A DNA stretch of 64,000 bases from Sinorhizobium numidicum (GTDB lineage Bacteria; Pseudomonadota; Alphaproteobacteria; Rhizobiales; Rhizobiaceae): the NCBI RefSeq assembly GCF_029892045.1, contig NZ_CP120367.1:124001-188000 (forward strand). The letters run 5' to 3'. The translations under genes and the position numbers were made by a program. The first letter of the stretch is position 1. Every line of letters begins with the position of its first letter. The notes beneath the pieces were generated by a model. It saw only the letters and a program-made list of their open reading frames with translations. It did not search any database and was not told the DNA's origin. Below, in pieces: positions 1 through 64,000 of the stretch.

Positions 1-1241
1 ATAAAAATTGCTTCGAGCGACGTCGATACTTCCTTGCGGATCTGCGTGAAGCCGCCAAGCCGGATGCCGCGGGTGTTCTGCGACGTCGGTGTGTAGGTCA
101 GGCTCTGGATCGCGAATTCGCGGCCCTTATAGGGAGCCTTTTCATAGAAGCCGTTATCCTTCATGGCGTCAAAGCCGGTCTTGGTGACCGGGATGTAGCC
201 GGTGACCGTCGACCACCATTCGGCCATTTCCGGGGTGGCGATGTAGTTCAGGAATGCTGCAGCGGCCTTGTATTCGGCTTCCGGCCGTCCGGCCATGACC
301 CACAGCGATGCGCCTCCCACGAGCGAGTTCTGGCGCTCGGTGCCTCTCCAGACCGGAAGCATTGCGACTTCCCATTTGACGCCTTCGGGCAGCGTCTTGC
401 CGACCGTGCCGTGGTCGGCAATCGACGTCTGGATCATTTGGCAGGTCTGTGAGGTGAAGGAGGGCACGGTATCCATGCCGAGCTGCTTGGTCTTGACGAC
501 GAACAGCTTCTCGTCGGCCATTTTCTTGAAGAACTTCACCTGATCGACGAACTTAGTCTTGTTGATGACGAGTTCGGCGTCGAGGCCTTCATAGCCGTTG
601 CCCTTGGTGGCGATCGGTTGGTTGTGGATAGCGGAGAACTGCTCCATCATCGGCCATGTGTCGAAATTGAAGCCCATCGGGCATTCGAAGCCCGCGGCCT
701 GCAGTTTGCGGGCGGCTTCCTCGACCTGTTCCCAGGTGTCCGGCTTGAAATCGATGCCGGCTTTCTGGAAAGCATCGACATTGTAATAGAACATGGCGGT
801 GGAAGAGTTGAACGGGAAGGAGTTCAGCTCGCCGGCAGCGGTTGCATAATAGTTGGCTATACCGCCGAAATAGTTGTTCCAGTCGATCGTGTAGCCATTG
901 TCGGCCATCAGCTTCTTGGCGGGCACGAAGGCGCCGGACAGCATCAGGTCGAGCGTGCCGGCATCATAGATCTGGGTGATCGCCGGGTGCTTCTTGGCGC
1001 GATAGGCGGCAATCGTATTCTGCAGCGTCGTGTCGTAGCCGTTCTGCGAGGTGCAGACGATCTCGAAGTCGGTCTGCGCATCGTTGAACTTCTTGCATGC
1101 ATCCTGCACGCGCTCGCCCAGATCGCCGGAGAGGCCATACCAGAATTCGAACTTGGTTTTCTCGGCGAATGCCGGAGAAGCACCGAGTGTGGTCGCGGCC
1201 AGAAGGCCCGCCAGGAAAGATTGAATGACGGCGAGTTTCAT
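1..1241 (-). CDS. ugpB: sn-glycerol-3-phosphate ABC transporter substrate-binding protein (UgpB-like), 3' end outside window
   Basis: Periplasmic binding protein of the glycerol-3-phosphate uptake system. The 413 visible residues begin with a signal peptide (about residues 1-26, ending ASPAFA) followed by KFEFWYGLSGDLGERVQ, which is characteristic of UgpB, and later segments such as QIYDAGTLDLMLSGAFVP and the FNFDTWPMMEQFSA region fit family-1 solute-binding proteins of this type. The start at 1241 is supported by an AAGGAG box eight or so bases upstream on the minus strand. The reading frame is open to the window edge, so the C-terminus and any ugpA/E/C partners lie to the left. The family assignment is firm; substrate is inferred from the family. 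Confidence 0.85.
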   Translation of the reverse strand, partial: MKLAVIQSFLAGLLAATTLGASPAFAEKTKFEFWYGLSGDLGERVQDACKKFNDAQTDFEIVCTSQNGYDTTLQNTIAAYRAKKHPAITQIYDAGTLDLMLSGAFVPAKKLMADNGYTIDWNNYFGGIANYYATAAGELNSFPFNSSTAMFYYNVDAFQKAGIDFKPDTWEQVEEAARKLQAAGFECPMGFNFDTWPMMEQFSAIHNQPIATKGNGYEGLDAELVINKTKFVDQVKFFKKMADEKLFVVKTKQLGMDTVPSFTSQTCQMIQTSIADHGTVGKTLPEGVKWEVAMLPVWRGTERQNSLVGGASLWVMAGRPEAEYKAAAAFLNYIATPEMAEWWSTVTGYIPVTKTGFDAMKDNGFYEKAPYKGREFAIQSLTYTPTSQNTRGIRLGGFTQIRKEVSTSLEAIF

Positions 1242-2337
1242 CACAAGTGCTCCTTGGAAGTATGACGATCAACCAGCTGGCGCTTTGCTACCGCGCTTCA
1301 GTTCGCTTTCTGCTAGCAGCCGAGTGTGACAATCCGTCCTAGCTTCCGTGATGAAATGATGAAACCCACATGGCGTTCCGCCGCGCTTCCATTCGTCCCA
1401 GCAGGTATTTGTTTGTGAAAATGGAGCACTCGAGCGCAACAGGATCCGGAAAGGGTGCTTGGCCACCTGGCGTTTGTCAGTTGACCTGAGCGTCCCAGCT
1501 TCCTTCTGTCGTTTTCAACAGTAGCGGAGTGGAAAAGACGCCTACGGTTCTATCTGGCCAATGGCTGCCCAAAGCCGTCAAGCGTTCCAGCCATTGGCGC
1601 GACTGCAACATAGCGGCGCCGATGGCCACCGGCTCGATACCGGCGACAGCCAGCGCTTGGACGACCCCATCTCATCTGGAACAAACGTCCGAGATAGATT
1701 TGGAAACGGCATTCGCGTAGATCGTCGCCGCCTACACCGCGCCGGCAAGGACAAGTCATCTCTCGAAATATTGTTCTGCCCATCCTGCGCGTGTGTATTG
1801 AGCTGGCGCGGCTTACGGCTTCAAGAGGATGGCCGTCGGCGCATGGCTGTAAACTTGCGGCTTGCGCCGCCAGATCTCGTTCATGATCTGGCTATTGATC
1901 ATTTCGACCGGCTTGGACACTTTCGAAGACCTTCCTTCAAAAGGGCGCTGTGTGCGCGATCTTTGGTTTTAACAGCATGCCACGTGTCTGCTTCGGGCCG
2001 AATGTGTTCTCTAACGGGTCACGGGCGGCGGCTCGGTTATGAGCGTTGTCGAACCTTTCGGGTGCCGCGTTCTCAAGTGCTCAGGTGGCACTTAACGGGG
2101 TAAGCCTGGTATGGAGCGGCTTGTTGAAAGCGCAGTCGGCCGATCTAGTTGGCCGCATGCTACAGAAGCGGCGCCGTCATCCATTCCCTCCCTGGGCGTC
2201 GCTCCGCTCGGGAGCTCGTTCAGATTGGCTGCAGATGGCCCGCCAATCGAAATGATTGACGGCTGCGCTATGTAACTAGAAAATCAACAACTATCGGGCC
2301 GCCTCACAAATGGGATGCCTGATAAAGGGAGGAAGTA
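1242..2337. other. Long intergenic region with decayed minus-strand coding traces
   Basis: About 1.1 kb without a convincing intact gene between two divergently oriented binding-protein genes. On the minus strand, roughly 1940-1825 and 1730-1485, there are protein-like stretches interrupted by in-frame stops (for example a frame reading AVAGIEPVAIGAAMLQSRQW, then another reading NSQIMNEIWRRKPQVYSHAP). I do not recognise the family. The region must also hold the promoters of ugpB (right end reading left) and of the transporter at 2338, but no promoter can be singled out. Confidence 0.4.
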
Positions 2338-3816
2338 ATGGCTATTCGTTTTTTGTTTGCCGGGCCTCTGATCGCGGGCGCGGCGGCTATGGGCCTTGCG
2401 GGTTCCGCATGGGCTGGCGAGTTTGACGGCGTGACGGTCAATGTCATCACCTTCACCGGCCCGCAAATCGCCGAGCCGATGCAACGGCGCGCTCCTGAAT
2501 TTGAGAAGCTCACGGGCGCCCACATCAATGTGATCACGGTTCCCTTCTCCGATCTTTACCAGAAGATCCTCACCGACTGGTCGACGGGTACCAACTCGCT
2601 CGATGCCGGCGTGTTCGCGCCGCAGTGGATGGTGGACTATGTCACACCGGGACTGATGGAAGACCTTAGCTCGCGCGTCGAGGCGGACCCCGCTCTCAAG
2701 CTCGACGACATCGGCGGGTTTTTCCGCGATTTCTCGATGAAGTTCGCGGGCAAGACCTACACCATTACCCTCGATGGTGACTTCCAGATGGTCTACTACC
2801 GAACTGATGTGGCCAAGGAGCTAGGCCTCGGCGCGCCCGAGACCTGGGACGACTACATCGCTTTCGCCAAGGCTGCCAACGGCAAGGACATGAACGGCGA
2901 CGGCAAGCCGGATTTCGGCTCCTGCATCGCCAAGAAGCGCAACGCCCAGTCCTACTGGATGGTGACCTCTGTCGCCGGCGCCTTCCTGCAATCCATGGGC
3001 ACGTCGCAGGGCGCCTTCTTCGACGTCCGGGACATGAAGCCCTTGGTCAACAACGACGCCTTCGCGGCGGCGCTCGCTATCTACAGTGAAACCACCAAAT
3101 ATGGCCCGCCTGACGAGATCAACCTCGACGTGGGCGACACGCGCAACCTGTTCACCTCCGGCCAGTGTGCGCTGACCGTCGACTGGGGCGACATCGGCAC
3201 GCTCGCCATCGACCCGGAGAAGTCCAAGGTGATCGACAAGGTAGGCGCCGTCATCCTGCCGGGGTCCGCCAAGGTGCTCGACCGCGACACCGGCAAGCTC
3301 GTCGACTGCACAGCCGAGATCTGCCCCTACGCCATCGACGGGGTGAACCATGCGCCCTTCGCGGCCTTCGGCGGCTGGTCGGGCGGCATCAACGCCAAGG
3401 CGGCCCCGAAGGTGAAGGATGCGGCCTACGCCTTCTTCAGCTACATGAGCGCACCCGAGCAGTCCAATGTCGACGTCACTATCGGCATCACCGGCTTCAA
3501 CCCCTACCGCCTGTCGCAGTTCCAGAGCCTAGATAACTGGACCAAGGCAGGCATGAGCGAAGCTGCGGCCAAGGACTATCTGGGCGCCATTGAGGCGAGC
3601 CTGAATTCGCCCAACATGGTGCTCGACCTGCGCATTCCGAACAATCAGAAGTACCAGCAGATCGTGCTGGATACGGCGATTGCCCGCATGCTCGCCGGAG
3701 AAATAGACATTCCGACCACGATGAAGACCATTGAAGACGGCTGGAACGAGATCACCGACGAAGTTGGCCGCGACAAACAGCTCGCCGCCTACAAGGCGAC
3801 CATCGGCGCAAACTAG
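2338..3816 (+). CDS. Sugar/polyol ABC transporter, extracellular solute-binding protein (family 1)
   Basis: A 492-residue periplasmic binding protein. Residues 1-26 form a signal peptide (hydrophobic stretch ending SAWAG), followed by a family-1 solute-binding fold: the N-terminal VTVNVITFTGPQIAEPM strand, an internal FAGKTYTITLDGDFQMVYYR segment and a C-terminal region with KDAAYAFFSYMSAPEQSN. A DMNGDGKPDFG loop around residue 185 resembles a calcium-binding loop seen in some maltose/polyol binders. An AGGGAGGAAGTA ribosome site precedes the ATG. It heads an operon with two permeases and an ATPase. The substrate cannot be read from the sequence; a polyol or oligosaccharide is likely from the family. 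Confidence 0.85.
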   Translation: MAIRFLFAGPLIAGAAAMGLAGSAWAGEFDGVTVNVITFTGPQIAEPMQRRAPEFEKLTGAHINVITVPFSDLYQKILTDWSTGTNSLDAGVFAPQWMVDYVTPGLMEDLSSRVEADPALKLDDIGGFFRDFSMKFAGKTYTITLDGDFQMVYYRTDVAKELGLGAPETWDDYIAFAKAANGKDMNGDGKPDFGSCIAKKRNAQSYWMVTSVAGAFLQSMGTSQGAFFDVRDMKPLVNNDAFAAALAIYSETTKYGPPDEINLDVGDTRNLFTSGQCALTVDWGDIGTLAIDPEKSKVIDKVGAVILPGSAKVLDRDTGKLVDCTAEICPYAIDGVNHAPFAAFGGWSGGINAKAAPKVKDAAYAFFSYMSAPEQSNVDVTIGITGFNPYRLSQFQSLDNWTKAGMSEAAAKDYLGAIEASLNSPNMVLDLRIPNNQKYQQIVLDTAIARMLAGEIDIPTTMKTIEDGWNEITDEVGRDKQLAAYKATIGAN

Positions 3817-3832
3817 CGTCACCATCGACCCG

Positions 3833-3862
3833 GCTTCTCCCGTCCTCCGGGACGGGAGAAGC
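3833..3862 (+). promoter_or_regulatory. Strong hairpin between binding-protein and permease genes
   Basis: A perfect 12-bp stem (GCTTCTCCCGTC / GACGGGAGAAGC) with a 6-base loop (CTCCGG), 16 bases after the binding-protein stop and 26 bases before the permease start. There is no U-run, so it is not a classic terminator. In many ABC operons such a hairpin protects the binding-protein mRNA 3' end and gives more binding protein than permease; that role is inferred here. Confidence 0.7.
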
Positions 3863-3888
3863 TTCAAATCCAGACGGAGCACACGCCG

Positions 3889-5001
3889 TTGGAGACTTGG
3901 CAGACACGCACTGTCGATTGGTTTGATCGCCATTCGGGGCGGCTTTTCGTGCTTCCGGCCAGCCTGCTCATTCTGGCCTTCTCGATCTTCCCGTTGATCA
4001 TTTCGGCATGGCTTGCGCTCTCCCGCTTCAAGCTGGGCAGCGAAGGATACGAGCTCATCTTTGTCGGCTGGAACAATTTCAGGAAGCTGCTGTTCGGGTC
4101 CGAGCAGTACCATCTGCTTGGCACATTCATGCCCATATCGTGGCTCGGCTGGCTCATTGTCGCGGCCGCGATTGTCCTGATCGGCTCGGGCATTCGCAGC
4201 TTCGTCACTTCCGGGCACATGACGGTCATGGGTGCGATCGGCCGCCTCATAGCCTTTGGTCTCTTCGCGTCACTCGCCTGGCTCTTCGCCGCCACCGTCG
4301 GCGACAAGGGCCAAATTGGCTCGCTGTCGACGACGATCTTCTACGTCTTCCTGGGGGTCGCCATCCAGTTCGTCATCGGCGCCGGGCTGGCCTTTCTCTG
4401 CTCGCTCAGAATCCGCGGGCGAAGCTTTTTTCGCGTGGTGTTCTTCGTCCCGCTCATGGTCACGCCGGTGGGCATCGCTTACACTTTCCGCATGATGGCC
4501 GACATGACGGTGGGGCCCATCTCGCCCCTCTGGCATTGGCTGGGGTTGGGCGATTTCTCATGGGCGACCAATGCCTGGTCGGCGCGGCTCGTGGTCGTGC
4601 TGGGCGACTCTTGGCAATGGATCCCGTTCATGTTCCTGGTCATGCTGGCTGCCTTCGAGAGCCAGCCCAAAGATGAGATCGAGGCGGCCGAACTAGACGG
4701 CGCCTCCGGCTTCCAGATCTTCGGCGACATCACCTGGCCTTCCGTCGCCCCGGTCGCGGCAACCATCGTGCTGATCCGCATGATCGAGGCCTTCAAGATC
4801 GTCGACCTCCCTAACGTCCTGACCAATGGCGGTCCCGGAATCGCGTCCGAATCCCTCACGCTGCACGCCTTCATGCAGTGGCGCGCCCTCGATCTGGGCG
4901 CTTCGGCCGCGATTTCCTATGTCCTGCTCTTCACCTCGACGATCATCTGCGTGTCGTTCTTCAACTTCGTCGTCAATCCTGCGAGGAGGGCGCGCCAATG
5001 A
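3889..5001 (+). CDS. Sugar ABC transporter permease (MalF/UgpA type) with extra membrane segments
   Basis: A 370-residue inner-membrane permease of the CUT1 type. The conserved EAA loop reads EIEAAELDGASGFQIFGDI near residues 264-282 and contacts the ATPase. A TTG start at 3889 is chosen because it is the first plausible codon after the hairpin and has GGAG about 10 bases upstream; the N-terminal membrane helix LFVLPASLLILAFSIFPL follows. Compared with standard permeases of about 300 residues, some 70 extra residues with two more hydrophobic segments (around residues 83-100 and 113-138) sit between the first helix and the core. The stop overlaps the next start (ATGA). Confidence 0.85.
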   Translation: METWQTRTVDWFDRHSGRLFVLPASLLILAFSIFPLIISAWLALSRFKLGSEGYELIFVGWNNFRKLLFGSEQYHLLGTFMPISWLGWLIVAAAIVLIGSGIRSFVTSGHMTVMGAIGRLIAFGLFASLAWLFAATVGDKGQIGSLSTTIFYVFLGVAIQFVIGAGLAFLCSLRIRGRSFFRVVFFVPLMVTPVGIAYTFRMMADMTVGPISPLWHWLGLGDFSWATNAWSARLVVVLGDSWQWIPFMFLVMLAAFESQPKDEIEAAELDGASGFQIFGDITWPSVAPVAATIVLIRMIEAFKIVDLPNVLTNGGPGIASESLTLHAFMQWRALDLGASAAISYVLLFTSTIICVSFFNFVVNPARRARQ

Positions 5002-6023
5002 GCATTTTCGAATCCAAGAAGCTCGGCGAAATGGCCGTCGGGACCAAGATCGTGGTCTACGGCGTGCTTAGCATCTGGAGCTTCATTGTCCTGTTCCCGC
5101 TCTATTGGGTGCTGATCACCTCGTTCAAGCTGCCCATCGCCGTATCCGGCGGACCTTTCTACCTGCCCTTCGTCGACTTCTTGCCGTCACTGCACGCCTG
5201 GAGCTACATCTTCTTCGATCTGGGCAACGATACGTTTCGACCCTATTTTAACTCAGTGGTCGTGGCCGTCTTCTCGACGTTTCTTGTGATGATCGCCGGG
5301 TCGCTGGCCGCCTACGCGCTGTCGCGGTTCACGTTCCGGCCGCGGCTGCTGACCATCCTGATCTTCATCTTCGTCGTCGCCCTTGTCATCGTGCTGGTCG
5401 CGGCACTGGGAGTGAACTGGCTGATCGCAGTAACCGTCGGGGTGGCGCTGGCCGTCATCGGGGCAGGGGTGTTCCGCAGGATCCCTTCGCCGACGCTGGG
5501 CAATCCCGACATCCTGTTCTGGATGATTTCGCAGCGCATCCTTCCGCCGGTCGTCGCCGCGATCCCGATCTATGTGATGTTCCAGCAGGTCCGCCTGCTC
5601 GATACCCATATGGCGCTGATCGTCACCTATACGACGGTGAACCTGCCGATCGTGGTCTGGCTGATGTACGATTTCTTCGTCTCGATCCCCAAGGATCTCG
5701 AGGAATCGGCCGAGCTCGACGGTGCCTCGAGGATCCGCATCTTCTTCGAGATCATCCTGCCGCTATCCAAGCCGGGCCTCATCGCCACGAGCCTTCTGGT
5801 GCTTATCTTCTCTTGGAATGAGTACTTGCTGGCTCTGTTCCTCTCGACTGCCAACGCCCAGACCATGCCCCTGCTGGTCGCAGCACAGAACGCGACGCGC
5901 GGACCGCAATGGTGGTACATGAGTGTGCTCATCATTATCATGATCGTGCCGGTCATTCTGCTCACCCTCGTCCTGCAACGCTTCATCGCCAAGGGACTGC
6001 TCCTTGGCGCTGTCAAGGGATGA
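4998..6023 (+). CDS. Sugar ABC transporter permease (MalG/UgpE type) with extra membrane segments
   Basis: A 341-residue second permease of the same CUT1 system. The ATG at 4998 overlaps the previous stop and follows GAGGAGGG, so it is preferred over codons further upstream. The EAA loop reads DLEESAELDGASRIRIFFEI near residues 234-253. As in its partner, an insertion carrying two additional hydrophobic helices (about residues 120-155, including FIFVVALVIVLVAALGV) interrupts the usual order before the segment that leads to the EAA loop. Having matching insertions in both permeases suggests a distinct subfamily. It forms the channel together with the gene at 3889. Confidence 0.85.
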   Translation: MSIFESKKLGEMAVGTKIVVYGVLSIWSFIVLFPLYWVLITSFKLPIAVSGGPFYLPFVDFLPSLHAWSYIFFDLGNDTFRPYFNSVVVAVFSTFLVMIAGSLAAYALSRFTFRPRLLTILIFIFVVALVIVLVAALGVNWLIAVTVGVALAVIGAGVFRRIPSPTLGNPDILFWMISQRILPPVVAAIPIYVMFQQVRLLDTHMALIVTYTTVNLPIVVWLMYDFFVSIPKDLEESAELDGASRIRIFFEIILPLSKPGLIATSLLVLIFSWNEYLLALFLSTANAQTMPLLVAAQNATRGPQWWYMSVLIIIMIVPVILLTLVLQRFIAKGLLLGAVKG

Positions 6024-6027
6024 ACAC

Positions 6028-7077
6028 TTGACCGTCAGGCTCGAGAAAGTAGCGAAGTTCTTCGGTTCGGTGCGGGTCCTGCACGAACTCGATCTCGATG
6101 TGAAGGAAGGCGAGTTCCTCGTGTTGCTGGGTGCCTCGGGCTCGGGGAAAACCACTGCGCTGCGCATGATCGCCGGGCTCGAGACCGTGAGTTCCGGCAT
6201 GATCACCATCGCGGGGCGGGATGTCACCAATGTGCTGCCCAAGAACCGCGACGTGGCGATGGTGTTTCAGTCCTATGCGCTTTATCCGCACAAGACGGTC
6301 GGCGAAAATATCGGCTATCCGCTAAAGGTCCGAAGGCTTCCAAAATCCGAGATGGAGGCACGCATCAAGGATGTGGCCGACCAGGTTCAGTTGACGCCCT
6401 ACCTCGAACGCTATCCCCGCCAGCTTTCGGGCGGGCAGAGACAGCGCGTGGCGCTGGCGCGGGCTATGGTCAGACGGCCCAAGGTGTTCCTGATGGATGA
6501 GCCCCTGTCAAACCTCGACGCCAAATTGCGAGGTCACATGCGGGCAGAACTCAAACACATGCAGCATGACCTCGGGATCACTACCATCTATGTGACCCAT
6601 GACCAGATCGAGGCGATGACATTGGCTGACCGCGTTGCCCTGCTTGAAGGAGGCAAGCTGCAGCAGCTGGATACGCCGGCGAATATCTACAACGATCCTG
6701 CCAATCTCTTCGTCGCGCAGTTCATCGGTTCGCCGCCGATGAACTGCGTGCGCGGTACGCTTGACGGCAATCTATTCATAGCGGGCGGGACGAAAATCAG
6801 GGTTCCGGTGATGGGCAAGGTTGCAGAGGCCGTGCTTGGCGTGCGTCCCGAGGACTGCGCCGTGACGGCGCCCGAGGACGCCGACATGAACGGGAATGTC
6901 TACGCGATCGAACTCATCGGTGATCACACCTTAGTGACGGTCAAGACCGAGTCGGACATGCTCACGGTGAAGGCGGCGAAGGATTTCTCGGCGAAGGTCG
7001 GCAACGCCGTGGGAGTCAGATTGTCGAAGGACCACCTCTACCTCTTTGAAGCGGAAGACGGTGTGCGGCTGCGATAG
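6028..7077 (+). CDS. Sugar ABC transporter ATP-binding protein (MalK/UgpC type)
   Basis: Cytoplasmic ATPase that drives the preceding permeases. It has Walker [10 protein letters not shown] at residues 35-43, the signature [14 protein letters not shown], Walker [17 protein letters not shown], and the switch histidine in [12 protein letters not shown]-terminal TOBE-like domain ([11 protein letters not shown] onward) is typical of CUT1 ATPases. No ATG lies in frame near the start; TTG at 6028 has AAGGGA seven bases upstream and gives the usual MTVRLEKV N-terminus of 349 residues. A TTG at 6004 would add eight residues. The gene overlaps or nearly abuts the permease and closes the operon. Confidence 0.88.
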
Positions 7078-8044
7078 GGCCGTCTGCCTCCCGGCGTACC
7101 CGATGAGCGACCTCTCCGGGCCGCAAAGCGGGGACATGGCCGTGGCGATCACATGTTCTCGTTTCGTGCCCCGGAAATCGCATAATGTATCGAATGGAAC
7201 GCCAAATGGCTGTCAGCGACCTCGATCCTTCGACGCTACGCGGTGAACGGCTGCTCAGTGCGCCGCGTCAAGCGGGCAATCACCGGCTGTGGCGTGTTGG
7301 CCGGAGCGGAGAGCGCATTCCATGCGCAAGCGGGTTGTCTCCGGTGTCCTCCATCTTAACTGAACGCAACAGATAGCCAAACGAGGCCAGAGATGATGAT
7401 CATCGCGATTGCTATTCATTCAACTCCTTTTTCTGTCATCTGCGGGGCTCCAGGAAACTCAGCTTTGCAATGCGCACCTGACCCGAGCTGAGCTACGCTG
7501 CCGTCTTCTTACGTCGATAGGACCTTAGTCCGATGCTTATTGAAACGTCTTGGAACGAGATCCAGACGGCCTTTGGGCAAGGTCAAAAGCCATTTCGGTA
7601 ACGGCCTGCGCCGGACGGGTTTGTCGGGCGACGAAACTCCGCCGCTCGGAAGCCTGTGAAATTGAGGGTTCGGAGACGAACGACGCTTACGGTAGGAACC
7701 TGTTCGATGCACCGATCTTAGCCCTCGGTCAACAAGGGAATAGGTTCCTCCCGCCTCGGCGCCGGCAGATCGCTTCTGTTTGTGACTCGCGTCGTCCTCC
7801 TAGGAGATGACCTCTTCCGCCACTAGGTACCGCAAAGCGGTCGGCAAGTGTTCGACGCACTCCCCTCGTCATTCTGCGACCTCCAAAGCGGGATTGGTGG
7901 GCGGCCGGAGCTGCGGGGCGGTTCCATCCATTTCGCCGTCAATTTAGATTCACGCAAAACTGATTGCAGAACAGCACCAGTTATACTAGGCTGCAACCAG
8001 TTGCAGACTGCAAGCACATTTTCAGCAAACCAAGGGAGGCTTCC
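7078..8044. other. Intergenic region without an intact gene
   Basis: Almost 1 kb between the transporter operon and the hydrolase. It contains the repeated motif at 7178-7200, directly followed by a short open frame beginning ATGGCTGTCAGCGACCTC (7206) that I do not recognise and that looks like the start of a truncated gene. Nothing else in either strand resembles a known protein or RNA. Confidence 0.4.
7178..7200 (+). repeat. Copy A of a three-copy regulatory-looking motif
   Basis: TCGCATAATGTATCGA followed by ATGGAAC. Near-identical copies lie at 10789-10811 and 39668-39690 (consensus TCGCATARTGYATCGA...GGAAC). A TGTTCTCGTT block starts 24 bases upstream here and in copy B. Each copy stands just in front of a broken or missing gene, so it looks like a shared promoter/operator left behind by gene loss. 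The regulator is unknown. Confidence 0.55.
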
Positions 8045-8899
8045 ATGAGCATGCGTGTCATTAGGGGTAATGATGTCGAGATCGCCACCGAAGCCTTCGG
8101 CGATTCGGCGCATCCGCCGGTCCTGCTCATCATGGGGGGAATGGCATCCATGCTATGGTGGCCTGAGAGATTCTGCCGCCGGGTCGCGGAACACGGCCGC
8201 TTTGTCCTTCGCTACGACCAGCGCGATACCGGTCGCTCGACCAAATATCCGCCAGGTCAGCCGGGATATGCCTTCGACGATGCGGTCGACGACGTGCTCC
8301 GCGTGCTCGACGGCTACCGAATTTCCGCTGCCCACATCGTCGGAATGTCCCTCGGTGGCATGATCGGCCAGGCCACAGCGCTCAAGCATCCCGAACGCGT
8401 GCTTTCCCTGACGGCGATCAGCAGTTCGCCGGTTGGGATGAACACATCCCACCTTCCTGCCAGCGGTAAGGCCTGGATGGAACACATGAACATGGAGGTG
8501 GACTGGTCGCACCGGGCAGAGGCGGTCGCTTACATGGTCGAGGATGCGCGCTTGGTCGCGAGCACGGCACATCCGTTCGACGAGTCCGAGACCAGGGCCT
8601 TCATCGAACGGGATTTCGACCGCTCAGGCGGCTACCTCAGCGCCACCAATCATAGCGTCCTGTTTGAGATCAGCGATGCGTGGCAAGATCGGCTGCACGA
8701 GATGAAAGTGCCGCTTCTGGTCATTCACGGCGCCGCTGATCCGGTATTCCCAGTAGAACATGGAGCGGCCGTCGCGACGGCGGTCGATGGAGCTAGGCTG
8801 ATCGAGATCGAAGGGGGCGGACACGAGCTGCATCCGGCAGACTGGGATAAGATCATCTCCGCGATCATCAAGCACACCAACACTCACCCGAACGAATGA
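8045..8899 (+). CDS. Alpha/beta-fold hydrolase
   Basis: A 284-residue cytoplasmic hydrolase. It has an oxyanion-hole region LLIMGGMASMLWW, the RYDQRDTGRS segment, the nucleophile elbow GMSLGGMIG (Ser near residue 103), an acidic residue in VIHGAADPVFP and the catalytic histidine in EGGGHELHP, so the Ser-Asp-His triad is complete. It resembles proteins annotated as esterases or aclacinomycin methylesterase-like hydrolases. The ATG at 8045 has GGGAGG five to six bases upstream and is preferred over an upstream in-frame codon at 7964. The next gene, a small reductase, starts 50 bases later and is probably co-transcribed. The substrate is unknown. Confidence 0.85.
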   Translation: MSMRVIRGNDVEIATEAFGDSAHPPVLLIMGGMASMLWWPERFCRRVAEHGRFVLRYDQRDTGRSTKYPPGQPGYAFDDAVDDVLRVLDGYRISAAHIVGMSLGGMIGQATALKHPERVLSLTAISSSPVGMNTSHLPASGKAWMEHMNMEVDWSHRAEAVAYMVEDARLVASTAHPFDESETRAFIERDFDRSGGYLSATNHSVLFEISDAWQDRLHEMKVPLLVIHGAADPVFPVEHGAAVATAVDGARLIEIEGGGHELHPADWDKIISAIIKHTNTHPNE

Positions 8900-8949
8900 C
8901 CTCGACCCACCAGATCGTCCCATCAACCAAGCAGTTCAGGAGACAAACC

Positions 8950-9597
8950 ATGTCCAGGCTTCGTATTCATGCTTTCTCAATTTCGCTCGACGGATACGGC
9001 GCCGGGCCCGACCAGAGCCTCGATAATCCGTTGGGCAGGGGCGGAGAAGCGTTGCACGAATGGTTTTTGCCTACCCGCACCTTCCAGCGGATGTCGGGCA
9101 AGGAGGAGGGGACAACCGGCATCGACGAGGATTTCGCCGCACGGGGGTTCGACAACATCGGCGCCTGGATCCTCGGCCGGAACATGTTCGGGCCGGTGCG
9201 AGGACCCTGGCCCGACCAATCCTGGAGGGGCTGGTGGGGCGAAAACCCGCCCTATCACCACCCCGTCTTCGTCCTCACAAACCATGCGCGTCCGTCGCTG
9301 GAGATGGAGGGCGGCACGGTCTTCCACTTCATCACTGACGGCATCGAAGCCGCGCTCGCCCGCGCGAGGGAGGCGGCGGGCGGTCGTGATGTCCGCCTTG
9401 GCGGCGGCGGCGCCACCGTCCGGCAATATCTGAACGCCCGGCTGGTTGACGAGATGCATATTGCGGTCTCGCCCATCCTTCTCGGCAGCGGTGAGGCGCT
9501 CTTTGCCGGCATGGACCTGCCTCGCCTTGGCTACGAGGTGACCGAGCATGTCTCGTCGGAAAAGGCGATCCACATCGTCCTGTCGAGGCGGGCCTGA
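8950..9597 (+). CDS. RibD C-terminal/dihydrofolate-reductase-like protein
   Basis: A 215-residue member of the RibD_C (DHFR-fold) family, cytoplasmic and predicted to bind NADPH. The N-terminal strand (RLRIHAFSISLDGYGAGPD) and the GGGGATVRQYLNARLVDEMH motif are typical of this family, as is the late PILLGSGEALFAG segment. These proteins are usually stand-alone reductases of unknown physiological substrate and are not the riboflavin enzyme itself. An AGGAGACAAACC leader precedes the ATG. It follows the hydrolase by 50 bases. Confidence 0.85.
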   Translation: MSRLRIHAFSISLDGYGAGPDQSLDNPLGRGGEALHEWFLPTRTFQRMSGKEEGTTGIDEDFAARGFDNIGAWILGRNMFGPVRGPWPDQSWRGWWGENPPYHHPVFVLTNHARPSLEMEGGTVFHFITDGIEAALARAREAAGGRDVRLGGGGATVRQYLNARLVDEMHIAVSPILLGSGEALFAGMDLPRLGYEVTEHVSSEKAIHIVLSRRA

Positions 9598-9690
9598 CCC
9601 TGCGCTAGTTCCGACGATGCGAATGGGCCTCCCCGTCAATCGGCAGGCCTTTGGGGCATCAAACTAAAAAATCAGGCGAGGATTGGATCA

Positions 9691-10295
9691 ATGAAACTCT
9701 ACTATGCCCCTGGATTCAGTAGCATGGCGGACCACATAGCCATGCTCGAGGCCAAGCTTCAGTTCGACCTTGTCAAAGTGGATCTCCGGACCAAGGAGAT
9801 TGAAGACGGCGGGAGCTACACGGATATTAATCCCAAAGGCCATGTCCCTGCCTTGATGTTCGACACTGGGGAACTCTTGACCGAGAACGCCGCGATACTT
9901 GCCTGGGTCGCGGATCGTGCTCCGAGCATGGCGCCGCAGGGCGAACTCGGCCGATACCGGTTGATCGAGATGCTGAGTTTCCTCGCCAGCGAGATATACA
10001 AGCGCTTCCCGATTTACCTCTCGGTCACCGAAGAATCGAGGGCAGTGATTCGGGGGAGATACTGCAGCGCTTCGGCCTCTTGGCCGTCCGTTTGGAACGC
10101 ACGAACTACCTGTTCGGCGACAGCTTCAGCGCGGCGGACCCGTATCTGTTCATACTGGCGCGCGGCGCGCAGCAACTCGGGTTCCCGCTCTCAGCGTGCT
10201 TTCGCGACTACGTGGCGCGCATCGCGGCACGCCCCTCTGTGCGGGAGGCGGAATGGCGCGAAGCGCTCCCCGAGGCTTCGTCCTCTCAACCGTGA
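9691..10295 (+). pseudogene. Glutathione S-transferase, frameshifted
   Basis: The N-terminal thioredoxin-like half (MKLYYAPGFSSMADHIAMLE through ENAAILAWVADRAP) is a clear GST domain. The first frame runs to about residue 115 and then turns into nonsense. The C-terminal helical half continues in another frame from about 10050 (GEILQRFGLLAVRLERTNYL, then FGDSFSAADPYLFILARGAQ) to a stop at 10295. The change of frame lies near 10035-10053, beside a run of five G. Unless it is a sequencing error, the gene is inactive. It opens a stretch of four broken genes. Confidence 0.8.
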
Positions 10296-10454
10296 CGGCA
10301 TGTCGTCCTTGTTTGGAAACTCGACCGCTGACGTGGTCGGTCAAGGATGGTAAGACCGTATGTCCGTCTTCGTGGCTGAGGTGGCTCGCCCTACACTGGT
10401 CTTCCGAGGGTGGCCCCCATGGGCTATCTGAAAACGGCGGTCGAAAGGCCCCCG

Positions 10455-10648
10455 CGAACAGCGACATGATAATCGTCGGCCCGCGCTTTCAGGGCGGCTT
10501 CCTCGGCGCCGGCAGCTCGGTCGGCTTGCGCAAGAGCGACACCGACCTCAAGGTCATGTTCGATGCGGCGATCGCCGCCGCAAAGGCGGATGGCACGATC
10601 AAGCGCCTGTCGGAAAAGTGGTTCGGCTTCGACCTCACTCCGCAGTGA
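10455..10648 (+). pseudogene. C-terminal fragment of an amino-acid ABC transporter binding protein
   Basis: Only the last 60 or so residues remain: IIVGPRFQGGFLGAGSSVG, LRKSDTDLKVMFDAAIAAAK and ADGTIKRLSEKWFGFDLTPQ. This matches the end of lysine/arginine/ornithine-type family-3 binding proteins, where the last helix reads DGTxxKLSxKWFGxD. The signal peptide and the ligand-binding lobes are missing, and the sequence to the left does not continue the homology. It is a relic of a deleted transporter operon. Confidence 0.7.
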
Positions 10649-10788
10649 GACAGATCTGACGTCGCTCGAAAAAAGGGTCGCCGCGTGTCCTTTGCGATGC
10701 GCGGCGCCTTCGCGTCTAGGCAGTACCGACTATGGCCCACAGCGGTCCCCGGGTGCTGGTCAGCTGTTCTCGTTAATTGCTCAAAAGA

Positions 10789-10811
10789 TCGCATAGTGCA
10801 TCGAACGGAAC
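10789..10811 (+). repeat. Copy B of the three-copy motif
   Basis: TCGCATAGTGCATCGA followed by ACGGAAC, with TGTTCTCGTT starting 24 bases upstream exactly as in copy A. It lies seven bases before the relic open frame at 10818. Confidence 0.55.
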
Positions 10812-10817
10812 GGGCAG

Positions 10818-11102
10818 ATGATCCATTCGGGATTGAACGAGCAGGGTTGCGTGCTGCTTGTCGAAAAACTCTCCAGCGAGGATACGACGTTCAACCGTCT
10901 CTTCATCCAGCACTATTACGATTTCAAGCGGCGGAACGGCTATTCGGAGATCGAGATTTTCAAGAAGCGCGAGGCGCTGGAAAACGTCCTAATCCCGTAT
11001 CGGCTCGAAGAAAACCTTCAACTTCTGAGGGAAACAGGCTTCCGGAGCGTCGAGCTCTTTTTCCGCTGGTACAATTTCTGCGGGATTGTCGCGGTGAAGT
11101 AG
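10818..11102 (+). pseudogene. Truncated CmoA-like SAM-dependent enzyme
   Basis: The 94 residues align with the C-terminal third of CmoA (carboxy-SAM synthase of tRNA wobble-uridine modification): [14 protein letters not shown], then [28 protein letters not shown], and [20 protein letters not shown]. The SAM-binding N-terminal two thirds are absent and the frame starts inside the fold, after an apparently foreign promoter. It is most likely non-functional. A related CmoA-like methyltransferase of another pathway is possible, as only the tail is visible. Confidence 0.7.
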
Positions 11103-11127
11103 CAGTTCAAAATGTTACACCGACCTT

Positions 11128-11147
11128 GTGCGTCTGAAAAGACGCAC
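11128..11147. repeat. Intergenic palindrome, family copy 1
   Basis: Stem GTGCGTCT / AGACGCAC with a GAAA loop, followed by GGCGCTGTAG. The same design (an AGACGC stem then GCGGCGCTRYAG) recurs at 27590 and 31421. All copies stand at gene ends, so these are dispersed palindromic elements that may act as transcript ends. Confidence 0.6.
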
Positions 11148-11197
11148 GGCGCTGTAGGCGGGATGAGGCCGCCTCCTAACTGTCAGAATCGGGCAAA

Positions 11198-11641
11198 ATG
11201 AAATTGTCGATGATCCACTTCGGAAACTTTCTGTTTCGATACAGAAACCTGATCTTCCCACTCCTTATTCTTTCGCTGTTCGTCACGGTGCCGCCGCCCG
11301 GCGAAATCTGGGCGAGCACGACGCTGGAGCGCATCAAGGACGTCATCGTCATCCTGTTCGCGCTTTCGGGCCTGGCGCTCCGCGCTACTGTCATCGGCTA
11401 TGCCTATATCCAACGCGGCGGGCTCAAGAAGAAAGTCTACGCCAAAAAACTCGTCACCGAGGGCATGTTCGGCATCTGCCGCAATCCACTCTATGTCGGT
11501 AACGTGCTGATCTATGCGACCGTGTCGCCCCCCACCGAACCAGCCAGTCTCGCGAAGCCATGGCATTCTGCATCAAGTCGACAATCACAGCTTCGCGAGC
11601 AAAAATGTGCTGACCGCAAAATGCGCCATAATCAAGTCTAG
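11198..11641 (+). pseudogene. Truncated isoprenylcysteine-methyltransferase-like membrane protein
   Basis: The first 108 residues look like an ICMT/phospholipid-methyltransferase family membrane protein: FRYRNLIFPLLILSLFVTVP, a second hydrophobic helix, then LVTEGMFGICRNPLYVGNVL, the conserved RNPxYxG motif. After about 11521 the homology ends abruptly and the frame runs through unrelated sequence (VSPPTEPASLAKPWHSAS) to a stop at 11641. The catalytic C-terminal part is missing. An intact, longer relative is present at 60436-61065. Confidence 0.7.
11549..11599. repeat. Perfect 10-bp inverted repeat at the truncation point
   Basis: CTCGCGAAGC (11549-11558) and GCTTCGCGAG (11590-11599) flank 31 bases. 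It lies immediately after the position where the methyltransferase homology breaks off. Its nature (hairpin, recombination site or chance) is not known. Confidence 0.5.
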
Positions 11642-13305
11642 TCGTGTAGTCCTTGAGCAATATCAGAGGGTGGAGGCAAAATGCCGGCAGGTCGCGGCCT
11701 CAATTTCGTCGCAGGCACCACAGAGGACAATGATCCGCGTATGTGGTGGGCGAGCCGGACTGCCATTGCGACGGCGGGCAGGGTAGGGTTGGCCTGGCCC
11801 GAAGTCACGAACACCGAGCTACCTGCCACGAAGAGGTTGGCGATGTCATGCACCCGACAATCTGCATTAACGACCCCGTTGCGACGGTTCGCAGACATTC
11901 TCGTAACGCCAATCTGGTGGTAGCCGTCCTTGGCTTGCATCGCGACCAATCGTTCAAGATCCTGAGGCTCGCCCATGAAGACCAACCTGCCGACGCCTTG
12001 CCGGGCGAGCCATAGATCGAGCGCCTGATGAGCTAGGACCGTCGACTGGTAATCTTGCGTGGAATAACTGAACGACACGTCCAGTTTCAGGGACCGGTCG
12101 CGGTCGCGCACCTGGCTAAGGAACACCCTGCTCTCACGGTTCGGTACTTGTTCTGCATGATAACGTAGACGGTATAGATGATATGGGTCAGGCACGAACA
12201 AATGCGGCTCATGAAGGAGCACCCTTTTGTGGAACAGGTTCACGGCTGAGCTGATGGACTTCAACGGATTGCGCGCCAGGTTCCACAGATGAGGCGCAAT
12301 GCTCTGCTCCGTTCGTCTTCGGTTCTCGGAATTGCTGTTCATGTTCTTGAGCACATATCCGAGAGAACTGGTTGTGTCCCCGGGCACGGCAGTGGCTATG
12401 TCTCGATTTTGGGGCCACATTGCGATGTTTGAGATACCGAGCTCCGACTGAAGTTGGGCAACCGGCTGAAATCGTCCGCGCACGAAGGTGCCATTGGCAG
12501 ACTTGTAGAACCGATAGCTTCGGGCCTGCCCGGAACTCGAGAACTGAACCTGTGCGATCTCGCCGGCCAAATGTCCCATGTAGAAGCGGCCAAGCGGGCC
12601 TTCATTGCCCGAAAATAGTTCAGGAAACTCGGCCTGCAGGTTGAGTAGGAGCCGGGCATTTCCACGGCCGCCGCAGGCCAGTATGAAATGTTGCGCGGAT
12701 ATGAAGTGAAAATGACCCATGCAGGAGACGCCGAGCTTCCTCACCGTGCCTGCGACGGGATCGAATCCGATGGAGTGCACCCGCGTGTTCAAGACGATGG
12801 TCAGATATGGCGAGGAATGAAGTTCCTTTCCGTTCGCCGCGGCTGTATCGCGCACACGCGTCCAGCGTTCGAGCGACCGGAAAAATCCTGGCGCTTCAAT
12901 GGCAGCGGGCTCGTCGAGATCGGCGTCGCAGCCGAGGATTGCGCGCGCTCGTTCGTAAAAAGGCGAAAGCTCCCCGTGGCTTATGGGCCAGTTTCCATCG
13001 CCGACGTAGTTCCTTTTTGCAAAATCGATATCGTCAAACTCAACGCATTTACCTCCCCAGCGCACAGAGGTGCCGCCGAGCCCTGTTCCGAGCGTCTCAC
13101 GGTCTCCACCGTGATTTTGGCCTTCGCAAACGTCAAAGGAGGCCTCGTTCGGGTGTGGGCGTCTCGCGCGCTTCGCTCCTGCGTCGATCAGTAATGTGCG
13201 AATCTGCAACCGGCACAATTCGAGAGCCACGGCTAACCCAACCGGCCCCGCGCCGACGATGCAGACCTGAAACGGTGCCGAAAAGGCATGCGCGTCTGCA
13301 AACAT
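11638..13305 (-). CDS. GMC-family FAD-dependent oxidoreductase
   Basis: A 555-residue flavoprotein. The FAD-binding motif VCIVGAGPVGLAVALELCR lies at residues 13-31, the second GMC signature TLGTGLGGTSVRWGGK near residues 71-86, and the GMC C-terminal domain ends with HQIGVTRMSANRRNGVV and NLFVAGSSVFVTSGQANPTL. The second half of the catalytic region holds the conserved His in GYHQIG. GMC enzymes oxidise alcohols or sugars. It is the last gene of the minus-strand polysaccharide operon, 55 bases after a glycosyltransferase, which suggests oxidation of a sugar or substituent of the polymer; that is inference. No signal peptide is apparent. Confidence 0.85.
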   Translation of the reverse strand: MFADAHAFSAPFQVCIVGAGPVGLAVALELCRLQIRTLLIDAGAKRARRPHPNEASFDVCEGQNHGGDRETLGTGLGGTSVRWGGKCVEFDDIDFAKRNYVGDGNWPISHGELSPFYERARAILGCDADLDEPAAIEAPGFFRSLERWTRVRDTAAANGKELHSSPYLTIVLNTRVHSIGFDPVAGTVRKLGVSCMGHFHFISAQHFILACGGRGNARLLLNLQAEFPELFSGNEGPLGRFYMGHLAGEIAQVQFSSSGQARSYRFYKSANGTFVRGRFQPVAQLQSELGISNIAMWPQNRDIATAVPGDTTSSLGYVLKNMNSNSENRRRTEQSIAPHLWNLARNPLKSISSAVNLFHKRVLLHEPHLFVPDPYHLYRLRYHAEQVPNRESRVFLSQVRDRDRSLKLDVSFSYSTQDYQSTVLAHQALDLWLARQGVGRLVFMGEPQDLERLVAMQAKDGYHQIGVTRMSANRRNGVVNADCRVHDIANLFVAGSSVFVTSGQANPTLPAVAMAVRLAHHIRGSLSSVVPATKLRPRPAGILPPPSDIAQGLHD

Positions 13306-13360
13306 TATGCTCTCCCATTTTCGAGCGAACTCCGTGGCGGGACACGCTGGCGGGATGGCT

Positions 13361-14401
13361 CTAGCTGAGCTGTGATGACATTACTCTTGATTGATCGCAT
13401 TTCCAGTATATCCATCCAATGCCTTGCATAAGTCCCGCCTCCGATAGGTCATGCCAGGATTTGTATTCAGTAGTATTGCTGCTTACGAAGTCGGCGTTGT
13501 CGATACTTGTGGTGGTATACGCCGTGTATTCTTCGGTATGCTCAGCCCGGTTAAGCGGATCGATTGCCCTCTTGGCGAAGGTCGACAAGAACTTGAAATG
13601 TAGAAGTGACCCCGAGATTCTGACGGCAGTCCGCGTTTCGCCAAGATTGAGGGAAAGCGGCCAAACCTGATGCGACGATTTCAGGAACATGCGTTCTCCG
13701 CCCATATAAACCAGGGGCACTTTGTTGAGTGCAGGCCCATCCCAAATCCGGTTTTGAAAGTACACCCGTCCGCGAACGCCGCCTTTGATCCAGATTGTTT
13801 GATTGCGTTTGTCGAAATGCGATGCGTAGCCGGTGCGGTCAAATAGATTGCAAATCTCAAGAGGGTCACGCCCTACCTCGCAGATATTTTCAAGAATAGG
13901 CCTCCGACTATACATGTCGACCATGACCGATTGCAGGGATTGATTGCCGATTGATTCAAGATAAGCAGTCAAACTACTGACCGGTTGTGTATCGCAATGT
14001 GGATAAACGAAAAACTCATCCGCATCGACGTAGAGAATCCACTTGCCCCTGCAGTGCCGGTTGATAACCGCATTGATCCAGTCGTTGCCGAAGCGCGCGC
14101 CCTTATAGGAGCCTCCGCCTGAAACGATGGACACATCACTGCAGCCTGACAATTGCTCGCGCGTGCCATCGGCCGATCGGTTGTCGATACAGATGAAGTG
14201 CTCGAACCCGAGATTTCGATAGTATTGGAGAAAGAAGGGAAGCCGGCGCCCCTCGTCACGAACGACGAAGACAACGACGTGACGAGCGTGGTCGAGTCCA
14301 CTGCGGAGCCGCTCGTATTTCACCTCCCTGGCTTTCCAGGTCCGACGCAGGCGAGCCTTGACGTAGTGGTGTATGCTGGCGGTGGCTGTGATCGGGTCCA
14401 T
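13361..14401 (-). CDS. Glycosyltransferase family 2-like (Glyco_tranf_2_4) protein
   Basis: A cytoplasmic glycosyltransferase of about 346 residues. VVVFVVRDEGRRLPFFLQYY and GFEHFICIDNRSADGT form the nucleotide-sugar binding half, and WILYVDADEFFVYP carries the DxD-type metal site. This type is common in bacterial surface-polysaccharide loci and often annotated as GT2 or DUF4422-like. The frame extends upstream to 14506, but that codon has no ribosome site, while the ATG at 14401 follows GGGAAAG; the later start is therefore preferred. It lies between a GT8 enzyme and the GMC oxidoreductase. Confidence 0.8.
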   Translation of the reverse strand: MDPITATASIHHYVKARLRRTWKAREVKYERLRSGLDHARHVVVFVVRDEGRRLPFFLQYYRNLGFEHFICIDNRSADGTREQLSGCSDVSIVSGGGSYKGARFGNDWINAVINRHCRGKWILYVDADEFFVYPHCDTQPVSSLTAYLESIGNQSLQSVMVDMYSRRPILENICEVGRDPLEICNLFDRTGYASHFDKRNQTIWIKGGVRGRVYFQNRIWDGPALNKVPLVYMGGERMFLKSSHQVWPLSLNLGETRTAVRISGSLLHFKFLSTFAKRAIDPLNRAEHTEEYTAYTTTSIDNADFVSSNTTEYKSWHDLSEAGLMQGIGWIYWKCDQSRVMSSQLS

Positions 14402-14524
14402 CGGTCTTTCCCAACGTTTGGCGGCGTAGCGTCTCGCCTTCGATGCATGGGTTACATGGATCCCCGCTAGGACTGTCACGCTGGAAGTTGAGCCGCGGTG
14501 TGACATCGCATGCGGAGATGACGG

Positions 14525-15436
14525 TCAGACAGCGTAATCTCCGACAAACAGGCCCTGCAGCTGCGGGCCGAATTTGTTTTGCCGAATGGTGTGCGCGACA
14601 CGCTCCTTCAAGGAGCGATACTTGTATAAGGCCTTGCGATCTAAGTTTATTCCCCGGTAGAGAGACCGAAACAGTGGATGGGCCTTGCGCAACTCCACAT
14701 AGACTTGGCTTTCCTTGTCGGTCCACGGAAAGAATGTTCCATGCCAAGGCTTCGGATGCGCCATGTAGTGGACGACGGACAAGGAGGACGAATTGACGAG
14801 GTGAAGGAACTGCTTGGGAAAGTTCCAGCGGCTTGAAACGAGAATGAGTGAGGAGCCGCAGACATAGTTCAGAGCACCCTGATCATGCTTCCCGTCGCAG
14901 GCAGCCGGATTCTTGACGAAGAGCTCCAGCGCTTCCGGACCGATCCAGCCATTGCGGTGAAATTTGAGGAAACCCGCGTTGAAGTAGTGGCTGTCTTTGC
15001 CACAGTGCAGAAAGTCATGAATGGACGTGTAGTCGCGAGCCGCAAAGAATTTCCCCTCAGGGACATAGGCATTTTGAAGCTCGCTCAAGCTGCTGACGAT
15101 CTGGGTATCGCCATCGAGATAGAGAATCTGCGTATAGTGTGGCGGCAGGACGTCGCAAAGCACGAGCTTCGCCATGGTGCTGACGCTGATGCGCCCTTGG
15201 AAGTGGGAGCCGTCGAGTCTGCCGAGGGCCTGCTGCAGGGCTTCTGTGGCGTCCACCAGCTGAACCCCGCGCAATGCAAGCAGGCTTCTTAGCTCGTCAA
15301 AATTATCCAGATGCTCCGACATGAGGATACAGACATCGCTTGTCGGACTTGAGAATTCTCGTGCCTGGAGCGCTGACAGGATCGTCGGAAACGAATATTC
15401 GACATCTGCTACGTAAACGACGCATTGAATGTTCAT
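14525..15436 (-). CDS. Glycosyltransferase family 8
   Basis: A 303-residue GT8 enzyme of the LPS glucosyl/galactosyltransferase type, which transfers a hexose from UDP-sugar with retention. QILYLDGDTQIVSSL holds the DxD site near residues 104-118, HYFNAGFLKFHRNGW the second conserved element, and SVVHYMAHPKPWHG near residue 225 the typical H-x4-KPW motif. AAGAGGG precedes the start. It adds one sugar to the polymer repeat unit; the donor is not known. A divergent SyrA/ExoX-like gene lies upstream. Confidence 0.85.
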   Translation of the reverse strand: MNIQCVVYVADVEYSFPTILSALQAREFSSPTSDVCILMSEHLDNFDELRSLLALRGVQLVDATEALQQALGRLDGSHFQGRISVSTMAKLVLCDVLPPHYTQILYLDGDTQIVSSLSELQNAYVPEGKFFAARDYTSIHDFLHCGKDSHYFNAGFLKFHRNGWIGPEALELFVKNPAACDGKHDQGALNYVCGSSLILVSSRWNFPKQFLHLVNSSSLSVVHYMAHPKPWHGTFFPWTDKESQVYVELRKAHPLFRSLYRGINLDRKALYKYRSLKERVAHTIRQNKFGPQLQGLFVGDYAV

Positions 15437-15689
15437 GTCGTCACCCTCTTTTCATGCCGCATCGCCGGGACGGCGATGATGAAATCTGTTTTGGGAAAGC
15501 TGTCGTCTGGAAAAAACCGGCGGGAGCTTGAGCGGCGGGCGGCGCGTTGAAAGTGGCGACGCCTGTGCGTTTGATTATCGCAATCTTAAATGCCAGCGTG
15601 TATAAACGGCTGACACCCCGAAGCTGCACGTCAGACAGCTCAAACCGGGGGGGAATGGGCAATATCCTGGAAGGGGTGCAAAGCGAGAG

Positions 15690-15980
15690 ATGGCGATACT
15701 TTCCGGAGTCATGGTAGCGGCCATATCGATCGCAGCCGCGGCCCGCATCCGCGTAGCGGCCTTCGCCATGTTTGCGCTTTTTGTAGCACTCGGCTTCGGA
15801 ATTTTGACCTTTATGAAAGGGTCTCCCATCCTCGATGCGACCGTCTCCGGCATCGCTTTTCTCCTGGTGATGGAGATTTCCTACATGGGCGGCGTGTTCT
15901 TCTGGGTACTCCTGCGCCGTGCACGCCGGCCTTCCGCAAGGGAAGCGATCGCCGATCCCTCGCATACCCCGGGCAAGTAG
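15690..15980 (+). CDS. Small two-helix membrane protein, SyrA/ExoX-like
   Basis: A 96-residue protein with two to three hydrophobic segments (AFAMFALFVALGFGILTF and IAFLLVMEISYMGGVFFWVL) and a basic C-terminus (RRARRPSAREA). The layout, with the second helix containing an aromatic-Gly-Gly/Ala-Val-Phe pattern, resembles the 'exopolysaccharide production repressor' family (SyrA, ExoX, PsiA). A second, clearer member lies at 27259. It sits in the opposite strand between GT8 and the polymerase, splitting the minus-strand arm. Family members modulate exopolysaccharide output post-translationally by an unclear membrane mechanism. Confidence 0.6.
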   Translation: MAILSGVMVAAISIAAAARIRVAAFAMFALFVALGFGILTFMKGSPILDATVSGIAFLLVMEISYMGGVFFWVLLRRARRPSAREAIADPSHTPGK

Positions 15981-16093
15981 CTTCCAGGCTTTCGGACGGG
16001 CAAGTCCTGCGACCTCGATGGGTGCCGCTCGAAAGCGAGGCGCGCTCGTCGCCGACGGCCTTGTCGTTTCTGGTCTGGAATGCGAGCGGGCGA

Positions 16094-17566
16094 TCATCTT
16101 GAGACCAGCACCGGCAAGGTCGTCAACGATGCCGATGTCCTCGATAGATGCGGCTGGGCGAACCATTCCGGGGATGCGCCGGGGCGTGTCAGGCAACCGG
16201 CAGCCAGGCCTGCGGTAATGCTGAACAAAAGGCCGAGGTCGGCGCCGCTTGCCGACACCGTTGCGGAGGCGATCTGGGCCATCGATGCGAAGATCGCGGC
16301 GAGTCCAATCGTTCTGTCTTCAATCGTTCTGCCTGGCCGCTCAGGCAGTTTTTTCGAGCGAGCCGCGTTTAAGAGGCTATGCAGGAAGACGAGGAAAAGG
16401 ACCGTGCCGGCCACTCCGATATTGGACAGCAATGCGGCGGGAAAACTTGATGCTCGCACGGTTCCGAGTCCGCCGCCGAACGTCGCCGTCTCGACAAAAG
16501 CCGTCAGAGCCAAGGTATTCCAAGCCGTGCGTTCCTCTCCGGACTGCGACTCGAGCTTGTCGACGAGCGTCAAACTTGCGAGATCGTTCACCGCGTTCCA
16601 CGCGTCCGGGATCAGCATGAGGCCGATGACCGCGGCGGGGACGACAAAGAGCGTGACGCTCAGAAAGGCTGCGTGGCGCGTCGTTGTCCGGCCGGCGACA
16701 AGCTGATTCAGGCTGAACGCGATCACGACCAAGAGAACAAGCGCACCGGCGATATACGCGGTCGTTGATGTGCACAGGAGGACTGTCATGCCGATCGACA
16801 GGGCGGCAAAACCCGCCAACCGGCTTGGAAAACGCTCCAGCCAAAGCATGAGCGTGAATGTGAAGTACGCCAATGCCGCCGAGCCGTATGCGCTTGCTTC
16901 GGGGTACGAGCCGACGATACGTTTGAAACCGCTCATGGTTTCTGCCGTATGCATCGTGTAGTTGGCGTTCCGGATAAAATCGAGCCATTCGGGATGACCG
17001 GCCATGAACGTCCCCACATCGAGGCTCGCCAGAGCAAAACAGGTTACGGCAGTCATCACCAATGTTTGGGCCAGGAAGCGCGCGTACCCCAGTTGCGCGA
17101 GGCCACAGACGACGGCAAAGCAGGCGAGATCACTGAGCAGGTAGACGGCCTGGGTCAGGTTCGACGAGCCCGGCGAAAGCGGGGAGGCTATCGTCGACAT
17201 CACGCCTGACGCACCCCGCGCCGAGGAATAGACCAGCGTCGCGCCCTGGAAGATTCGCGGCAGGAAAAAAGCCGAAAGCACAGAAAAGAGTATGTACGCG
17301 GCGAACCAGAAGCCGGGGCCCGGATAAGCGGCGCTCGCCAGTGCCGCCTGGATCAGGCGGGGGCGAAGCATGCAACATGCGATCAGCGAAAATAGAAGAA
17401 GATGGCTAGGCTGGATGCTGCTGCCGCCAAGCGAGGGGAGCTGAATGGCGGCGGCGGCGCCTAACAACACCGACAAGCAAAGGACGGCGATCGCGAAGCG
17501 TGCTCCGAGAACGATGCCGAACGCACCAAGTAGAAAGACGATGTAGCCGATCACTTCTATCGTCAT
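16094..17566 (-). CDS. Wzy-like polysaccharide polymerase (O-antigen ligase family)
   Basis: A 490-residue, strongly hydrophobic protein with about ten to twelve predicted helices and a large periplasmic loop (FMAGHPEWLDFIRNANYTMH through KRIVGSYPEASAYGSA), as expected of Wzy/ExoQ-type polymerases that link undecaprenyl-bound repeat units in the periplasm. The late GGGLGTVRASSFPAALLSNI segment matches the ligase/polymerase family. Its start overlaps the stop of the export gene (ATGA), so translation is coupled. Sequence alone does not separate polymerase from ligase, but operon context with ExoY, ExoP and ExoF favours polymerase. Confidence 0.8.
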   Translation of the reverse strand: MTIEVIGYIVFLLGAFGIVLGARFAIAVLCLSVLLGAAAAIQLPSLGGSSIQPSHLLLFSLIACCMLRPRLIQAALASAAYPGPGFWFAAYILFSVLSAFFLPRIFQGATLVYSSARGASGVMSTIASPLSPGSSNLTQAVYLLSDLACFAVVCGLAQLGYARFLAQTLVMTAVTCFALASLDVGTFMAGHPEWLDFIRNANYTMHTAETMSGFKRIVGSYPEASAYGSAALAYFTFTLMLWLERFPSRLAGFAALSIGMTVLLCTSTTAYIAGALVLLVVIAFSLNQLVAGRTTTRHAAFLSVTLFVVPAAVIGLMLIPDAWNAVNDLASLTLVDKLESQSGEERTAWNTLALTAFVETATFGGGLGTVRASSFPAALLSNIGVAGTVLFLVFLHSLLNAARSKKLPERPGRTIEDRTIGLAAIFASMAQIASATVSASGADLGLLFSITAGLAAGCLTRPGASPEWFAQPHLSRTSASLTTLPVLVSR

Positions 17567-18933
17567 GGCCGTCTCTTGGTCGGCTCGAGCGGCTCGGAGG
17601 CAGGCCGACCCTCCTGCGCCACGTTTGCGATCATTGCGGGCGAAAGTTGTGGGCGCTGCGACAGGGATGATTTTTGCGAGGCCACGCCGACGCCGACCTC
17701 GACCAGGTCGTGCGGAAACAAGGGCGTCGTTTCATCGGCATCGATATGGCTATAGCTTCCGTCGTCGTTGCGGCGCATGATCCTGAAGGTTTTGCCAATG
17801 TTGCCAAGCGCGACGGCCTCCTCCTGTGCGCTCCCTGCAACCTGCGCGCTGTAGTCGGCCTGTTCGCCAAGCAAACGTGCGACTTGGATGTCGATTGCCG
17901 ACTTGCGGATTGCCAAATCGATCGTATTCACCTCCTGCTGGTTCTCGGCATTTTGTTTGTTGACGATGTTGAGCTTTTCCTGCTCGCTTTCGCTGAGCGA
18001 CTGACGGGCCTTGGTGAGGGCGATTTCCAGGTCGAGCAACCGGCCCTGGGCCTCCGCCAAACCTCGATCGACGGACAAATGCCGCGCATTGTCGGTCAGA
18101 CCCTTGCTGGCGAGGTTGTTGACGCTGTCGAACTCCCGCTGTGCGAGGTCGATCTGCCGCTTCTGCGTGGTGATCTTTGCCTCAAGCGTCTTTATTTCCT
18201 GGCTGTAAAGACGGCTGAGGTCACCGGCCGCGTCGATCCGGCTTTTGAGCTCGATGCGCCTCAGTCGCATCAGGTTGGTTTCTTCCTCCTTCAACTTGTC
18301 GATGTCTGGCGTGCCCGAAAGTTCCGCGGGGATCTCGAAGCTGGTTTCACCGGCGATTTCGGCGCTGAGCCGGGCCCGTCGAACAAGGAGATCGCGTTGA
18401 ACGAGGGCGGCCGTGCGATAGGCGCCGGCGGCTTCGATCCGGTTGCGCTCGAGGGTGTAGGTTTCCCCGCGGCGCAGAAAGCCGCCGGCAACGCTGACCG
18501 CTTTCATCACGGTCATGTTCGTTTGGAAGGAATAGCGCCCTGGCGTCTCAACGGCGCCGGTGATGAAGATCGGCGCATGCTCGGCGATTTCCACGGCGAT
18601 GAAGGGTCTGCCCGGCAGCGTTGCCCTTTCGGTTAAGGAGTTCGCAATGGCGTCGGAGACCTGCTCGGTCGTCTTGCCGATGGCCGTGACCTGGCCCGCG
18701 ATGGGGATCGACAGGTTGCCCGCATGATCGACCGCATATGTCCCTTCGAGCGCCTGCCAACTGGCATATTGTTCCTCAGACGAACGCCACTCAACAATGC
18801 GCAGCTTTATCCTGTCCTCCGGGACAAGCGTATAAGGTTCGGCATGGGCTGCTTCAAAAGGCGCCGTCCAGGCGACGGCAAGCATGGCGAGGCAACCGGA
18901 AAGGCGAAGAGCGGGCAAGAAAAGTCGTTTCAT
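17563..18933 (-). CDS. Polysaccharide export protein, ExoF/Wza-like
   Basis: A 456-residue periplasmic/outer-membrane export protein. A signal peptide (residues 1-31, ending AAHA) precedes the Poly_export domain YTLVPEDRIKLRIVEWRSSE, LSIPIAGQV and the SLBB-like VEIAEHAPIFITGAVETPGR. A long charged region with coiled-coil character (about residues 210-355, KLKEEETNLMRLRRIELKSR onward) follows; this combination is typical of ExoF from succinoglycan loci and absent from short Wza proteins. It lacks a lipobox cysteine. The gene overlaps both neighbours by four bases and acts with the ExoP-like protein in chain export. Confidence 0.85.
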   Translation of the reverse strand: MKRLFLPALRLSGCLAMLAVAWTAPFEAAHAEPYTLVPEDRIKLRIVEWRSSEEQYASWQALEGTYAVDHAGNLSIPIAGQVTAIGKTTEQVSDAIANSLTERATLPGRPFIAVEIAEHAPIFITGAVETPGRYSFQTNMTVMKAVSVAGGFLRRGETYTLERNRIEAAGAYRTAALVQRDLLVRRARLSAEIAGETSFEIPAELSGTPDIDKLKEEETNLMRLRRIELKSRIDAAGDLSRLYSQEIKTLEAKITTQKRQIDLAQREFDSVNNLASKGLTDNARHLSVDRGLAEAQGRLLDLEIALTKARQSLSESEQEKLNIVNKQNAENQQEVNTIDLAIRKSAIDIQVARLLGEQADYSAQVAGSAQEEAVALGNIGKTFRIMRRNDDGSYSHIDADETTPLFPHDLVEVGVGVASQKSSLSQRPQLSPAMIANVAQEGRPASEPLEPTKRRP

Positions 18934-19913
18934 GACGTCTGCTCGCTCCGGTTCGCGGGGGTCGATGGCGACGGTTTGATTGAGCTGCTGCTGAATTCCA
19001 GGACGCGCGAAGGAGAGGCATTGCCGGCGACAAGATCTCTCATGGCGACGATATTGCCGCGCAGGCGGCCAAGCCGATCGACGGAGCGGTCAGCGATCAG
19101 CACGCCGCGAAGGTTTGCCAACATATTGCGACTTATCTGCGCGATCGCGCGCGCGCTCGTCATCGTGCCCTTGCGCATCAGGTAGGCAGGATTGGCGACC
19201 TGCGAGTAGCCAAGCCGTAGACCAGGCTGACGACCCGACTTGACCCCGAGATGAACGCCGAGGGCTCCCGCGACCTTAACGGATCGCCCGTGACGTGCGA
19301 TGGTTCTGCTGAAGTCGACATCTTCCAGCCAGCCATAGAGCGGAAGTTCTTCGTCAAATGTCAGTGCCTGTTCCAGGACGGGCGCCAGGCGCACCACCAT
19401 GTTGCAGCCGTAAGCATTGTAGACGTCCGTCACCAATTCGGGCCGCTCGCCCGCCCTTTCAATGATGCTGAGCGCCTCGGCCATGCTCAGGCCCTTGCCG
19501 AGGATACCGTCAGCCAGGACTTCGCCGGTAGCGATGACGACATCCTCCTGCCGCGCAAAAACGGCTGCCATTCGCGCCATGAAGTCGGGTGCGGGAACGA
19601 AGTCGTCGTCGAGGAAGACGATAATATCCGTATCCGGCGCCGCGGCGCGGATGATCGCGTTGCGTTGGCACGTGAGGCCGCGCCGGCCGACGATGAGTTC
19701 GACGCCGGGCGAGCTCGAAAGCGAGCCCGCATCGTCCATGTCCGGCACGCATACGATCGTCCGCACGGGAGGAGCTTGCATCGCAGCCAGATAGTGGATC
19801 GTCTGATGAAGCGTCGCTGGGCGGCCGGCCGAAGCGATGCCGACGGCGGTGCGCAACGGGAGCGGTGCGCACTCCGCGCGACGGGGCAAGGTGTGGTCAA
19901 AACGCGCTTGCAT
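18930..19913 (-). CDS. Glycosyltransferase family 2
   Basis: A 327-residue GT-A enzyme. The fold starts with LRTAVGIASAGRPATLHQTI; the metal-binding acidic motif is IIVFLDDDFVPAPDFM near residue 100; the acceptor-side catalytic motif is YGWLEDVDFSRTIA near residue 195 (the ED dyad). It is soluble or membrane-associated and adds a sugar to the lipid-linked repeat. It overlaps the export gene (ATGA) and starts 41 bases after the ExoP-like gene, within the minus-strand operon. Confidence 0.85.
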   Translation of the reverse strand: MQARFDHTLPRRAECAPLPLRTAVGIASAGRPATLHQTIHYLAAMQAPPVRTIVCVPDMDDAGSLSSSPGVELIVGRRGLTCQRNAIIRAAAPDTDIIVFLDDDFVPAPDFMARMAAVFARQEDVVIATGEVLADGILGKGLSMAEALSIIERAGERPELVTDVYNAYGCNMVVRLAPVLEQALTFDEELPLYGWLEDVDFSRTIARHGRSVKVAGALGVHLGVKSGRQPGLRLGYSQVANPAYLMRKGTMTSARAIAQISRNMLANLRGVLIADRSVDRLGRLRGNIVAMRDLVAGNASPSRVLEFSSSSIKPSPSTPANRSEQTS

Positions 19914-19954
19914 GGCTTGCCTGTCTCGCTTTCTCGTTCAGTCGGAGTCCGCTG

Positions 19955-21679
19955 TCATCGCAGCATTCTGGCTGGGGCGTTGTTGATGACGGCGCCGAGG
20001 ATCTCGCCGTCGACGTTGCGCATGCTGTCGATCGCCCTGACTGCGTCATCGACGGATGTGCGCCCGTAGGCTGTCACCACCAGGACTCCGTCCAGTTCCG
20101 GCGCTATCGCATTCGTATCCGGGGAAGCAGAGAATGCGGGGAGGTCGACGAGAATGGTGTCGTATTTCTTCTTCAGGGCATCAAAACTCCATTGTGTCCG
20201 GCCCGAGCCGATACGAATGGCTGGAGTGACCCTGCCGACTTTACCAAGCGGCAGAAATTGCAGAGTCGGCGCAAGCGAGATCACCGCCTTCTCCATCAGG
20301 TCGACATCGTCGAGCACATCGACGAGACCGATCGCGACTTGAGGCGCAATTGCCGCGCTCAGGGAGGAATTTGGGGCGGCCGCATCAATAAGAAGGGTTT
20401 GCGAGCCCGACAGCGCGGTGAGGATCGCAAGTTCGCGGGCCATGGTGGACGCCCCGCTGCCAGGATTGACCGCTACTATCCCGATGACGGTCCGTTGTCT
20501 GCGTCGCAAACCTGCGACAATCGCGGCCAATTCGCCCATGCCATCCAGAGTCCTAAGAATGGCGGCACCATTGCTTGCGTCGGCGGCAGGGGAAAACAAG
20601 GCAGAGCGACGTCCCAACAATGTGACCGATTTCAAGCCTGCTGCTTGGATGAGCTGCCGGGCGCGGATGATCCGGCGATCACCGACATGCCGTATCATGG
20701 CCAACATCAAGCCGGCGCCTGCGCCGACGGCGATGGAAAAACCGAGGATCAGGCTGCTACGCGGACGCTCCTTGGAAAGTGGCGGGGTTGCCGCGGAAAC
20801 GATTGTGGCGTCGGAGACCGGATAGGAGACGCGCTGTTTCGCTTCCGTAAATCGCGTCAGGGTACTTTCGAAGAGTGCGCGGCGGGCGTCCGCGGCGCCC
20901 CGCAATTCGGCAAGCTTGAACTGGTCGCGTGGATTGGCCCTGAAGGTGGTCAAGGCGTTGGCTGCCTCACTCAATTCGCGCTGTTGCTCAGTGACGAATT
21001 TCTCCAGCCATTTGCTATATTGTTGCGCGGCCTGCGCATTCATCTGGATGTTTTTGCGGATATATTCCTGCGCGACCGTGTTGGCGATTTTCGCTGCCTT
21101 GTCGGGGCTGGATGCCGCCGCCGATATTTGCAGGATCGTGGATCGCCCGCTCCGACGCAAAGTCACCATGCCGCGCAGCCGCATGATGATCCGATCGATC
21201 CGTTTCTGCTCTTCCGTCCGCGCTCCCGGCTGGGCTTCGCCCGCTTGGCTGCCTGGTTCTGCGCGGCCCGGAAGAAGACCCATCAACCATTCTTTTGCGA
21301 TGTCCTTGGACGACGGCGGCTGATCGGCGAAATCCGGGTCGCTGGCGAGATCGAGCGCGGATGCTGTTGCGGCGAGTACGTCGCTGGAACCGGCAATCTG
21401 CAGCTGCACTTCTATGAACGCATCTTCGGCCGAGGCTCTTTGCGTCTCGGACGTGTTGGCCGGCAGCATGACGAGGAGCTGGGTGTCCGCCACGAACGTC
21501 GGATTGGCTGTCGCGAGGTGAATAATCGCTATGGCGAGGAAGGCTGTGATCGTAGAGACGATCCAGGGCCAGCGCACGCGAAGAAAAAAGAACACGTCCT
21601 GCAAGGCCAACGGCGAATTGGCGCTATTGTTCGAGACGGGGAGGGCTATCGGGGAAACACCGCCATAGACGTAATTCAT
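19955..21679 (-). CDS. ExoP/Wzc-like chain-length protein with degenerate tyrosine-kinase domain
   Basis: A 574-residue inner-membrane co-polymerase. The N-terminal Wzz domain has a helix at about 36-55 (IVSTITAFLAIAIIHLA), a long periplasmic region with coiled coil, the proline motif PPLSKERPRSS and a second helix. The C-terminal domain resembles BY-kinases, but Walker A reads NPGSGAST with Ala where the lysine should be, Walker A' reads LLIDAAAPN instead of DxD, and the C-terminus ends PARMLR without a tyrosine cluster; Walker B TILVDLP is kept. It probably regulates chain length without kinase activity. It lies directly downstream of the exoY-like gene. Confidence 0.85.
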   Translation of the reverse strand: MNYVYGGVSPIALPVSNNSANSPLALQDVFFFLRVRWPWIVSTITAFLAIAIIHLATANPTFVADTQLLVMLPANTSETQRASAEDAFIEVQLQIAGSSDVLAATASALDLASDPDFADQPPSSKDIAKEWLMGLLPGRAEPGSQAGEAQPGARTEEQKRIDRIIMRLRGMVTLRRSGRSTILQISAAASSPDKAAKIANTVAQEYIRKNIQMNAQAAQQYSKWLEKFVTEQQRELSEAANALTTFRANPRDQFKLAELRGAADARRALFESTLTRFTEAKQRVSYPVSDATIVSAATPPLSKERPRSSLILGFSIAVGAGAGLMLAMIRHVGDRRIIRARQLIQAAGLKSVTLLGRRSALFSPAADASNGAAILRTLDGMGELAAIVAGLRRRQRTVIGIVAVNPGSGASTMARELAILTALSGSQTLLIDAAAPNSSLSAAIAPQVAIGLVDVLDDVDLMEKAVISLAPTLQFLPLGKVGRVTPAIRIGSGRTQWSFDALKKKYDTILVDLPAFSASPDTNAIAPELDGVLVVTAYGRTSVDDAVRAIDSMRNVDGEILGAVINNAPARMLR

Positions 21680-21757
21680 ATTGCCTCATCCGTCTCCACA
21701 GCAATCACTGGAATTTCGAAGCTTTGGCGCGCTCGTTTTGCTGCCTTGAGAGGCGCG

Positions 21758-22468
21758 CTAGTATGACCCGCGCTGCGAAAACAGGCTCGGAACGGTCTTG
21801 AGCATGATGGCGAAGTCCCTCCAGAGCGACCAGGTCCGGACATAGTGGACGTCGAGCGATACGCGGCTCTGATAGCTGACATCGTTGCGCCCGCTCGTCT
21901 GCCAATGGCCGGTCAGACCCGGACGGGCGACAAAATAGGTGAGAACGTGCTCTCCGTAGCGTGGCAGTTCCTCGGCCGTGACCGGTCGTGGTCCCACCAG
22001 GCTCATCTCTCCGCGAACGACGTTGATGAGCTGCGGGAGCTCATCGAGGCTCGATCGCCTCAGGATTTCGCCGACAACCGTAATCCTCGGATCATCCTTC
22101 AGCTTCCGGGTCGCTTCCCATTCCATCCGGGCGGCAGGATCGGTCTTCAGCAGTTCTGCGAGTTGAGCGCTTGCATTCGTCTTCATCGTGCGGAATTTGA
22201 GGCATCCGAAAGGGGTGCCGCCAAATCCCACCCGCGTATGCGAGTAAAGGACCGGACCGCCATCACCAAGTTTCACGATGATCGCCACGATGAGAAGAAG
22301 TGGAGCAAGGGCCACCAAGGCGAATGTTCCGAGCAAAAGGTCGACTGCGCGTTTGGAGGTTCGTCCGAGGGGATCAGATCTGGATCCGCTGAAATTGGGA
22401 GTATGCGCGGAAACGTCAATGCCGCGCCATGGCCGTTCTGCCTCTCGGCTCCGTGCTCTGCTCACCAT
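21758..22468 (-). CDS. exoY: Undecaprenyl-phosphate sugar phosphotransferase, ExoY-like
   Basis: A 236-residue priming enzyme that transfers hexose-1-phosphate (in ExoY galactose) from UDP-sugar to undecaprenyl phosphate and starts the repeat unit. A single helix ([20 protein letters not shown]) is followed by the bacterial sugar-transferase domain: [41 protein letters not shown] and [15 protein letters not shown]. The ATG is preceded by GAGAGGGATGTGAACG. It is the first gene of the minus-strand arm and is driven by the conserved leader 22469-22570, whose copy stands at 33178. The symbol reflects family resemblance, not proven identity. Confidence 0.85.
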
Positions 22469-22570
22469 CGTTCACATCCCTCTCGCGGTCAAAATCGAGA
22501 GGAGTTTGCTGCACTGCGATGAGGCTGTATGTGACCAAGGTCATACTAGTTAACAAAATATTCTGATAGG
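22469..22570 (-). promoter_or_regulatory. Leader/promoter of the exoY-like operon, duplicated at 33178
   Basis: The 102 bases before the ATG match 33178-33279 without any gap: 21 identical bases (CCTATCAGAATATTTTGTTA onward), 5 different, then 40 identical bases containing the palindrome, then 36 partly matching bases up to the ATG. The AT-rich start and the palindrome mark it as the control region. The remaining 295 bases up to the regulator at 22866 are AT-rich and unlike the other copy. Confidence 0.8.
22531..22544. promoter_or_regulatory. Crp/Fnr-type operator, copy 1
   Basis: GTGACCAAGGTCAT, a 14-bp site of the form GTGAC-N4-GTCAY, the half-site and spacing used by Crp/Fnr-family proteins. 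It lies 63 bases before the exoY-like start and between that gene and the divergent Crp/Fnr regulator gene. Related sites are at 33204-33217 and 27700-27713. Confidence 0.65.
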
Positions 22571-22865
22571 GAACAAGTCAGGTATTCGGAGATTAGGGCG
22601 TATTTGTTCCTGATAAAGCTTGATAAGTCGTTGCTTTGAATGAAGTAATTCCAGTGTAATCCTGAACTAGTCTAATAATTCACCCGTGGTCTGCCTAGAA
22701 TCTTTGCTTTTTGCCTGAAAAAACATCATTGGTATTAGTTTGATACTCAAAAAATAACCCCAATGGGTGATTTGACTAGATCCAGCAAAGTAATAACATG
22801 TATTAACTCATGTTGCGCTGCAGCATTCGCCATTACTCTGTGATCTCACTCGAGGAGTGAAGCGT

Positions 22866-23594
22866 ATGGACGGCCCTATATTCAGCCGCTGTTACAGTAT
22901 CGAGACTGGTCGTGCGCTTGTTTCGCCGTTTGGTGGTGGGCGCCGCGCGGCCGTGGACGATGGATTCGCCTTCTTTCGCTCGAGCGTGAGGACCTTTCGC
23001 CGCGGCGAGATTATCGCCATGCCAGGCGTCCGCATCGACAAGTTTGCTCGCGTGCAGCACGGCCTGGTCATTGCGAGCACTGTTTTGCCTGATGGCAGGG
23101 AGTTCATCGCCGAGGTCATACCCACGGCCGGGGTTATTGGTGAGCTCGAAGTCTTGCGGAGGCAGACGTTGAGTCTGGAATATCGCGCCGCTACCGACTG
23201 CGAACTTCACTTCTTCGAAGGACGGCTGCTGCGCGAGAAATACGTCAGCGATCCTGATTTTCAGGAATCGGTCCTGCTCAAGGCATTGGCGCGTGTTTCG
23301 GAGCTTGAGCTTCGCATTATTTCGAATGCCGGGTCGAGCCTGCAATCAAGACTGGCAAGCACGCTGTTGCGGCTCTCGAAAGTTTACGCCAAAGAGGCGC
23401 CAAACTCCCGGGACGAATTGATCATTTCACAGCATGACCTTGCGGCGACGCTTCCGGCTTCTCGCGAGAAGGTCAATAGGTGCCTCCGGCGATTGCGGGA
23501 GAGCAAGATCATCGACGGAGCGCAAGGCCGGATCCGTATCCTTAACCGCAAGGCTTTGCAAGCTTGCGCCGACAGCACGTTCTCGGAGAAATGA
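22866..23594 (+). CDS. Crp/Fnr-family transcription regulator
   Basis: A 242-residue regulator with an N-terminal cyclic-nucleotide-type beta-barrel (FRRGEIIAMPG, VIPTAGVIGELEVL), a dimer helix and a C-terminal winged helix-turn-helix. The recognition helix LPASREKVNRCLRRLRESKI keeps the R-E-x3-R contacts that read GTGA cores in CRP. The phosphate-binding cassette lacks the CRP-like Arg-Ser pair and no FNR-type cysteine cluster is seen, so the signal is unknown. ATG 22866 has AGGAG eight bases upstream; GTG 22857 is less likely. It is divergent from the exoY-like gene and probably controls this locus through the GTGAC-N4-GTCAC sites. Confidence 0.85.
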   Translation: MDGPIFSRCYSIETGRALVSPFGGGRRAAVDDGFAFFRSSVRTFRRGEIIAMPGVRIDKFARVQHGLVIASTVLPDGREFIAEVIPTAGVIGELEVLRRQTLSLEYRAATDCELHFFEGRLLREKYVSDPDFQESVLLKALARVSELELRIISNAGSSLQSRLASTLLRLSKVYAKEAPNSRDELIISQHDLAATLPASREKVNRCLRRLRESKIIDGAQGRIRILNRKALQACADSTFSEK

Positions 23595-23601
23595 GGTTCT
23601 C

Positions 23602-24966
23602 GTGTCCAAGGCTGAAGCACATAGTCCAGATCAACGAGGAAGTGCAGGCGCGAACGTCGTTGCGGAACGCTCCTTCGGCGATCACTTGACCGCCGCGGGC
23701 ATTGACCGAGTGGTCATCATTGACGACTACTCTGCGGCGCGCGGTGGGGCAACGACCCTTTCCCTGTTGTCTGCAAGGCTTTTTCGCGATCTTGGTATTC
23801 CCGTGACCTATATTTGCGGCGACGATGGCGCGAACGCGGAACTGCGGGCTCGGGATGTTACCATCCTCGCCTTGGGCGGCCGCGATTTGCTGAGCGCCAA
23901 GCGAATGATGGCGGCTTTTACCGGAATCCATAATCTCCATGCCGCTCGGATGATAGCTGCTTGGATCAGGACAAACGACACCCCCAACACGGCCTATCAT
24001 GTGCATGGCTGGTCAAAGATCCTTTCGCCGGCAATTTTCAGCTCCCTGGTCCCGGTTGCGAGTCGGTGTGTTATTCACGCGCATGATTTCTTCGCGGCCT
24101 GTCCGAACGGCGCCTATTTCGATTATCAGGCCCAGAGAATCTGCCCCCATCCTCCGCTCGGGGGGGCTTGCCTTGCGACCGCCTGTGACAAGCGAAGCTA
24201 TCCGCAAAAGCTTTGGCGGGTTGTGCGGGGTGCCAATGTCCAGCGGCTTTTGAGGGACCAGGACAAGTTTGGCAGAATCGTTCTTCTTCACGAGAAGATG
24301 CAGGGCTATTTCCTACGTGCCGGCTACCCGGCCACTCGGACCAAAACAATTCGCAATCCTGTCGCTTTCCTTTCTCCCGAACGCGTCAAGACGGAAGATA
24401 ACGATGAGTTCTTCTTCATCGGTCGACTGGACGAGGAGAAGGGCATCGAAGATGCGGTGGCAGCCACGAAGCGAGCCAGAGCACGGCTTTGTGTGATTGG
24501 CGACGGCCCGCTGATGGGAAAGGTTTCGGCATCGGGCTCCCATGTGAGGACTCTCGGGTGGCTATCGCACGCGGAAATCAGCCAGGCGATCCGCAAGGCG
24601 CGTGCACTTGTTATGCCTTCGCGGTATCCGGAGCCGTTCGGTCTGGTCGCGATCGAAGCGGCACGCAGTGGCGTTCCGGTTATCCTGTCGAAAGACGCGT
24701 TTCTCGCCGAAGAGATGACCGGTGCGGGTATCGCGCTTTCCTGCAATACGGGCGATGAAGAAGCTTTTTCCGATGTTCTGGTGCGCTTCCGGGAAATGCC
24801 AAAGGACGAGATTCGCCAAATGAGCGAGCTTGCCTTCCGATCGTCATCACGTCTGGCGTTGACGAACGATGAATGGCGGGATGCCCTCCTGGCCGAGTAT
24901 CGGGTGCTCATTTCGCAAAGCACCGCGTCAATAGGGACTACACCGCTTAAAGGAGTTTTCGCGTGA
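23602..24966 (+). CDS. Glycosyltransferase family 4
   Basis: A 454-residue GT-B enzyme. It has an N-terminal Rossmann half starting RVVIIDDYSAARGGATTL, an acceptor-side CVIHAHDFFAACPNGAY loop with nearby cysteines (ICPHPPLGGACLATACDK), and a GT1 C-terminal domain with FFFIGRLDEEKGIEDAV and the EX7E motif EPFGLVAIE. The GTG at 23602 follows ATGAGG and begins seven bases after the regulator stop, which puts both in one transcript. It overlaps the next gene. It likely adds a sugar of the repeat unit, possibly mannose given the GDP-mannose genes downstream. Confidence 0.82.
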   Translation: MSKAEAHSPDQRGSAGANVVAERSFGDHLTAAGIDRVVIIDDYSAARGGATTLSLLSARLFRDLGIPVTYICGDDGANAELRARDVTILALGGRDLLSAKRMMAAFTGIHNLHAARMIAAWIRTNDTPNTAYHVHGWSKILSPAIFSSLVPVASRCVIHAHDFFAACPNGAYFDYQAQRICPHPPLGGACLATACDKRSYPQKLWRVVRGANVQRLLRDQDKFGRIVLLHEKMQGYFLRAGYPATRTKTIRNPVAFLSPERVKTEDNDEFFFIGRLDEEKGIEDAVAATKRARARLCVIGDGPLMGKVSASGSHVRTLGWLSHAEISQAIRKARALVMPSRYPEPFGLVAIEAARSGVPVILSKDAFLAEEMTGAGIALSCNTGDEEAFSDVLVRFREMPKDEIRQMSELAFRSSSRLALTNDEWRDALLAEYRVLISQSTASIGTTPLKGVFA

Positions 24967-26225
24967 TGTTCGACTTAGCGCCTGCGCTTCCTGAGGTCTT
25001 AGCCTTCAGGGCCGATGAACCGACGATCGTGAAAGCCAGGACGGCCGATGCCTCCAGTGGAAGCGATGGCAAGAAGCTTCGCGTCGCCATTGTACATTAT
25101 TGGCTCGTATCGATGCGCGGCGGCGAAAAGGTGGTCGAGGAACTGTGCCGGATGTTTCCCGACGCCGATATTTTCACGCTGGTCTGCAACCGGGATCGTC
25201 TCAGCGCCTTTCTGCAGGCACGGACCATCCACACATCCTTTCTGCAGAAGATTCCCGGTGCGCAACGGCACTATACCAAGATGCTGCCGCTGATGCCCTT
25301 CGCGCTCGAACATTTTGACCTGCAGGACTACGATCTGGTGTTATCGAGTGAATCGGGGCCGGCCAAAGGGGTCATAACCCGGGCGGACGCGCTTCATATA
25401 TGCTATTGCCACTCCCCGATGCGTTACATCTGGGACCAGTTTCATGTCTATCGGCATGGGCTTTCCTGGCCGGGCCGGGCATTGATGACGGCGACTGCGC
25501 CGATATTGCGGGCCTGGGATGTGACGACCGCGACGCGGGTCGATGCTTTCGTGGCCAACTCCGCCTATGTCGCCAACCGCATCCGACGCTTCTATGACCG
25601 GGAAGCCACGGTCATTCATCCACCCGTTGCCGTTGACGATTTCACGATCGGCAGTGGACGGGGCGACTTCTATCTCTATGCCGGGCAACTGACCGCCTAC
25701 AAGCGGCCGGATATCGCGGTGCGCGCCTGTAGTGAGACGGGTCGGAAGTTGGTGGTGATCGGGGAGGGCGAACAGGAAGCCTTCCTCAAATCCATCGCCG
25801 GTCCCACCGTGCAATTCCTTGGGCATCAGCCCTTCCCCGTCCTGCGCGATCACCTGTCGCGGTGCCGCGCTCTCTTGTTTCCCGGGGTCGAGGATTTTGG
25901 CATTCTTCCGGTGGAGGCGATGGCATCCGGGCGGCCAGTCCTGGCCTTTGATGCCGGCGGGGCGCGAGAGACTGTCTCGTCCTCCGCTGTTGGATTTCGT
26001 TTTGCGCGCCAGACGCCGGAGGCACTTCTCGAAGCCATCGAGGCCTTCGAGCGGGTCGAGGACGATATGGACGCGAGCCTCATCCGCGAGCATGCAGCGC
26101 AATTCTCTTCGGCGACCTTCCGCAACCGTCTGACTGCCTTCATCGAGCAGCAGTTGTCGGCGCATTTCGGCGGCTCGGATGCCTCGATCGCGCCTTTCGC
26201 GGGTCAGCGCGCCGGCGCCAATTGA
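24966..26225 (+). CDS. Glycosyltransferase family 4 (second)
   Basis: A 419-residue GT-B enzyme. KLRVAIVHYWLVSMRGGEKV near residues 38-57 is the glycine-rich nucleotide/acceptor loop of mannosyltransferase-like GT4 proteins, CYCHSPMRYIWDQFHVYR the central motif, and EDFGILPVE the EX7E donor-site motif. The ATG at 24966 shares its A with the stop of the preceding gene; a GTG at 24963 is a possible alternative. It is followed by a secreted glycanase. It probably transfers mannose, as relatives do, but this is inference. Confidence 0.83.
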   Translation: MFDLAPALPEVLAFRADEPTIVKARTADASSGSDGKKLRVAIVHYWLVSMRGGEKVVEELCRMFPDADIFTLVCNRDRLSAFLQARTIHTSFLQKIPGAQRHYTKMLPLMPFALEHFDLQDYDLVLSSESGPAKGVITRADALHICYCHSPMRYIWDQFHVYRHGLSWPGRALMTATAPILRAWDVTTATRVDAFVANSAYVANRIRRFYDREATVIHPPVAVDDFTIGSGRGDFYLYAGQLTAYKRPDIAVRACSETGRKLVVIGEGEQEAFLKSIAGPTVQFLGHQPFPVLRDHLSRCRALLFPGVEDFGILPVEAMASGRPVLAFDAGGARETVSSSAVGFRFARQTPEALLEAIEAFERVEDDMDASLIREHAAQFSSATFRNRLTAFIEQQLSAHFGGSDASIAPFAGQRAGAN

Positions 26226-26276
26226 TCTCACCGGCCGACAGGACGCTCGCCACCATTGTCGTGAAGGAAAAACCAC

Positions 26277-27101
26277 ATGCGCTTCACAGAATCTGCCAGG
26301 ACGCTCTCATTGACCTGCATTTTCGCCATAGGATTGGCAGGCAGACCGGGCCTCGCCCAGGAACCGATCGATCTGGATGACTTTGAGGTCACATTCACGG
26401 AAGATTTCGATCAGCTGGACGTCTCCGCCTGGGGGCAAAACCGCTCACGCTGGATTGCGCACACGCCTTGGAACGGCGACTTCGGCGATGCTCGCTTCCA
26501 CGACCCGGAGGAGGGCTTTCCGTTTACCGTCAACGCAGGCATCTTGCGCATTGAGGCGCGCAAGGGCGCCGACGGACAATGGCGCTCCGGCCTTCTGGCT
26601 TCGACGAACCCAAAGGGTGAGGGCTTTGCTCAGCAGTTCGGGTATTTCGAAGCACGGATGCAGCTGCCGCCGGGCAAGGGAGTTTGGCCGGCTTTCTGGC
26701 TCATCGGTCTCGATCGATCAACGTTCACGGCTGAGATAGACGTCATCGAGTATTACGGACGGGCGCCCGGGGAGTTCAGCAGTGGCTATCATGTCTGGAG
26801 GCAGGGCGAGGGAGCGCAGCACACCACGGACGGCCACTTGACCACCGTCGAGGATGGTGTGCTGAGCAACGAATACCACACCTATGGTGTGGAGATCACC
26901 CCAGGCAGGTCGACGTTCTATTTGGACCGCAAGTCCATATGGAGTTTTGAAACGCCGCCGGAATTTCATATGCCCTTCTTCCCGCTGGTGAATCTTGCTC
27001 TCGGCCCGGGCTGGCCGATCGATGAGACGCCGAACCCCTCATATCTCCTGGTGGATTACATTCACGTTTATAAGCGCAAAGCCCAAAGTGCGGAAAATTG
27101 A
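26277..27101 (+). CDS. exoK: Secreted GH16 endo-beta-glycanase, ExoK-like
   Basis: A 274-residue secreted glycoside hydrolase. A signal peptide (about 1-28, ending GLAQ) is followed by a GH16 jellyroll: FEVTFTEDFDQLDVSAWG, GYFEARMQLPPGKGVWPAFW, the catalytic motif EIDVIEYYG (E-x-D-x-x-E, two catalytic glutamates) and YHTYGVEITPGRSTFYLD. ExoK in succinoglycan loci cleaves nascent polymer outside the cell and yields low-molecular-weight product. GTGAAGGAAAAACCAC precedes the ATG. It probably trims the polymer made by this locus; the bond specificity is not shown. Confidence 0.85.
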   Translation: MRFTESARTLSLTCIFAIGLAGRPGLAQEPIDLDDFEVTFTEDFDQLDVSAWGQNRSRWIAHTPWNGDFGDARFHDPEEGFPFTVNAGILRIEARKGADGQWRSGLLASTNPKGEGFAQQFGYFEARMQLPPGKGVWPAFWLIGLDRSTFTAEIDVIEYYGRAPGEFSSGYHVWRQGEGAQHTTDGHLTTVEDGVLSNEYHTYGVEITPGRSTFYLDRKSIWSFETPPEFHMPFFPLVNLALGPGWPIDETPNPSYLLVDYIHVYKRKAQSAEN

Positions 27102-27258
27102 ACTGCTTGACGGCGCGTCCTTCGGGGGCACGCGCGAGGCCAATTGTGCCGACGCAGGACTCGTACCTTGATGTTGGCCCCGAGATCGGGAGTCCGCGCC
27201 CGAAACGTCACGCACCTCCGCTTCCCTTGGAAGCTTCCGCGACACGTGAGGAGAAGTC

Positions 27259-27561
27259 TTGAAAAGGTTTGTCCAATTGATGGCGGCTCCGGCTGTCTTC
27301 GTTCAGATCCCTTTTGCCACGTTCGCAGCCGGCCTGATCACCTATTTCTCCGAGAGCTCGGTGTGGCCCGCTCTCAAATATGCCGGCGGCTGCTTTGTTT
27401 TGATGCAGCTCGGATACTTCTTTGCGGTGCTTTACCTCGTTTATCACGAGTGCAGAAACGGCCGTGAGGATCAAAGAACATCGGGCACATCGACCACGCC
27501 AATCGCTCTTGCAAGGCTTGGCCGGACTCACCCTCGTACCCCGGGGTCTCGTTCGCTCTAG
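27259..27561 (+). CDS. ExoX/SyrA-family exopolysaccharide production repressor
   Basis: A 100-residue inner-membrane protein with two helices (VQLMAAPAVFVQIPFATFAA and FVLMQLGYFFAVLYLVYHE) and a basic soluble tail. The second helix with the LQVGYF-like LMQLGYFFAVLYLV pattern is the hallmark of the ExoX/SyrA/PsiA family, which lowers exopolysaccharide synthesis by acting on or near the ExoY step. The TTG start has GAGGAGA five bases upstream. It lies 157 bases after the GH16 gene and pairs with the related gene at 15690. A palindromic repeat follows its stop. Confidence 0.8.
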   Translation: MKRFVQLMAAPAVFVQIPFATFAAGLITYFSESSVWPALKYAGGCFVLMQLGYFFAVLYLVYHECRNGREDQRTSGTSTTPIALARLGRTHPRTPGSRSL

Positions 27562-27589
27562 CCCATTGTTTTGACGCTTGCCGTCCTTT

Positions 27590-27609
27590 GCTCGTCTGAT
27601 CAGGCGCGC
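27590..27609. repeat. Intergenic palindrome, family copy 2
   Basis: GCTCGTCTGA / TCAGGCGCGC, a 10-bp stem with one mismatch, followed by GGCGCTATAG. It stands 28 bases after the ExoX-like stop. Same design as 11128 and 31421. Confidence 0.55.
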
Positions 27610-27699
27610 GGCGCTATAGTTTTCGCTCATTTCAAGAATCGATTCCAAGTTGACGAAGAATATTTGAAATCAAATGAAGAGTCGATCCGAGTGATGGGA

Positions 27700-27713
27700 G
27701 TGACCTAGGTCAC
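27700..27713. promoter_or_regulatory. Crp/Fnr-type operator, perfect palindrome
   Basis: GTGACCTAGGTCAC reads identically on both strands and matches the form of the sites at 22531 and 33204 (GTGAC-N4-GTCAC). It is followed by AT-rich sequence (CACATATTTTCTCTGG, then TATATTGTAATTTATTCG). It lies about 120 bases before a small open frame and 420 bases before the phosphomannomutase gene, so it may control precursor supply. Confidence 0.65.
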
Positions 27714-27821
27714 ATATTTTCTCTGGCAGGATGCGTATATTGTAATTTATTCGATGCGAATTGTTCGATCGTCCGCCGAATACTGTTGTCTGAGGCGTGA
27801 AATATTACCACAGGGTTTCAC

Positions 27822-27998
27822 ATGGTTTTATTAGATTCCGTCGGTCTCCTGATCAAACTCGAGCGCGAATGGAGAATGCTTGATCCGGAGCGAGTGAGAT
27901 CCCCGGCAAAGGCCGGTGGCGAGACCGCTGACTCAAGACAGCCGTCCAGGCGGTTGCGTGCCGACCGGGCGAATCGGTTTGCGGCGAACGATGCCTGA
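27822..27998 (+). CDS. Candidate small protein of unknown function (58 aa)
   Basis: A 58-residue open frame (starts MVLLDSVGLLIKLEREW, ends RANRFAANDA) with AGGG seven bases before the ATG. It is charged, has an amphipathic N-terminal part and no membrane helix. No family is recognised. Its support is its position 109 bases after the perfect operator palindrome and upstream of the GDP-mannose genes; it could instead be part of an untranslated leader. Confidence 0.35.
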   Translation: MVLLDSVGLLIKLEREWRMLDPERVRSPAKAGGETADSRQPSRRLRADRANRFAANDA

Positions 27999-28121
27999 GC
28001 GTGTTGCTCGGCTGCGGCCACGGCTTCGCTCGTCTGTAAAGAATTGAATTTACTGCGCTCTCCTCGACTGCTTCCGGCGATGGCACGTCGATGGCGGCGC
28101 GGATTTTTTTGCGAGAACCTC

Positions 28122-29558
28122 ATGAAATTCGGAACAAGCGGTCTTCGCGGGCTTGTCGTTGATCTCGAAGGACGGACGGCATCGCTCTATACGACGGCAT
28201 TCGTCCGGCACCTGTTGGGGGCGGGCGGCATCAGGGCGGGTGATCCGGTGCTCGTCGGCCATGATTTCCGCGCTTCAAGCCCGGGAATTGCCGCAACCTG
28301 CATCGGCGCCCTGAAGCGTGAAGGGTTAAGGCCACTTGCATGCGGTGCAGTAGCGACGCCGGCCTTGGCGCTCTACGGGCTGAACATTGGGGCAGCTTCG
28401 CTGATGGTTACGGGCTCGCACATCCCTGCAGACCGCAACGGCATCAAGTTCTACCGGTCCGATGGCGAGATCGGCAAACAGGACGAGATGCACATCACCG
28501 CGATTGCCGCGGAGTTGAACAAAGGAGAGGTCGACTGTTCTCCCGCAGATGCGCCGGACCACTCAACCGAAATCGAGGCGCTCTTCCTGAAGCGCAACAC
28601 GATCGTGCTTCCGCCGGGCGCCCTCAGCGGCCTCACCGTGGGACTCTACCAGCATTCGACGGTCGCCCGGGACCTATTGGGGAAGGTCCTGAAGACCTAC
28701 GGCGCCGAGGTCGTTGCGCTCGGTCGCTCCGACCGCTTCATCCCGGTGGACACCGAAGCTGTCTCGCCCGAGACCATAGGTCTTCTCAGATCCTGGGCGA
28801 GGGAGAACAAGCTCGACGCCATTGTCTCGGCCGACGGTGACGGTGACCGACCGCTTGTCGCTGACGAGACGGGCGCGCCGCTGCGTGGCGATCTGCTCGG
28901 GCTGATGACCGCCAGGTTTCTGGACGCGAAGGTCGTCGTTACACCGGTTACGTCGAATTCCGGGATCGAGAAGGCGGGGGATTTCCGGGTCGTCCGAACA
29001 AAGGTTGGTTCGCCCTTCGTGATCGCCGCCATACTCTCGGCGCTCGAGGGCAACGCTGATGCCGTGATGGGCTTCGAGGCAAATGGCGGCGTCCTCACTG
29101 GTTCCGAATTTCCTGTGGCGGCCGGCAGGCTTAGCCCCTTGCCGACCCGTGACAGCTTCCTGCCGGTGCTCGCGGCGCTCTCCAATGCCATCCAGGAGAA
29201 GCGGCCGCTTTCCGAGGTCGCTGCCGGCTATCGGTTGCCCTTCGCGGCGGCCGGCAGGCACGAGAACGTTCCGGGAGAGGCGAGCGCGGCACTAATGGCA
29301 CATCTGAGGACCTCTGACGGCAATCTCGGCGGGTTTCTCAAAGCGCGTTCTCCAGTCGCGGCCAAGAGCGAGATCGACGGACTGCGCATGACGCTGGCCG
29401 ATGGCCGGATCATGCACTTCCGGCCCTCGGGCAATGCGCCGGAGATGCGCTGCTACGTCGAAGCCGAAACGGAAGAGGCCGCCAACATCCTGCTCGATCA
29501 GGGGCTTGGACTGATCCGTGAGTGGGCGGGAAGCAAGAACGGTAGCCTATGCCTTTGA
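28122..29558 (+). CDS. Phosphomannomutase/phosphoglucomutase family protein (ManB-like)
   Basis: A 478-residue alpha-D-phosphohexomutase that most likely converts mannose-6-phosphate to mannose-1-phosphate for GDP-mannose. It begins MKFGTSGLRGLVVDLEG, as the family does; the phosphoserine loop is TGSHIP near residue 98 (usually TASHNP), the metal loop DGDGDRPL near residue 244, the sugar-binding loop GFEANGGVL, and the phosphate-binding C-terminal RPSGNAPEMR. The ATG at 28122 is chosen because it begins at the conserved start; the frame is open further upstream. The mannose-1-phosphate guanylyltransferase follows after 19 bases. Confidence 0.85.
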   Translation: MKFGTSGLRGLVVDLEGRTASLYTTAFVRHLLGAGGIRAGDPVLVGHDFRASSPGIAATCIGALKREGLRPLACGAVATPALALYGLNIGAASLMVTGSHIPADRNGIKFYRSDGEIGKQDEMHITAIAAELNKGEVDCSPADAPDHSTEIEALFLKRNTIVLPPGALSGLTVGLYQHSTVARDLLGKVLKTYGAEVVALGRSDRFIPVDTEAVSPETIGLLRSWARENKLDAIVSADGDGDRPLVADETGAPLRGDLLGLMTARFLDAKVVVTPVTSNSGIEKAGDFRVVRTKVGSPFVIAAILSALEGNADAVMGFEANGGVLTGSEFPVAAGRLSPLPTRDSFLPVLAALSNAIQEKRPLSEVAAGYRLPFAAAGRHENVPGEASAALMAHLRTSDGNLGGFLKARSPVAAKSEIDGLRMTLADGRIMHFRPSGNAPEMRCYVEAETEEAANILLDQGLGLIREWAGSKNGSLCL

Positions 29559-29577
29559 ACACACTGGAAATATTCGA

Positions 29578-31005
29578 ATGAGCAACAGGATAGTTCCGGT
29601 GATCATGGCAGGCGGCAAGGGGACACGTCTTTGGCCACTGTCGCGCGCAAGTGCTCCGAAGCAGTTCATCCAGTTCGTGGGCGACAGGACCCTTTTCCAG
29701 GCCACTCTTTCTCGCGTTTCGGACCCGGCGCTCTATGAAGCACCGGTCGTCATCACCAATGAGGATTTCCGTTTTCTCGTCGCCGAACAGGCTCGCGACA
29801 TCGGTATCGCGCTTTCCGCCATCCTCTTGGAACCCGTTGCGCGCAATACAGCGCCCGCCGTCGCCGCAGCTGCAACCCTGGTAAGCCGACGTTTCGGGAG
29901 CGACGCAGTCCTGCAGGTGCTGGCCTCCGACCACGACATCGTGGCCGATGCCGCCTATTTCGATTCGATCCGCGTGGCACAGCGGACGGCAGCCGGTGGC
30001 AAACTGGTGACCTTCGGCATCACCCCAACAGAACCGGCGACCGGATACGGCTATATAGAAATTGGCGCCGCGCTGCCGGGTGGAGCGCATGTCGTAAAGC
30101 AGTTTGTCGAAAAGCCTGCCCTCCCGGAGGCGCAAGGGATGGTGGAGACGGGCGGATTCGTCTGGAATTCCGGGATTTTCATGTTTTCCGCAGGCCAGGT
30201 ATTGAACGAAATCCACGGTTTAGCGCCGGCGGTCGGAACGGCAGCAAGAGAGGCGGTGGAAAAAGCCTCAAGCGACCTCGACTTCACGCGCCTCGATGCC
30301 GAGGCCTTCATGCTGTGCCCGGATATTTCTTTCGACTACGCGATCATGGAAAGGACATCCAATGCTGCCGTCGTGCCATCGTCCTTCACCTGGTCGGACC
30401 TGGGGAGCTGGGATGCGGTCTGGAAGCTTGGAGACCGCGATGACAACGGAAACGTCAGTTCCGGCAATGTAACGCTCATCAACACCAAGAACTCGCTTGT
30501 CATGACGCGCACCAACCACCTTGCCGTTCAGGGGCTGGAGGGTGTCGCCGTCATCGCCAGTGAAGACGCAGTCTATGTCGGCCGGCTCTGCGAAAGCCAG
30601 GATGTCGGTAAGCTCGTGAAGCAATTGGCGTCGGCCAAGACCACCGCCTGCCTGACGGAAAGCCATCCGACGTCCTACCGCCCTTGGGGCGGCTACACCT
30701 CAGTCCTCAATGGCGACCGTTTCCAGGTGAAGCGGCTGTTCGTGACGCCCGGCAAGAAGCTCTCGCTGCAGAAGCACCATCATCGCTCCGAGCATTGGAT
30801 CTGTGTCAAAGGGACGGCGGAAGTCACCGTTGGCAACGACCTCAAGATCGTTCGCGAAAACGAGTCCGTGTATATCCCGCAGGGCGAGATCCATCGTCTC
30901 GCCAATCCCGGCAAGATCATGCTCGAGATGATTGAGGTGCAAACGGGCTCCTACCTCGGGGAGGATGACATCATCCGCATCGTAGACGAATTTGGGCGGG
31001 CCTAA
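29578..31005 (+). CDS. manC: Mannose-1-phosphate guanylyltransferase/mannose-6-phosphate isomerase
   Basis: A 475-residue bifunctional enzyme (ManC/AlgA/CpsB type). The N-terminal pyrophosphorylase domain has VPVIMAGGKGTRLWPLSR near residue 6 and the EKP site in FVEKPALPEA; the C-terminal type-II phosphomannose isomerase cupin has QKHHHRSEHWICVKGTAEV and IPQGEIHRLANPG. It turns fructose-6-phosphate into mannose-6-phosphate and mannose-1-phosphate into GDP-mannose. The start at 29578 gives the usual N-terminus. With the preceding mutase it supplies GDP-mannose to the glycosyltransferases of this locus. Confidence 0.92.
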   Translation: MSNRIVPVIMAGGKGTRLWPLSRASAPKQFIQFVGDRTLFQATLSRVSDPALYEAPVVITNEDFRFLVAEQARDIGIALSAILLEPVARNTAPAVAAAATLVSRRFGSDAVLQVLASDHDIVADAAYFDSIRVAQRTAAGGKLVTFGITPTEPATGYGYIEIGAALPGGAHVVKQFVEKPALPEAQGMVETGGFVWNSGIFMFSAGQVLNEIHGLAPAVGTAAREAVEKASSDLDFTRLDAEAFMLCPDISFDYAIMERTSNAAVVPSSFTWSDLGSWDAVWKLGDRDDNGNVSSGNVTLINTKNSLVMTRTNHLAVQGLEGVAVIASEDAVYVGRLCESQDVGKLVKQLASAKTTACLTESHPTSYRPWGGYTSVLNGDRFQVKRLFVTPGKKLSLQKHHHRSEHWICVKGTAEVTVGNDLKIVRENESVYIPQGEIHRLANPGKIMLEMIEVQTGSYLGEDDIIRIVDEFGRA

Positions 31006-31138
31006 TGCATATCGCCCGAAAGTGTGCCGCGGTTTCGGGCAACGACATGCATGCAAACAAAGACTTAAAGCGCGTCGCCCGGCTCTTATCACAGTACACG
31101 ACAGTAACGTAATGGGTTTGTTGTATGCTTTTTTCGCC

Positions 31139-31246
31139 CTCATCCCTGTGCTCGTCACAGGGATCCAGCAGCGGCGCGGCGCGGAAGAGTTCTTTCAGCC
31201 AAGGGACTTGGACTGGCTGGATTCCTGTGACGAGCACAGGAATGAG
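31139..31246. repeat. RIME-like intergenic palindromic element
   Basis: Two arms of about 31 bases in inverted orientation (CTCATCCCTGTGCTCGTCAC... at 31139-31169 and ...GTGACGAGCACAGGAATGAG ending at 31246) with three mismatches, separated by about 46 bases. The arms match the well-known Rhizobium intergenic mosaic element type (CCTGTGACRAGCACAGGAAT). It lies in the 400-base gap between manC and the flippase, both of which end here. Besides this and the small palindrome at 31421 the gap shows nothing. Confidence 0.75.
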
Positions 31247-31405
31247 GATCGGAGGAGAAGCCCTGCCGTACGGGAACCGACGAGGCGCAGCAGCCTACTG
31301 GCGTGTACTGCGGGCTCCGATTGAATGCAACGTGCTTTAGATGTGAGCTGCATTTCGCTACTGCATGTCTCCCTAAATCGTCGCCGATTTAAGGAATTCA
31401 AAGGG

Positions 31406-32986
31406 CTACAGCGTCCTTGGCGCGTCTGACAAGACGCGCGGCGCTGCAGTGGGTTCCGTCACTTGGCTGAGCTCCGCCATCAAGGCACGGCCGCTGGGCC
31501 AGGCGATGACGCCATAGACGAGGCCGCCCACCACCACCCCGACCAGCAATTCCATCACAGGAAGCAGGCGGAAGCCGCCCGTCGTGTGGAGCAACACCCC
31601 GACCGTGGCGACCATCAGGCACGCGCCCAAGCCGGCCGGCAGGATCCTGCGCAGCAGCGGCCGCCAGCGGAACCCCGTGCCACGCTGCAGGGCATGGAGC
31701 GATGCAGCCGTGGTCAGCATCGCCGCCGCCACCTGCGCGATGGCGATGTCGAGCAGTTCCGGCCTGATCCAACCTGCGATTCCAAGGCAGGCAAGGCTCG
31801 CCGCAGTAAACAGCATGTTCAGGCGCGGCAACAGGGCGACGCGGCCGATGACGCTGAGCACAGGCTCGTTCAGCATCTGGACGACAGCAATGCCCCGCGC
31901 GGCGGCCAAAAGGACCAGAACCGGGGCGGCCGCGATCCACTGCTCGCCGAGCAGCACATGCACGAGCCTCTGCGAGACCACAGCGAGGCCCAGGAAGACC
32001 GGAAGTGCGGCGAAAGCCGTGGCAGCCAACATCAGCCCGGTGAGGCGGCCCAACTCCTCGAAGCCCCCTGCGTCGCCCTGCTGGCGCGAGAAATAGCTCC
32101 AGGCCAACATTCGCACCGGCTCGGAGATCAGCTCGGTCACCGCGCCCACCATGCGGCTGGCGATTCGATAGAGGCCAACCTCGGTCACGCCGATGAAGAA
32201 CACGATCAGGAACTCCGCTCCATAGCTCTGCGCGAATTGTATCAGCCGGGACATCAGCAGACGCGCTGAATAGGCCGAGGCCTCTCGGGCCACGCTCAGC
32301 CGGAATTCAAAGCGAGGCAGCCAGCGCGCAAAGCTCGTAGACATGATCAGAGCGACGAGCACGACGCAGCAGCGCCCCGCCGCCAGTGCGACGATGTCCC
32401 ACCCCAGCAGCAATCCTCCACCAGTCACGAGCAGGCCGCAGAGCTCGGATACCGCCTGATAGCAGGCAAGGTCACGCAACCGCCGTGCCCGCACCAGCAC
32501 ACCGCTCTGGCAGATGATGAACGTGCCGGGAACGATAGTGGCCATCAGCAAGAGCAGGGTGAGGAATGTGGCGCCTTCGGGTTCCAGCCAGACAAGCCAG
32601 ACGGCGAGCCCACAGAGGCCGATGAGGGTGAAGACGACGCCGCTCGCGAGTGCGCAATAGAGCATGGTCGCGGGCAACTCCCTGCCGCGCGGCGCAGCAA
32701 TAAGGTATTCGCTCCACCCCGCCTCAGCGACCTTGGATTGCAGCAGCACTATTGCGGAAATCATGGCGAAAACGCCGACCTGCGCAGGCGACAGGATGCG
32801 CGCGGCGATCAGCAGCGCGCCGATGCCGCAGAGCTGGCTGACCAAGCGGGCGCCGGATACCCAGAGCGCATCGCGTGAACTGGATGAGCGGCCTGCCGCC
32901 TGGCCCACCTTCGGCTCGGTTACGGTGTCTGACGACCTCATCGGCGGCGCATCCAAGGCACGCCGAGACCGGGGATAGCACGACAT
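31406..32986 (-). CDS. Polysaccharide flippase, Wzx/ExoT-like
   Basis: A 526-residue inner-membrane protein with about twelve to fourteen helices of the MATE/MVF flippase fold (GARLVSQLCGIGALLIAARI near residue 45; SYFSRQQGDAGGFEELGRLT in the middle). Such proteins move the lipid-linked repeat unit across the inner membrane. The first methionine at 32986 or the one at residue 16 (32941) could be the start. Its last ten codons run through the palindromic repeat at 31421, so the present stop was supplied by that element. It is the only flippase of the locus and faces the manC gene. Confidence 0.82.
   Translation of the reverse strand: MSCYPRSRRALDAPPMRSSDTVTEPKVGQAAGRSSSSRDALWVSGARLVSQLCGIGALLIAARILSPAQVGVFAMISAIVLLQSKVAEAGWSEYLIAAPRGRELPATMLYCALASGVVFTLIGLCGLAVWLVWLEPEGATFLTLLLLMATIVPGTFIICQSGVLVRARRLRDLACYQAVSELCGLLVTGGGLLLGWDIVALAAGRCCVVLVALIMSTSFARWLPRFEFRLSVAREASAYSARLLMSRLIQFAQSYGAEFLIVFFIGVTEVGLYRIASRMVGAVTELISEPVRMLAWSYFSRQQGDAGGFEELGRLTGLMLAATAFAALPVFLGLAVVSQRLVHVLLGEQWIAAAPVLVLLAAARGIAVVQMLNEPVLSVIGRVALLPRLNMLFTAASLACLGIAGWIRPELLDIAIAQVAAAMLTTAASLHALQRGTGFRWRPLLRRILPAGLGACLMVATVGVLLHTTGGFRLLPVMELLVGVVVGGLVYGVIAWPSGRALMAELSQVTEPTAAPRVLSDAPRTL
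31421..31438. repeat. Intergenic palindrome, family copy 3
   Basis: CGCGTCT / AGACGCG around a GACA loop, followed by CGGCGCTGCAG. Same family as 11128 and 27590. It overlaps the last codons of the flippase gene. Confidence 0.6.
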
Positions 32987-33177
32987 TCCTCAGTTACGTC
33001 TCTGCCGCCAAATAAAAAGCGCAACGGGCATCTCCAGCACTACAGCAAAGAACATCGGCAAGTCAGAAAGGGATTATTTTCTTTGAGGATCACTTTTGCA
33101 AAATCACTCTTTCCGAAGACGTTTCGATCCGAAACAAGACTAGATAATCAATCACTTGCGCTATATTCAGTGGGTTT

Positions 33178-33279
33178 CCTATCAGAATATTTTGTTAATG
33201 ATTATGACCTTGGTCACATACAGCCTCATCGCAGTGCAGCAAAGTCGCACTGGTATTAGCCGCGATGGGGAAGTGAAAG
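33178..33279 (+). promoter_or_regulatory. Second copy of the exoY-type leader/promoter
   Basis: A gap-free 102-base copy of the leader of the exoY-like gene (22469-22570, other strand), including the AT-rich start, the Crp/Fnr-type palindrome and 40 identical bases ending GCAGTGCAGCAAA. The sequence left of 33178 is unrelated, which fixes the duplication edge. It now drives the phosphodiesterase/nucleotidyltransferase operon. Confidence 0.8.
33204..33217. promoter_or_regulatory. Crp/Fnr-type operator, copy 2
   Basis: ATGACCTTGGTCAC, the reverse complement of the site at 22531-22544, at the same distance (62-63 bases) from the start codon that follows. Confidence 0.65.
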
Positions 33280-33381
33280 ATGGTGACCAGAGCACGACGC
33301 GAAAACAGCACGCGGGCAGGCGCTGAGCACGGGGCTGGCGCAGGCATTACGGCCCGTCTGGCCGGGGTGCATGACCGATGA
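33280..33381 (+). pseudogene. ExoY-like N-terminal relic acting as leader frame (33 aa)
   Basis: ATGGTGACCAGAGCACG encodes MVTRAR and continues for 33 residues; the exoY-like gene starts MVSRAR. After the first eight or so residues the match is lost. The stop (33379-33381) overlaps the ATG of the next gene (33378) as ATGA, so its translation could be coupled to that operon. It is probably the leftover 5' end of a duplicated exoY-like gene now used as a leader peptide. Confidence 0.55.
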
Positions 33382-34049
33382 TGATCCTTGCGCATCGTGG
33401 CTGGTGGCATGCGCCCCATGAGCGAAACACCCTGGCAGCCTTCGATAAGGCCTTTGCCGCCGGCCACGGCGTCGAGCTGGACGTTCGCGATCTAAGCGGC
33501 GCCCTCGTCACTTCGCACGATCCCCCCGCAACCGGAGCCCTGCCTTTCGAGCGCGTGCTCGAGTGCTATGCGGCGCATGGCGCGCCGGGCCGATTGGCCA
33601 TCAACATCAAGGCAGACGGTCTCTGCTCCGCGCTCGTGCCGCTGCTCGCACGCTACGGCGTCATGAACCGCGCCTTCGTCTTTGACGCGTCGGTCCCGGA
33701 TCTCAGGCCTTATCTCGAAACCGCCCTGCCGGTCTTCACCCGCTTCAGCGAGGTTGAGCGCCATCCGCCCTTCTATGAACGCTGCCAGGGCGTGTGGGTG
33801 GACTCCTTCACCGAGGCGCCCGCTTCGATCGAGCGCGCCATCGATGATCTTGCACGCGGCAAGTTTGTTGCGATGGTGTCGCCGGAATTGCACAAGCGTC
33901 CGCAGCAAGCGGCCTGGACCGAGTGGTCGGCCGCGCTTCGACGTGCCGCGATGGGCGGTCTGCCGCTTGAGCGACTGATGCTGTGCACCGACCTGCCGGA
34001 TTTAGCGCAGCAGCGCTTCGCCTGGATGCATCAGGAGGAAGTTCAATGA
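33378..34049 (+). CDS. Glycerophosphodiester phosphodiesterase-like protein
   Basis: A 223-residue TIM-barrel protein of the GDPD family without signal peptide. It has ILAHRGWWHAP near the N-terminus (catalytic His-Arg), the ERNTLAAFDKAFAAG segment, the metal-binding E-x-D in GVELDVRD, and LVTSHDPP (second catalytic His). GDPDs split glycerophosphodiesters into glycerol-3-phosphate and an alcohol. It is shorter than most and translationally coupled to both the leader frame and the HAD gene. In this operon it may release or process a phosphorylated building block; that is inference. Confidence 0.75.
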   Translation: MMILAHRGWWHAPHERNTLAAFDKAFAAGHGVELDVRDLSGALVTSHDPPATGALPFERVLECYAAHGAPGRLAINIKADGLCSALVPLLARYGVMNRAFVFDASVPDLRPYLETALPVFTRFSEVERHPPFYERCQGVWVDSFTEAPASIERAIDDLARGKFVAMVSPELHKRPQQAAWTEWSAALRRAAMGGLPLERLMLCTDLPDLAQQRFAWMHQEEVQ

Positions 34050-34675
34050 TCCGAGGTGTTTTCTTCGACATGGACGGCGTGCTGATCGATGCCAAGGAAT
34101 GGCATTACGAGGCACTGAACCGGGCGCTTGAGCTTTTCGGCATGCCGATCGACCATCAGGCGCACCTTGCCACCTTCGACGGCCTGCCGACCCGCCGCAA
34201 GCTGGAGATACTGTCGCGCTCCAATGGTCTGCCGCATGGCCTCAGCGAGCTGATCCATTCGCTGAAGCAGGACTACACGATGGAGCTGATCTACACGCGT
34301 TGCCGACCGGTCTTCGCGCATCAATACGCCCTCAGCCGTCTCAAGCATGAGGGCTACGAGATCGCAGTCTGCTCGAACTCGATCCGCGACACCGTCGAAT
34401 CCATGATGCGGCGCGCCGGGCTGATCGACTACATCGACCTGATCGTCTCGAACGAGGACGTCACCCGCTCCAAGCCGGATCCGGAGATGTACCTTACCAC
34501 GATGGAGCGCTTCGGCCTGCAGCCGAGGGAATGCATGATCCTGGAAGATAATGAATACGGCCTGAAGGCGGCGCGCGACAGCGGCGCGCATGTCCTGCAG
34601 GTCGGCTCGCCGGCCGATGTCGTGTACGCCAGGATCGTTTCCGAGATCAAGCTTGTATCGGAGGTGGCGGCATGA
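34046..34675 (+). CDS. HAD-family phosphatase
   Basis: A 209-residue haloacid-dehalogenase phosphatase with a helical cap. Motif I is VFFDMDGVLIDAKEWHYEAL (nucleophile Asp and acid Asp in DMDGV), motif II the serine in VCSNSIRDTV, motif III the lysine in TRSKPDPEMYL, motif IV LEDNEYGLKAARDSGA. It overlaps the previous gene by ATGA and the next by four bases. It resembles beta-phosphoglucomutase/phosphatase members, but the substrate is unknown; a small phosphorylated metabolite of the decoration pathway is likely. Confidence 0.85.
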   Translation: MIRGVFFDMDGVLIDAKEWHYEALNRALELFGMPIDHQAHLATFDGLPTRRKLEILSRSNGLPHGLSELIHSLKQDYTMELIYTRCRPVFAHQYALSRLKHEGYEIAVCSNSIRDTVESMMRRAGLIDYIDLIVSNEDVTRSKPDPEMYLTTMERFGLQPRECMILEDNEYGLKAARDSGAHVLQVGSPADVVYARIVSEIKLVSEVAA

Positions 34676-36165
34676 TCGTGCTATTCCCGGCCAACGGCCC
34701 GAGCTCTTACTTCAGCCCGGAAGACTACGCGTATCCGCGCCCGCTCATCGAAGTGGCGGGAAAGCCGATGATCCAATGGGCCATCGAGAACATGAAGTCG
34801 CTCGGCGCCGAGACACGCTTCCTGTTCGTCGTCGATCAGCAAGAGGCCGTCCGATATTCCTACGAGCGGATCTTCGACCTCAGTACGGGCGGTCGCTCGC
34901 AGATGTTGATGTTGAAGGGGCCGACCGCCGGAGCGCTCTGTACCTGTCTCATGGCGATCGACGTCATCGACCCGACCGAGCCGCTGGTGATCGCCAACAG
35001 CGATCAGATCATCGACATCCGTCTCTCTTCCGTGATTGCAGAGTTCGAGGCGGCCGGGGCGGATGCCGGCATCATCACGTTTGAGACGATCCATCCGCGC
35101 TGGTCCTATGCGACCCTTGGGGAAGACGGTCTGGTGAACCGCACCTCCGAGAAGGAGGTGATCAGCAACCAGGCGATCGCCGGATGCTACTATTTCCGCG
35201 AGGCGCAGCTGTTCTTCAAGGCGGCCGCCGCTGCGCTGCGGCACGGGGTCACCGTGGAAGGGCGCTACTATGTCAGCTCCTCGTTGAACGAGGTAATCCT
35301 CGATGGTGGCCGCGTCGTCTCGGCCACCATCAGCGCCGACCAGTACCACAGTTTTTACAACCCGAAGATGATCGAGAATTTCGAGGTGAATGGCGTGCAG
35401 CGTCTGTCCTCCACGCATGCCAGCCGGTCGGTGCAGCTGGTGGTGCCAGCGGCCGGACGGGGCAGCCGCTTCGCCAAAGTCGGCTTCCAGCATCCGAAGC
35501 CCTTCATCGACGTGCTTGGCCGGCCGATGATTCAACATGTGCTGGACAACGCCTTGCCGCCGGGTGGCCGCCCGACTGTACTGCTGCTCCGCGACCACCT
35601 GCACAGTCAGCCCGATGCGGTGGCTGAGCTTCGCTCGCGGGGCGTAGGCATCGTTCCGGTCAATCGGCTCACCGAGGGCACTGCCTGCACCGTCCTGCTA
35701 GCTCGCCAGCAAATCGACGAAGAGGGACCGCTGTTGATCGCCAACTCCGACCAGGTGGTGGACATGCGCATCGGGGACTTCATCGATGACTGCATCTCGC
35801 GAGGCCTGGACGGATCAATCCTCGTTTTCCGCGACCGCAAACGCGATCCGAAATGGTCGTTCGCAGAAACCGATGCGGAGGGCCTGGTGCTGCGGGTCGC
35901 CGAAAAGCAGCCGATCTCCGATCTCGCGACGGTAGGCATCTATTTCTTTCGCCGCGCGGGCGACTACATGAAGGCGGCACTCGACATGATGGTGCACAAC
36001 GACCGCACCAATGGCGAGTTCTACGTCTGCCCGACCTACAACTACGCCATCCGGAATGGGGCGCGTATCGGCGTATATGAGATCGACAAGAGCAGCATGC
36101 ATGGCCTGGGCACGCCAGAGGATCTAGCCGAGTACCTGCAGGGCCGCGAGCCAGCCTATGCCTGA
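34672..36165 (+). CDS. Tandem nucleotidyltransferase-fold protein
   Basis: A 497-residue fusion of two sugar-nucleotidyltransferase-like domains (about 1-240 and 250-497). Domain 2 has the canonical signature VPAAGRGSRFAKVGFQHPKP; domain 1 has FPANGPSSYFSPEDYAYPRP in the same place, lacking the GxGxR loop. Both keep LVIANSDQ/LLIANSDQ and EKEVISNQ/EKQPISDL, that is, the metal/sugar region. Domain 1 may therefore be inactive or regulatory, or bind another substrate. The protein would activate a phosphorylated sugar or small alcohol to an NDP form. It is coupled to the HAD gene and overlaps the next one. I know of no characterised protein with this layout. Confidence 0.75.
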   Translation: MIVLFPANGPSSYFSPEDYAYPRPLIEVAGKPMIQWAIENMKSLGAETRFLFVVDQQEAVRYSYERIFDLSTGGRSQMLMLKGPTAGALCTCLMAIDVIDPTEPLVIANSDQIIDIRLSSVIAEFEAAGADAGIITFETIHPRWSYATLGEDGLVNRTSEKEVISNQAIAGCYYFREAQLFFKAAAAALRHGVTVEGRYYVSSSLNEVILDGGRVVSATISADQYHSFYNPKMIENFEVNGVQRLSSTHASRSVQLVVPAAGRGSRFAKVGFQHPKPFIDVLGRPMIQHVLDNALPPGGRPTVLLLRDHLHSQPDAVAELRSRGVGIVPVNRLTEGTACTVLLARQQIDEEGPLLIANSDQVVDMRIGDFIDDCISRGLDGSILVFRDRKRDPKWSFAETDAEGLVLRVAEKQPISDLATVGIYFFRRAGDYMKAALDMMVHNDRTNGEFYVCPTYNYAIRNGARIGVYEIDKSSMHGLGTPEDLAEYLQGREPAYA

Positions 36166-36901
36166 TGCTGGCGCGAGACATGGCCCTTCGACGCCGCTGA
36201 ACGTTATCATTCCCCTGGCGGGACGGGATTTTGAGCGGCCCGATGGCTCGGTGAAGGCTGAGATGGTGGTTGGTGGCACGACGCTGCTGCGCGCCACATT
36301 GGAGGCACGTCCATGGTGGAGCGCGACCGCAGCGCCCGTCTTCGTTCTGCGGGACACCGCTGCGTCGCAGCGCTTTGCGCGAGAGACGCTCTGTGCGGAG
36401 TACCCTGCGGCGAGGATCGTGTGGTTGTCGCATGCCAGCGGCGGCGCCGCCTGGAGCGCCGTGGCGGGCGCAACGCTGATCGCCCGGCAGGAGGCACCGA
36501 TCATCGTCGATCTTTGCGACATCATATTCGAGAGCGATGCGGATGTGGCCGCAGCTTTCACAGCCGATCCCGCTCTGGGCGGCCTTGCGCTGACCTTCGC
36601 CTCCCGCCATCCGCAATACAGCTACTTGCGGCTTGCGCCGGATGGGCGGATGCAGGAGGCGAAGGAGAAGGTGGTCATCTCCGGGAACGCGTCGGCCGGT
36701 GTTTACGCTTTTCGCGACGTCGCTGTCTTCCATGCGGCTTTTGCGCACAGCCTGCACCATCGCGCGACGCTGTCGCACCAGGGCGCGCTCTTTGTCTGCC
36801 CCATGCTGAACGGCGTTGTGGCTCAGGGGCTCGACGTACGCTGCTTGCCAGCACACAGGGTGTTGGATGTCAAATTAGAGGGGGCCAGCCTGGCCGACTA
36901 G
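36158..36901 (+). CDS. Single-domain nucleotidyltransferase-like protein, divergent signature
   Basis: A 247-residue protein that resembles one domain of the preceding protein: NVIIPLAGRDFERPDGSVKA takes the place of the signature loop, IIVDLCDIIFES the place of the NSDQ motif, and EKVVISGNASAGVYAFRD the EK element. The GxGxR loop and the SDQ are both absent, so catalysis by the usual mechanism is doubtful. It overlaps the tandem gene by eight bases. It could act on a different substrate or serve as a binding partner of the tandem enzyme. Confidence 0.65.
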   Translation: MPDAGARHGPSTPLNVIIPLAGRDFERPDGSVKAEMVVGGTTLLRATLEARPWWSATAAPVFVLRDTAASQRFARETLCAEYPAARIVWLSHASGGAAWSAVAGATLIARQEAPIIVDLCDIIFESDADVAAAFTADPALGGLALTFASRHPQYSYLRLAPDGRMQEAKEKVVISGNASAGVYAFRDVAVFHAAFAHSLHHRATLSHQGALFVCPMLNGVVAQGLDVRCLPAHRVLDVKLEGASLAD

Positions 36902-37095
36902 ACGCGGCATTACCAAGGACTATGGGAAGCAGTGTGGTAGATGATCCAGTGTTGGACGGAGGGTGCCACGCTGTTCCCCAATTTAAGCGCGGCCCGCTAG
37001 TCCGATCCAACGCCCGGGGGCACGGTACGCGAGAGGCGTTGGCACGCTCGCCAGCGATCAGCGACACGCCGTAGAAAGACGGAGGGGAGTTAGCC

Positions 37096-38079
37096 ATGAC
37101 AGCCCAGCCATCCACAAAAGTACCCTCGCTCGCCATCATCATTCCCTGCTTCAACAATGCCGAGACCCTTGCCGAGGCGCTCGCAAGCGCACTCTCGCAG
37201 GACTACCTGGCCTTCGAAGTGCATGTCTGCGACAACGGCTCCTCGGACGGCAGCCGGGAGATCATCGAGGCCCATGCGTCGCCCCGATTGCGGCCGGCGC
37301 TGCACCAGGACACCGTCTCCCGCACCGACAATTGGAACCGCGCCTACGCCGCCGGGTCGCATGCGGATTACCTCGTCACACTGCATGCAGATGATCGTCT
37401 GGCGTCGGGCGCGCTGCAGGCTATTGGGCACGCGGCAAGGCGCCGCCCGGCCTTGGTCCACGGCCGCTTCCGCCAGATCACCTATGACGGCGCGCCCATA
37501 GCCGGTCGCCGCTTCCCGTGGAGCTACAGCAACAATGGCGAAGCGTTCCGGGAGCTGCTGCTGCTCAACAACATGATTGCGATGCCGGGCGCGACCATCC
37601 GAACTGATGTCTTCTTCGAGGCGGGTTGCTGGGACCCTGCCTGGCAGTACCTGCAGGACATGGAGTTGTGGTGGCGTTGCGGCGAGCTTGGCGAGGTGGC
37701 TTATGTCGCAGGGCTTCTCGGCGACCACCGGGCCTACAAGCAGCCACAGGCGCTGCACCGGCATGCCGAGGAGCACCTCCGCTGGGCGGCGGACAAGCTT
37801 TACGCTGCCCCTACCGCCCGCCTGCGTCAAGCGGCGGCGGACGGGCTCGGCGCCTATCTCGACCGGCTGGAGGCAGAAGTGGTGGCGCTGCCGGAGGTGA
37901 GCGCCAACTTGGCCGAGCCGATACGGAACGCCCGCACGGCGCTGGCGAACGGACCCAGCCCTCGTGCGCATGCCCTTCGTCGGCAACGCCTGCTGCGCGC
38001 GCTCGCCGCTTCCCGCTCGGCCGTCGCAAACGTCGTCGAGCGCCTGCCGAACCGCCAAGCTCCCCCGCCTTCATCCTGA
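37096..38079 (+). CDS. Glycosyltransferase family 2
   Basis: A 327-residue GT-A enzyme. SLAIIIPCFNNAETLAEALA starts the fold, HVCDNGSSDGSREIIEAH follows, LVTLHADDRLASGAL carries the DD/DxD metal site near residue 100, and WQYLQDMELWWRCGELG the acceptor-side ED motif near residue 190. AAGACGGAGGGGAGTTAGCC precedes the ATG. The 194-base gap before it holds no gene. As the last gene of this operon it probably transfers the activated group made by the nucleotidyltransferases to the polymer. Confidence 0.85.
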   Translation: MTAQPSTKVPSLAIIIPCFNNAETLAEALASALSQDYLAFEVHVCDNGSSDGSREIIEAHASPRLRPALHQDTVSRTDNWNRAYAAGSHADYLVTLHADDRLASGALQAIGHAARRRPALVHGRFRQITYDGAPIAGRRFPWSYSNNGEAFRELLLLNNMIAMPGATIRTDVFFEAGCWDPAWQYLQDMELWWRCGELGEVAYVAGLLGDHRAYKQPQALHRHAEEHLRWAADKLYAAPTARLRQAAADGLGAYLDRLEAEVVALPEVSANLAEPIRNARTALANGPSPRAHALRRQRLLRALAASRSAVANVVERLPNRQAPPPSS

Positions 38080-38307
38080 ATTGCTCCTTGATGACATTAA
38101 CGGGTAGGGCAACGTTAACGTGGTGTAGATGTGGAAACGGGGGGATGACGAATTCTAACTGTGATCCGTATCCGTCGTCGAAACGGCGGCGGTACCCGGA
38201 GAAAATGCCGTTTTGTTGCAGGAAGTTCACAATGTGTTGGAAACTCGCCGCTGCGGAGCCTACGCGCCTTTCGCAGTCTCTTCCCAAGTCATCCCAAGAG
38301 GTTGCCC

Positions 38308-39363
38308 GTGCAGAACAACAATATTCTCGTCGTCGGTGGTGCCGGCTATATCGGTTCCCATACCTGCCTCCAACTTGCTGAAAAGGGTTATCGGCCGATC
38401 GTTTACGACAACCTCTCGAATGGCCACGAGGAGTTCGTCAAATGGGGCGTGCTTGAAAAGGGGGACATCCGCGACCGGCAGCGTCTCGACGAGGTCCTGG
38501 CGCACCATCAGCCGCGCGCCATCCTGCATTTTGCGGCCATGATCGAGGTCGGCGAATCCGTGAAGGACCCGGCCGCCTTCTACGACAACAATGTGATCGG
38601 CACGCTGACCCTGCTGTCGGCAGCACTCGCAGCCGGGATCGACGCCTTCGTGTTCTCGTCCACCTGCGCGACCTATGGTCTGCCAGACAGCGTGCCCATG
38701 GACGAAAGCCACAAACAGGCGCCGATCAACCCCTATGGCCGGACGAAATGGATTTGCGAGCAAGCACTGAAGGATTACGGCCTCTATAAGGGCATGCGCT
38801 CCGTCATCCTGCGCTACTTCAATGCCGCAGGCGCCGATTTCGAGGGCCGCATCGGTGAATGGCACGAACCGGAGACCCACGCGATACCGCTGGCGATCGA
38901 AGCGGCGCTCGGTCGGCGGGAGGGCTTCAAGGTGTTCGGAACCGATTACGATACCCGCGACGGGACCTGCGTGCGCGACTATATCCATGTCCTCGATCTT
39001 GCGGACGCGCATGTGCGTGCAGTCGACTATCTCCTCGACGGCGGTAAGAGCGTCGAGCTCAACCTTGGAACCGGTACCGGAACAACGGTCAAGGAACTGC
39101 TGAGCGCGATCGAAAAGGTGGCCAAACGGCCGTTCAATGTCGGCTATGCCGGACGACGCGAAGGCGACTCGACGACGCTTGTCGCCAACAACGACAAGGC
39201 CCGCGAGGTGCTTGGCTGGGAGCCGCAATACAATCTCGCGGCAATCACCGAGTCGGCCTGGAACTGGCACTCACGCAGAAATCAGGGCGGAATGCTACGC
39301 GACAGCCTGGCGCACATATCGGATTTCCGACCATCTTCCGATGTGGACGGCTCTGGAGATTGA
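38308..39363 (+). CDS. galE: UDP-glucose 4-epimerase (GalE/ExoB)
   Basis: A 351-residue extended short-chain dehydrogenase that interconverts UDP-glucose and UDP-galactose. NAD-binding GGAGYIG lies at residues 10-16, the catalytic serine in FSSTCATYG, and the YxxxK motif in NPYGRTKW; LRYFNAAGAD and DGTCVRDYIHVLDLADAH are GalE landmarks. The GTG start at 38308 follows AAGAGG; the frame is open further upstream but the fold begins here. It provides UDP-galactose for the ExoY-like priming step. It is separated by 228 bases from the GT2 gene. Confidence 0.9.
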   Translation: MQNNNILVVGGAGYIGSHTCLQLAEKGYRPIVYDNLSNGHEEFVKWGVLEKGDIRDRQRLDEVLAHHQPRAILHFAAMIEVGESVKDPAAFYDNNVIGTLTLLSAALAAGIDAFVFSSTCATYGLPDSVPMDESHKQAPINPYGRTKWICEQALKDYGLYKGMRSVILRYFNAAGADFEGRIGEWHEPETHAIPLAIEAALGRREGFKVFGTDYDTRDGTCVRDYIHVLDLADAHVRAVDYLLDGGKSVELNLGTGTGTTVKELLSAIEKVAKRPFNVGYAGRREGDSTTLVANNDKAREVLGWEPQYNLAAITESAWNWHSRRNQGGMLRDSLAHISDFRPSSDVDGSGD

Positions 39364-39580
39364 TTTTGGAGCCGAGTATTTGAAGAAGACCGAAGGCGAA
39401 GCACCCCGCACGCGTCGCCGGCAAAGAACAGTGATATTCCGTCCAAGCCGCTCGGTGGCCCTCTCGCAAACCTTCGTGCTTAATGAGCTACCATGACCGG
39501 GGATTTTTGCGCTCAAACTAATGTGGAGCGTGCCCATGATTCTGAATGCGATCGCTGACAAACGGCCGGGCCAGTCGAAG

Positions 39581-39646
39581 GCCGGTTTCAAAGGCCGGCA
39601 TTTCGAAGCATGGCTGATCGTGCGTGCAGTCGCCTGGTACCTTCGC
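39581..39646 (+). pseudogene. IS6-family transposase N-terminal relic
   Basis: AGFKGRHFEAWLIVRAVAWY matches the N-terminus of one IS6-family transposase group (FKGRHFxxxVIxxAVRWY...). Only about 22 residues remain. It belongs to another subgroup than the element at 39760, whose N-terminus reads YKRRRFPASVVTHAVWL. Confidence 0.55.
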
Positions 39647-39667
39647 TCTGTTGTTCCCGTTCTGTAC

Positions 39668-39690
39668 TCGCATAATGTATCGAGTGGAAC
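39668..39690 (+). repeat. Copy C of the three-copy motif
   Basis: TCGCATAATGTATCGA followed by GTGGAAC. A TGTTCCCGTT block starts 16 bases upstream, eight bases closer than in copies A and B. Confidence 0.5.
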
Positions 39691-39759
39691 TGAAGCTTGT
39701 GAGCTTATGAGCCAATGAAACGACTTTTGCGGCGGCTACGACGTTCCCGCGCCTCAGAG

Positions 39760-40251
39760 GGTGATGTCAGGTTAACGATAGCTGAAGCCGTTGGCTGATA
39801 ATCGGCAGGCATGATCCAAGCCACTGGCAGTTACAAACGACGTCGTTTTCCGGCCTCGGTTGTTACCCACGCGGTCTGGCTGAAGAAGCTGGGATGCCTG
39901 CCAAAGCGCATCGTCACTGACAGCTTCGCTCCCATGGCGCGGCACGCCAGGTCATGCCGGCCGTCGAGCAGCGATCGCGCAAGGGCCTGAACAATCGCGC
40001 CGAAAATTCGCATTTGCCTTTGCGAAAACGAGAGCGGGTCCTGCAGGGATTTCGATCGCCAGGCGGGCTGCAACGCTTCCTGTCCGTCTTCTCGGCAGTC
40101 CGAAATCTCTTCGTTCCGCCGCACTCGAAACACTCAGCCATCGCCGTCCATCTGCATAGGCGATCGCACATTGAAAGGCCGTTGCCGGCGCGGCCGCCTT
40201 CCCCAGGCGTCGGTCCATAAATATTCCTGGCGCATTTAACCTGACATCACC
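39760..40251 (+). mobile_element. Internally deleted IS6-family element with intact terminal repeats
   Basis: Perfect 16-bp terminal inverted repeats, GGTGATGTCAGGTTAA at 39760-39775 and TTAACCTGACATCACC at 40236-40251, enclose a broken transposase. The coding part starts at ATG 39811 (SYKRRRFPASVVTHAVWL), jumps to KKLGCLPKRIVTDSF (loss of the first catalytic region) and shifts frame near 39950 to KGLNNRAENSHLPLRKRERV. At 492 bp it is well short of a typical IS6 element of about 800 bp. No target duplication is visible at the ends. It cannot move by itself. Confidence 0.8.
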
Positions 40252-40267
40252 AACGGACGTGCTCTAG

Positions 40268-41043
40268 CTATTCTGGAAACATCAGAAGGTTGTAAGAAGC
40301 TACGTCATCAAATCCCATTTTTTTGTACACACAGGATATCCACTGCTACTCGCCTGCAATGTTCCAATTTTCAGGCCCAGTTCAAGGCCGGCTACAGCGG
40401 CTGCTTGGGTCAACGCTGTGCCGATACCCAGCCTACGATGGCTATTTTTGGTCGTAACAAGATAGACCCCGGCAACATTATCGTGCACAAAAAGCTCCGA
40501 GGTTCCAACGATCTCGCCCTCGGAACGCGCTGCAAAGCGGGTCAGCTGTCCGGAAGCGTCAGAGCGATTTTGTTCAGCGTGAAGCATGACGGCAAAATCC
40601 TCTGCAGCGACACCCATGGGCTCGGAATAGCATTGAACCCACGACCCCAGTTCTTCTCCGCCTTCCAACCGTTCTATTGAAACGTTTCCTGCCAGCTTCG
40701 CTGGGGGCCGCAGGTCCTCGAGTTGAACTGCCATCACCGGGACCTTTCCAATCAGTCGGGCACCGGCGTCAACCAGGTCATCACTGGCCGCAGGGTAGCT
40801 ATCCGGCCCTATCCACCAGACTGACGGTCTGCCGCTCAGTTGGGAAACGATGAGAGGAATTTTTTCAACGGCGGCGGCCTCCCTCATCCGGATAACGCCA
40901 TTCAGTTGGGGATGAGGGACCCCTGTCTGATAGGATGTGATGTGCTCATTTGAGCAGTGGACGTTTGAATAATTGAGCCAGTACTGTCGGCAGTTCGCCA
41001 GTATCGCATCCATGTAAGAGTTTAGAGCCGTTTCCGTTGTCAT
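40268..41043 (-). pseudogene. GNAT acetyltransferase with C-terminal frameshift
   Basis: The present frame, from ATG 41043 (with AGGA upstream) to a stop at 40300, gives 247 residues ending SSGYPVCTKKWDLMT. A GNAT fold is seen: NVAGVYLVTTKNSHRRLGIG (acetyl-CoA loop RRLGIG) and ALTQAAAVAGLELG. Just after GYPV the sequence GTGTGTACAAAAAAATG shifts the frame; removing one GT unit restores VYKKMGFDDVASYNLLMFPE, the normal GNAT end, up to a stop at 40268. The dinucleotide and A7 runs suggest slippage. The enzyme may be altered but not necessarily dead, as the core is intact. Confidence 0.7.
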
Positions 41044-41125
41044 GAACATTCCTGCTGGCTTTGTCTTCTGACGATACGGTTCACTGTTTCTGATGACGGT
41101 CAACCGCTCTGTCGCGTTGGCAGAG

Positions 41126-43417
41126 TCAGATGGCTGTCGCGGGCAAGCCCGGGAGCAGCTTGTCCAGGGTGATTGGGAATTCGCGTACGCGGACACCGCT
41201 CGCGTTGTAGACGGCGTTGGCTATTGCTGCGCCTGCACCGCAGACGCCGAGTTCGCCGAGCCCCTTGGCGCCGAGCGGGTTGGCCTTGTCGTCGTATTCA
41301 TCGAGAAAGACGACCTCCATCTCCGGCACGTCGCCGTTGACGGGGACATGATACTCGGCGAGATCGTGGTTGACGAAATGGCCGTAGCGGGGGTCTAGCA
41401 CGGTTTCCTCCATCAGCGCAGCGCCAATGCCCCAGGTCATTCCGCCGAGGATCTGCGAGCGTGCGGTCTTGGGGTTGAGGATCCGGCCTGCACCGATCAC
41501 CGACAGCATGCGGCGCATGCGGATCTCGCCCGTGTCGCGATCGACCGCGACTTCCGCGAAGTGCGCTCCATAGGAGTGCTGGGAGTGGGTTCTGTAGCTT
41601 TCCGTGTCGCGGCCGGCGGCGACCGAACCGGTGGCCTCAATGCCGTCGGGGGCAATTCTGCCGATGAGGTCGGTCAGGCTCACGGAACGGTCGCCGACCC
41701 TGACCTCTCCGCCGACGAAGGTCGGCTTGGCGTCGTCCGCGCCACGCAGCGGTGAGCCGCCGCTGAACCGGGCCGCCTCCATGATCCTCTCCTTAAGGGC
41801 GTTGCAGGCGTGGTGCAATGCCGAACCCGCGCTCGCCGCTCCCCAGGAGCCGCCGGAGCCGGCCGTCCGCGGGAAACGGCTGTCGCCGAGCTCGACCTTG
41901 ACTGCGGCGATCGGCACACCGAGGCTTTCTGCCGCAATCTGGGTGAGGATGGTGTAGGTGCCGGTTCCGATATCGGTCATGTCGAGCTCAGCCGTGACCC
42001 GGCCGCTCGCATCGATCGCGACCTTCGCCGTCGTCTCGCCGATATAATTCGGCCGAATGGCGGCTGCCATGCCGTAGCCGATAAGCTTGCGGCCTTCGCG
42101 GATGCGGCCCGGAGTCGGGTTGCGGCGTTCCCAGCCGAAGCGCCGTCCACCTTCCTGCATGCAGGCGACGAGGTTGCGGGTTGAAAACGGAACGCCGCGC
42201 TCCGGGTCTTCGGTCGGCTCGTTGCGGACCCTGAGCTCGATCGGATCGAGGCCGAGCCGCTCGGCGAGTTCATCCACGGCACATTCAAAGGCGAGCATGC
42301 CCGGCGCTTCGCCCGGCGAGCGCATCCATTCGCCGCGATTGAGATCGACGGGGACGAGGCGGTGGCGGGTCAACCGGTTCGGCGCGGCATAAAGCGAGCG
42401 GCCGAAGACCGCGGTCTGCTCGCAGAACTCCTCGAAGCTGGAGGTCGCCGACCAGACATCATGGCCGATCGACGTCAGCCGCCCGTCGCGGTCCGCGCCG
42501 AGACGCACCTGCTGGACCATCTCCGCCCGCTGACCGGCATTGGCAAACATCTGCTGCCGCGTCAGCGCCACCTTGACTGGGCGGCGCAGAACTCTTGCGG
42601 CGAGCGCGGCGAGCACGCCGTCGGCATGGACGATCAACTTCGAGCCGAAACCACCGCCGATGAACGGGCTGACGATGCGAACACGCTCTCGCGGAATGCC
42701 GAGCGTGCTGGCGAGGCCGGCCTGGAAGTTGGCAAGCGTTTGTGCGGACGTATAGATCGTCACCTCGTCGCCCGACCAGACGGCGAGCGTTGCATGCGGC
42801 TCCATCGGGTTGTGGTGCTCGTAGGGCGTCCGATAGGTTGCGTCGACTTTCACCAGGGCAGCGGCGAAAGCCCCATCGAAGTCCCCGATCGCGCTGTCCG
42901 TCTCAAAGCCGGCATTGGTGCGCCGGGGCGTGTAGGCGTCGGCGAGACGCGCCGACAGATCGAAGGCCCCGCGCTCCTCTTCATAGCGCACCCTGATGAG
43001 CCTCGCGGCGGCGCGCGCCGCCTCGAAGGTTTCCGCCACGACGAGCGCCACTGGCTCGTCGTAGAAGCGAACGCGGCTGCTATTGAGAACCGGCCTGGCG
43101 CGGGTGAAGACCTCGGGTACCGTCGGCGTGACCGCTGGGCCGAATTCCGACTGAGCCGGCGCGTTCCGGTGGGTCATGACATGAAGGACGCCGAGGGCCC
43201 GTTCGGCTTCCGCAGTGTCGATCCCGACGATACGACCCTTGGCGATGGCGGCACCGAGGATGTAGCCATACGCGGCCCCATCCAAGGCATGCTCATAGGC
43301 GTAGGTCGCACGGCCGGTGACTTTGAGCGGCCCGTCGACGCGCGCGAGCGGCTGACCGATGAGACCATTGCCGGTCTCGGAGCTACGGTTTTCCCGGATT
43401 ATGGTCTCTGTCATCAT
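41126..43417 (-). CDS. paoC: Aldehyde oxidase/xanthine dehydrogenase-type molybdenum subunit (PaoC-like)
   Basis: A 763-residue molybdopterin-cytosine-dinucleotide subunit of a periplasmic aldehyde oxidoreductase. It has SPFIGGGFGSKLIVHADGVL (moco-binding loop near residue 255), GTGTYTILTQIAAESLGVP and the C-terminal catalytic glutamate region AKGLGELGVCGAGAAIANAV. The size and the three-gene order (iron-sulfur, FAD, Mo subunits) match E. coli PaoABC (YagTSR). The protein has no signal peptide and would be exported with the Tat-dependent small subunit. It ends 83 bases before the GNAT start. Confidence 0.88.
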   Translation of the reverse strand: MMTETIIRENRSSETGNGLIGQPLARVDGPLKVTGRATYAYEHALDGAAYGYILGAAIAKGRIVGIDTAEAERALGVLHVMTHRNAPAQSEFGPAVTPTVPEVFTRARPVLNSSRVRFYDEPVALVVAETFEAARAAARLIRVRYEEERGAFDLSARLADAYTPRRTNAGFETDSAIGDFDGAFAAALVKVDATYRTPYEHHNPMEPHATLAVWSGDEVTIYTSAQTLANFQAGLASTLGIPRERVRIVSPFIGGGFGSKLIVHADGVLAALAARVLRRPVKVALTRQQMFANAGQRAEMVQQVRLGADRDGRLTSIGHDVWSATSSFEEFCEQTAVFGRSLYAAPNRLTRHRLVPVDLNRGEWMRSPGEAPGMLAFECAVDELAERLGLDPIELRVRNEPTEDPERGVPFSTRNLVACMQEGGRRFGWERRNPTPGRIREGRKLIGYGMAAAIRPNYIGETTAKVAIDASGRVTAELDMTDIGTGTYTILTQIAAESLGVPIAAVKVELGDSRFPRTAGSGGSWGAASAGSALHHACNALKERIMEAARFSGGSPLRGADDAKPTFVGGEVRVGDRSVSLTDLIGRIAPDGIEATGSVAAGRDTESYRTHSQHSYGAHFAEVAVDRDTGEIRMRRMLSVIGAGRILNPKTARSQILGGMTWGIGAALMEETVLDPRYGHFVNHDLAEYHVPVNGDVPEMEVVFLDEYDDKANPLGAKGLGELGVCGAGAAIANAVYNASGVRVREFPITLDKLLPGLPATAI

Positions 43418-43423
43418 CGCACC

Positions 43424-44410
43424 TCATGCACCTTCGACAGCCGCGGCGAGCGTCTGCCGGATCGTTCGCTTTGCCAGCGGGATCTTGAAATCATTGCCGC
43501 CACGCCCGACGGCTCCGGCGAGGGCGCTCTCTGCCGCCTCGGTAAAGGCGGCGTCGGCGGCGGCCGTCCCGGCAAGCACGTACTCCGCATCCATCGGGCG
43601 CCACGGCTTTGGTGCAACGCCGCCGATCGCGATGCGGGCGCTCTGTATGCGGTCGCCGCTCTTTTCGACAACGATCGCTACCGAGACGAGCGCAAAGGCG
43701 TAGGAAGCGCGGTCGCGCACCTTGCGGTAGAGCTGCCGGCCGGGAGGCGGGGGCGGCAGGATCGCGCCGGTGATCATCTCGCCGTGGCCGAGTTCCGTCT
43801 CGACATGCGGGGTCGCGGCCGGCAAGCGGTGAAGGTCGCCGATGGGGATCGTGCGGATCGTGCCGTCGGGCAAGGTGGTTTCGACCTCAGCGTCGAGTGC
43901 GGCCATGGCCACAGCCATATCCGAGGGATGCACCGCGATGCAGGCCTCGCTGGCGCCGAGCACAGCGTGCATCCGGTTGAAGCCCTCGAGAGCCGCGCAG
44001 CCCGAACCCGGCTCGCGCTTGTTGCAGGGCATGTTGCCGTCATAGAAATAGGGGCAGCGCGTGCGCTGCAGAAGATTGCCGGCAGTCGAGGCCTTGTTGC
44101 GGATCTGGCCGGAGGCTCCCGCGAGAAGCGCATGCGAGAGCATCGGATAGCGCGATCGCACTCGCGGGTCGGCGGCGAGATCGCTGTTGCGGACCTGCGC
44201 CCCGATCCGAAGGCCGCCTTCCGGCGTCTCGTTGATCTCGTCGAGCGGCAGCCGGCTGATATCGACGAGATGTGCCGGCCGCTCGATCTCCAGCTTCATC
44301 AAGTCGAGAAGATTGGTGCCGCCGCTGATGAACTTCGCTTCGGGCCGGGCCGCCACGGCGGCTGCCGCCGCCTTCACGCTGCTGGCGCGCTCGTAGGTAA
44401 AGGGTTGCAT
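43424..44410 (-). CDS. paoB: FAD-binding subunit of aldehyde oxidase (PaoB-like), with [4Fe-4S] insertion
   Basis: A 328-residue FAD subunit. [20 protein letters not shown] binds FAD, and [20 protein letters not shown] and [19 protein letters not shown] hold the extra cysteines that carry a [4Fe-4S] cluster in PaoB. The ATG at 44410 begins at the typical MQPFTYERA and follows the gene before it by two bases. It passes electrons from the Mo centre via FAD. Confidence 0.88.
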
Positions 44411-44412
44411 GC

Positions 44413-45063
44413 TTACACCTCTTTTGCTGCGTCGCGGATTGCTGCGATGATGTTGGGATAGGCAGCACAACGGCAGATATTGCCGCTCATACGCTCACGG
44501 ATCTCTGCTTCGGTAAGCGCATCGGGCCTGGCCGCCCCGTCGGTACTTGCATAGCTCGGCCAGCCGGCCCGGATCTCCTCGAGCATTCCCACCGCCGAAC
44601 AGATCTGCCCCGGTGTGCAATAGCCGCACTGGAAGCCGTCATGAGCGACGAAGGCTGCCTGGACCGGGTGCAGCTCGTCGCCGTCGGCCAGCCCCTCGAT
44701 CGTCGTGATCTCGTCGCCTTCGTGCTGGGCTGCGAGCGAGAGGCAGGAATTGATCCGTCGGCCGTTCACGAGAACGGTGCACGCACCACACTGGCCGTGG
44801 TCACAGCCTTTTTTGGAGCCGGTGAGGCCGAGATGGTTTCGCAGGGCATCAAGCAGGGTCATGCGCGGGTCGAGCTCCAGGGCATGCTCCGTAGCGTTGA
44901 TCCTGAAGGTCATCGGTATTCTCGATATCGGCATGGTGACGCGCTCGGCCGCCGCCGCTGCGTCCTGAGCCCTGACGGGCAAGCCGGATGCCAGGAGGAG
45001 GCAAGTCGCCGCTCCGCCTTCCAAAACCGCCCGGCGCGTAATCCTGAAGTCCGTTTCAGCCAT
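44413..45063 (-). CDS. paoA: [2Fe-2S] subunit of aldehyde oxidase (PaoA-like), Tat-exported
   Basis: A 216-residue iron-sulfur protein. The N-terminal twin-arginine signal [20 protein letters not shown] exports the folded complex to the periplasm. The first cluster lies in [16 protein letters not shown], the second in [12 protein letters not shown] and [12 protein letters not shown]. It is the first gene of the paoABC operon, transcribed leftward, and is preceded by an AraC-family gene on the same strand. Confidence 0.9.
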
Positions 45064-45198
45064 GAATGATCTCCCAGTCGCAACGGCGTGATCCCGGAAA
45101 GGGCTTCCACCCTCTGGCGAGCCGGCGACTTGCTTTCTTCGACATCTGGGACTTGGGAGCGCGGGGGATCGCTTTCTGTCAGGAAACCGGAGGCGCTG

Positions 45199-46083
45199 TC
45201 AGGATTCTGGAGAAAACTGCAGCCGGTAGGCACGCGGGGTGATGCCCTTAAGGCGACGGAATGTTGCGGTGAAATGGCTCTGGCTGGAGAAGCCGAGGCG
45301 GAATGCAATGGCGCCTATTGCTGTGCTGGTATCGCTGAGGAGCAGTTCCGCCCTTCTTACGCGTTCCTCGAGTATATAGGCATAGGGCGGACGGCCGGTT
45401 GTCTCCTTGAAGCGACGTGCGAAAGTATCAACCGGCATGCCGGCAATGGCTGCCACCTCGCTCAGCGAGATATCGGAGGCCACGTGAGCGTCGATATAAT
45501 CGCGGACACGCTCAAACGCCCGGCGACCAAGGCGGCCTTGGCTCGCAGCTGGGCGTGGGTTTCCCTCCAGGCTGGCCATGCGCAAGCCGACGAGGGCCAC
45601 CAGATGCTCGACGTAGACGGTATCGGGCAAGTGGCCGAGTGACATCTCGGTGCAAAGCGCTGTCAAGAGCGTGCCGATGACGGTGTCGCTCCTGTTCACC
45701 AGAATCGGGATGTCGCGCAGGCGTTCCAATCCCGGGAGCGCAAGTTCGGGGTCAATCCACAGGGCGGAATACGAGAGGTCTACGTCGCGATAGAAGCCGA
45801 CGCGCTCTGCGCCGGCCGGAACAAAAGTGAGGACACCGGGCCGGTCCTGCCCCTCATAAAGTGCCTTGCCTTCGGTGCGTATCGATGTCCGGGACGTGCT
45901 CCCCCCGTCTGTCAGCACGACCAGATGGTGCGGTGCCGTCCAGCGGAGTTCTGCTTCCTGACAAACCCAGCGACGACTGTCGAATACGACCGAAGAGCCA
46001 ATCCAGGACGCAGTTTGCAGCGGTGCTGTTTCCTCTTCCCGGGCCCGGATACGTCCGTCGCCAAGCAATGGTTTGAATGACAT
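45199..46083 (-). CDS. AraC-family transcription regulator
   Basis: A 294-residue regulator with an N-terminal AraC-ligand-like half (APHHLVVLTDGGSTSRTSIR) and a C-terminal double helix-turn-helix: DISLSEVAAIAGMPVDTFAR, RRFKETTGRPPYAYILEERV and AFRLGFSSQSHFTATFRRLK. The ATG at 46083 follows AGAAGG and gives a typical length; the frame is open upstream to 46137. It sits 135 bases before paoA on the same strand and is the natural candidate to control it. Confidence 0.82.
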   Translation of the reverse strand: MSFKPLLGDGRIRAREEETAPLQTASWIGSSVVFDSRRWVCQEAELRWTAPHHLVVLTDGGSTSRTSIRTEGKALYEGQDRPGVLTFVPAGAERVGFYRDVDLSYSALWIDPELALPGLERLRDIPILVNRSDTVIGTLLTALCTEMSLGHLPDTVYVEHLVALVGLRMASLEGNPRPAASQGRLGRRAFERVRDYIDAHVASDISLSEVAAIAGMPVDTFARRFKETTGRPPYAYILEERVRRAELLLSDTSTAIGAIAFRLGFSSQSHFTATFRRLKGITPRAYRLQFSPES

Positions 46084-46533
46084 CGCGGCCTTCTGTCGGT
46101 TCGATTCCAAGACATTGGCGGGCGAAAAACCGCACATTTTTCCTCATCCCGCACTGAAGCCCTGGCGGCTGCGCCAAGAGGGCGTGGCATATCGGTGCGC
46201 TCAGTAGCCGCCCCATGGGGGGTCATAGGAACAACGGTCAGGCCTTGATAGTCCCCAGTTGTTCAAGGATGTTCAATGACTGGTGACCACTTATTGCGGT
46301 GCGTTGTTAGGGGCGCTTCGAAGGTTACGGGCTGACGGCCGATTTGTACAGCGTCACCTTCCCTTCCGCATGGCGCGGGGGCGTGAGATTGCGGACCTGC
46401 GGTTCGACTCCTATCAAGACGAAGGATGCACAGTCGCCTCCCGAGAGCGGTCGCATCGGCCATCCATCGATTGTCTCGAATGGGTGGAGGGCGGAAGTTC
46501 ACTGCGATGGCGATGAACGTCTGCAGTGCAGAC
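46084..46533. other. Intergenic region without an intact gene
   Basis: 450 bases between the AraC-family gene and the GNAT at 46534. A minus-strand open frame (46263-46502) reading DAVQIGRQPVTFEAPLTTHR could be the relic of a short gene but is not recognised. Nothing else is seen. Confidence 0.35.
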
Positions 46534-47130
46534 TTAGCGGCCTTCCACTGGACCGAGCGACTTAATCAGGAGCACCCAGTGCTCTGTATCGGTCTCCCAG
46601 CCGTCCTTCACACAGGGCAGTGTGGCAGCAACTTCGTAGCCATGCCGCTCATATAGTCGTCTTGCACCTGCGTTGTTGTTGGCGACGATGACACTCATCC
46701 GACGAAACGCCTCTTGCCGTGCTATTTGTTCTGCAAGATTGAGTAGTCGCGAGCCAAGTCCTTGCCCTCGGTATTCGGGATAGCAGGCCAGCACATTGAC
46801 ATACCAGCTTTCCAGTGCCTTGTTTTCCAGTTCTTGAAGCGGCCGAAACAGGGCGGGGAAGTCGTCGCCAATTAGCTTGGGTTCGGAACCGATTGGGTAG
46901 CCAGTCAGACTTGCTACAGCACCGTCTCCAAAGTCCACAACCACGATCTGGCCTTCGCGTGCCTTTTCGATTTGACGAGCTCGACCAACCTCCCAAGGAT
47001 CCTGGCCGTCCTTTGCAAGTCCCTCCCAAATGTACAGGGGCAAGCCCTCGCCGGCGAAGTTGACGAGTTCAGCCAGCTCGCTTGCATCTGCTTCGCTCGC
47101 AACTCGTAGCGGTGGCCCAAGCTGGATCAT
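46534..47130 (-). CDS. GNAT-family N-acetyltransferase
   Basis: A 198-residue cytoplasmic acetyltransferase. ALESWYVNVLACYPEYRGQG and GLGSRLLNLAEQIARQEA form the acetyl-CoA loop (R-G-Q-G-L-G), and VIVANNNAGARRLYERHGYE the C-terminal motif. The ATG at 47130 follows GGAGAATCCAA and begins the domain; the frame continues upstream but without homology. It is a typical GNAT of unknown substrate, perhaps an amino-sugar, antibiotic or small amine. Confidence 0.82.
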   Translation of the reverse strand: MIQLGPPLRVASEADASELAELVNFAGEGLPLYIWEGLAKDGQDPWEVGRARQIEKAREGQIVVVDFGDGAVASLTGYPIGSEPKLIGDDFPALFRPLQELENKALESWYVNVLACYPEYRGQGLGSRLLNLAEQIARQEAFRRMSVIVANNNAGARRLYERHGYEVAATLPCVKDGWETDTEHWVLLIKSLGPVEGR

Positions 47131-47307
47131 TTGGATTCTCCGGAAGCTCTCGGGAGGAGATTTATCATAGGAGGTTTTTCGAATGACGTACACGGCAAGC
47201 GCGGATATTGCATTCCTTGCGCAGCGTCCGTCTCTTCGGTCTGTACACAGATCGAATGACATCGTAAGCAAACTCTAATCGATACTTTTCGAGGGGAAAG
47301 GACAGCA

Positions 47308-48849
47308 ATGGAGTTCGATCTCAGCCGCGTTTTGGACGCACTCCCGGCCATGGTGTGGATCGCACTGCCCGACGGGCACCTCGAGCTTATCAATCGACGC
47401 TGGTCTGAATACACCGGCCTCAGTCTCGACGAAGCCCATGGATGGGAATGGCAGGCCGCGATCAACCCGGACGACCTGCCCACACTGCTCGAACGCTGGC
47501 GGTCGATTCTGGCGTCCGGCAAGCCCGGCGAGATGGACGCGCGCGTACGGCGCTTCGACGGGCAGTATCGCTGGGTTCGCGTGCGATGTAGTCCGATGTT
47601 TGACGATGACGGACGGATCGTCAAATGGTGCGGAACGGTCACCGATGTCGAGGATTTTCGGCGAGCTGAGGAGACCTTGCGGCGACGTGAGCTCGACTTT
47701 CAGTTGATCGTCGACAGCATCCCGGTTCCGGTCGCCGTGACGATGCCATCGGGGGCGGTCGAGGGCCTCAATCAGGCCACGCTCAACTATTTTGGCAAGA
47801 CCCTGGAGACGCTGAAGGAATGGGAAGCCACAGACGCCGTCCATCCTGAGGACTTGGGGCGCACAATCGCCGCTCACAACGCAAATTATGAAGCAGGTCG
47901 ATCCTACGACATCGAGACCCGTTTGCGACGCGCAGATGACGTCTATCGCTGGTTCAATGTGCTGGCTATGCCGTTGCGGGACGTCGACGGACGCATTCTG
48001 CGATGGTTTGAGTTGCTTATCGACATTGACGAACGCAAACGAGCAGAGGCGGCCCTCCAGGCCGCGAACGACAGGCTGGCGCGTGCATCGCAGGTCGCAA
48101 GCCTGGTGGAACTCTCCGCCTCAATCGCGCACGAGGTCAATCAGCCGATCGCCGCTGCACTCGCCAACGCGCAGGCTGCTCTTCGCTGGCTGAGAAGGGA
48201 CCCGCCGGATCTTGCGGAGGTGAGAGAGGCACTCGACGACGTTGTGAAGGACGGCACGCGAGCCGGCAATGTCATTGATCGGATACGCTCCCTGTTCAAG
48301 AACGCACCGCCGTCGCTTGAGAACCTGGACATCACCGAGGCGCTCAGCGAGATCGTTGCCCTTAGCCGCGGCAAAGCCCTGAAGAACGGTATCTCCTTAC
48401 AGGTCCAACTCTCGGAGGGCTTGCCGACCGTCCGAGGAGACCGCATACAGTTGCAGCAAGTGATGCTCAACTTGATCACCAACGCCATCGAGGCAATGAG
48501 CGATGTCGACGATGGTAATCGCAATGTTCGGATCACCGCCGGAAGAGACGACGACAATGTCTTTGTCAGCGTGCAGGACTCCGGTCCGGGCTTGACGCAA
48601 GCCACCTTGGAGCGCGTCTTCGAACCGTTTTACACGACCAAGCCGACCGGTCTCGGGGTGGGGCTGTCGATCTGCCGATCAATCATAGAGGCCCACAGCG
48701 GCGCACTCTGGGCGACAAACGCCGAGAAAGGCGGCGCCGTGTTTTCGTTTACTGTTCCCATTTCCGCGCCGGCAAAATCCAGAAAAGGCGGTCCGGATCC
48801 CGTCATGCCCTCTCAAGCGCCCCAACCGCTCGCCGACATAACCTCCTGA
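47308..48849 (+). CDS. PAS-domain sensor histidine kinase
   Basis: A soluble, 513-residue sensor kinase without membrane helices. It has two PAS domains (about 8-125 with INRRWSEYTGLSLDEAHGWE and PAC end FDGQYRWVRVRCSPMFDDDG; about 130-250), then the phosphoacceptor region with the H-box SASIAHEVNQPIAAAL near residue 275, and an ATPase domain with the N box NLITNAIEAM, the G1 box DSGPGL and FEPFYTTKPTGLGVGLSI. Similar kinases in rhizobia respond to redox or aromatic signals. The FixJ-type regulator 137 bases downstream is the likely partner. Confidence 0.85.
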   Translation: MEFDLSRVLDALPAMVWIALPDGHLELINRRWSEYTGLSLDEAHGWEWQAAINPDDLPTLLERWRSILASGKPGEMDARVRRFDGQYRWVRVRCSPMFDDDGRIVKWCGTVTDVEDFRRAEETLRRRELDFQLIVDSIPVPVAVTMPSGAVEGLNQATLNYFGKTLETLKEWEATDAVHPEDLGRTIAAHNANYEAGRSYDIETRLRRADDVYRWFNVLAMPLRDVDGRILRWFELLIDIDERKRAEAALQAANDRLARASQVASLVELSASIAHEVNQPIAAALANAQAALRWLRRDPPDLAEVREALDDVVKDGTRAGNVIDRIRSLFKNAPPSLENLDITEALSEIVALSRGKALKNGISLQVQLSEGLPTVRGDRIQLQQVMLNLITNAIEAMSDVDDGNRNVRITAGRDDDNVFVSVQDSGPGLTQATLERVFEPFYTTKPTGLGVGLSICRSIIEAHSGALWATNAEKGGAVFSFTVPISAPAKSRKGGPDPVMPSQAPQPLADITS

Positions 48850-48986
48850 ACTGCTTCGGTCAGTTCCACGAACGATTCGATGAAGGAGCCCGCATCAAGT
48901 CCAAGATGGCTAATACCTTCGTCTTATCTCCGAGCAGTTTCCCTCATGCTATGGTTTCAACGCTTTTAGAGAATATGGCCCTTTAG

Positions 48987-49619
48987 ATGTCGTACAGTCC
49001 GGACGATAGAGCGATAGTCTTCATCGTCGACGACGATGAAGCGCTGCGTCGCGCGCTAGACCGCCTGTTCCGCTCGGTTAGCCTTGAAACGCGCAGCTAT
49101 GGAACTGCCCGCGAATTTATCGATGCCCAGCGACCGGATCTACCCGGATGCATTGTACTCGACGTAAGGCTGCCGGGCATCAACGGGCTTGAATTCCAGG
49201 CGCAGCTTGGCGCCTTGGGCATCAACTTACCCGTCGTCCTGATAACCGGTCACGGCGATATTCCCATGACGGTTCGGGCCATGAAGGCCGGGGCCGTAGA
49301 CTTTCTGCCGAAGCCTTTCCGCGACCAGGACATGCTCGATGCAGTGAGCACGGCGATCAACCGCGATCGCAGCCGACGCGCCGCGGAGGACCTCACTGTC
49401 GGTCTCAAAGGTCGCTTTGCCACTTTATCGACGCGCGAGCGGGAAGTGATGATGCTGGCGACCTCCGGCAGGATGAACAAGCAGATCGCCGGGGATCTGG
49501 GTCTCAGCGAGGTAACGGTCAAAATCCATCGTGGCGCCGCGATGCGCAAGATGGGTGCTCGTACGCTCGCCGATCTGGTGCGAATGGCCGACGCCTTGAA
49601 CCTGGCACTTGAGCACTGA
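48987..49619 (+). CDS. FixJ/NarL-type response regulator
   Basis: A 210-residue regulator. The receiver has the acidic pocket IVDDDEALRR, the phosphoacceptor in CIVLDVRLPGINGLE and the lysine in VDFLPKPF. The C-terminal LuxR-type helix-turn-helix reads LSTREREVMMLATSGRMNKQ and LGLSEVTVKIHRGAAMRKMG. FixJ-type regulators activate transcription on phosphorylation. Its position after the PAS kinase and before a stand-alone receiver suggests one pathway. Confidence 0.88.
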   Translation: MSYSPDDRAIVFIVDDDEALRRALDRLFRSVSLETRSYGTAREFIDAQRPDLPGCIVLDVRLPGINGLEFQAQLGALGINLPVVLITGHGDIPMTVRAMKAGAVDFLPKPFRDQDMLDAVSTAINRDRSRRAAEDLTVGLKGRFATLSTREREVMMLATSGRMNKQIAGDLGLSEVTVKIHRGAAMRKMGARTLADLVRMADALNLALEH

Positions 49620-49724
49620 CGCTAACACCTGTGTATGATTCCCAACGGGTGGTGCGTGTGCGAGGCTGACGTCCAGTGCTCCGCCCATCTCCGCGGCCAG
49701 CTAACAAGAAGCGAGTGATGCCGC

Positions 49725-50093
49725 GTGGCTGGGGAACCACTCATATCCATTATCGACGACGATCAGGCGATGCGGTCAGCGCTTGTCAGGCTGATCCGTT
49801 CGCTCGGATATGTTGCCCGTGGTTTCGCATCAGCCGAGGAATTCATCGAAGCGGATGTCATGCCGGGTTGTTTCTGTATCATCACGGACATCCAGATGCC
49901 GGGCATGAGCGGCATTCATCTGACAAGGCTGCTCGCGGAGCGGCAATCCCAGGTGCCTGTGATCCTGATTACCGCTCGTACTGAGCCTGGACTCGAGGAG
50001 GTCGCCCTTGCCAGCGGGGCCGTGGCCTTCTTCAGGAAGCCGATAGACACCACGGCCTTCGTTGAATGCCTGGAAATGGTGATGAGGGCATGA
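49725..50093 (+). CDS. Stand-alone receiver-domain protein
   Basis: A 122-residue receiver with no output domain. It has ISIIDDDQAMRSAL (acidic pair), IITDIQMPGMSGIHL (phosphoacceptor), ILITARTE and the lysine in VAFFRKPID. A GTG start at 49725 fits the domain start. It could act as a phosphate sink for, or competitor of, the neighbouring FixJ-type regulator. Confidence 0.8.
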   Translation: MAGEPLISIIDDDQAMRSALVRLIRSLGYVARGFASAEEFIEADVMPGCFCIITDIQMPGMSGIHLTRLLAERQSQVPVILITARTEPGLEEVALASGAVAFFRKPIDTTAFVECLEMVMRA

Positions 50094-50382
50094 GCCCACC
50101 CGGCCCGCATCTGCTCCCGCACTAGATTAGTCTTCATCAAGATTTCAACCGCAACCGGACGCTCACTGCTGGCAACAGCGGTGTGACGGCCGGTGGTTGC
50201 CCTCAACTGCAATGACCGCCGACACCGCTGAGCCTCATACCAAGGCATGAGCCGCATAGCCGCTCGTCTTAACCAGACAGCCGCCCGTACGATGGCGGCG
50301 ATGGCATTCGTCCAGCAGCATGCTCATCAGCGACTTGGCACGTGTGAAGAGTGCCGATCGAAGCACTCAAACGGAGAAGCAC

Positions 50383-50790
50383 ATGCTGCAAATGACCTCC
50401 AAACAAGCCCAGGCGATCATCTCGGCCGGCGAGGCAAAGGCCGCCGAGCTCGGCGTGCCCGTCAACATCACGGTGCTGGATTCCGGCGCCCATCTGAAGG
50501 CGTTCAGCCGTATGGATGGCGCAGTGCTTGGCTCGATCGACATCGCCACACGCAAGGCACGAACCGCCGCGCTTTTCCGGACCACCAGCGAGGCAGTCTG
50601 GGAATATTGCAAGCCGGGCGCGCCCGCCCACGCGCTCGAACTTACGAACGGTGGCCTCGCCCCCTTTGCGGGCGGGCTTCCGCTCGTTGATGCGGGCGGC
50701 ACGATGATTGGCGCTGTCGGCGTGTCAGGCGGGTCCGTCCCACAGGATCTTGAAATCGCACAGGCGGCGGCCGCCGCCTTGGGCGCCTAA
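50383..50790 (+). CDS. GlcG/HbpS-family protein
   Basis: A 135-residue protein of the GlcG/HbpS (DUF336) family: AQAIISAGEAKAAELGVPVN, VTVLDSGAHLKAFSRMDGAV and FAGGLPLVDAGGTMIGAVGV match its beta-sheet core. Members bind heme or a corrinoid-like ligand, or are accessory to oxidoreductases; their role is not settled. The ATG at 50383 follows GGAGAAGCAC; an upstream codon at 50320 is less likely. It opens a run of redox genes. Confidence 0.82.
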   Translation: MLQMTSKQAQAIISAGEAKAAELGVPVNITVLDSGAHLKAFSRMDGAVLGSIDIATRKARTAALFRTTSEAVWEYCKPGAPAHALELTNGGLAPFAGGLPLVDAGGTMIGAVGVSGGSVPQDLEIAQAAAAALGA

Positions 50791-50831
50791 CCCTCTCAAA
50801 GGCAACTACCAACCAGTCGAAAGGAACTTCC

Positions 50832-51644
50832 ATGTCCAAAACAATTCTCATCACCGGCGCCGGTTCGGGCTTTGGCAAGGGCGCCGCCATCGGCATGGCC
50901 AAGAACGGCCACAACATCATCGCCACCTGCCAGGTTTCGCCGATGGTCACGGCACTGCGCAACGAGGTGGAGGCGCTCGGCCTGGCCGACCGTGTTCGCG
51001 TCGAGCGGCTTGACCTCACCGACCCCTACGACATCCGCCAGGCCCAGGGCTGGGATTTCGACATTCTCTGGAACAATGCCGGTCAGGGTGAGCCCGGCCC
51101 GGTCTGGGAAATTCCGGTCGACATCGTGCGTCGCAATTTCGAGATCAACGTCTTCCTGCCACTCACGCTGACGCAGGGCGTCGTTCAGAAGTGGGTGCGC
51201 GAGGGCAAGAGTCAGGGCAAGAAGGTGGTCTTCACCTCCTCGATGGGCGGCCTGTTCACCCCGGCCAACTGGGGCACCTACGTTTCCACCAAGCACGCGC
51301 TGGAGTCGATCGCCGAGGCGTTGCAGCAGGAGCTGGCCGCATACGGGATCAAGATCCAGACGATCAATCCGGGCGCCTATTACACCGGCTACAACGAAAC
51401 CATGGCCGACAATCCGTTCCGCTGGCTGGACGACAGCGAGAACATCACCAAGCGCGCCGACCTGCGCAAGGGGTTCGACGATTTCTTCGCGACGCCCGAA
51501 GGCAGGATGGATCCCAAGGAGATGATCGAACGCATGATCGAGATCGTTCCGGCCGACACGGGCAAGTTCCGCAACGTCTGCCCCAAGGTGATCGAGGACA
51601 TGCTGAAGGATCACCAGCTCAAGGCCTGGGAGAACCAGATTTGA
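50832..51644 (+). CDS. Short-chain dehydrogenase/reductase (SDR)
   Basis: A 270-residue NAD(P)-dependent classical SDR. TGAGSGFG at residues 8-15 binds the cofactor, NNAG follows in ILWNNAGQG, and the catalytic Ser-Tyr-Lys set is FTSSMGGL and YVSTK. It starts 41 bases after the GlcG-like gene with AAGGAAC before the ATG. The substrate is unknown; it belongs with the two following genes to one unit. Confidence 0.87.
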   Translation: MSKTILITGAGSGFGKGAAIGMAKNGHNIIATCQVSPMVTALRNEVEALGLADRVRVERLDLTDPYDIRQAQGWDFDILWNNAGQGEPGPVWEIPVDIVRRNFEINVFLPLTLTQGVVQKWVREGKSQGKKVVFTSSMGGLFTPANWGTYVSTKHALESIAEALQQELAAYGIKIQTINPGAYYTGYNETMADNPFRWLDDSENITKRADLRKGFDDFFATPEGRMDPKEMIERMIEIVPADTGKFRNVCPKVIEDMLKDHQLKAWENQI

Positions 51645-51717
51645 GCAATCTCGCGGCGGCGGGCCCCCGCCGCCCACTCCGGTCCACCGATGGAAAGTCT
51701 GGGAAAGGATAAGTGAG

Positions 51718-52212
51718 ATGAGCATGAGCAAGTCGCTGGCCACCGTTATTGCCATGGCGATGATCCCAGTGGTGTCAGCCGGAGAAAGCCGGGCCGCCGA
51801 CCAAGCGGAAAACAAGAAAGTCGTGCAGCGCGCCTTTGACGCTTGGGCCAATGGGACTGGCAGTCCCTACGACCTTCTGGCCGAGGATGTGACGTGGACG
51901 ATCACGGGTAACTCACTGGCTTCGAAAAGCTACCCCAGCCGCGAAGCGTTTATCGGTGATGTGATTCGGCCCTTCAATGCTCGCATGAGCGTTGGACTGA
52001 AGCCTACTATCCGTAATATGTATGCCGACGGCGATACCGTCATTGTCTTTTTCGATGCAAGTGGGACGGCGAAGGACGGGAAACCCTATACGAACACCTA
52101 TGCGTGGTTCCTCGATTTGCACGGAGGAAAGATCGTTAAGGCATCGGCATTTTTTGACAGCATCGCATTCAATGACCTTTGGACCAGGCTCCCTCCGGCC
52201 GCTGCGCAATGA
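51718..52212 (+). CDS. Exported SnoaL/NTF2-like protein
   Basis: A 164-residue protein with a signal peptide (about 1-25, VIAMAMIPVVSAGESRAAD) and an NTF2-like cone fold: NKKVVQRAFDAWANGTGSPY, EDVTWTITGNS, and KPYTNTYAWFLDLHGGKIVK. Members bind small hydrophobic ligands or act as hydratases/isomerases. It lies between two SDR genes. Confidence 0.78.
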   Translation: MSMSKSLATVIAMAMIPVVSAGESRAADQAENKKVVQRAFDAWANGTGSPYDLLAEDVTWTITGNSLASKSYPSREAFIGDVIRPFNARMSVGLKPTIRNMYADGDTVIVFFDASGTAKDGKPYTNTYAWFLDLHGGKIVKASAFFDSIAFNDLWTRLPPAAAQ

Positions 52213-52286
52213 GCGGCACGGTTGCGCAAACCGGCCACAGACTGCAGCCACGAGGCGACCGCAGTCACCTATGAGGAGATGTGACT

Positions 52287-53135
52287 ATGAAGACTTGGCT
52301 TATCACCGGAGCCTCCCGAGGGTTCGGTGCGCGGATAGCACAGTTGGCGTTGGAGGGGGGCGACAACGTCGTGGCCACGGCCCGTAACGCGACATTGATC
52401 ACCGACAAACTCGGAGAGCGATCGAATTTGTTGGCCGTTCCACTCGACGTGACGAACGCGGACCAAGCCCGCCAGGCGGTGAAAGCCGGTGTCGAGCGTT
52501 TCGGTGGGATAAACGTCCTTCTGAACAATGCTGGGTTCGGGTTGCTTGGTGCCGTCGAAGAGGCATCGGCGGAGGAGGTGGAGCGACTTTATCGAACAAA
52601 CGTCTTCGGTCTGCTGACCGTCACCCGCGCGGTCCTTCCGCAAATGCGTAAGCAGAAGTCGGGCAGAATTCTAAACATCTCTTCGATCGGCGGTTATAGA
52701 GCCGCGACTGGCTTCGGAGTGTATTGCTCGACGAAGTTTGCAGTCGAGGGACTGTCGGAAGCTCTCCACGCAGAGCTCGCTCCGCTCGGTATACATGTAT
52801 CGGTGATCGAGCCGGGCTACTTCCGGACGGACTTCTTGGATTCTTCCTCGCTGTCGATTAGCTCGGTTCGGATAAGCGACTACGACCAGACCGCAGGAGT
52901 GGTACGCGAGCGTGCCGCCAGGCTCAATCACAGTCAGCCTGGCGACCCGGAGAAATTTGCAAAACTCGTCGTCGAGTTCTCCGATGCGGTTGATCCGCCG
53001 GTTCGAATGCCTGTCGGAAGCGACACGATTGCCGCCATCGTGGCAAAGCACGACTCTGATGCCCGCATCATCTCAAAGTGGCGGCATGTCTCGATCTCGA
53101 CCGATTTCGACGCGTCGCGTGCTGAAACCGTATAA
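52287..53135 (+). CDS. Short-chain dehydrogenase/reductase (SDR), second
   Basis: A 282-residue SDR. TWLITGASRGFGARIAQLAL is the cofactor loop; NNAGFGLLGAVEEASAEEVE and the active-site ISSIGGYRAATGFGVYCSTK (Ser, Tyr, Lys) are complete, followed by the EPGYFRTDFL segment. The ATG at 52287 follows GAGGAG. A broken relative with much the same sequence lies at 58630-59056. Confidence 0.87.
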   Translation: MKTWLITGASRGFGARIAQLALEGGDNVVATARNATLITDKLGERSNLLAVPLDVTNADQARQAVKAGVERFGGINVLLNNAGFGLLGAVEEASAEEVERLYRTNVFGLLTVTRAVLPQMRKQKSGRILNISSIGGYRAATGFGVYCSTKFAVEGLSEALHAELAPLGIHVSVIEPGYFRTDFLDSSSLSISSVRISDYDQTAGVVRERAARLNHSQPGDPEKFAKLVVEFSDAVDPPVRMPVGSDTIAAIVAKHDSDARIISKWRHVSISTDFDASRAETV

Positions 53136-53213
53136 ATACGGTCAGCACTGTCGGTCCAAGACTACGCGCGTACTCGATCATCACTCCTCCCTCCGCACCG
53201 AAGGAGCAATTGT

Positions 53214-53672
53214 ATGTCTTACGAACTCTCAATCAACGGTGAGAAATATATCGTCGATGTAGACGGCGACATCCCCCTTCTCTGGGTCATACGCGATACC
53301 ATAGGTCTCACTGGCACGAAATTTGGCTGCGGCATCGCCATGTGCGGTGCCTGTACGGTGCATGTCGATGGCGTGCCCGTGAGGGCGTGTGTCATGCCGG
53401 TCGCCGATGCGGCGGCCAAGCCGATCACCACGATCGAGGCGATTGGCGAGACTGCCGAAGGCGCCCGTGTGCAGAAGGCCTGGCTCGACATCGATGTCGT
53501 CCAGTGCGGCTACTGTCAGTCTGGACAGATCATGTCCGCGGCCGCGCTCCTAGCTGCCAACCCGTCGCCGACCGACGACGATATCGACGCCGTCATGGCC
53601 GGAAATATCTGTCGATGCGGCACCTATCCGCGCATTCGCGCCGCTATCAAGCTCGCTGCAGCGGGGAGGTGA
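53214..53672 (+). CDS. IorA-like [2Fe-2S] subunit of molybdenum hydroxylase
   Basis: A 152-residue electron-transfer subunit of the isoquinoline-1-oxidoreductase type. The plant-type cluster lies in [17 protein letters not shown] and the second cluster in [14 protein letters not shown] and [12 protein letters not shown]. It is the small partner of the gene that follows after six bases. Confidence 0.9.
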
Positions 53673-53678
53673 TTTGCC

Positions 53679-55832
53679 ATGTCCGTTCACGACAAACTCA
53701 CCCTTCCGGTATCGCGCCGGCACTTCCTGATTGGTGCATCGCTGACGGGAGCGGGCCTCGTCATTGGCCTGCAGCCTTCGCCTTCGTCCGCTGCCGCAGA
53801 AGCCTTTGAACCCAACGCCTTCATTCGCATCCCCGCCGACGGCAAGGTTGTCTTCGTCATGCCGTCCGTGGAGATGGGACAGGGCATTTATACTTCGGTA
53901 GCTATGCTGCTGGCCGAAGAGTTGGAAGTCTCCCTGGATCAGGTGGAGCTGGAGCATGCGCCTGCTGATCCCACGCGGTATGCAAATCCCTTGCTCGGCG
54001 ACCAGATCACCGGCGGCTCCATCGCAATCCGCGCTGTTTACGAGCCGATGCGCAAAGCTGGCGCTGCCGCCCGCATCATGCTGGTGAACGCTGCTGCGCG
54101 TGGCTGGGGCGTCGCGCCCGAGACGTGCAGTGCCGAGGCCGGGCATATCGTCCACGCCGCAAGCGGCCGCCGCGCCGCCTATGGCAGCCTGATACAGGCT
54201 GCGTCATCTGAAGCCGTTCCACAGGAAATGCCACTGAAGCCTGCGTCCAGCTTCAAACTGATCGGCCACTCCGTCCGACGCCTCGACAGCCCGGAAAAGG
54301 TCAACGGTACCGCGAAATTCGGCATCGACGCCCGTCCGCAAGGCGTGTCTTACGCGGCGATCGCAATCTGTCCCCACTTCGGCGGCAAACTGCGCGCGGT
54401 CGAGACCGGACCGGCCATGGCAGTAAAGGGCGTCAAACAAGTTGTCCGGATCGAGGATGCTGTTGCCGTGGTGGCCGACAACACCGGTGCCGCACGCAAG
54501 GGGCTCGCTGCTCTCGCCATCGAATGGGAGCCAGGCCCGAATGGCACTCTTTCGCTGGTGGACTTGGAGAAGCGGGCGGAAGAGGCGATTGACGGCAACG
54601 CCCTGCCGCACATCAACGAGGGCGATGTTGCAAAAGCCGAAGCCGAGCACGGACCTGCGCTGGACTTCGTCTACCGCCTCCCGATCCTCACCCATTCGGC
54701 AATGGAGCCGATGAACTGCACGCTGCACGTTCGCAGCGATGGTTGTGACGTGTGGGTTGGAACGCAGGTCATGGGGCGAGCACGGCAAGCCGTCGCCGAT
54801 GTGACCGGGCTTCCATTGGAGAAGGTCGTTGTGCACAACCACCTGCTGGGTGGCGGTTTCGGGCGGCGGCTTGATGTCGACGGGATCATTTTGGCGGCGA
54901 AAATCGCAAAGCAGGTGGATGGCCCGGTCAAGGTCACCTGGAGCCGCGAGGAGGACATCCGCCACGACTGCTATCGCTACCTGAACTACAGCAAGGTCAC
55001 GGCGACCCTGGGCGCCGACGGCATGCCCGTTTCCTGGCGTCACCGCGTCATCGGCCCTGCCGTAATGGCGCGCTGGCTGCCGGCCTTCACCCGCGATGGC
55101 ATAGACCTCGACATCATGGCGGGCGCCGAAACCCCCTATGCGATCCCGAATAAATACACCGACTTCGTGCGCCATGAGGCTCCGCAGGGCATGTTGACGG
55201 GCAACTGGCGCGGAGTCGGTGCGACGCGCAATCTTCCCGCCATAGAAGGCGGCATCGACGAGTTGGCCCATGCCGCCGGCGTCGATCCGCTGGAATACCG
55301 CAGGCGCCTGCTTCAGCATAAGCCGCGCCTCCTCGCCGCGCTCGATCTTGCGGCGGAGAAGGCCGGTTGGGCAACCGCTCTTGCCCCCAGCAAGGGAAGA
55401 GGCATCGCGCTTTCGGAGGATTTCGGCAGTTTCGCCGCGATGATCTCGGAAGTGAGCGTCGGGGACGACGGAAGCCTAAAGACCGAGCGCATCATCTGCG
55501 CCGTCGACTGCGGCCAGGTCATCAATCCGGACACGGTCGAAGCCCAGATACAGAGCGGCATCATCTACGGTCTGAGCGCTGCTCTCTATGGACGCATCAC
55601 TGTCGAGAACGGCGCCGTCGTGGAGGGCAACTTCGACGATTCTCCCGTTCTGAGAATAAACGAGACGCCGAAGATCGAGGTTCACATTGTGCAAAGTTCC
55701 GAGGCGCCAGGCGGCATAGGAGAGGTCGGCACACCGGGTGTCGCACCCTCGCTCCTCAATGCGATCTTTGTGGCAACCGGCAAGCGTCTGCGATCGCTGC
55801 CGATCGACCAAAACGATTTGCGGAGGGTGTGA
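53679..55832 (+). CDS. IorB-like molybdopterin subunit of molybdenum hydroxylase
   Basis: A 717-residue molybdenum-cofactor subunit. A twin-arginine-like signal (VSRRHFLIGASLTGAGLVIG, residues 11-30) exports it. HNHLLGGGFGRRLDVDGIIL carries the cofactor loop, GNWRGVGATRN the central motif, and EAPGGIGEVGTPGVAP the catalytic glutamate. Proteins of this kind hydroxylate N-heterocycles or aldehydes. GGGGAGG precedes the ATG. No FAD subunit is encoded nearby, so electrons should go directly to the cytochrome that follows. Confidence 0.88.
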   Translation: MSVHDKLTLPVSRRHFLIGASLTGAGLVIGLQPSPSSAAAEAFEPNAFIRIPADGKVVFVMPSVEMGQGIYTSVAMLLAEELEVSLDQVELEHAPADPTRYANPLLGDQITGGSIAIRAVYEPMRKAGAAARIMLVNAAARGWGVAPETCSAEAGHIVHAASGRRAAYGSLIQAASSEAVPQEMPLKPASSFKLIGHSVRRLDSPEKVNGTAKFGIDARPQGVSYAAIAICPHFGGKLRAVETGPAMAVKGVKQVVRIEDAVAVVADNTGAARKGLAALAIEWEPGPNGTLSLVDLEKRAEEAIDGNALPHINEGDVAKAEAEHGPALDFVYRLPILTHSAMEPMNCTLHVRSDGCDVWVGTQVMGRARQAVADVTGLPLEKVVVHNHLLGGGFGRRLDVDGIILAAKIAKQVDGPVKVTWSREEDIRHDCYRYLNYSKVTATLGADGMPVSWRHRVIGPAVMARWLPAFTRDGIDLDIMAGAETPYAIPNKYTDFVRHEAPQGMLTGNWRGVGATRNLPAIEGGIDELAHAAGVDPLEYRRRLLQHKPRLLAALDLAAEKAGWATALAPSKGRGIALSEDFGSFAAMISEVSVGDDGSLKTERIICAVDCGQVINPDTVEAQIQSGIIYGLSAALYGRITVENGAVVEGNFDDSPVLRINETPKIEVHIVQSSEAPGGIGEVGTPGVAPSLLNAIFVATGKRLRSLPIDQNDLRRV

Positions 55833-55834
55833 TC

Positions 55835-56476
55835 ATGTTCAAGCGGATTTTCGCCATCACGCTCGTCGCCGTTCTCGCTGCGACCGGTATCGTTGCTGGT
55901 ATGGGATCACTGCAAAGTTATGCCGAATCATCGGATGGTGGAGCCCTCAAGCCCGTCTCCGACTTTGATGCGATTGCGGACACTAACGCGCGCTCGAAGG
56001 CCATCTTCGAGGAGGCAAGCCGTGTCATGACGCATCCGCGCTGCATCAACTGCCATCCGGCAACGCGCAGCCCGACGCAGGGTGAAGACATGCACCCGCA
56101 TGTGCCGTTTATCAATGCCAGCGAAAGCTCGCTAGGTCCGGCGGGACTTGTCTGCAGCACCTGCCACGGTGCCGAGAATCGTCCGGTGGTCGGCAGCCGC
56201 ATGAAGTCAATTCCGGGGAATGCGCACTGGTCATTGGCGCCGGCCAGCATGGCGTGGCAAGGGCTGACGGTGGGTGAGATCTGCCAACAGGTGAAAGATA
56301 CGAGCCGGAACGGCAATCGTTCCCTTGCCGATCTCATACGCCACATGGGCGAAGACCATCTGGTCGGCTGGGCCTGGCACCCTGGCGAAGGTCGCAGTGC
56401 TCCTCCCGGTTCGCAGGAGACGTTTGCCGCATTGATCGCTACCTGGGTCAGCACCGGTGCCGAATGTCCCAATTGA
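55835..56476 (+). CDS. Periplasmic diheme cytochrome c-like protein
   Basis: A 213-residue exported protein with an N-terminal helix/signal (FAITLVAVLAATGIVAGMGS) and two heme-binding motifs, RCINCHPATR and VCSTCHGAEN. Cytochromes in molybdenum hydroxylase operons usually carry three hemes and about 400 residues; this is smaller. It starts three bases after the IorB-like stop with GGAGGG upstream and is the expected electron acceptor of the enzyme. Confidence 0.85.
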   Translation: MFKRIFAITLVAVLAATGIVAGMGSLQSYAESSDGGALKPVSDFDAIADTNARSKAIFEEASRVMTHPRCINCHPATRSPTQGEDMHPHVPFINASESSLGPAGLVCSTCHGAENRPVVGSRMKSIPGNAHWSLAPASMAWQGLTVGEICQQVKDTSRNGNRSLADLIRHMGEDHLVGWAWHPGEGRSAPPGSQETFAALIATWVSTGAECPN

Positions 56477-56836
56477 GGGGCTGAGGGGCACAGGGATGCC
56501 AATCATCATTTCGCGGGGAAACCGCCAGTTCAAGGGGTATCTTAGTGCTTGCCGGACCGAGCTGACAGCTCCATCACCGGCTGCCCCTGCGGCCAACGGT
56601 GCGGCAGTCCTGAGCGTGGCTAGACGGGAAACGGCGCTCTTCAGCATGGGAAGCTTTCGCATGTAGAGTTAGGTGAAATGTTGCACCATTGAAAAAACGT
56701 ATGCATCACGGAAGCTTGCCAGATCAACTTTGCGACCTGATCGACTCGATCGACGCGGGGTGAGACAGGTAATCCGCCAAAATTGAAATCTCGGCGGCGC
56801 AGGCTTAGGAGCCGCGACGGAACGGGGAGTGCATAA
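56477..56836. other. Intergenic region, nothing recognisable
   Basis: 360 bases between the cytochrome and the antiporter. No protein, RNA or repeat is recognised; the promoter of the antiporter must lie here. Confidence 0.4.
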
Positions 56837-58609
56837 GTGTCTTCTGAATCCCACGGCATCGATCTGCTGCCGGTGATCGGCCTGCTCGGTGCGGCGATCG
56901 TCGCGGCTCCGTTGTTCAAACGCCTGGGGCTCGGCTCCGTTCTGGGTTATCTCGCCGGTGGTGTGGTAATAGGCCCATTCGGAATGAGACTACTCGATGA
57001 TCCGGCATCAATCCTCCAGGTCGCCGAGCTCGGCGTCGTCATGTTCCTCTTCATCATCGGTCTGGAGATGAGACCCTCGCGGCTGTGGGGATTGCGGCGC
57101 GAGATCTTTGGCCTTGGAGCCGCCCAGGTCGGGCTGTGCGCCGCCTGTCTCACGGCCATCGGCGTGTTCACTGGTTTTCCGGTCGCGCCCTCATTCGTCG
57201 CGGGCGCAGGTTTCGTCCTGACATCGACCGCGATTGTGATGCAACTCCTTGGGGAGCGCGGCGAGATCTCGACGCCGAAGGGGCAGAGGATCGTCTCGAT
57301 CCTCCTGCTGGAAGACATGTCGATCGTGCCCTTGCTCGCCCTGGTCGCCTTCCTTGCCCCAATCGTTCCCGGTGGGGCGATCGCGAGCCCAGGCATCGAC
57401 TGGTTAGCGATCGGCGTCGGGATCGCTTCAATTGCCGGCCTGGTCCTGGCCGGACGCTATCTCCTGAATCCACTGTTCGGCCTAATCGCGAGCGCCCAGG
57501 CGCGCGAGGTCATGACTGCCGCAGCGCTACTGGTCGTGATCGGATCCGCCTATGTGATGCAACTTGGCGGCCTGTCGATGGCGATGGGCGCGTTTCTCGC
57601 TGGCGTACTCTTGTCCGAATCCACGTTCCGGCATCAATTGGAAGCCGATGTCGAACCGTTTCGCGGCATCCTTCTCGGCCTGTTCTTTCTCGCCGTGGGG
57701 ATGTCGCTCGACCTTCGCGTCGTTGCCCGCAATTGGCAGATAATCCTCTTCTATGTCGCGGCCTATATGATCGTTAAGGCGCTGGTCATCTACGTGGTCG
57801 CACGGCTGCTTAGGTCCTCCCATTGGGAGGCGATCGAGCGGGCGGTGTTCATGGCGCAGGGCGGCGAGTTCGCCTTTGTACTCTATACGGCTGCACTTTC
57901 CGCCGGCATCATCACCATCGAGCAGAGCGCCATTTTGACGGCCATCATCATAATCTCGATGGTGTTGACACCGTTGGTTATCGCGGCCTTGAATGTCGTG
58001 GAGAAGTCGATCCCCGCTTCATTGGAGGGGGTGCAGCGACCGGAGAACCTGAAGGGAACCGTCCTGATCATCGGTTTCGGCAGGGTGGGGCAGATTGTAA
58101 GCCAGTTCCTGCTCGATCACGGTCATGACATTTCCATCATCGACATCGACGTCGAGATGATCAATACGGCGCGGGAGTTCGAGTTCGAGGTCTACTATGG
58201 CGACGGAAAGCGGCTCGATATACTGCATGCAGCCGGCGCAGGGCGCACCGAGGCGATCGTGGTCTGCGTTGACCGGGCTGAGGACGCCACGCAGATCGTT
58301 GAGCTCGTGAAGGCGGAGTTCCCCCTTGTCCCGGTTCTGGCGCGCGCAACTGATCGCCGTCATGCGCTCGACCTCGTCAAGGCAGGTGTCGATTTCCATA
58401 TTCGCGAGACATTCGAATCGGCAATGCTTCTCGGCCAAAAGGCGCTGGAAACGCTAGGCGCGGAGCTGCATGAAATCGACGGCATAGCGGGTAATGTCCG
58501 CGATCGCGACGAGCAGCGTTTCCAACTGGAAATTGTGGGTGGCCTTTATGCCGGACGTCCGATGTTCCGCGGCAAGCGCGAGCAGCCAGAAATCGCGCCA
58601 GAAGTCTGA
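56837..58609 (+). CDS. CPA2-family cation:proton antiporter with TrkA-N domain (KefB-like)
   Basis: A 590-residue inner-membrane antiporter. About twelve helices fill residues 8-390 (for example LLPVIGLLGAAIVAAPLFKR and ELGVVMFLFIIGLEMRPSRL, the LFxxGLE motif of the family). A cytoplasmic RCK/TrkA-N domain begins GTVLIIGFGRVGQIVSQFL near residue 405. KefB-type proteins exchange K+ for H+ and are gated by nucleotide or glutathione conjugates. The GTG start follows GGGGAG. A second RCK-C part is absent, as in most KefB proteins. Confidence 0.86.
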   Translation: MSSESHGIDLLPVIGLLGAAIVAAPLFKRLGLGSVLGYLAGGVVIGPFGMRLLDDPASILQVAELGVVMFLFIIGLEMRPSRLWGLRREIFGLGAAQVGLCAACLTAIGVFTGFPVAPSFVAGAGFVLTSTAIVMQLLGERGEISTPKGQRIVSILLLEDMSIVPLLALVAFLAPIVPGGAIASPGIDWLAIGVGIASIAGLVLAGRYLLNPLFGLIASAQAREVMTAAALLVVIGSAYVMQLGGLSMAMGAFLAGVLLSESTFRHQLEADVEPFRGILLGLFFLAVGMSLDLRVVARNWQIILFYVAAYMIVKALVIYVVARLLRSSHWEAIERAVFMAQGGEFAFVLYTAALSAGIITIEQSAILTAIIIISMVLTPLVIAALNVVEKSIPASLEGVQRPENLKGTVLIIGFGRVGQIVSQFLLDHGHDISIIDIDVEMINTAREFEFEVYYGDGKRLDILHAAGAGRTEAIVVCVDRAEDATQIVELVKAEFPLVPVLARATDRRHALDLVKAGVDFHIRETFESAMLLGQKALETLGAELHEIDGIAGNVRDRDEQRFQLEIVGGLYAGRPMFRGKREQPEIAPEV

Positions 58610-58629
58610 GGCGAATTCACAACCTCTTG

Positions 58630-59056
58630 TTAGTCCATGACGGTTCGGGGTTCCGGGATGGAAGCCGGGCTGATCGCCAGCGAGCTGTCATGCAGGAAGT
58701 CCGTGCGGAAAAAGCCGGGCTCGAAGATCGTCACCTTGATGCCGAGGGGGCAACCTCCGCTGCCAGCGATTCCGACAGGCCTTCGACCGCGAACTTCGTC
58801 GACCCATAGACGCCCCAGCCCGGATAGCCAAAGTAGCCGCCGATCGACGAGAAGTTCAGGATATGGCCCGAGCGCTGGCGGCGCATGTGCGGCAGGACGG
58901 CGCGCGTAACCTTCAAGACCCCGAAGACATTGGTGGCATAGAGGGCCTCGATCTCGCTTGCCGTTGCTTCCTCGACTGCGCCCAACAGCCCGTAGCCTGC
59001 GTTGTTGGCGAGCACGTCGATGCGGCCGAACCGCTGGACGGCGAGTGCTGCTGCCT
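58630..59056 (-). pseudogene. Truncated, frameshifted SDR
   Basis: Reading on the minus strand: the frame begins inside the Rossmann fold (QRFGRIDVLANNAGYGLLGA), continues GHILNFSSIGGYFGYPGWGV, YGSTKFAVEGLSESLAAEVA and then loses one base (CCC TCG GCA for CCC CTC GGC) before LGIKVTIFEPGFFRTDFL and a stop at 58630. The first 70 residues and the end are missing. It closely resembles the SDR at 52287. The left part of the fusion joins a cyclase relic at an AGATCT site. Confidence 0.7.
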
Positions 59057-59322
59057 CAGATCTATCTCGGCATGCACTCCGGCGACGTGTTCTACGGCAA
59101 CATCGGCAGCGACGAAAGGCTGGACTTTACCGTGATCGGCCCGGTAGTGAACGAAGTCTGGCGGATCGCGGCGAGTTGCAGGGCTTTGGGGCGTCGCTGC
59201 TGGTGTCGGAAAACTTTCGTGCGCTGCTCGCTGACAGAGATGCGGAGTATCTGGCCGATGTCGGCACTTTCCAACTCAAGGGAGTACGGAATTCGAGACG
59301 GCTCTATGCCCCGCAAGATTGA
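59057..59322 (+). pseudogene. Class III adenylate/guanylate cyclase C-terminal relic
   Basis: IYLGMHSGDVFYGNIGSDER and LDFTVIGPVVNEVWRIA match the core of class III nucleotide cyclases (GDVFYGNIGS...DFTVIGxxVN). A frame change near 59170 leads to FGASLLVSENFRALLADRDA and a stop at 59322. Only the last 90 residues are left. It starts exactly where the SDR relic ends, so both were joined by a deletion or recombination. Confidence 0.7.
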
Positions 59323-59391
59323 GGTCGTGGGCGGCGCATGCTCGTGCATTCGGCATCGATGCTTGATTGAACGGCAAAATCCCACACGAGG

Positions 59392-59470
59392 GTGATGAGT
59401 CTTGGAGTCCACGAGTATTCAGATTCTTCGATCCAGATGGGCACTCGTCGAAATACCGGAACGGCAGCTA
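59392..59470 (+). pseudogene. Possible glyoxalase-fold C-terminal relic
   Basis: A short stretch reads DESWSPRVFRFFDPDGHSSK, and FFDPDGH is the usual metal-site motif near the end of glyoxalase/bleomycin-resistance proteins. The remainder of the gene is absent. The assignment rests on one motif only. The rest of 59470-59650 holds nothing recognisable. Confidence 0.3.
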
Positions 59471-59653
59471 CAGCCGCTGTGGTCGAAATCCCAACAGCCG
59501 CAAGGGCCTTTTGTGGCTTCAGATCGAATGTCCGTTCCAACCGCTTCTCGGAACAGGATTGCTCGAGCGACCGCTTTCCCCCATTGCGGCAATTCGGGAT
59601 GGATTGAGCGGATGGCCGCTTCGGGTCGAACTTTCTCCTCGGCAGGCCAGCGG

Positions 59654-59678
59654 GCGGCGCTTCGACGCGAAGCGCCGC
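59654..59678. terminator. Strong hairpin near the integrase relic
   Basis: An 11-bp stem (GCGGCGCTTCG / CGAAGCGCCGC) around ACG. It sits just beyond the stop of the minus-strand integrase relic and has no U-run. It may be a transcript end or part of the element's boundary. Confidence 0.45.
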
Positions 59679-59687
59679 TATTGAGCG

Positions 59688-60282
59688 CTACAACTCCCCT
59701 TGCTCAGAAATTGCCAAGGCATCGTCGACCCGATCCCGAGGTACTGCACGGTGCTCTCCAGCTGCTTGTGGCCGAGCAAGAGCTGGACGGCGCGCAGGTT
59801 GCCCGTCTTCTTGCAGATATGCGCCGCCTTAGTCCGTCTCATCGAATGTGTGCCGTAACACTTGGGATCAAGGCCGATGCTCGACACCCACCTTTCGACG
59901 ATCCTGCCATATTGCCGCGTCGACAGGTGCGTCTTTGCGTGCACGCGGCTCGGAAACAGGTAATCCCGTTCACCGAGCCTGCGACTTCCAATCCATGCAG
60001 CGATGGCCTCCCCTGTCTGATCGGTCAATTCGAACTGCACTGGTCGGCCGGTCTTCCGTTGAATAACGATCGCCCGGTCGCGAACCCTCCCGGAAATCGC
60101 AACATCAGCAACTGAGATCGCGACGAGATCACAAGCTCGCAATTTGCTGTCGATCGCGAGTTGAACAGCGCCAGGTCGCGTACCGCACCCCACATCTGGA
60201 GGCGGGTTCGGATGGCCCAGACCTCCTTCGGCTTCAATGGAGGCTTCTGACCGATTATGCGGCCCGAGTTCCAGCTAGTCAT
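59688..60282 (-). pseudogene. Tyrosine recombinase/integrase, frameshifted twice
   Basis: The protein starts MTSWNSGRIIGQKPPLKPKE and reads TRLQMWGAVRDLALFN, then shifts near 60170 into LAIDSKLRACDLVAISVADV (first catalytic Arg), TKTHLSTRQYGR-like and GTHSMRRTKAAHICKKTGNL (H-x-x-R) and LRAVQLLLGHKQLESTVQYL (second His, Tyr), and shifts again near 59735, where VDDALAISEQGEL is the expected end at 59688. All five catalytic residues are still encoded but in different frames. This type of short integrase is common and multicopy in rhizobial genomes. Confidence 0.75.
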
Positions 60283-60435
60283 AGCCTTTCTCCCAAGAGC
60301 CACCCTCCACTGGCGCAGCGCTCATCCTTCAAGCAGGGCTAGTCATACTTCGTCTTATACCGTCCCTTGCGGGCGGGAAAGCCCGAAGCCACCCCGCACG
60401 GGGCACGGGGAGGCTTTTGGGCGTCCGACCGCTGA

Positions 60436-61065
60436 TCAGGGGAGGGTGACCGCGGCCAACACATAGCCTTGGGTGTGGAGGTACTCGAAGAACTCTGAAA
60501 TCGGGACAAGCGCCACGATGAAGAGCGCGTCTCGCATGGTCACTCGTAGCGCATTAGGCGAAAAGTTCCGTTCCGGGCCCCGTTGGAAACCTGAAAAGTC
60601 CGGCCAAAACAGCGGCGTGCCACGGGCGTAGTCGTCGAATTCCCTGCCGAAGACATGCGACAGATATGCCGCCTCTCGGTTCGCGGTGTACAAGAAAACA
60701 AAATACGCCAGAATTGTGAAAAATGCCGCTATCAGAATTGAACCGAAGACCAGCCCGACTCCGAAGATCGCCAGCAGAGAAAAGAAGTAAAGGGGGTTGC
60801 GGGTGATCGAGTAAGGCCCTTGGGTCACGAGCTCGGAATTCTTTCTTCCGCCCACGTAAAGGATCGACCAGATCCGCCCGATCACCCCAGCGATGACTAG
60901 TAATGTACCGGTCTGCTCAAGAATACTTTCGAGCAGACTATAGCCCGGGCGGATTGGGCGGCTGACGAGATTGAGAATCATGAACGCCGTCGCGAGCGCC
61001 CAGAGCAGAAGAATTCTCACTTTCTGTCTGAATGGCCGTTCCGGCGGCGTTGCAAAGTGGGTCAT
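60436..61065 (-). CDS. Isoprenylcysteine-methyltransferase-like membrane protein
   Basis: A 209-residue inner-membrane protein of the ICMT/PEMT superfamily with four to five helices. ELVTQGPYSITRNPLYFFSL carries the conserved GPY...RNPxY motif near residue 83, and FLYTANREAAYLSHVFGREF the second conserved element with the SAM-binding Glu. It overlaps the RND gene by four bases (ATGA), so both are co-translated. The substrate is not known; modification of a lipid is likely. Confidence 0.8.
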   Translation of the reverse strand: MTHFATPPERPFRQKVRILLLWALATAFMILNLVSRPIRPGYSLLESILEQTGTLLVIAGVIGRIWSILYVGGRKNSELVTQGPYSITRNPLYFFSLLAIFGVGLVFGSILIAAFFTILAYFVFLYTANREAAYLSHVFGREFDDYARGTPLFWPDFSGFQRGPERNFSPNALRVTMRDALFIVALVPISEFFEYLHTQGYVLAAVTLP

Positions 61066-64000
61066 TGATCTACTTCCGTGTAAGATTTGAATTTTTTGGG
61101 ACGAATTGAGCAGGCAAGCGGTCCTTCATCTTGTCTTCCTTGGAAGATCCGCTTGAGAAGCAGCAGGAAGTCATCGACGAAGGTGAAGATGATAGGGATG
61201 ACGACGAGGCTGAGTACCGTGGAAGTCAGCAGGCCGCCGATGACGACGATCGCCATCGGTTGCCGGAAACTCGCATCGCCGCCGCTAAGGCTCAACGCCA
61301 CCGGGAACATGCCGCCGCTCATGGCGATCGTAGTCATCACGATTGGGCGGGCCCGCTTGTGGCATGCATCGACGAGGGCGTCGAACCGAGACATACCGCC
61401 GCGCCGCCCTACAATCGCGTATTCGACCAGCAGGATCGAATTCTTCGTCACGACGCCCATCAGCATCAGCAGGCCGATCACCACCGGCATCGAAAAGCTC
61501 GTGCCGGTCAGCACAAGAGGCAGCAAGGCGCCCCCCAGCGACAGCGGAAGCGCCGTCAGGATCGTCAACGGCTGCAAGAAGTCATGGAAGAGTAACACCA
61601 GCACGGCATAGATGCAGAACACGCCGATCCCCATCGCGATGGCGAAGTTGTCGAAGAGTTCGGAGCTTCGCTGCAGTTCGCCCTGTTCGATAAGCTTGAC
61701 GCCGTCCGGAAGGTTCTGCAGGGCAGGCACTGCCTGCGCCTCACGGTAGACGTCACCGAGGATGCGGCCGTTGAGCTCGACCGACAGCGTGACGTTTCGC
61801 AAGCGGTCGATGCGGCTGATCTCCGACGGGCTGCCGCCGATGCGGATGTCGGCGACCGAGCCGAGATCGACGCTGCCCCTGATGCCGGCAACACGGAGAT
61901 TGGCGATGTCGTCGAGTGCCGTCCGGTTTCTGGGATCGAATCGGACGCGGATCGGAAGCTGACGCTGTGGCAAGTTGAGCTTGGCGAGTGCGGAGGAATA
62001 GTCGCCGTTCGTCGCCACGCGAACCGCCTCGGAAATCGCTTCTGCCGTAACGCCGAGGGCGGCGGCGCTGTCGAGGTCGGGGACGATCTGGATTTCCGGG
62101 GCCTGCAGGGAGGCGCTGGAGGTCACCGCTCCGATGCCCTGGAGGGTGCGCAGTTGCTCTTCGAGCTCGGCCGCCGCCCGGTCGAGTGCATAGGCATCGT
62201 CGCTCGCGAGCGTGATGTCTAGCGTCGTGCCATTGCCGCCCGTGCCCACCCCGATCCTGGCGCCTGGGAGAACGGCAAGCGCCTGCCGGATGTCGTTTTC
62301 GATCTCGGCCTGCTTGCGGCTGCGGTCGCCGATCTTCTTCAGGTCGACGACGAGTGAGGCGGTCGCCGTGTCGATCGTCGCCGAGGAAGCGATAAGGTCG
62401 CCCGACGAGGCGCTACCGACCGCGGAGAACACGCGTGTGACGTCCGGCAGATCGGAAACGATATCCGCCGCTCGCCGTGTGGTCGCGTCCGTTTGTTGGA
62501 TCGTGCTGCCGGGTTGCAGTGTCAGGGTGACCTGCGTCTGCGCGTCGTCCGATGGTGGCAGGAAACCGGTGCTGAGCATGGGAACCATCGAGAGGGATAG
62601 CCCGAGGAACAGGCAAACGCCGAGAATGGTCAGATTGCGATGATGCAGGCAGGTTGTGACCACGGTCATGTAGGCGCGCATGATCCGGCCATCCTTTGCC
62701 TCGACGGGGTGCGCCTTCATCATGTAGGCGGCCATCATGGGCGTGAGCAGGCGCGCGACGACCAGTGAGGCGAGGACCGCCACGGCTGCTGTCACGCCGA
62801 ACTGGCGGAAGATCAGGCCTGGAATGCCGCTCATGAAGGCGGTCGGCAGGAAGACCGCGACGAGCGTCAAGGTCGTGGCGATGACGGCAAGGCCGATTTC
62901 ATCGGCAGCTTCGAGCGCAGCCTCCTTCGGCGGTTTCCCCATTTGCAGGTGGCGCGCGATGTTCTCGATCTCGACGATGGCATCGTCGATGAGAATGCCG
63001 ACCACGAGCGAGAGCGCGAGCAGCGTGACCGTGTTGAGGCTGAAATCCGCCAGATACATCACAACGAAGGTCGGGATGACCGATAGCGGCAGCGCCACCG
63101 CCGAGAGAAAAGTCGCCCGCCAGTCGCGCAGGAAGAGCCAGACCACCATGACCGCGAGAATCGCGCCCTCGTAGAGCATGTGCATCGAGCCATCATAATT
63201 TTCGACAATCGGCCCGACCGTGCTGTAAGCCTTGACGATCTCGACATCGGGATTGGAGGCAGCAAAATCCTGCATGGCCGCGTCGATGGCAGCCGCGACT
63301 CCCGTGTCCGAAAAGCCGTTCGATCGTTTGACTTCGACAGCGATCACACGTTCGCCATCGAGATAGGCGATCGACGACCGGTCGGCAAAGCTGTCCGTCA
63401 CTGTGCCGATCTCGTCCAGCCGCACCAGTTCGCCGCTCGGAAGGGGGATCGCGAGCGCCTTCAGTTCCTCGATTGAGGAAACCGCCCCGAGTGTGCGTAT
63501 CCCCTGCTTGCCGCCGCCGATCTCCGCTCGACCGCCCGATGTGTCCGACTGCACGGACTTGAGTTGTGAGGAAACGGTCGCCGCGCTAAGGCTGAGCGCG
63601 CTCATGAGTTCGGGGTTGAGGTCGATGTGCACTTCACGGTCGATGCCGCCGATCCGGCTGACCTCGCCGACGCCGGATACGGAAAGCAGGGCTTTCGTCA
63701 TGTCGTTGTCGACGAACCAGGAGAGTTCCGTCTCGTTGAGGCGCGTGGAGCGCACCGCGTAGGTGAGGAGAGTGGAGCCCTGCACCGTCACTTTGGTCAC
63801 GCCCGGTGCCTGCATCTCGGAAGGCAGATCGCCGCTCGCGCTGTCGACCGCATCGCGCACCTCGTTCAATGCTTCGTCGCTGCTCTTTCCAAGCTGAAAC
63901 GAGACATTGATGGTGACGCTCCCGTCCGTGACCGTCGTCGTGATGTGGTCGAGGAGGCTCAGCGAAGCGAGCCTGTCTTCGATCTTGCGCGCGACTTCCG
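61062..64000 (-). CDS. RND-family efflux permease (HAE1 type), 5' end outside window
   Basis: At least 979 residues of an inner-membrane resistance-nodulation-division pump, read from beyond the right edge (DHITTTVTDGSVTINVSFQL still in frame at 63900). It has the porter domain, the TM4 proton-relay motif LVVGILIDDAIVEIENIARH, FLPTAFMSGIPGLIFRQFGV, and after the second periplasmic loop LLMLMGVVTKNSILLVEYAI. It should work with a membrane-fusion partner, probably upstream outside the window, and an outer-membrane channel. Substrates cannot be read. The C-terminus overlaps the methyltransferase gene. Confidence 0.88.
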   Translation of the reverse strand, partial: EVARKIEDRLASLSLLDHITTTVTDGSVTINVSFQLGKSSDEALNEVRDAVDSASGDLPSEMQAPGVTKVTVQGSTLLTYAVRSTRLNETELSWFVDNDMTKALLSVSGVGEVSRIGGIDREVHIDLNPELMSALSLSAATVSSQLKSVQSDTSGGRAEIGGGKQGIRTLGAVSSIEELKALAIPLPSGELVRLDEIGTVTDSFADRSSIAYLDGERVIAVEVKRSNGFSDTGVAAAIDAAMQDFAASNPDVEIVKAYSTVGPIVENYDGSMHMLYEGAILAVMVVWLFLRDWRATFLSAVALPLSVIPTFVVMYLADFSLNTVTLLALSLVVGILIDDAIVEIENIARHLQMGKPPKEAALEAADEIGLAVIATTLTLVAVFLPTAFMSGIPGLIFRQFGVTAAVAVLASLVVARLLTPMMAAYMMKAHPVEAKDGRIMRAYMTVVTTCLHHRNLTILGVCLFLGLSLSMVPMLSTGFLPPSDDAQTQVTLTLQPGSTIQQTDATTRRAADIVSDLPDVTRVFSAVGSASSGDLIASSATIDTATASLVVDLKKIGDRSRKQAEIENDIRQALAVLPGARIGVGTGGNGTTLDITLASDDAYALDRAAAELEEQLRTLQGIGAVTSSASLQAPEIQIVPDLDSAAALGVTAEAISEAVRVATNGDYSSALAKLNLPQRQLPIRVRFDPRNRTALDDIANLRVAGIRGSVDLGSVADIRIGGSPSEISRIDRLRNVTLSVELNGRILGDVYREAQAVPALQNLPDGVKLIEQGELQRSSELFDNFAIAMGIGVFCIYAVLVLLFHDFLQPLTILTALPLSLGGALLPLVLTGTSFSMPVVIGLLMLMGVVTKNSILLVEYAIVGRRGGMSRFDALVDACHKRARPIVMTTIAMSGGMFPVALSLSGGDASFRQPMAIVVIGGLLTSTVLSLVVIPIIFTFVDDFLLLLKRIFQGRQDEGPLACSIRPKKFKSYTEVDQ

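Follow-up and report, generated by a model that had tools for sequence, protein, structure and literature searches.

Several described systems resemble parts of a five-gene block in the soil bacterium Sinorhizobium numidicum. In sugar-1-phosphate nucleotidyltransferases (NTs), which include RmlA, GlmU, GMPPB and HddC (PF00483), a D-x-G motif carries the second metal-binding Asp, and in the glycerophosphodiesterases (GDPDs; PF03009) the Glu of an xEIK motif is the third metal ligand. The genes of the GDP-D-glycero-D-manno-heptose pathway are GmhA, HddA, GmhB and HddC. Polyprenyl-phosphate sugars are associated with a gene set of GtrA and a GT2 glycosyltransferase.

The block was studied in the window, meaning the whole stretch of 64,000 nucleotides from contig NZ_CP120367.1 that was analyzed. 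Like the heptose pathway, it pairs a HAD phosphatase with a GT-A nucleotidyltransferase; unlike it, the block has a GDPD-like gene and no SIS isomerase or GHMP kinase, neither of which was found among the block and locus genes scanned. The block is rather likely to be the rhizobial form of a widespread and so far undescribed module for NDP-sugar supply, and the module probably makes an activated sugar destined for polymers that are secreted or lie on the cell surface.

Table 1. Features of the block and of the surrounding exopolysaccharide locus, in window coordinates.
Feature	Position	Strand	Description
GDPD-like gene	33378..34049	+	223 aa; PI-PLC/GDPD-superfamily TIM barrel
HAD gene	34046..34675	+	209 aa; class IA phosphatase or mutase, beta-phosphoglucomutase-like
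Tandem NT gene	34672..36165	+	497 aa; NTa about 1-250, NTb about 251-497
Single NT gene (NT3)	36158..36901	+	247 aa; nucleotidyltransferase fold without GxGxR
GT2 glycosyltransferase gene	37096..38079	+	327 aa
41-bp element upstream of block	33203..33243	+	Exact copy of exoY element
41-bp element upstream of exoY-like gene	22505..22545	-	Pairs with 33203..33243
Crp-like palindrome AGTGACCTAGGTCACA	27699..27714	.	About 420 bp upstream of pmm-manC pair
Leader ORF	33280..33381	+	33 codons; end overlaps GDPD start
Crp/Fnr-family regulator	22857..23594	+	Divergent from exoY
Wzx-type flippase	31406..32986	-	PF13440; divergent from block
exoY-like initiating sugar transferase	21758..22468	-	PF02397
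Wzc-type protein	19955-21679		BcsQ match and position
Wzy polymerase	16094-17566		Assigned from sequence only; no Pfam match

Proteins of the block

The original prediction described five tightly coupled genes. All five are present where it had placed them, and in the open frames the GDPD-like, HAD, tandem NT and NT3 genes overlap by 4, 4 and 8 bp, such that these four are tightly coupled; the GT2 gene follows after a gap of 194 bp and is less so. The start of the HAD gene was chosen by homology, given that the longest HAD ORF opens at 33983.

The tandem protein matches the Pfam NTP_transferase family in two stretches (1.5e-22). Its second domain, NTb, keeps a canonical GxGSRF..PKP motif, and residues G262, G264, R266, K276, D360, E411 and K412 are retained in 30/30 aligned tandem proteins (30 rows out of 120 listed of 3469 proteins). 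In a wider alignment of 30 NTb rows, the Lys, the Asp and the EK pair are invariant, and the GxGSR residues reach at least 90% without being invariant. NTb therefore resembles the sugar-1-phosphate NTs in its fold, GxGSR, PKP, first metal Asp and EK. It differs from them at the D-x-G motif, where the second metal Asp is replaced, with G478 in 30/30 tandem proteins, and in that the block holds two or three paralogs of the domain, one of them canonical. Because this second Asp is missing, the chemistry of NTb could differ from that of the sugar NTs. The best solved match for NTb is a Vibrio cholerae nucleoside-diphosphate-sugar pyrophosphorylase (PDB 4evw; 4.3e-30), followed by sugar-1-phosphate NTs; by alignment with NTb, 4evw likewise lacks the second Asp, but it is a single-domain protein.

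The other two domains depart from the canonical signature. NTa, the fold of which rests on profile comparison with NTb and NT3, has no GxGxR, and Phe, His or Tyr occupies the Arg position in 30/30 tandem proteins. NT3 has A-G-P in 22 of 25 aligned rows and D in 23 of 25, and thus does not carry the GxGxR signature, nor did it match any Pfam family. The AlphaFold model of NT3 (pLDDT 92.9) has as its best PDB matches 4evw (4.8e-15, at about 20% identity), GlmU and RmlA, and hhalign gives probabilities of 99.92 against NTa and 99.63 against NTb, which upholds the earlier assignment of the single protein to the NT fold. Of the three nucleotidyltransferase domains that were predicted, all have the fold, but the canonical catalytic signature is found in NTb only, making three activating enzymes doubtful.

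The GT-A domains might instead be glycosyltransferases, and the HAD and GDPD-like genes would then serve some other function. Homologues are often named "glycosyltransferase family 2 protein" by NCBI, and the lack of GxGxR in NTa and NT3 would fit. This is very unlikely, given the full GxGSR..PKP and EK of NTb across the tandem proteins, the NTP_transferase match, the similarity of the NT3 fold to NTs, and the finding that the HAD and NT matches fall in a single ORF in 80/80 viral loci (the best 80 of 583).

The GDPD-like protein was described as having a phosphodiesterase fold. The fold is borne out by a TIM-barrel model (pLDDT 96.0) with GDPDs as its best PDB matches, and by the two catalytic His residues and E.D metal pair, H6, E33, D35 and H47, which are invariant in 50 aligned rows; N76 and K78 are conserved as well. 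The protein thus shares with GDPDs the barrel, the HRG, the E.D, the second His and the Lys. Assignment to the GDPD family proper is not supported. The match to PF03009 (E 0.0021, 18.7 bits) falls below the gathering cut-off of 23.6, and even at E 0.01 PF03009 is matched by only 10 of 50 family members. Position 76, paired with the Glu of 1o1z by a low-scoring stretch of alignment (0.9 bits), is Asn in 50/50 rows where GDPDs have the metal-ligand Glu of xEIK, and the phage form has His at this position.

The HAD protein matches Pfam HAD_2 (5.2e-35), and its catalytic DxD, Lys and ED are each found in at least 0.99 of 77 rows, as in the beta-phosphoglucomutase-type HADs of class IA (TIGR02009). 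It differs from these in scoring 118.3 bits over residues 2-186, below the family cut-off of 153.35, and in a conserved cap motif of its own, DGLPTxxKL. The beta-phosphoglucomutase equivalog TIGR01990 gives 91.9 bits against a curated cut-off of 189.4. The GT2 protein matches Glycos_transf_2 (6.1e-20).

Distribution in bacteria and phages

The original prediction had proposed comparative genomics as a check, and the gene set does recur, in so many loci that chance is not a good explanation. With the tandem NT as the only query, the best 80 of 236 bacterial loci, a best-scoring set that is biased to close relatives, span about seven phyla, going by record titles, and contain a HAD gene in 77, a GDPD-like gene in 75 and both in 74. 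The genes behave as one functional set, as had been proposed, and the module is not peculiar to the Sinorhizobium locus. The HAD is fused to or directly before an NT in 77/77 HAD-bearing bacterial loci. The two NT domains are fused in close relatives and apart in the other alphaproteobacterial genomes with matches; in distant loci each domain has a gene to itself, and a cupin often sits between the two. Among 385 alphaproteobacterial genomes, all five strong GDPD-like matches adjoin NT matches, and two of the seven genomes with NT matches have no GDPD match (G108, which is 78% complete, and G169).

The viral set, the best-scoring 80 of 583 loci, has the same bias to close relatives. Its count of HAD-NT fusions comes from a re-test with single sequences, since two HAD-NT fusions had been drawn into the HAD profile and it also matched NT proteins. 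A short GDPD-like protein is found in 68 of these 80 loci, and 25 of the 68 reach the bacterial profile at 1e-5.

These data also bear on the idea that the GDPD-like protein is a mere neighbor of the block, working as a normal glycerophosphodiesterase in the scavenging of phosphate or glycerol. The barrel with its paired His and E.D is what such an enzyme would have, but the missed Pfam cut-off, the Asn or His in place of Glu and the tie to sugar-nucleotide genes, seen in the co-occurrence with the HAD, make this extremely unlikely.

The GT2 gene belongs to the unit in 13/13 rhizobial loci; of 67 non-rhizobial loci retrieved, 53 lack a relative of it. WavE-like proteins, which may carry out the transfer in non-rhizobial loci, occur in 39 of the 80 bacterial loci and in 13 of the 80 viral ones, as counted with a profile from four incompletely converged rounds on genes up to 7 kb away from the NT. 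WavE was not adopted as a universal transferase, nor taken up for the Sinorhizobium window, because it is absent from the matches in that organism's own genome, in a search where the control was silent too.

Candidate pathways

The statement that no known sugar-nucleotide pathway uses this set is supported, in that no description of the set was found among the matches listed from the open-access full-text literature and none of the NCBIfam equivalog cut-offs shown for the five block proteins is reached. Parts of a jumbo-phage survey describe cyanophage sugar clusters with cupins, HADs and HIGH-type NTs, a different set (PMC7824862), and portions of two further papers concern gene sets other than the Sinorhizobium module (PMC4000134, PMC13125312). 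Pasteurella bcbE was considered as a named relative and was dropped, with no paper on it among the open-access matches listed.

It is unlikely, if less so than the two alternatives above, that the set has already been characterized biochemically under other gene names and would be ordinary once named. Much carbohydrate biochemistry sits in subscription journals, as opposed to the open-access literature that was searched, and the set is present in a strain of Campylobacter jejuni (L072). Apart from the literature result, this explanation is opposed by the equivalog scores, which include 59.2 bits against a cut-off of 320.25 for the first of the 30 NTb members, and by the nature of 4evw, the closest solved structure, which is a structural-genomics entry. 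No functional paper on 4evw was found among the open-access matches listed, where the one paper for this structure deals, going by its title, with crystallization prediction.

In the original prediction, the GDPD and HAD proteins together yield a small phosphorylated alcohol or acid that is converted to an NDP derivative and transferred to the polymer. Such activation would be CDP-glycerol-like, and the polymer would gain a non-sugar or phosphoester decoration. A GDPD-like fold and a HAD beside an NT are consistent with this, and the loss of one metal Asp of the sugar NTs from NTb makes a non-sugar substrate possible. The proposal is nevertheless unlikely, given the loss of the canonical Glu ligand from the GDPD-like family and the lack of any LicD- or CDP-glycerol-type phosphotransferase among the block and locus genes scanned. 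An activated sugar is favored because NT3 and NTb most resemble sugar-1-phosphate NTs, and because a distant version of the module adjoins GtrA and GT2 genes.

For an activated sugar, the HAD would supply a sugar-1-phosphate, either by mutase action or by dephosphorylation of a bisphosphate, and NTb would convert it to an NDP-sugar, with NTa and NT3 as non-canonical partners that might be allosteric or have altered chemistry. The GT2 enzyme would then add the residue to a lipid-linked repeat unit for export by the neighboring Wzx. The GDPD-like enzyme would catalyze a step specific to this pathway, on the phosphosugar or the NDP-sugar. It is quite possible, if short of probable, that this is a new sugar-nucleotide pathway, shared by several phyla and tailed phages and leading to an unrecognized surface sugar. 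In such a pathway, an enzyme of the PI-PLC/GDPD fold whose metal site has changed would work on a phosphosugar or an NDP-sugar, together with the HAD and the atypical NT.

A set that is widespread and compressed in phages is expected to provide a building block of the surface that current pathway lists lack. Knowing the product would at once allow many loci for capsules, O-antigens and exopolysaccharides to be annotated, and would reveal whether the GDPD fold was recruited into sugar-nucleotide metabolism. For Sinorhizobium, the product would be an accessory sugar tied to the control element of exopolysaccharide initiation.

Exopolysaccharide locus and shared control region

Flippase, polymerase, chain-length and export genes occur together in the locus, with Wzy and Wzc assigned as in Table 1, and Poly_export and Bac_transf matches are present. 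It resembles Wzx/Wzy loci with ExoY-type initiation, of the succinoglycan-like kind, in its ExoY, export, Wzx-type, glycosyltransferase and GH16 genes; it differs in having the module and in a Crp-like element that precedes three transcription starts. In a set of 24 genomes, Wzx is present in exactly those that bear the module, and Wzy is present in these and as one 36% relative. The order Wzx-GDPD-HAD-tandem NT-NT3-GT2 is retained in 13/13 rhizobial loci, which are closely related and thus not independent.

The block had been placed under exoY-type control, with a role in the same polysaccharide, and both points are supported by an exact 41-bp repeat, a Crp-like palindrome and the co-occurrence with flippase and polymerase. 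The repeat has two copies in the window, upstream of exoY and of the block only, and 100 shuffles gave no match like it; a 66-nt query containing it likewise finds two copies in the genome. The block's copy contains the palindrome TATGACC-TT-GGTCACA (33203-33218). With at most two mismatches, this palindrome lies upstream of the block in 13/13 rhizobial loci and of pmm in 3/3 Ensifer loci (L021-L023), and nowhere else in the 264,126 bases of those 13 loci. The Crp/Fnr-family regulator beside exoY is a candidate to bind the palindrome, and would probably switch exoY, pmm-manC and the block together.

The leader ORF, which may be translated, repeats the initial exoY codons at its start. The same leader start is found in L021, and a simple motif look-up found none in L022 or L023. 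Elsewhere in the window, a two-mismatch form of the palindrome also occurs at 62655, outside the locus.

The gene block and its relatives

The five-gene block is read as a probable NDP-sugar supply module. Its first four genes overlap consecutively by 4, 4 and 8 bp, and the GT2 gene starts 194 bp past the end of the fourth, which encodes the 247-residue protein NT3. Pfam matches were found to HAD (5.2e-35), twice to NTP_transferase within the 497-residue tandem nucleotidyltransferase (1.5e-22), and to GT2 (6.1e-20). The GDPD match of the first gene is below threshold, at 18.7 bits against a cut-off of 23.6, and NT3 has no Pfam match. By AlphaFold modeling, NT3 is predicted to adopt a nucleotidyltransferase (NT) fold (pLDDT 92.9; best PDB matches 4evw, GlmU and RmlA) and the first gene product a TIM barrel (pLDDT 96.0) with GDPDs as best matches. 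Profile comparison showed that NT3 and the two tandem domains, NTa and NTb, are paralogues. None of the NCBIfam equivalog cut-offs shown was reached by the block proteins or by the first NTb member. Full-text searches of an open-access library turned up no account of the gene set; subscription journals are mostly outside this coverage, so a biochemical paper on the set could exist.

The profile of the tandem NT alone was used as the query for bacterial loci, of which the best 80 of 236 were compared. HAD is present in 77 of these 80, the GDPD-like gene in 75 and both in 74; GDPD lies immediately upstream of HAD in 66, and all 77 HAD genes immediately precede, or are fused to, an NT. Among the loci missing HAD or the GDPD-like gene, L071, L090 and L043 come from short contigs and the HAD of L040 stands at a contig edge, but L045 and L085 are not short. 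Loci with both genes, several of them metagenome bins, come by record title from Pseudomonadota, Campylobacterota, Bacteroidota, Cyanobacteriota, Elusimicrobiota, Marinimicrobia and Bdellovibrionota. A fused tandem NT (34 loci in one cluster) followed by NT3 is the form of closer relatives, chiefly Alphaproteobacteria plus Microcystis and Prochlorococcus. In the other loci each of NTa and NTb has its own gene, and between the two there is often a small cupin gene (45 loci, 36 bacterial and 9 viral) and sometimes a SnoaL-like one. Gene order varies, as in the NTb-GDPD-HAD-NTa arrangement of L188 and L189.

Across 385 alphaproteobacterial genomes, the NT was matched in seven at 1e-30, as separate or single domains except in the present genome, and the GDPD-like family in ten at 1e-8. 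All five strong GDPD-like matches adjoin NT matches; the five weaker ones form a distant subfamily, with an NT-like frame close by, judged by eye, in L193, L195 and L196. Genomes G108 and G169 carry the NT, with no GDPD-like match found at 1e-8. In the alphaproteobacterial loci L192-L196 the GDPD-like gene adjoins a GT2 gene.

Two further arrangements were observed. On an E. coli IncR plasmid (L201, NZ_CP145712), a distant tandem NT is accompanied by genes for GtrA, GT2, a GDPD-family protein, a kinase and HAD. In Campylobacter jejuni GP013 (L072), where the GDPD-like ORF is missing its N-terminal part, the module is followed at 4827-7476 by a second set, comprising a small HAD-like gene, a 507-residue protein that is NT-kinase-like by eye, and a 4EVW-like NT; these proteins have no Pfam match at 1e-5.

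In all of the best 80 of 583 viral loci, a single ORF of 440-478 residues matches both HAD (about residues 3-203) and NT (about 214-454). A GDPD-like protein of about 149 residues occurs in 68 of the 80, and 25 of those 68 reach the bacterial GDPD-like profile at 1e-5. Two near-identical viral loci outside the 80, L184 and L185, have GDPD, HAD and NT as separate genes. The viral fusion is the strongest sign that HAD and NT act in succession.

Conserved residues and the proposed order of action

Among 30 tandem proteins, NTb has the G-x-G-S-R signature, with R266 in all 30, and also retains K276, D360 and E411-K412; a wider sample of 30 NTb rows shows no exception at the Lys, Asp and EK and at least 90% conservation of the GxGSR residues. 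In NTa of the 30 tandem proteins the Arg position is occupied by F, H or Y, and N109, D111, E160 and K161 are retained. Among 25 NT3 proteins the corresponding loop is mostly A-G-P-D-F, and D118, D121, E170 and K171 are invariant. Therefore, the set comprises one canonical and two altered NTs. Sugar NTs have a second metal Asp motif where NTb has M-H-G-x-G; 4evw likewise lacks this Asp, judged from its alignment with NTb.

The HAD protein keeps the DxD, Lys and ED residues. Its nearest group is beta-phosphoglucomutase, below every equivalog cut-off shown, and it may be either a mutase or a phosphatase. The GDPD-like family keeps H6, E33, D35, H47 and K78 and, in all 50 rows, carries Asn (N76) at a position that aligns with a Glu of 1o1z, though within a weak alignment segment; the phage form has His there. 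Given these substitutions, the protein is not classed as a GDPD phosphodiesterase, and with an acidic ligand apparently lost, the evidence speaks against simple hydrolysis of glycerophosphodiesters. Gene linkage ties the enzyme to what is probably the pathway of the module. The best viral fold match of its model is a 716-residue Bodo saltans virus protein named glycosyltransferase/phospholipase (A0A2H4UUJ1), such that a giant virus may carry a GDPD-glycosyltransferase fusion.

Gene fusion and gene order suggest that HAD would act first, followed by NTb and then a transferase. WavE-like proteins (PF07507), for which we know of no function, are encoded close to the module in Azospirillum lipoferum, in 39 of the best 80 of 236 bacterial loci and in 13 of the best 80 of 583 viral loci, and may be its usual transferase. 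No WavE-like protein was found in the present genome, in a search whose control also gave no match. GT2 is the candidate transferase here; its relatives are missing in 53 of the 67 non-rhizobial loci among the best 80 of 236.

Control region and the exopolysaccharide locus

An exact 41-bp repeat has one copy upstream of exoY and one upstream of the block, the sole matches in the genome to a 66-nt query, and contains a Crp-type palindrome. The make-up of a leader ORF before the block suggests a promoter duplication; its start is also present in L021 and was not found by simple motif look-up in L022 and L023, all three being Ensifer loci.

Features of the block and its control region
Feature	Position	Strand	Remark
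Palindrome TGTGACC-NN-GGTCACA (Crp-like)	22530		marks exoY/crp
Same palindrome	27699		marks pmm-manC
Same palindrome	33203		marks the block
Leader ORF, 33 codons	33280-33381		made of a copied exoY promoter plus the opening codons of exoY; stop overlaps GDPD start
Five-gene block	33378-38079	+	

With up to two mismatches, the palindrome precedes the block in all 13 rhizobial loci, which are close kin and so not 13 independent cases, and precedes pmm in all three Ensifer loci; no further site was found in the 264,126 bases of the 13 loci. In the window, a copy with two mismatches also occurs beyond the locus, at 62655. Next to exoY lies a gene for a Crp/Fnr-type regulator, and we infer that this type of regulator binds the palindrome, the sites of which look like a small regulon within the locus.

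The window also holds genes for ExoY, Poly_export, GT2, GT8, GT4, GH16, PMM, ManC, an epimerase and Wzx. Among 24 genomes, Wzx was found only in G000, G003, G006 and G009, and Wzy in the same four plus a 36% relative in G007. These four are exactly the module-bearing genomes of the 24, a co-occurrence that supports a role of the block in the polysaccharide of this locus; a fifth module-bearing genome, G018, lies outside that comparison. By title, the 13 rhizobial loci are three Ensifer, five Rhizobium and five 'Rhizobiales bacterium'; pmm and manC are absent from the fetched stretch in the ten non-Ensifer loci, and the unit Wzx-GDPD-HAD-TNT-NT3-GT2 (TNT, tandem NT) is kept in all 13.
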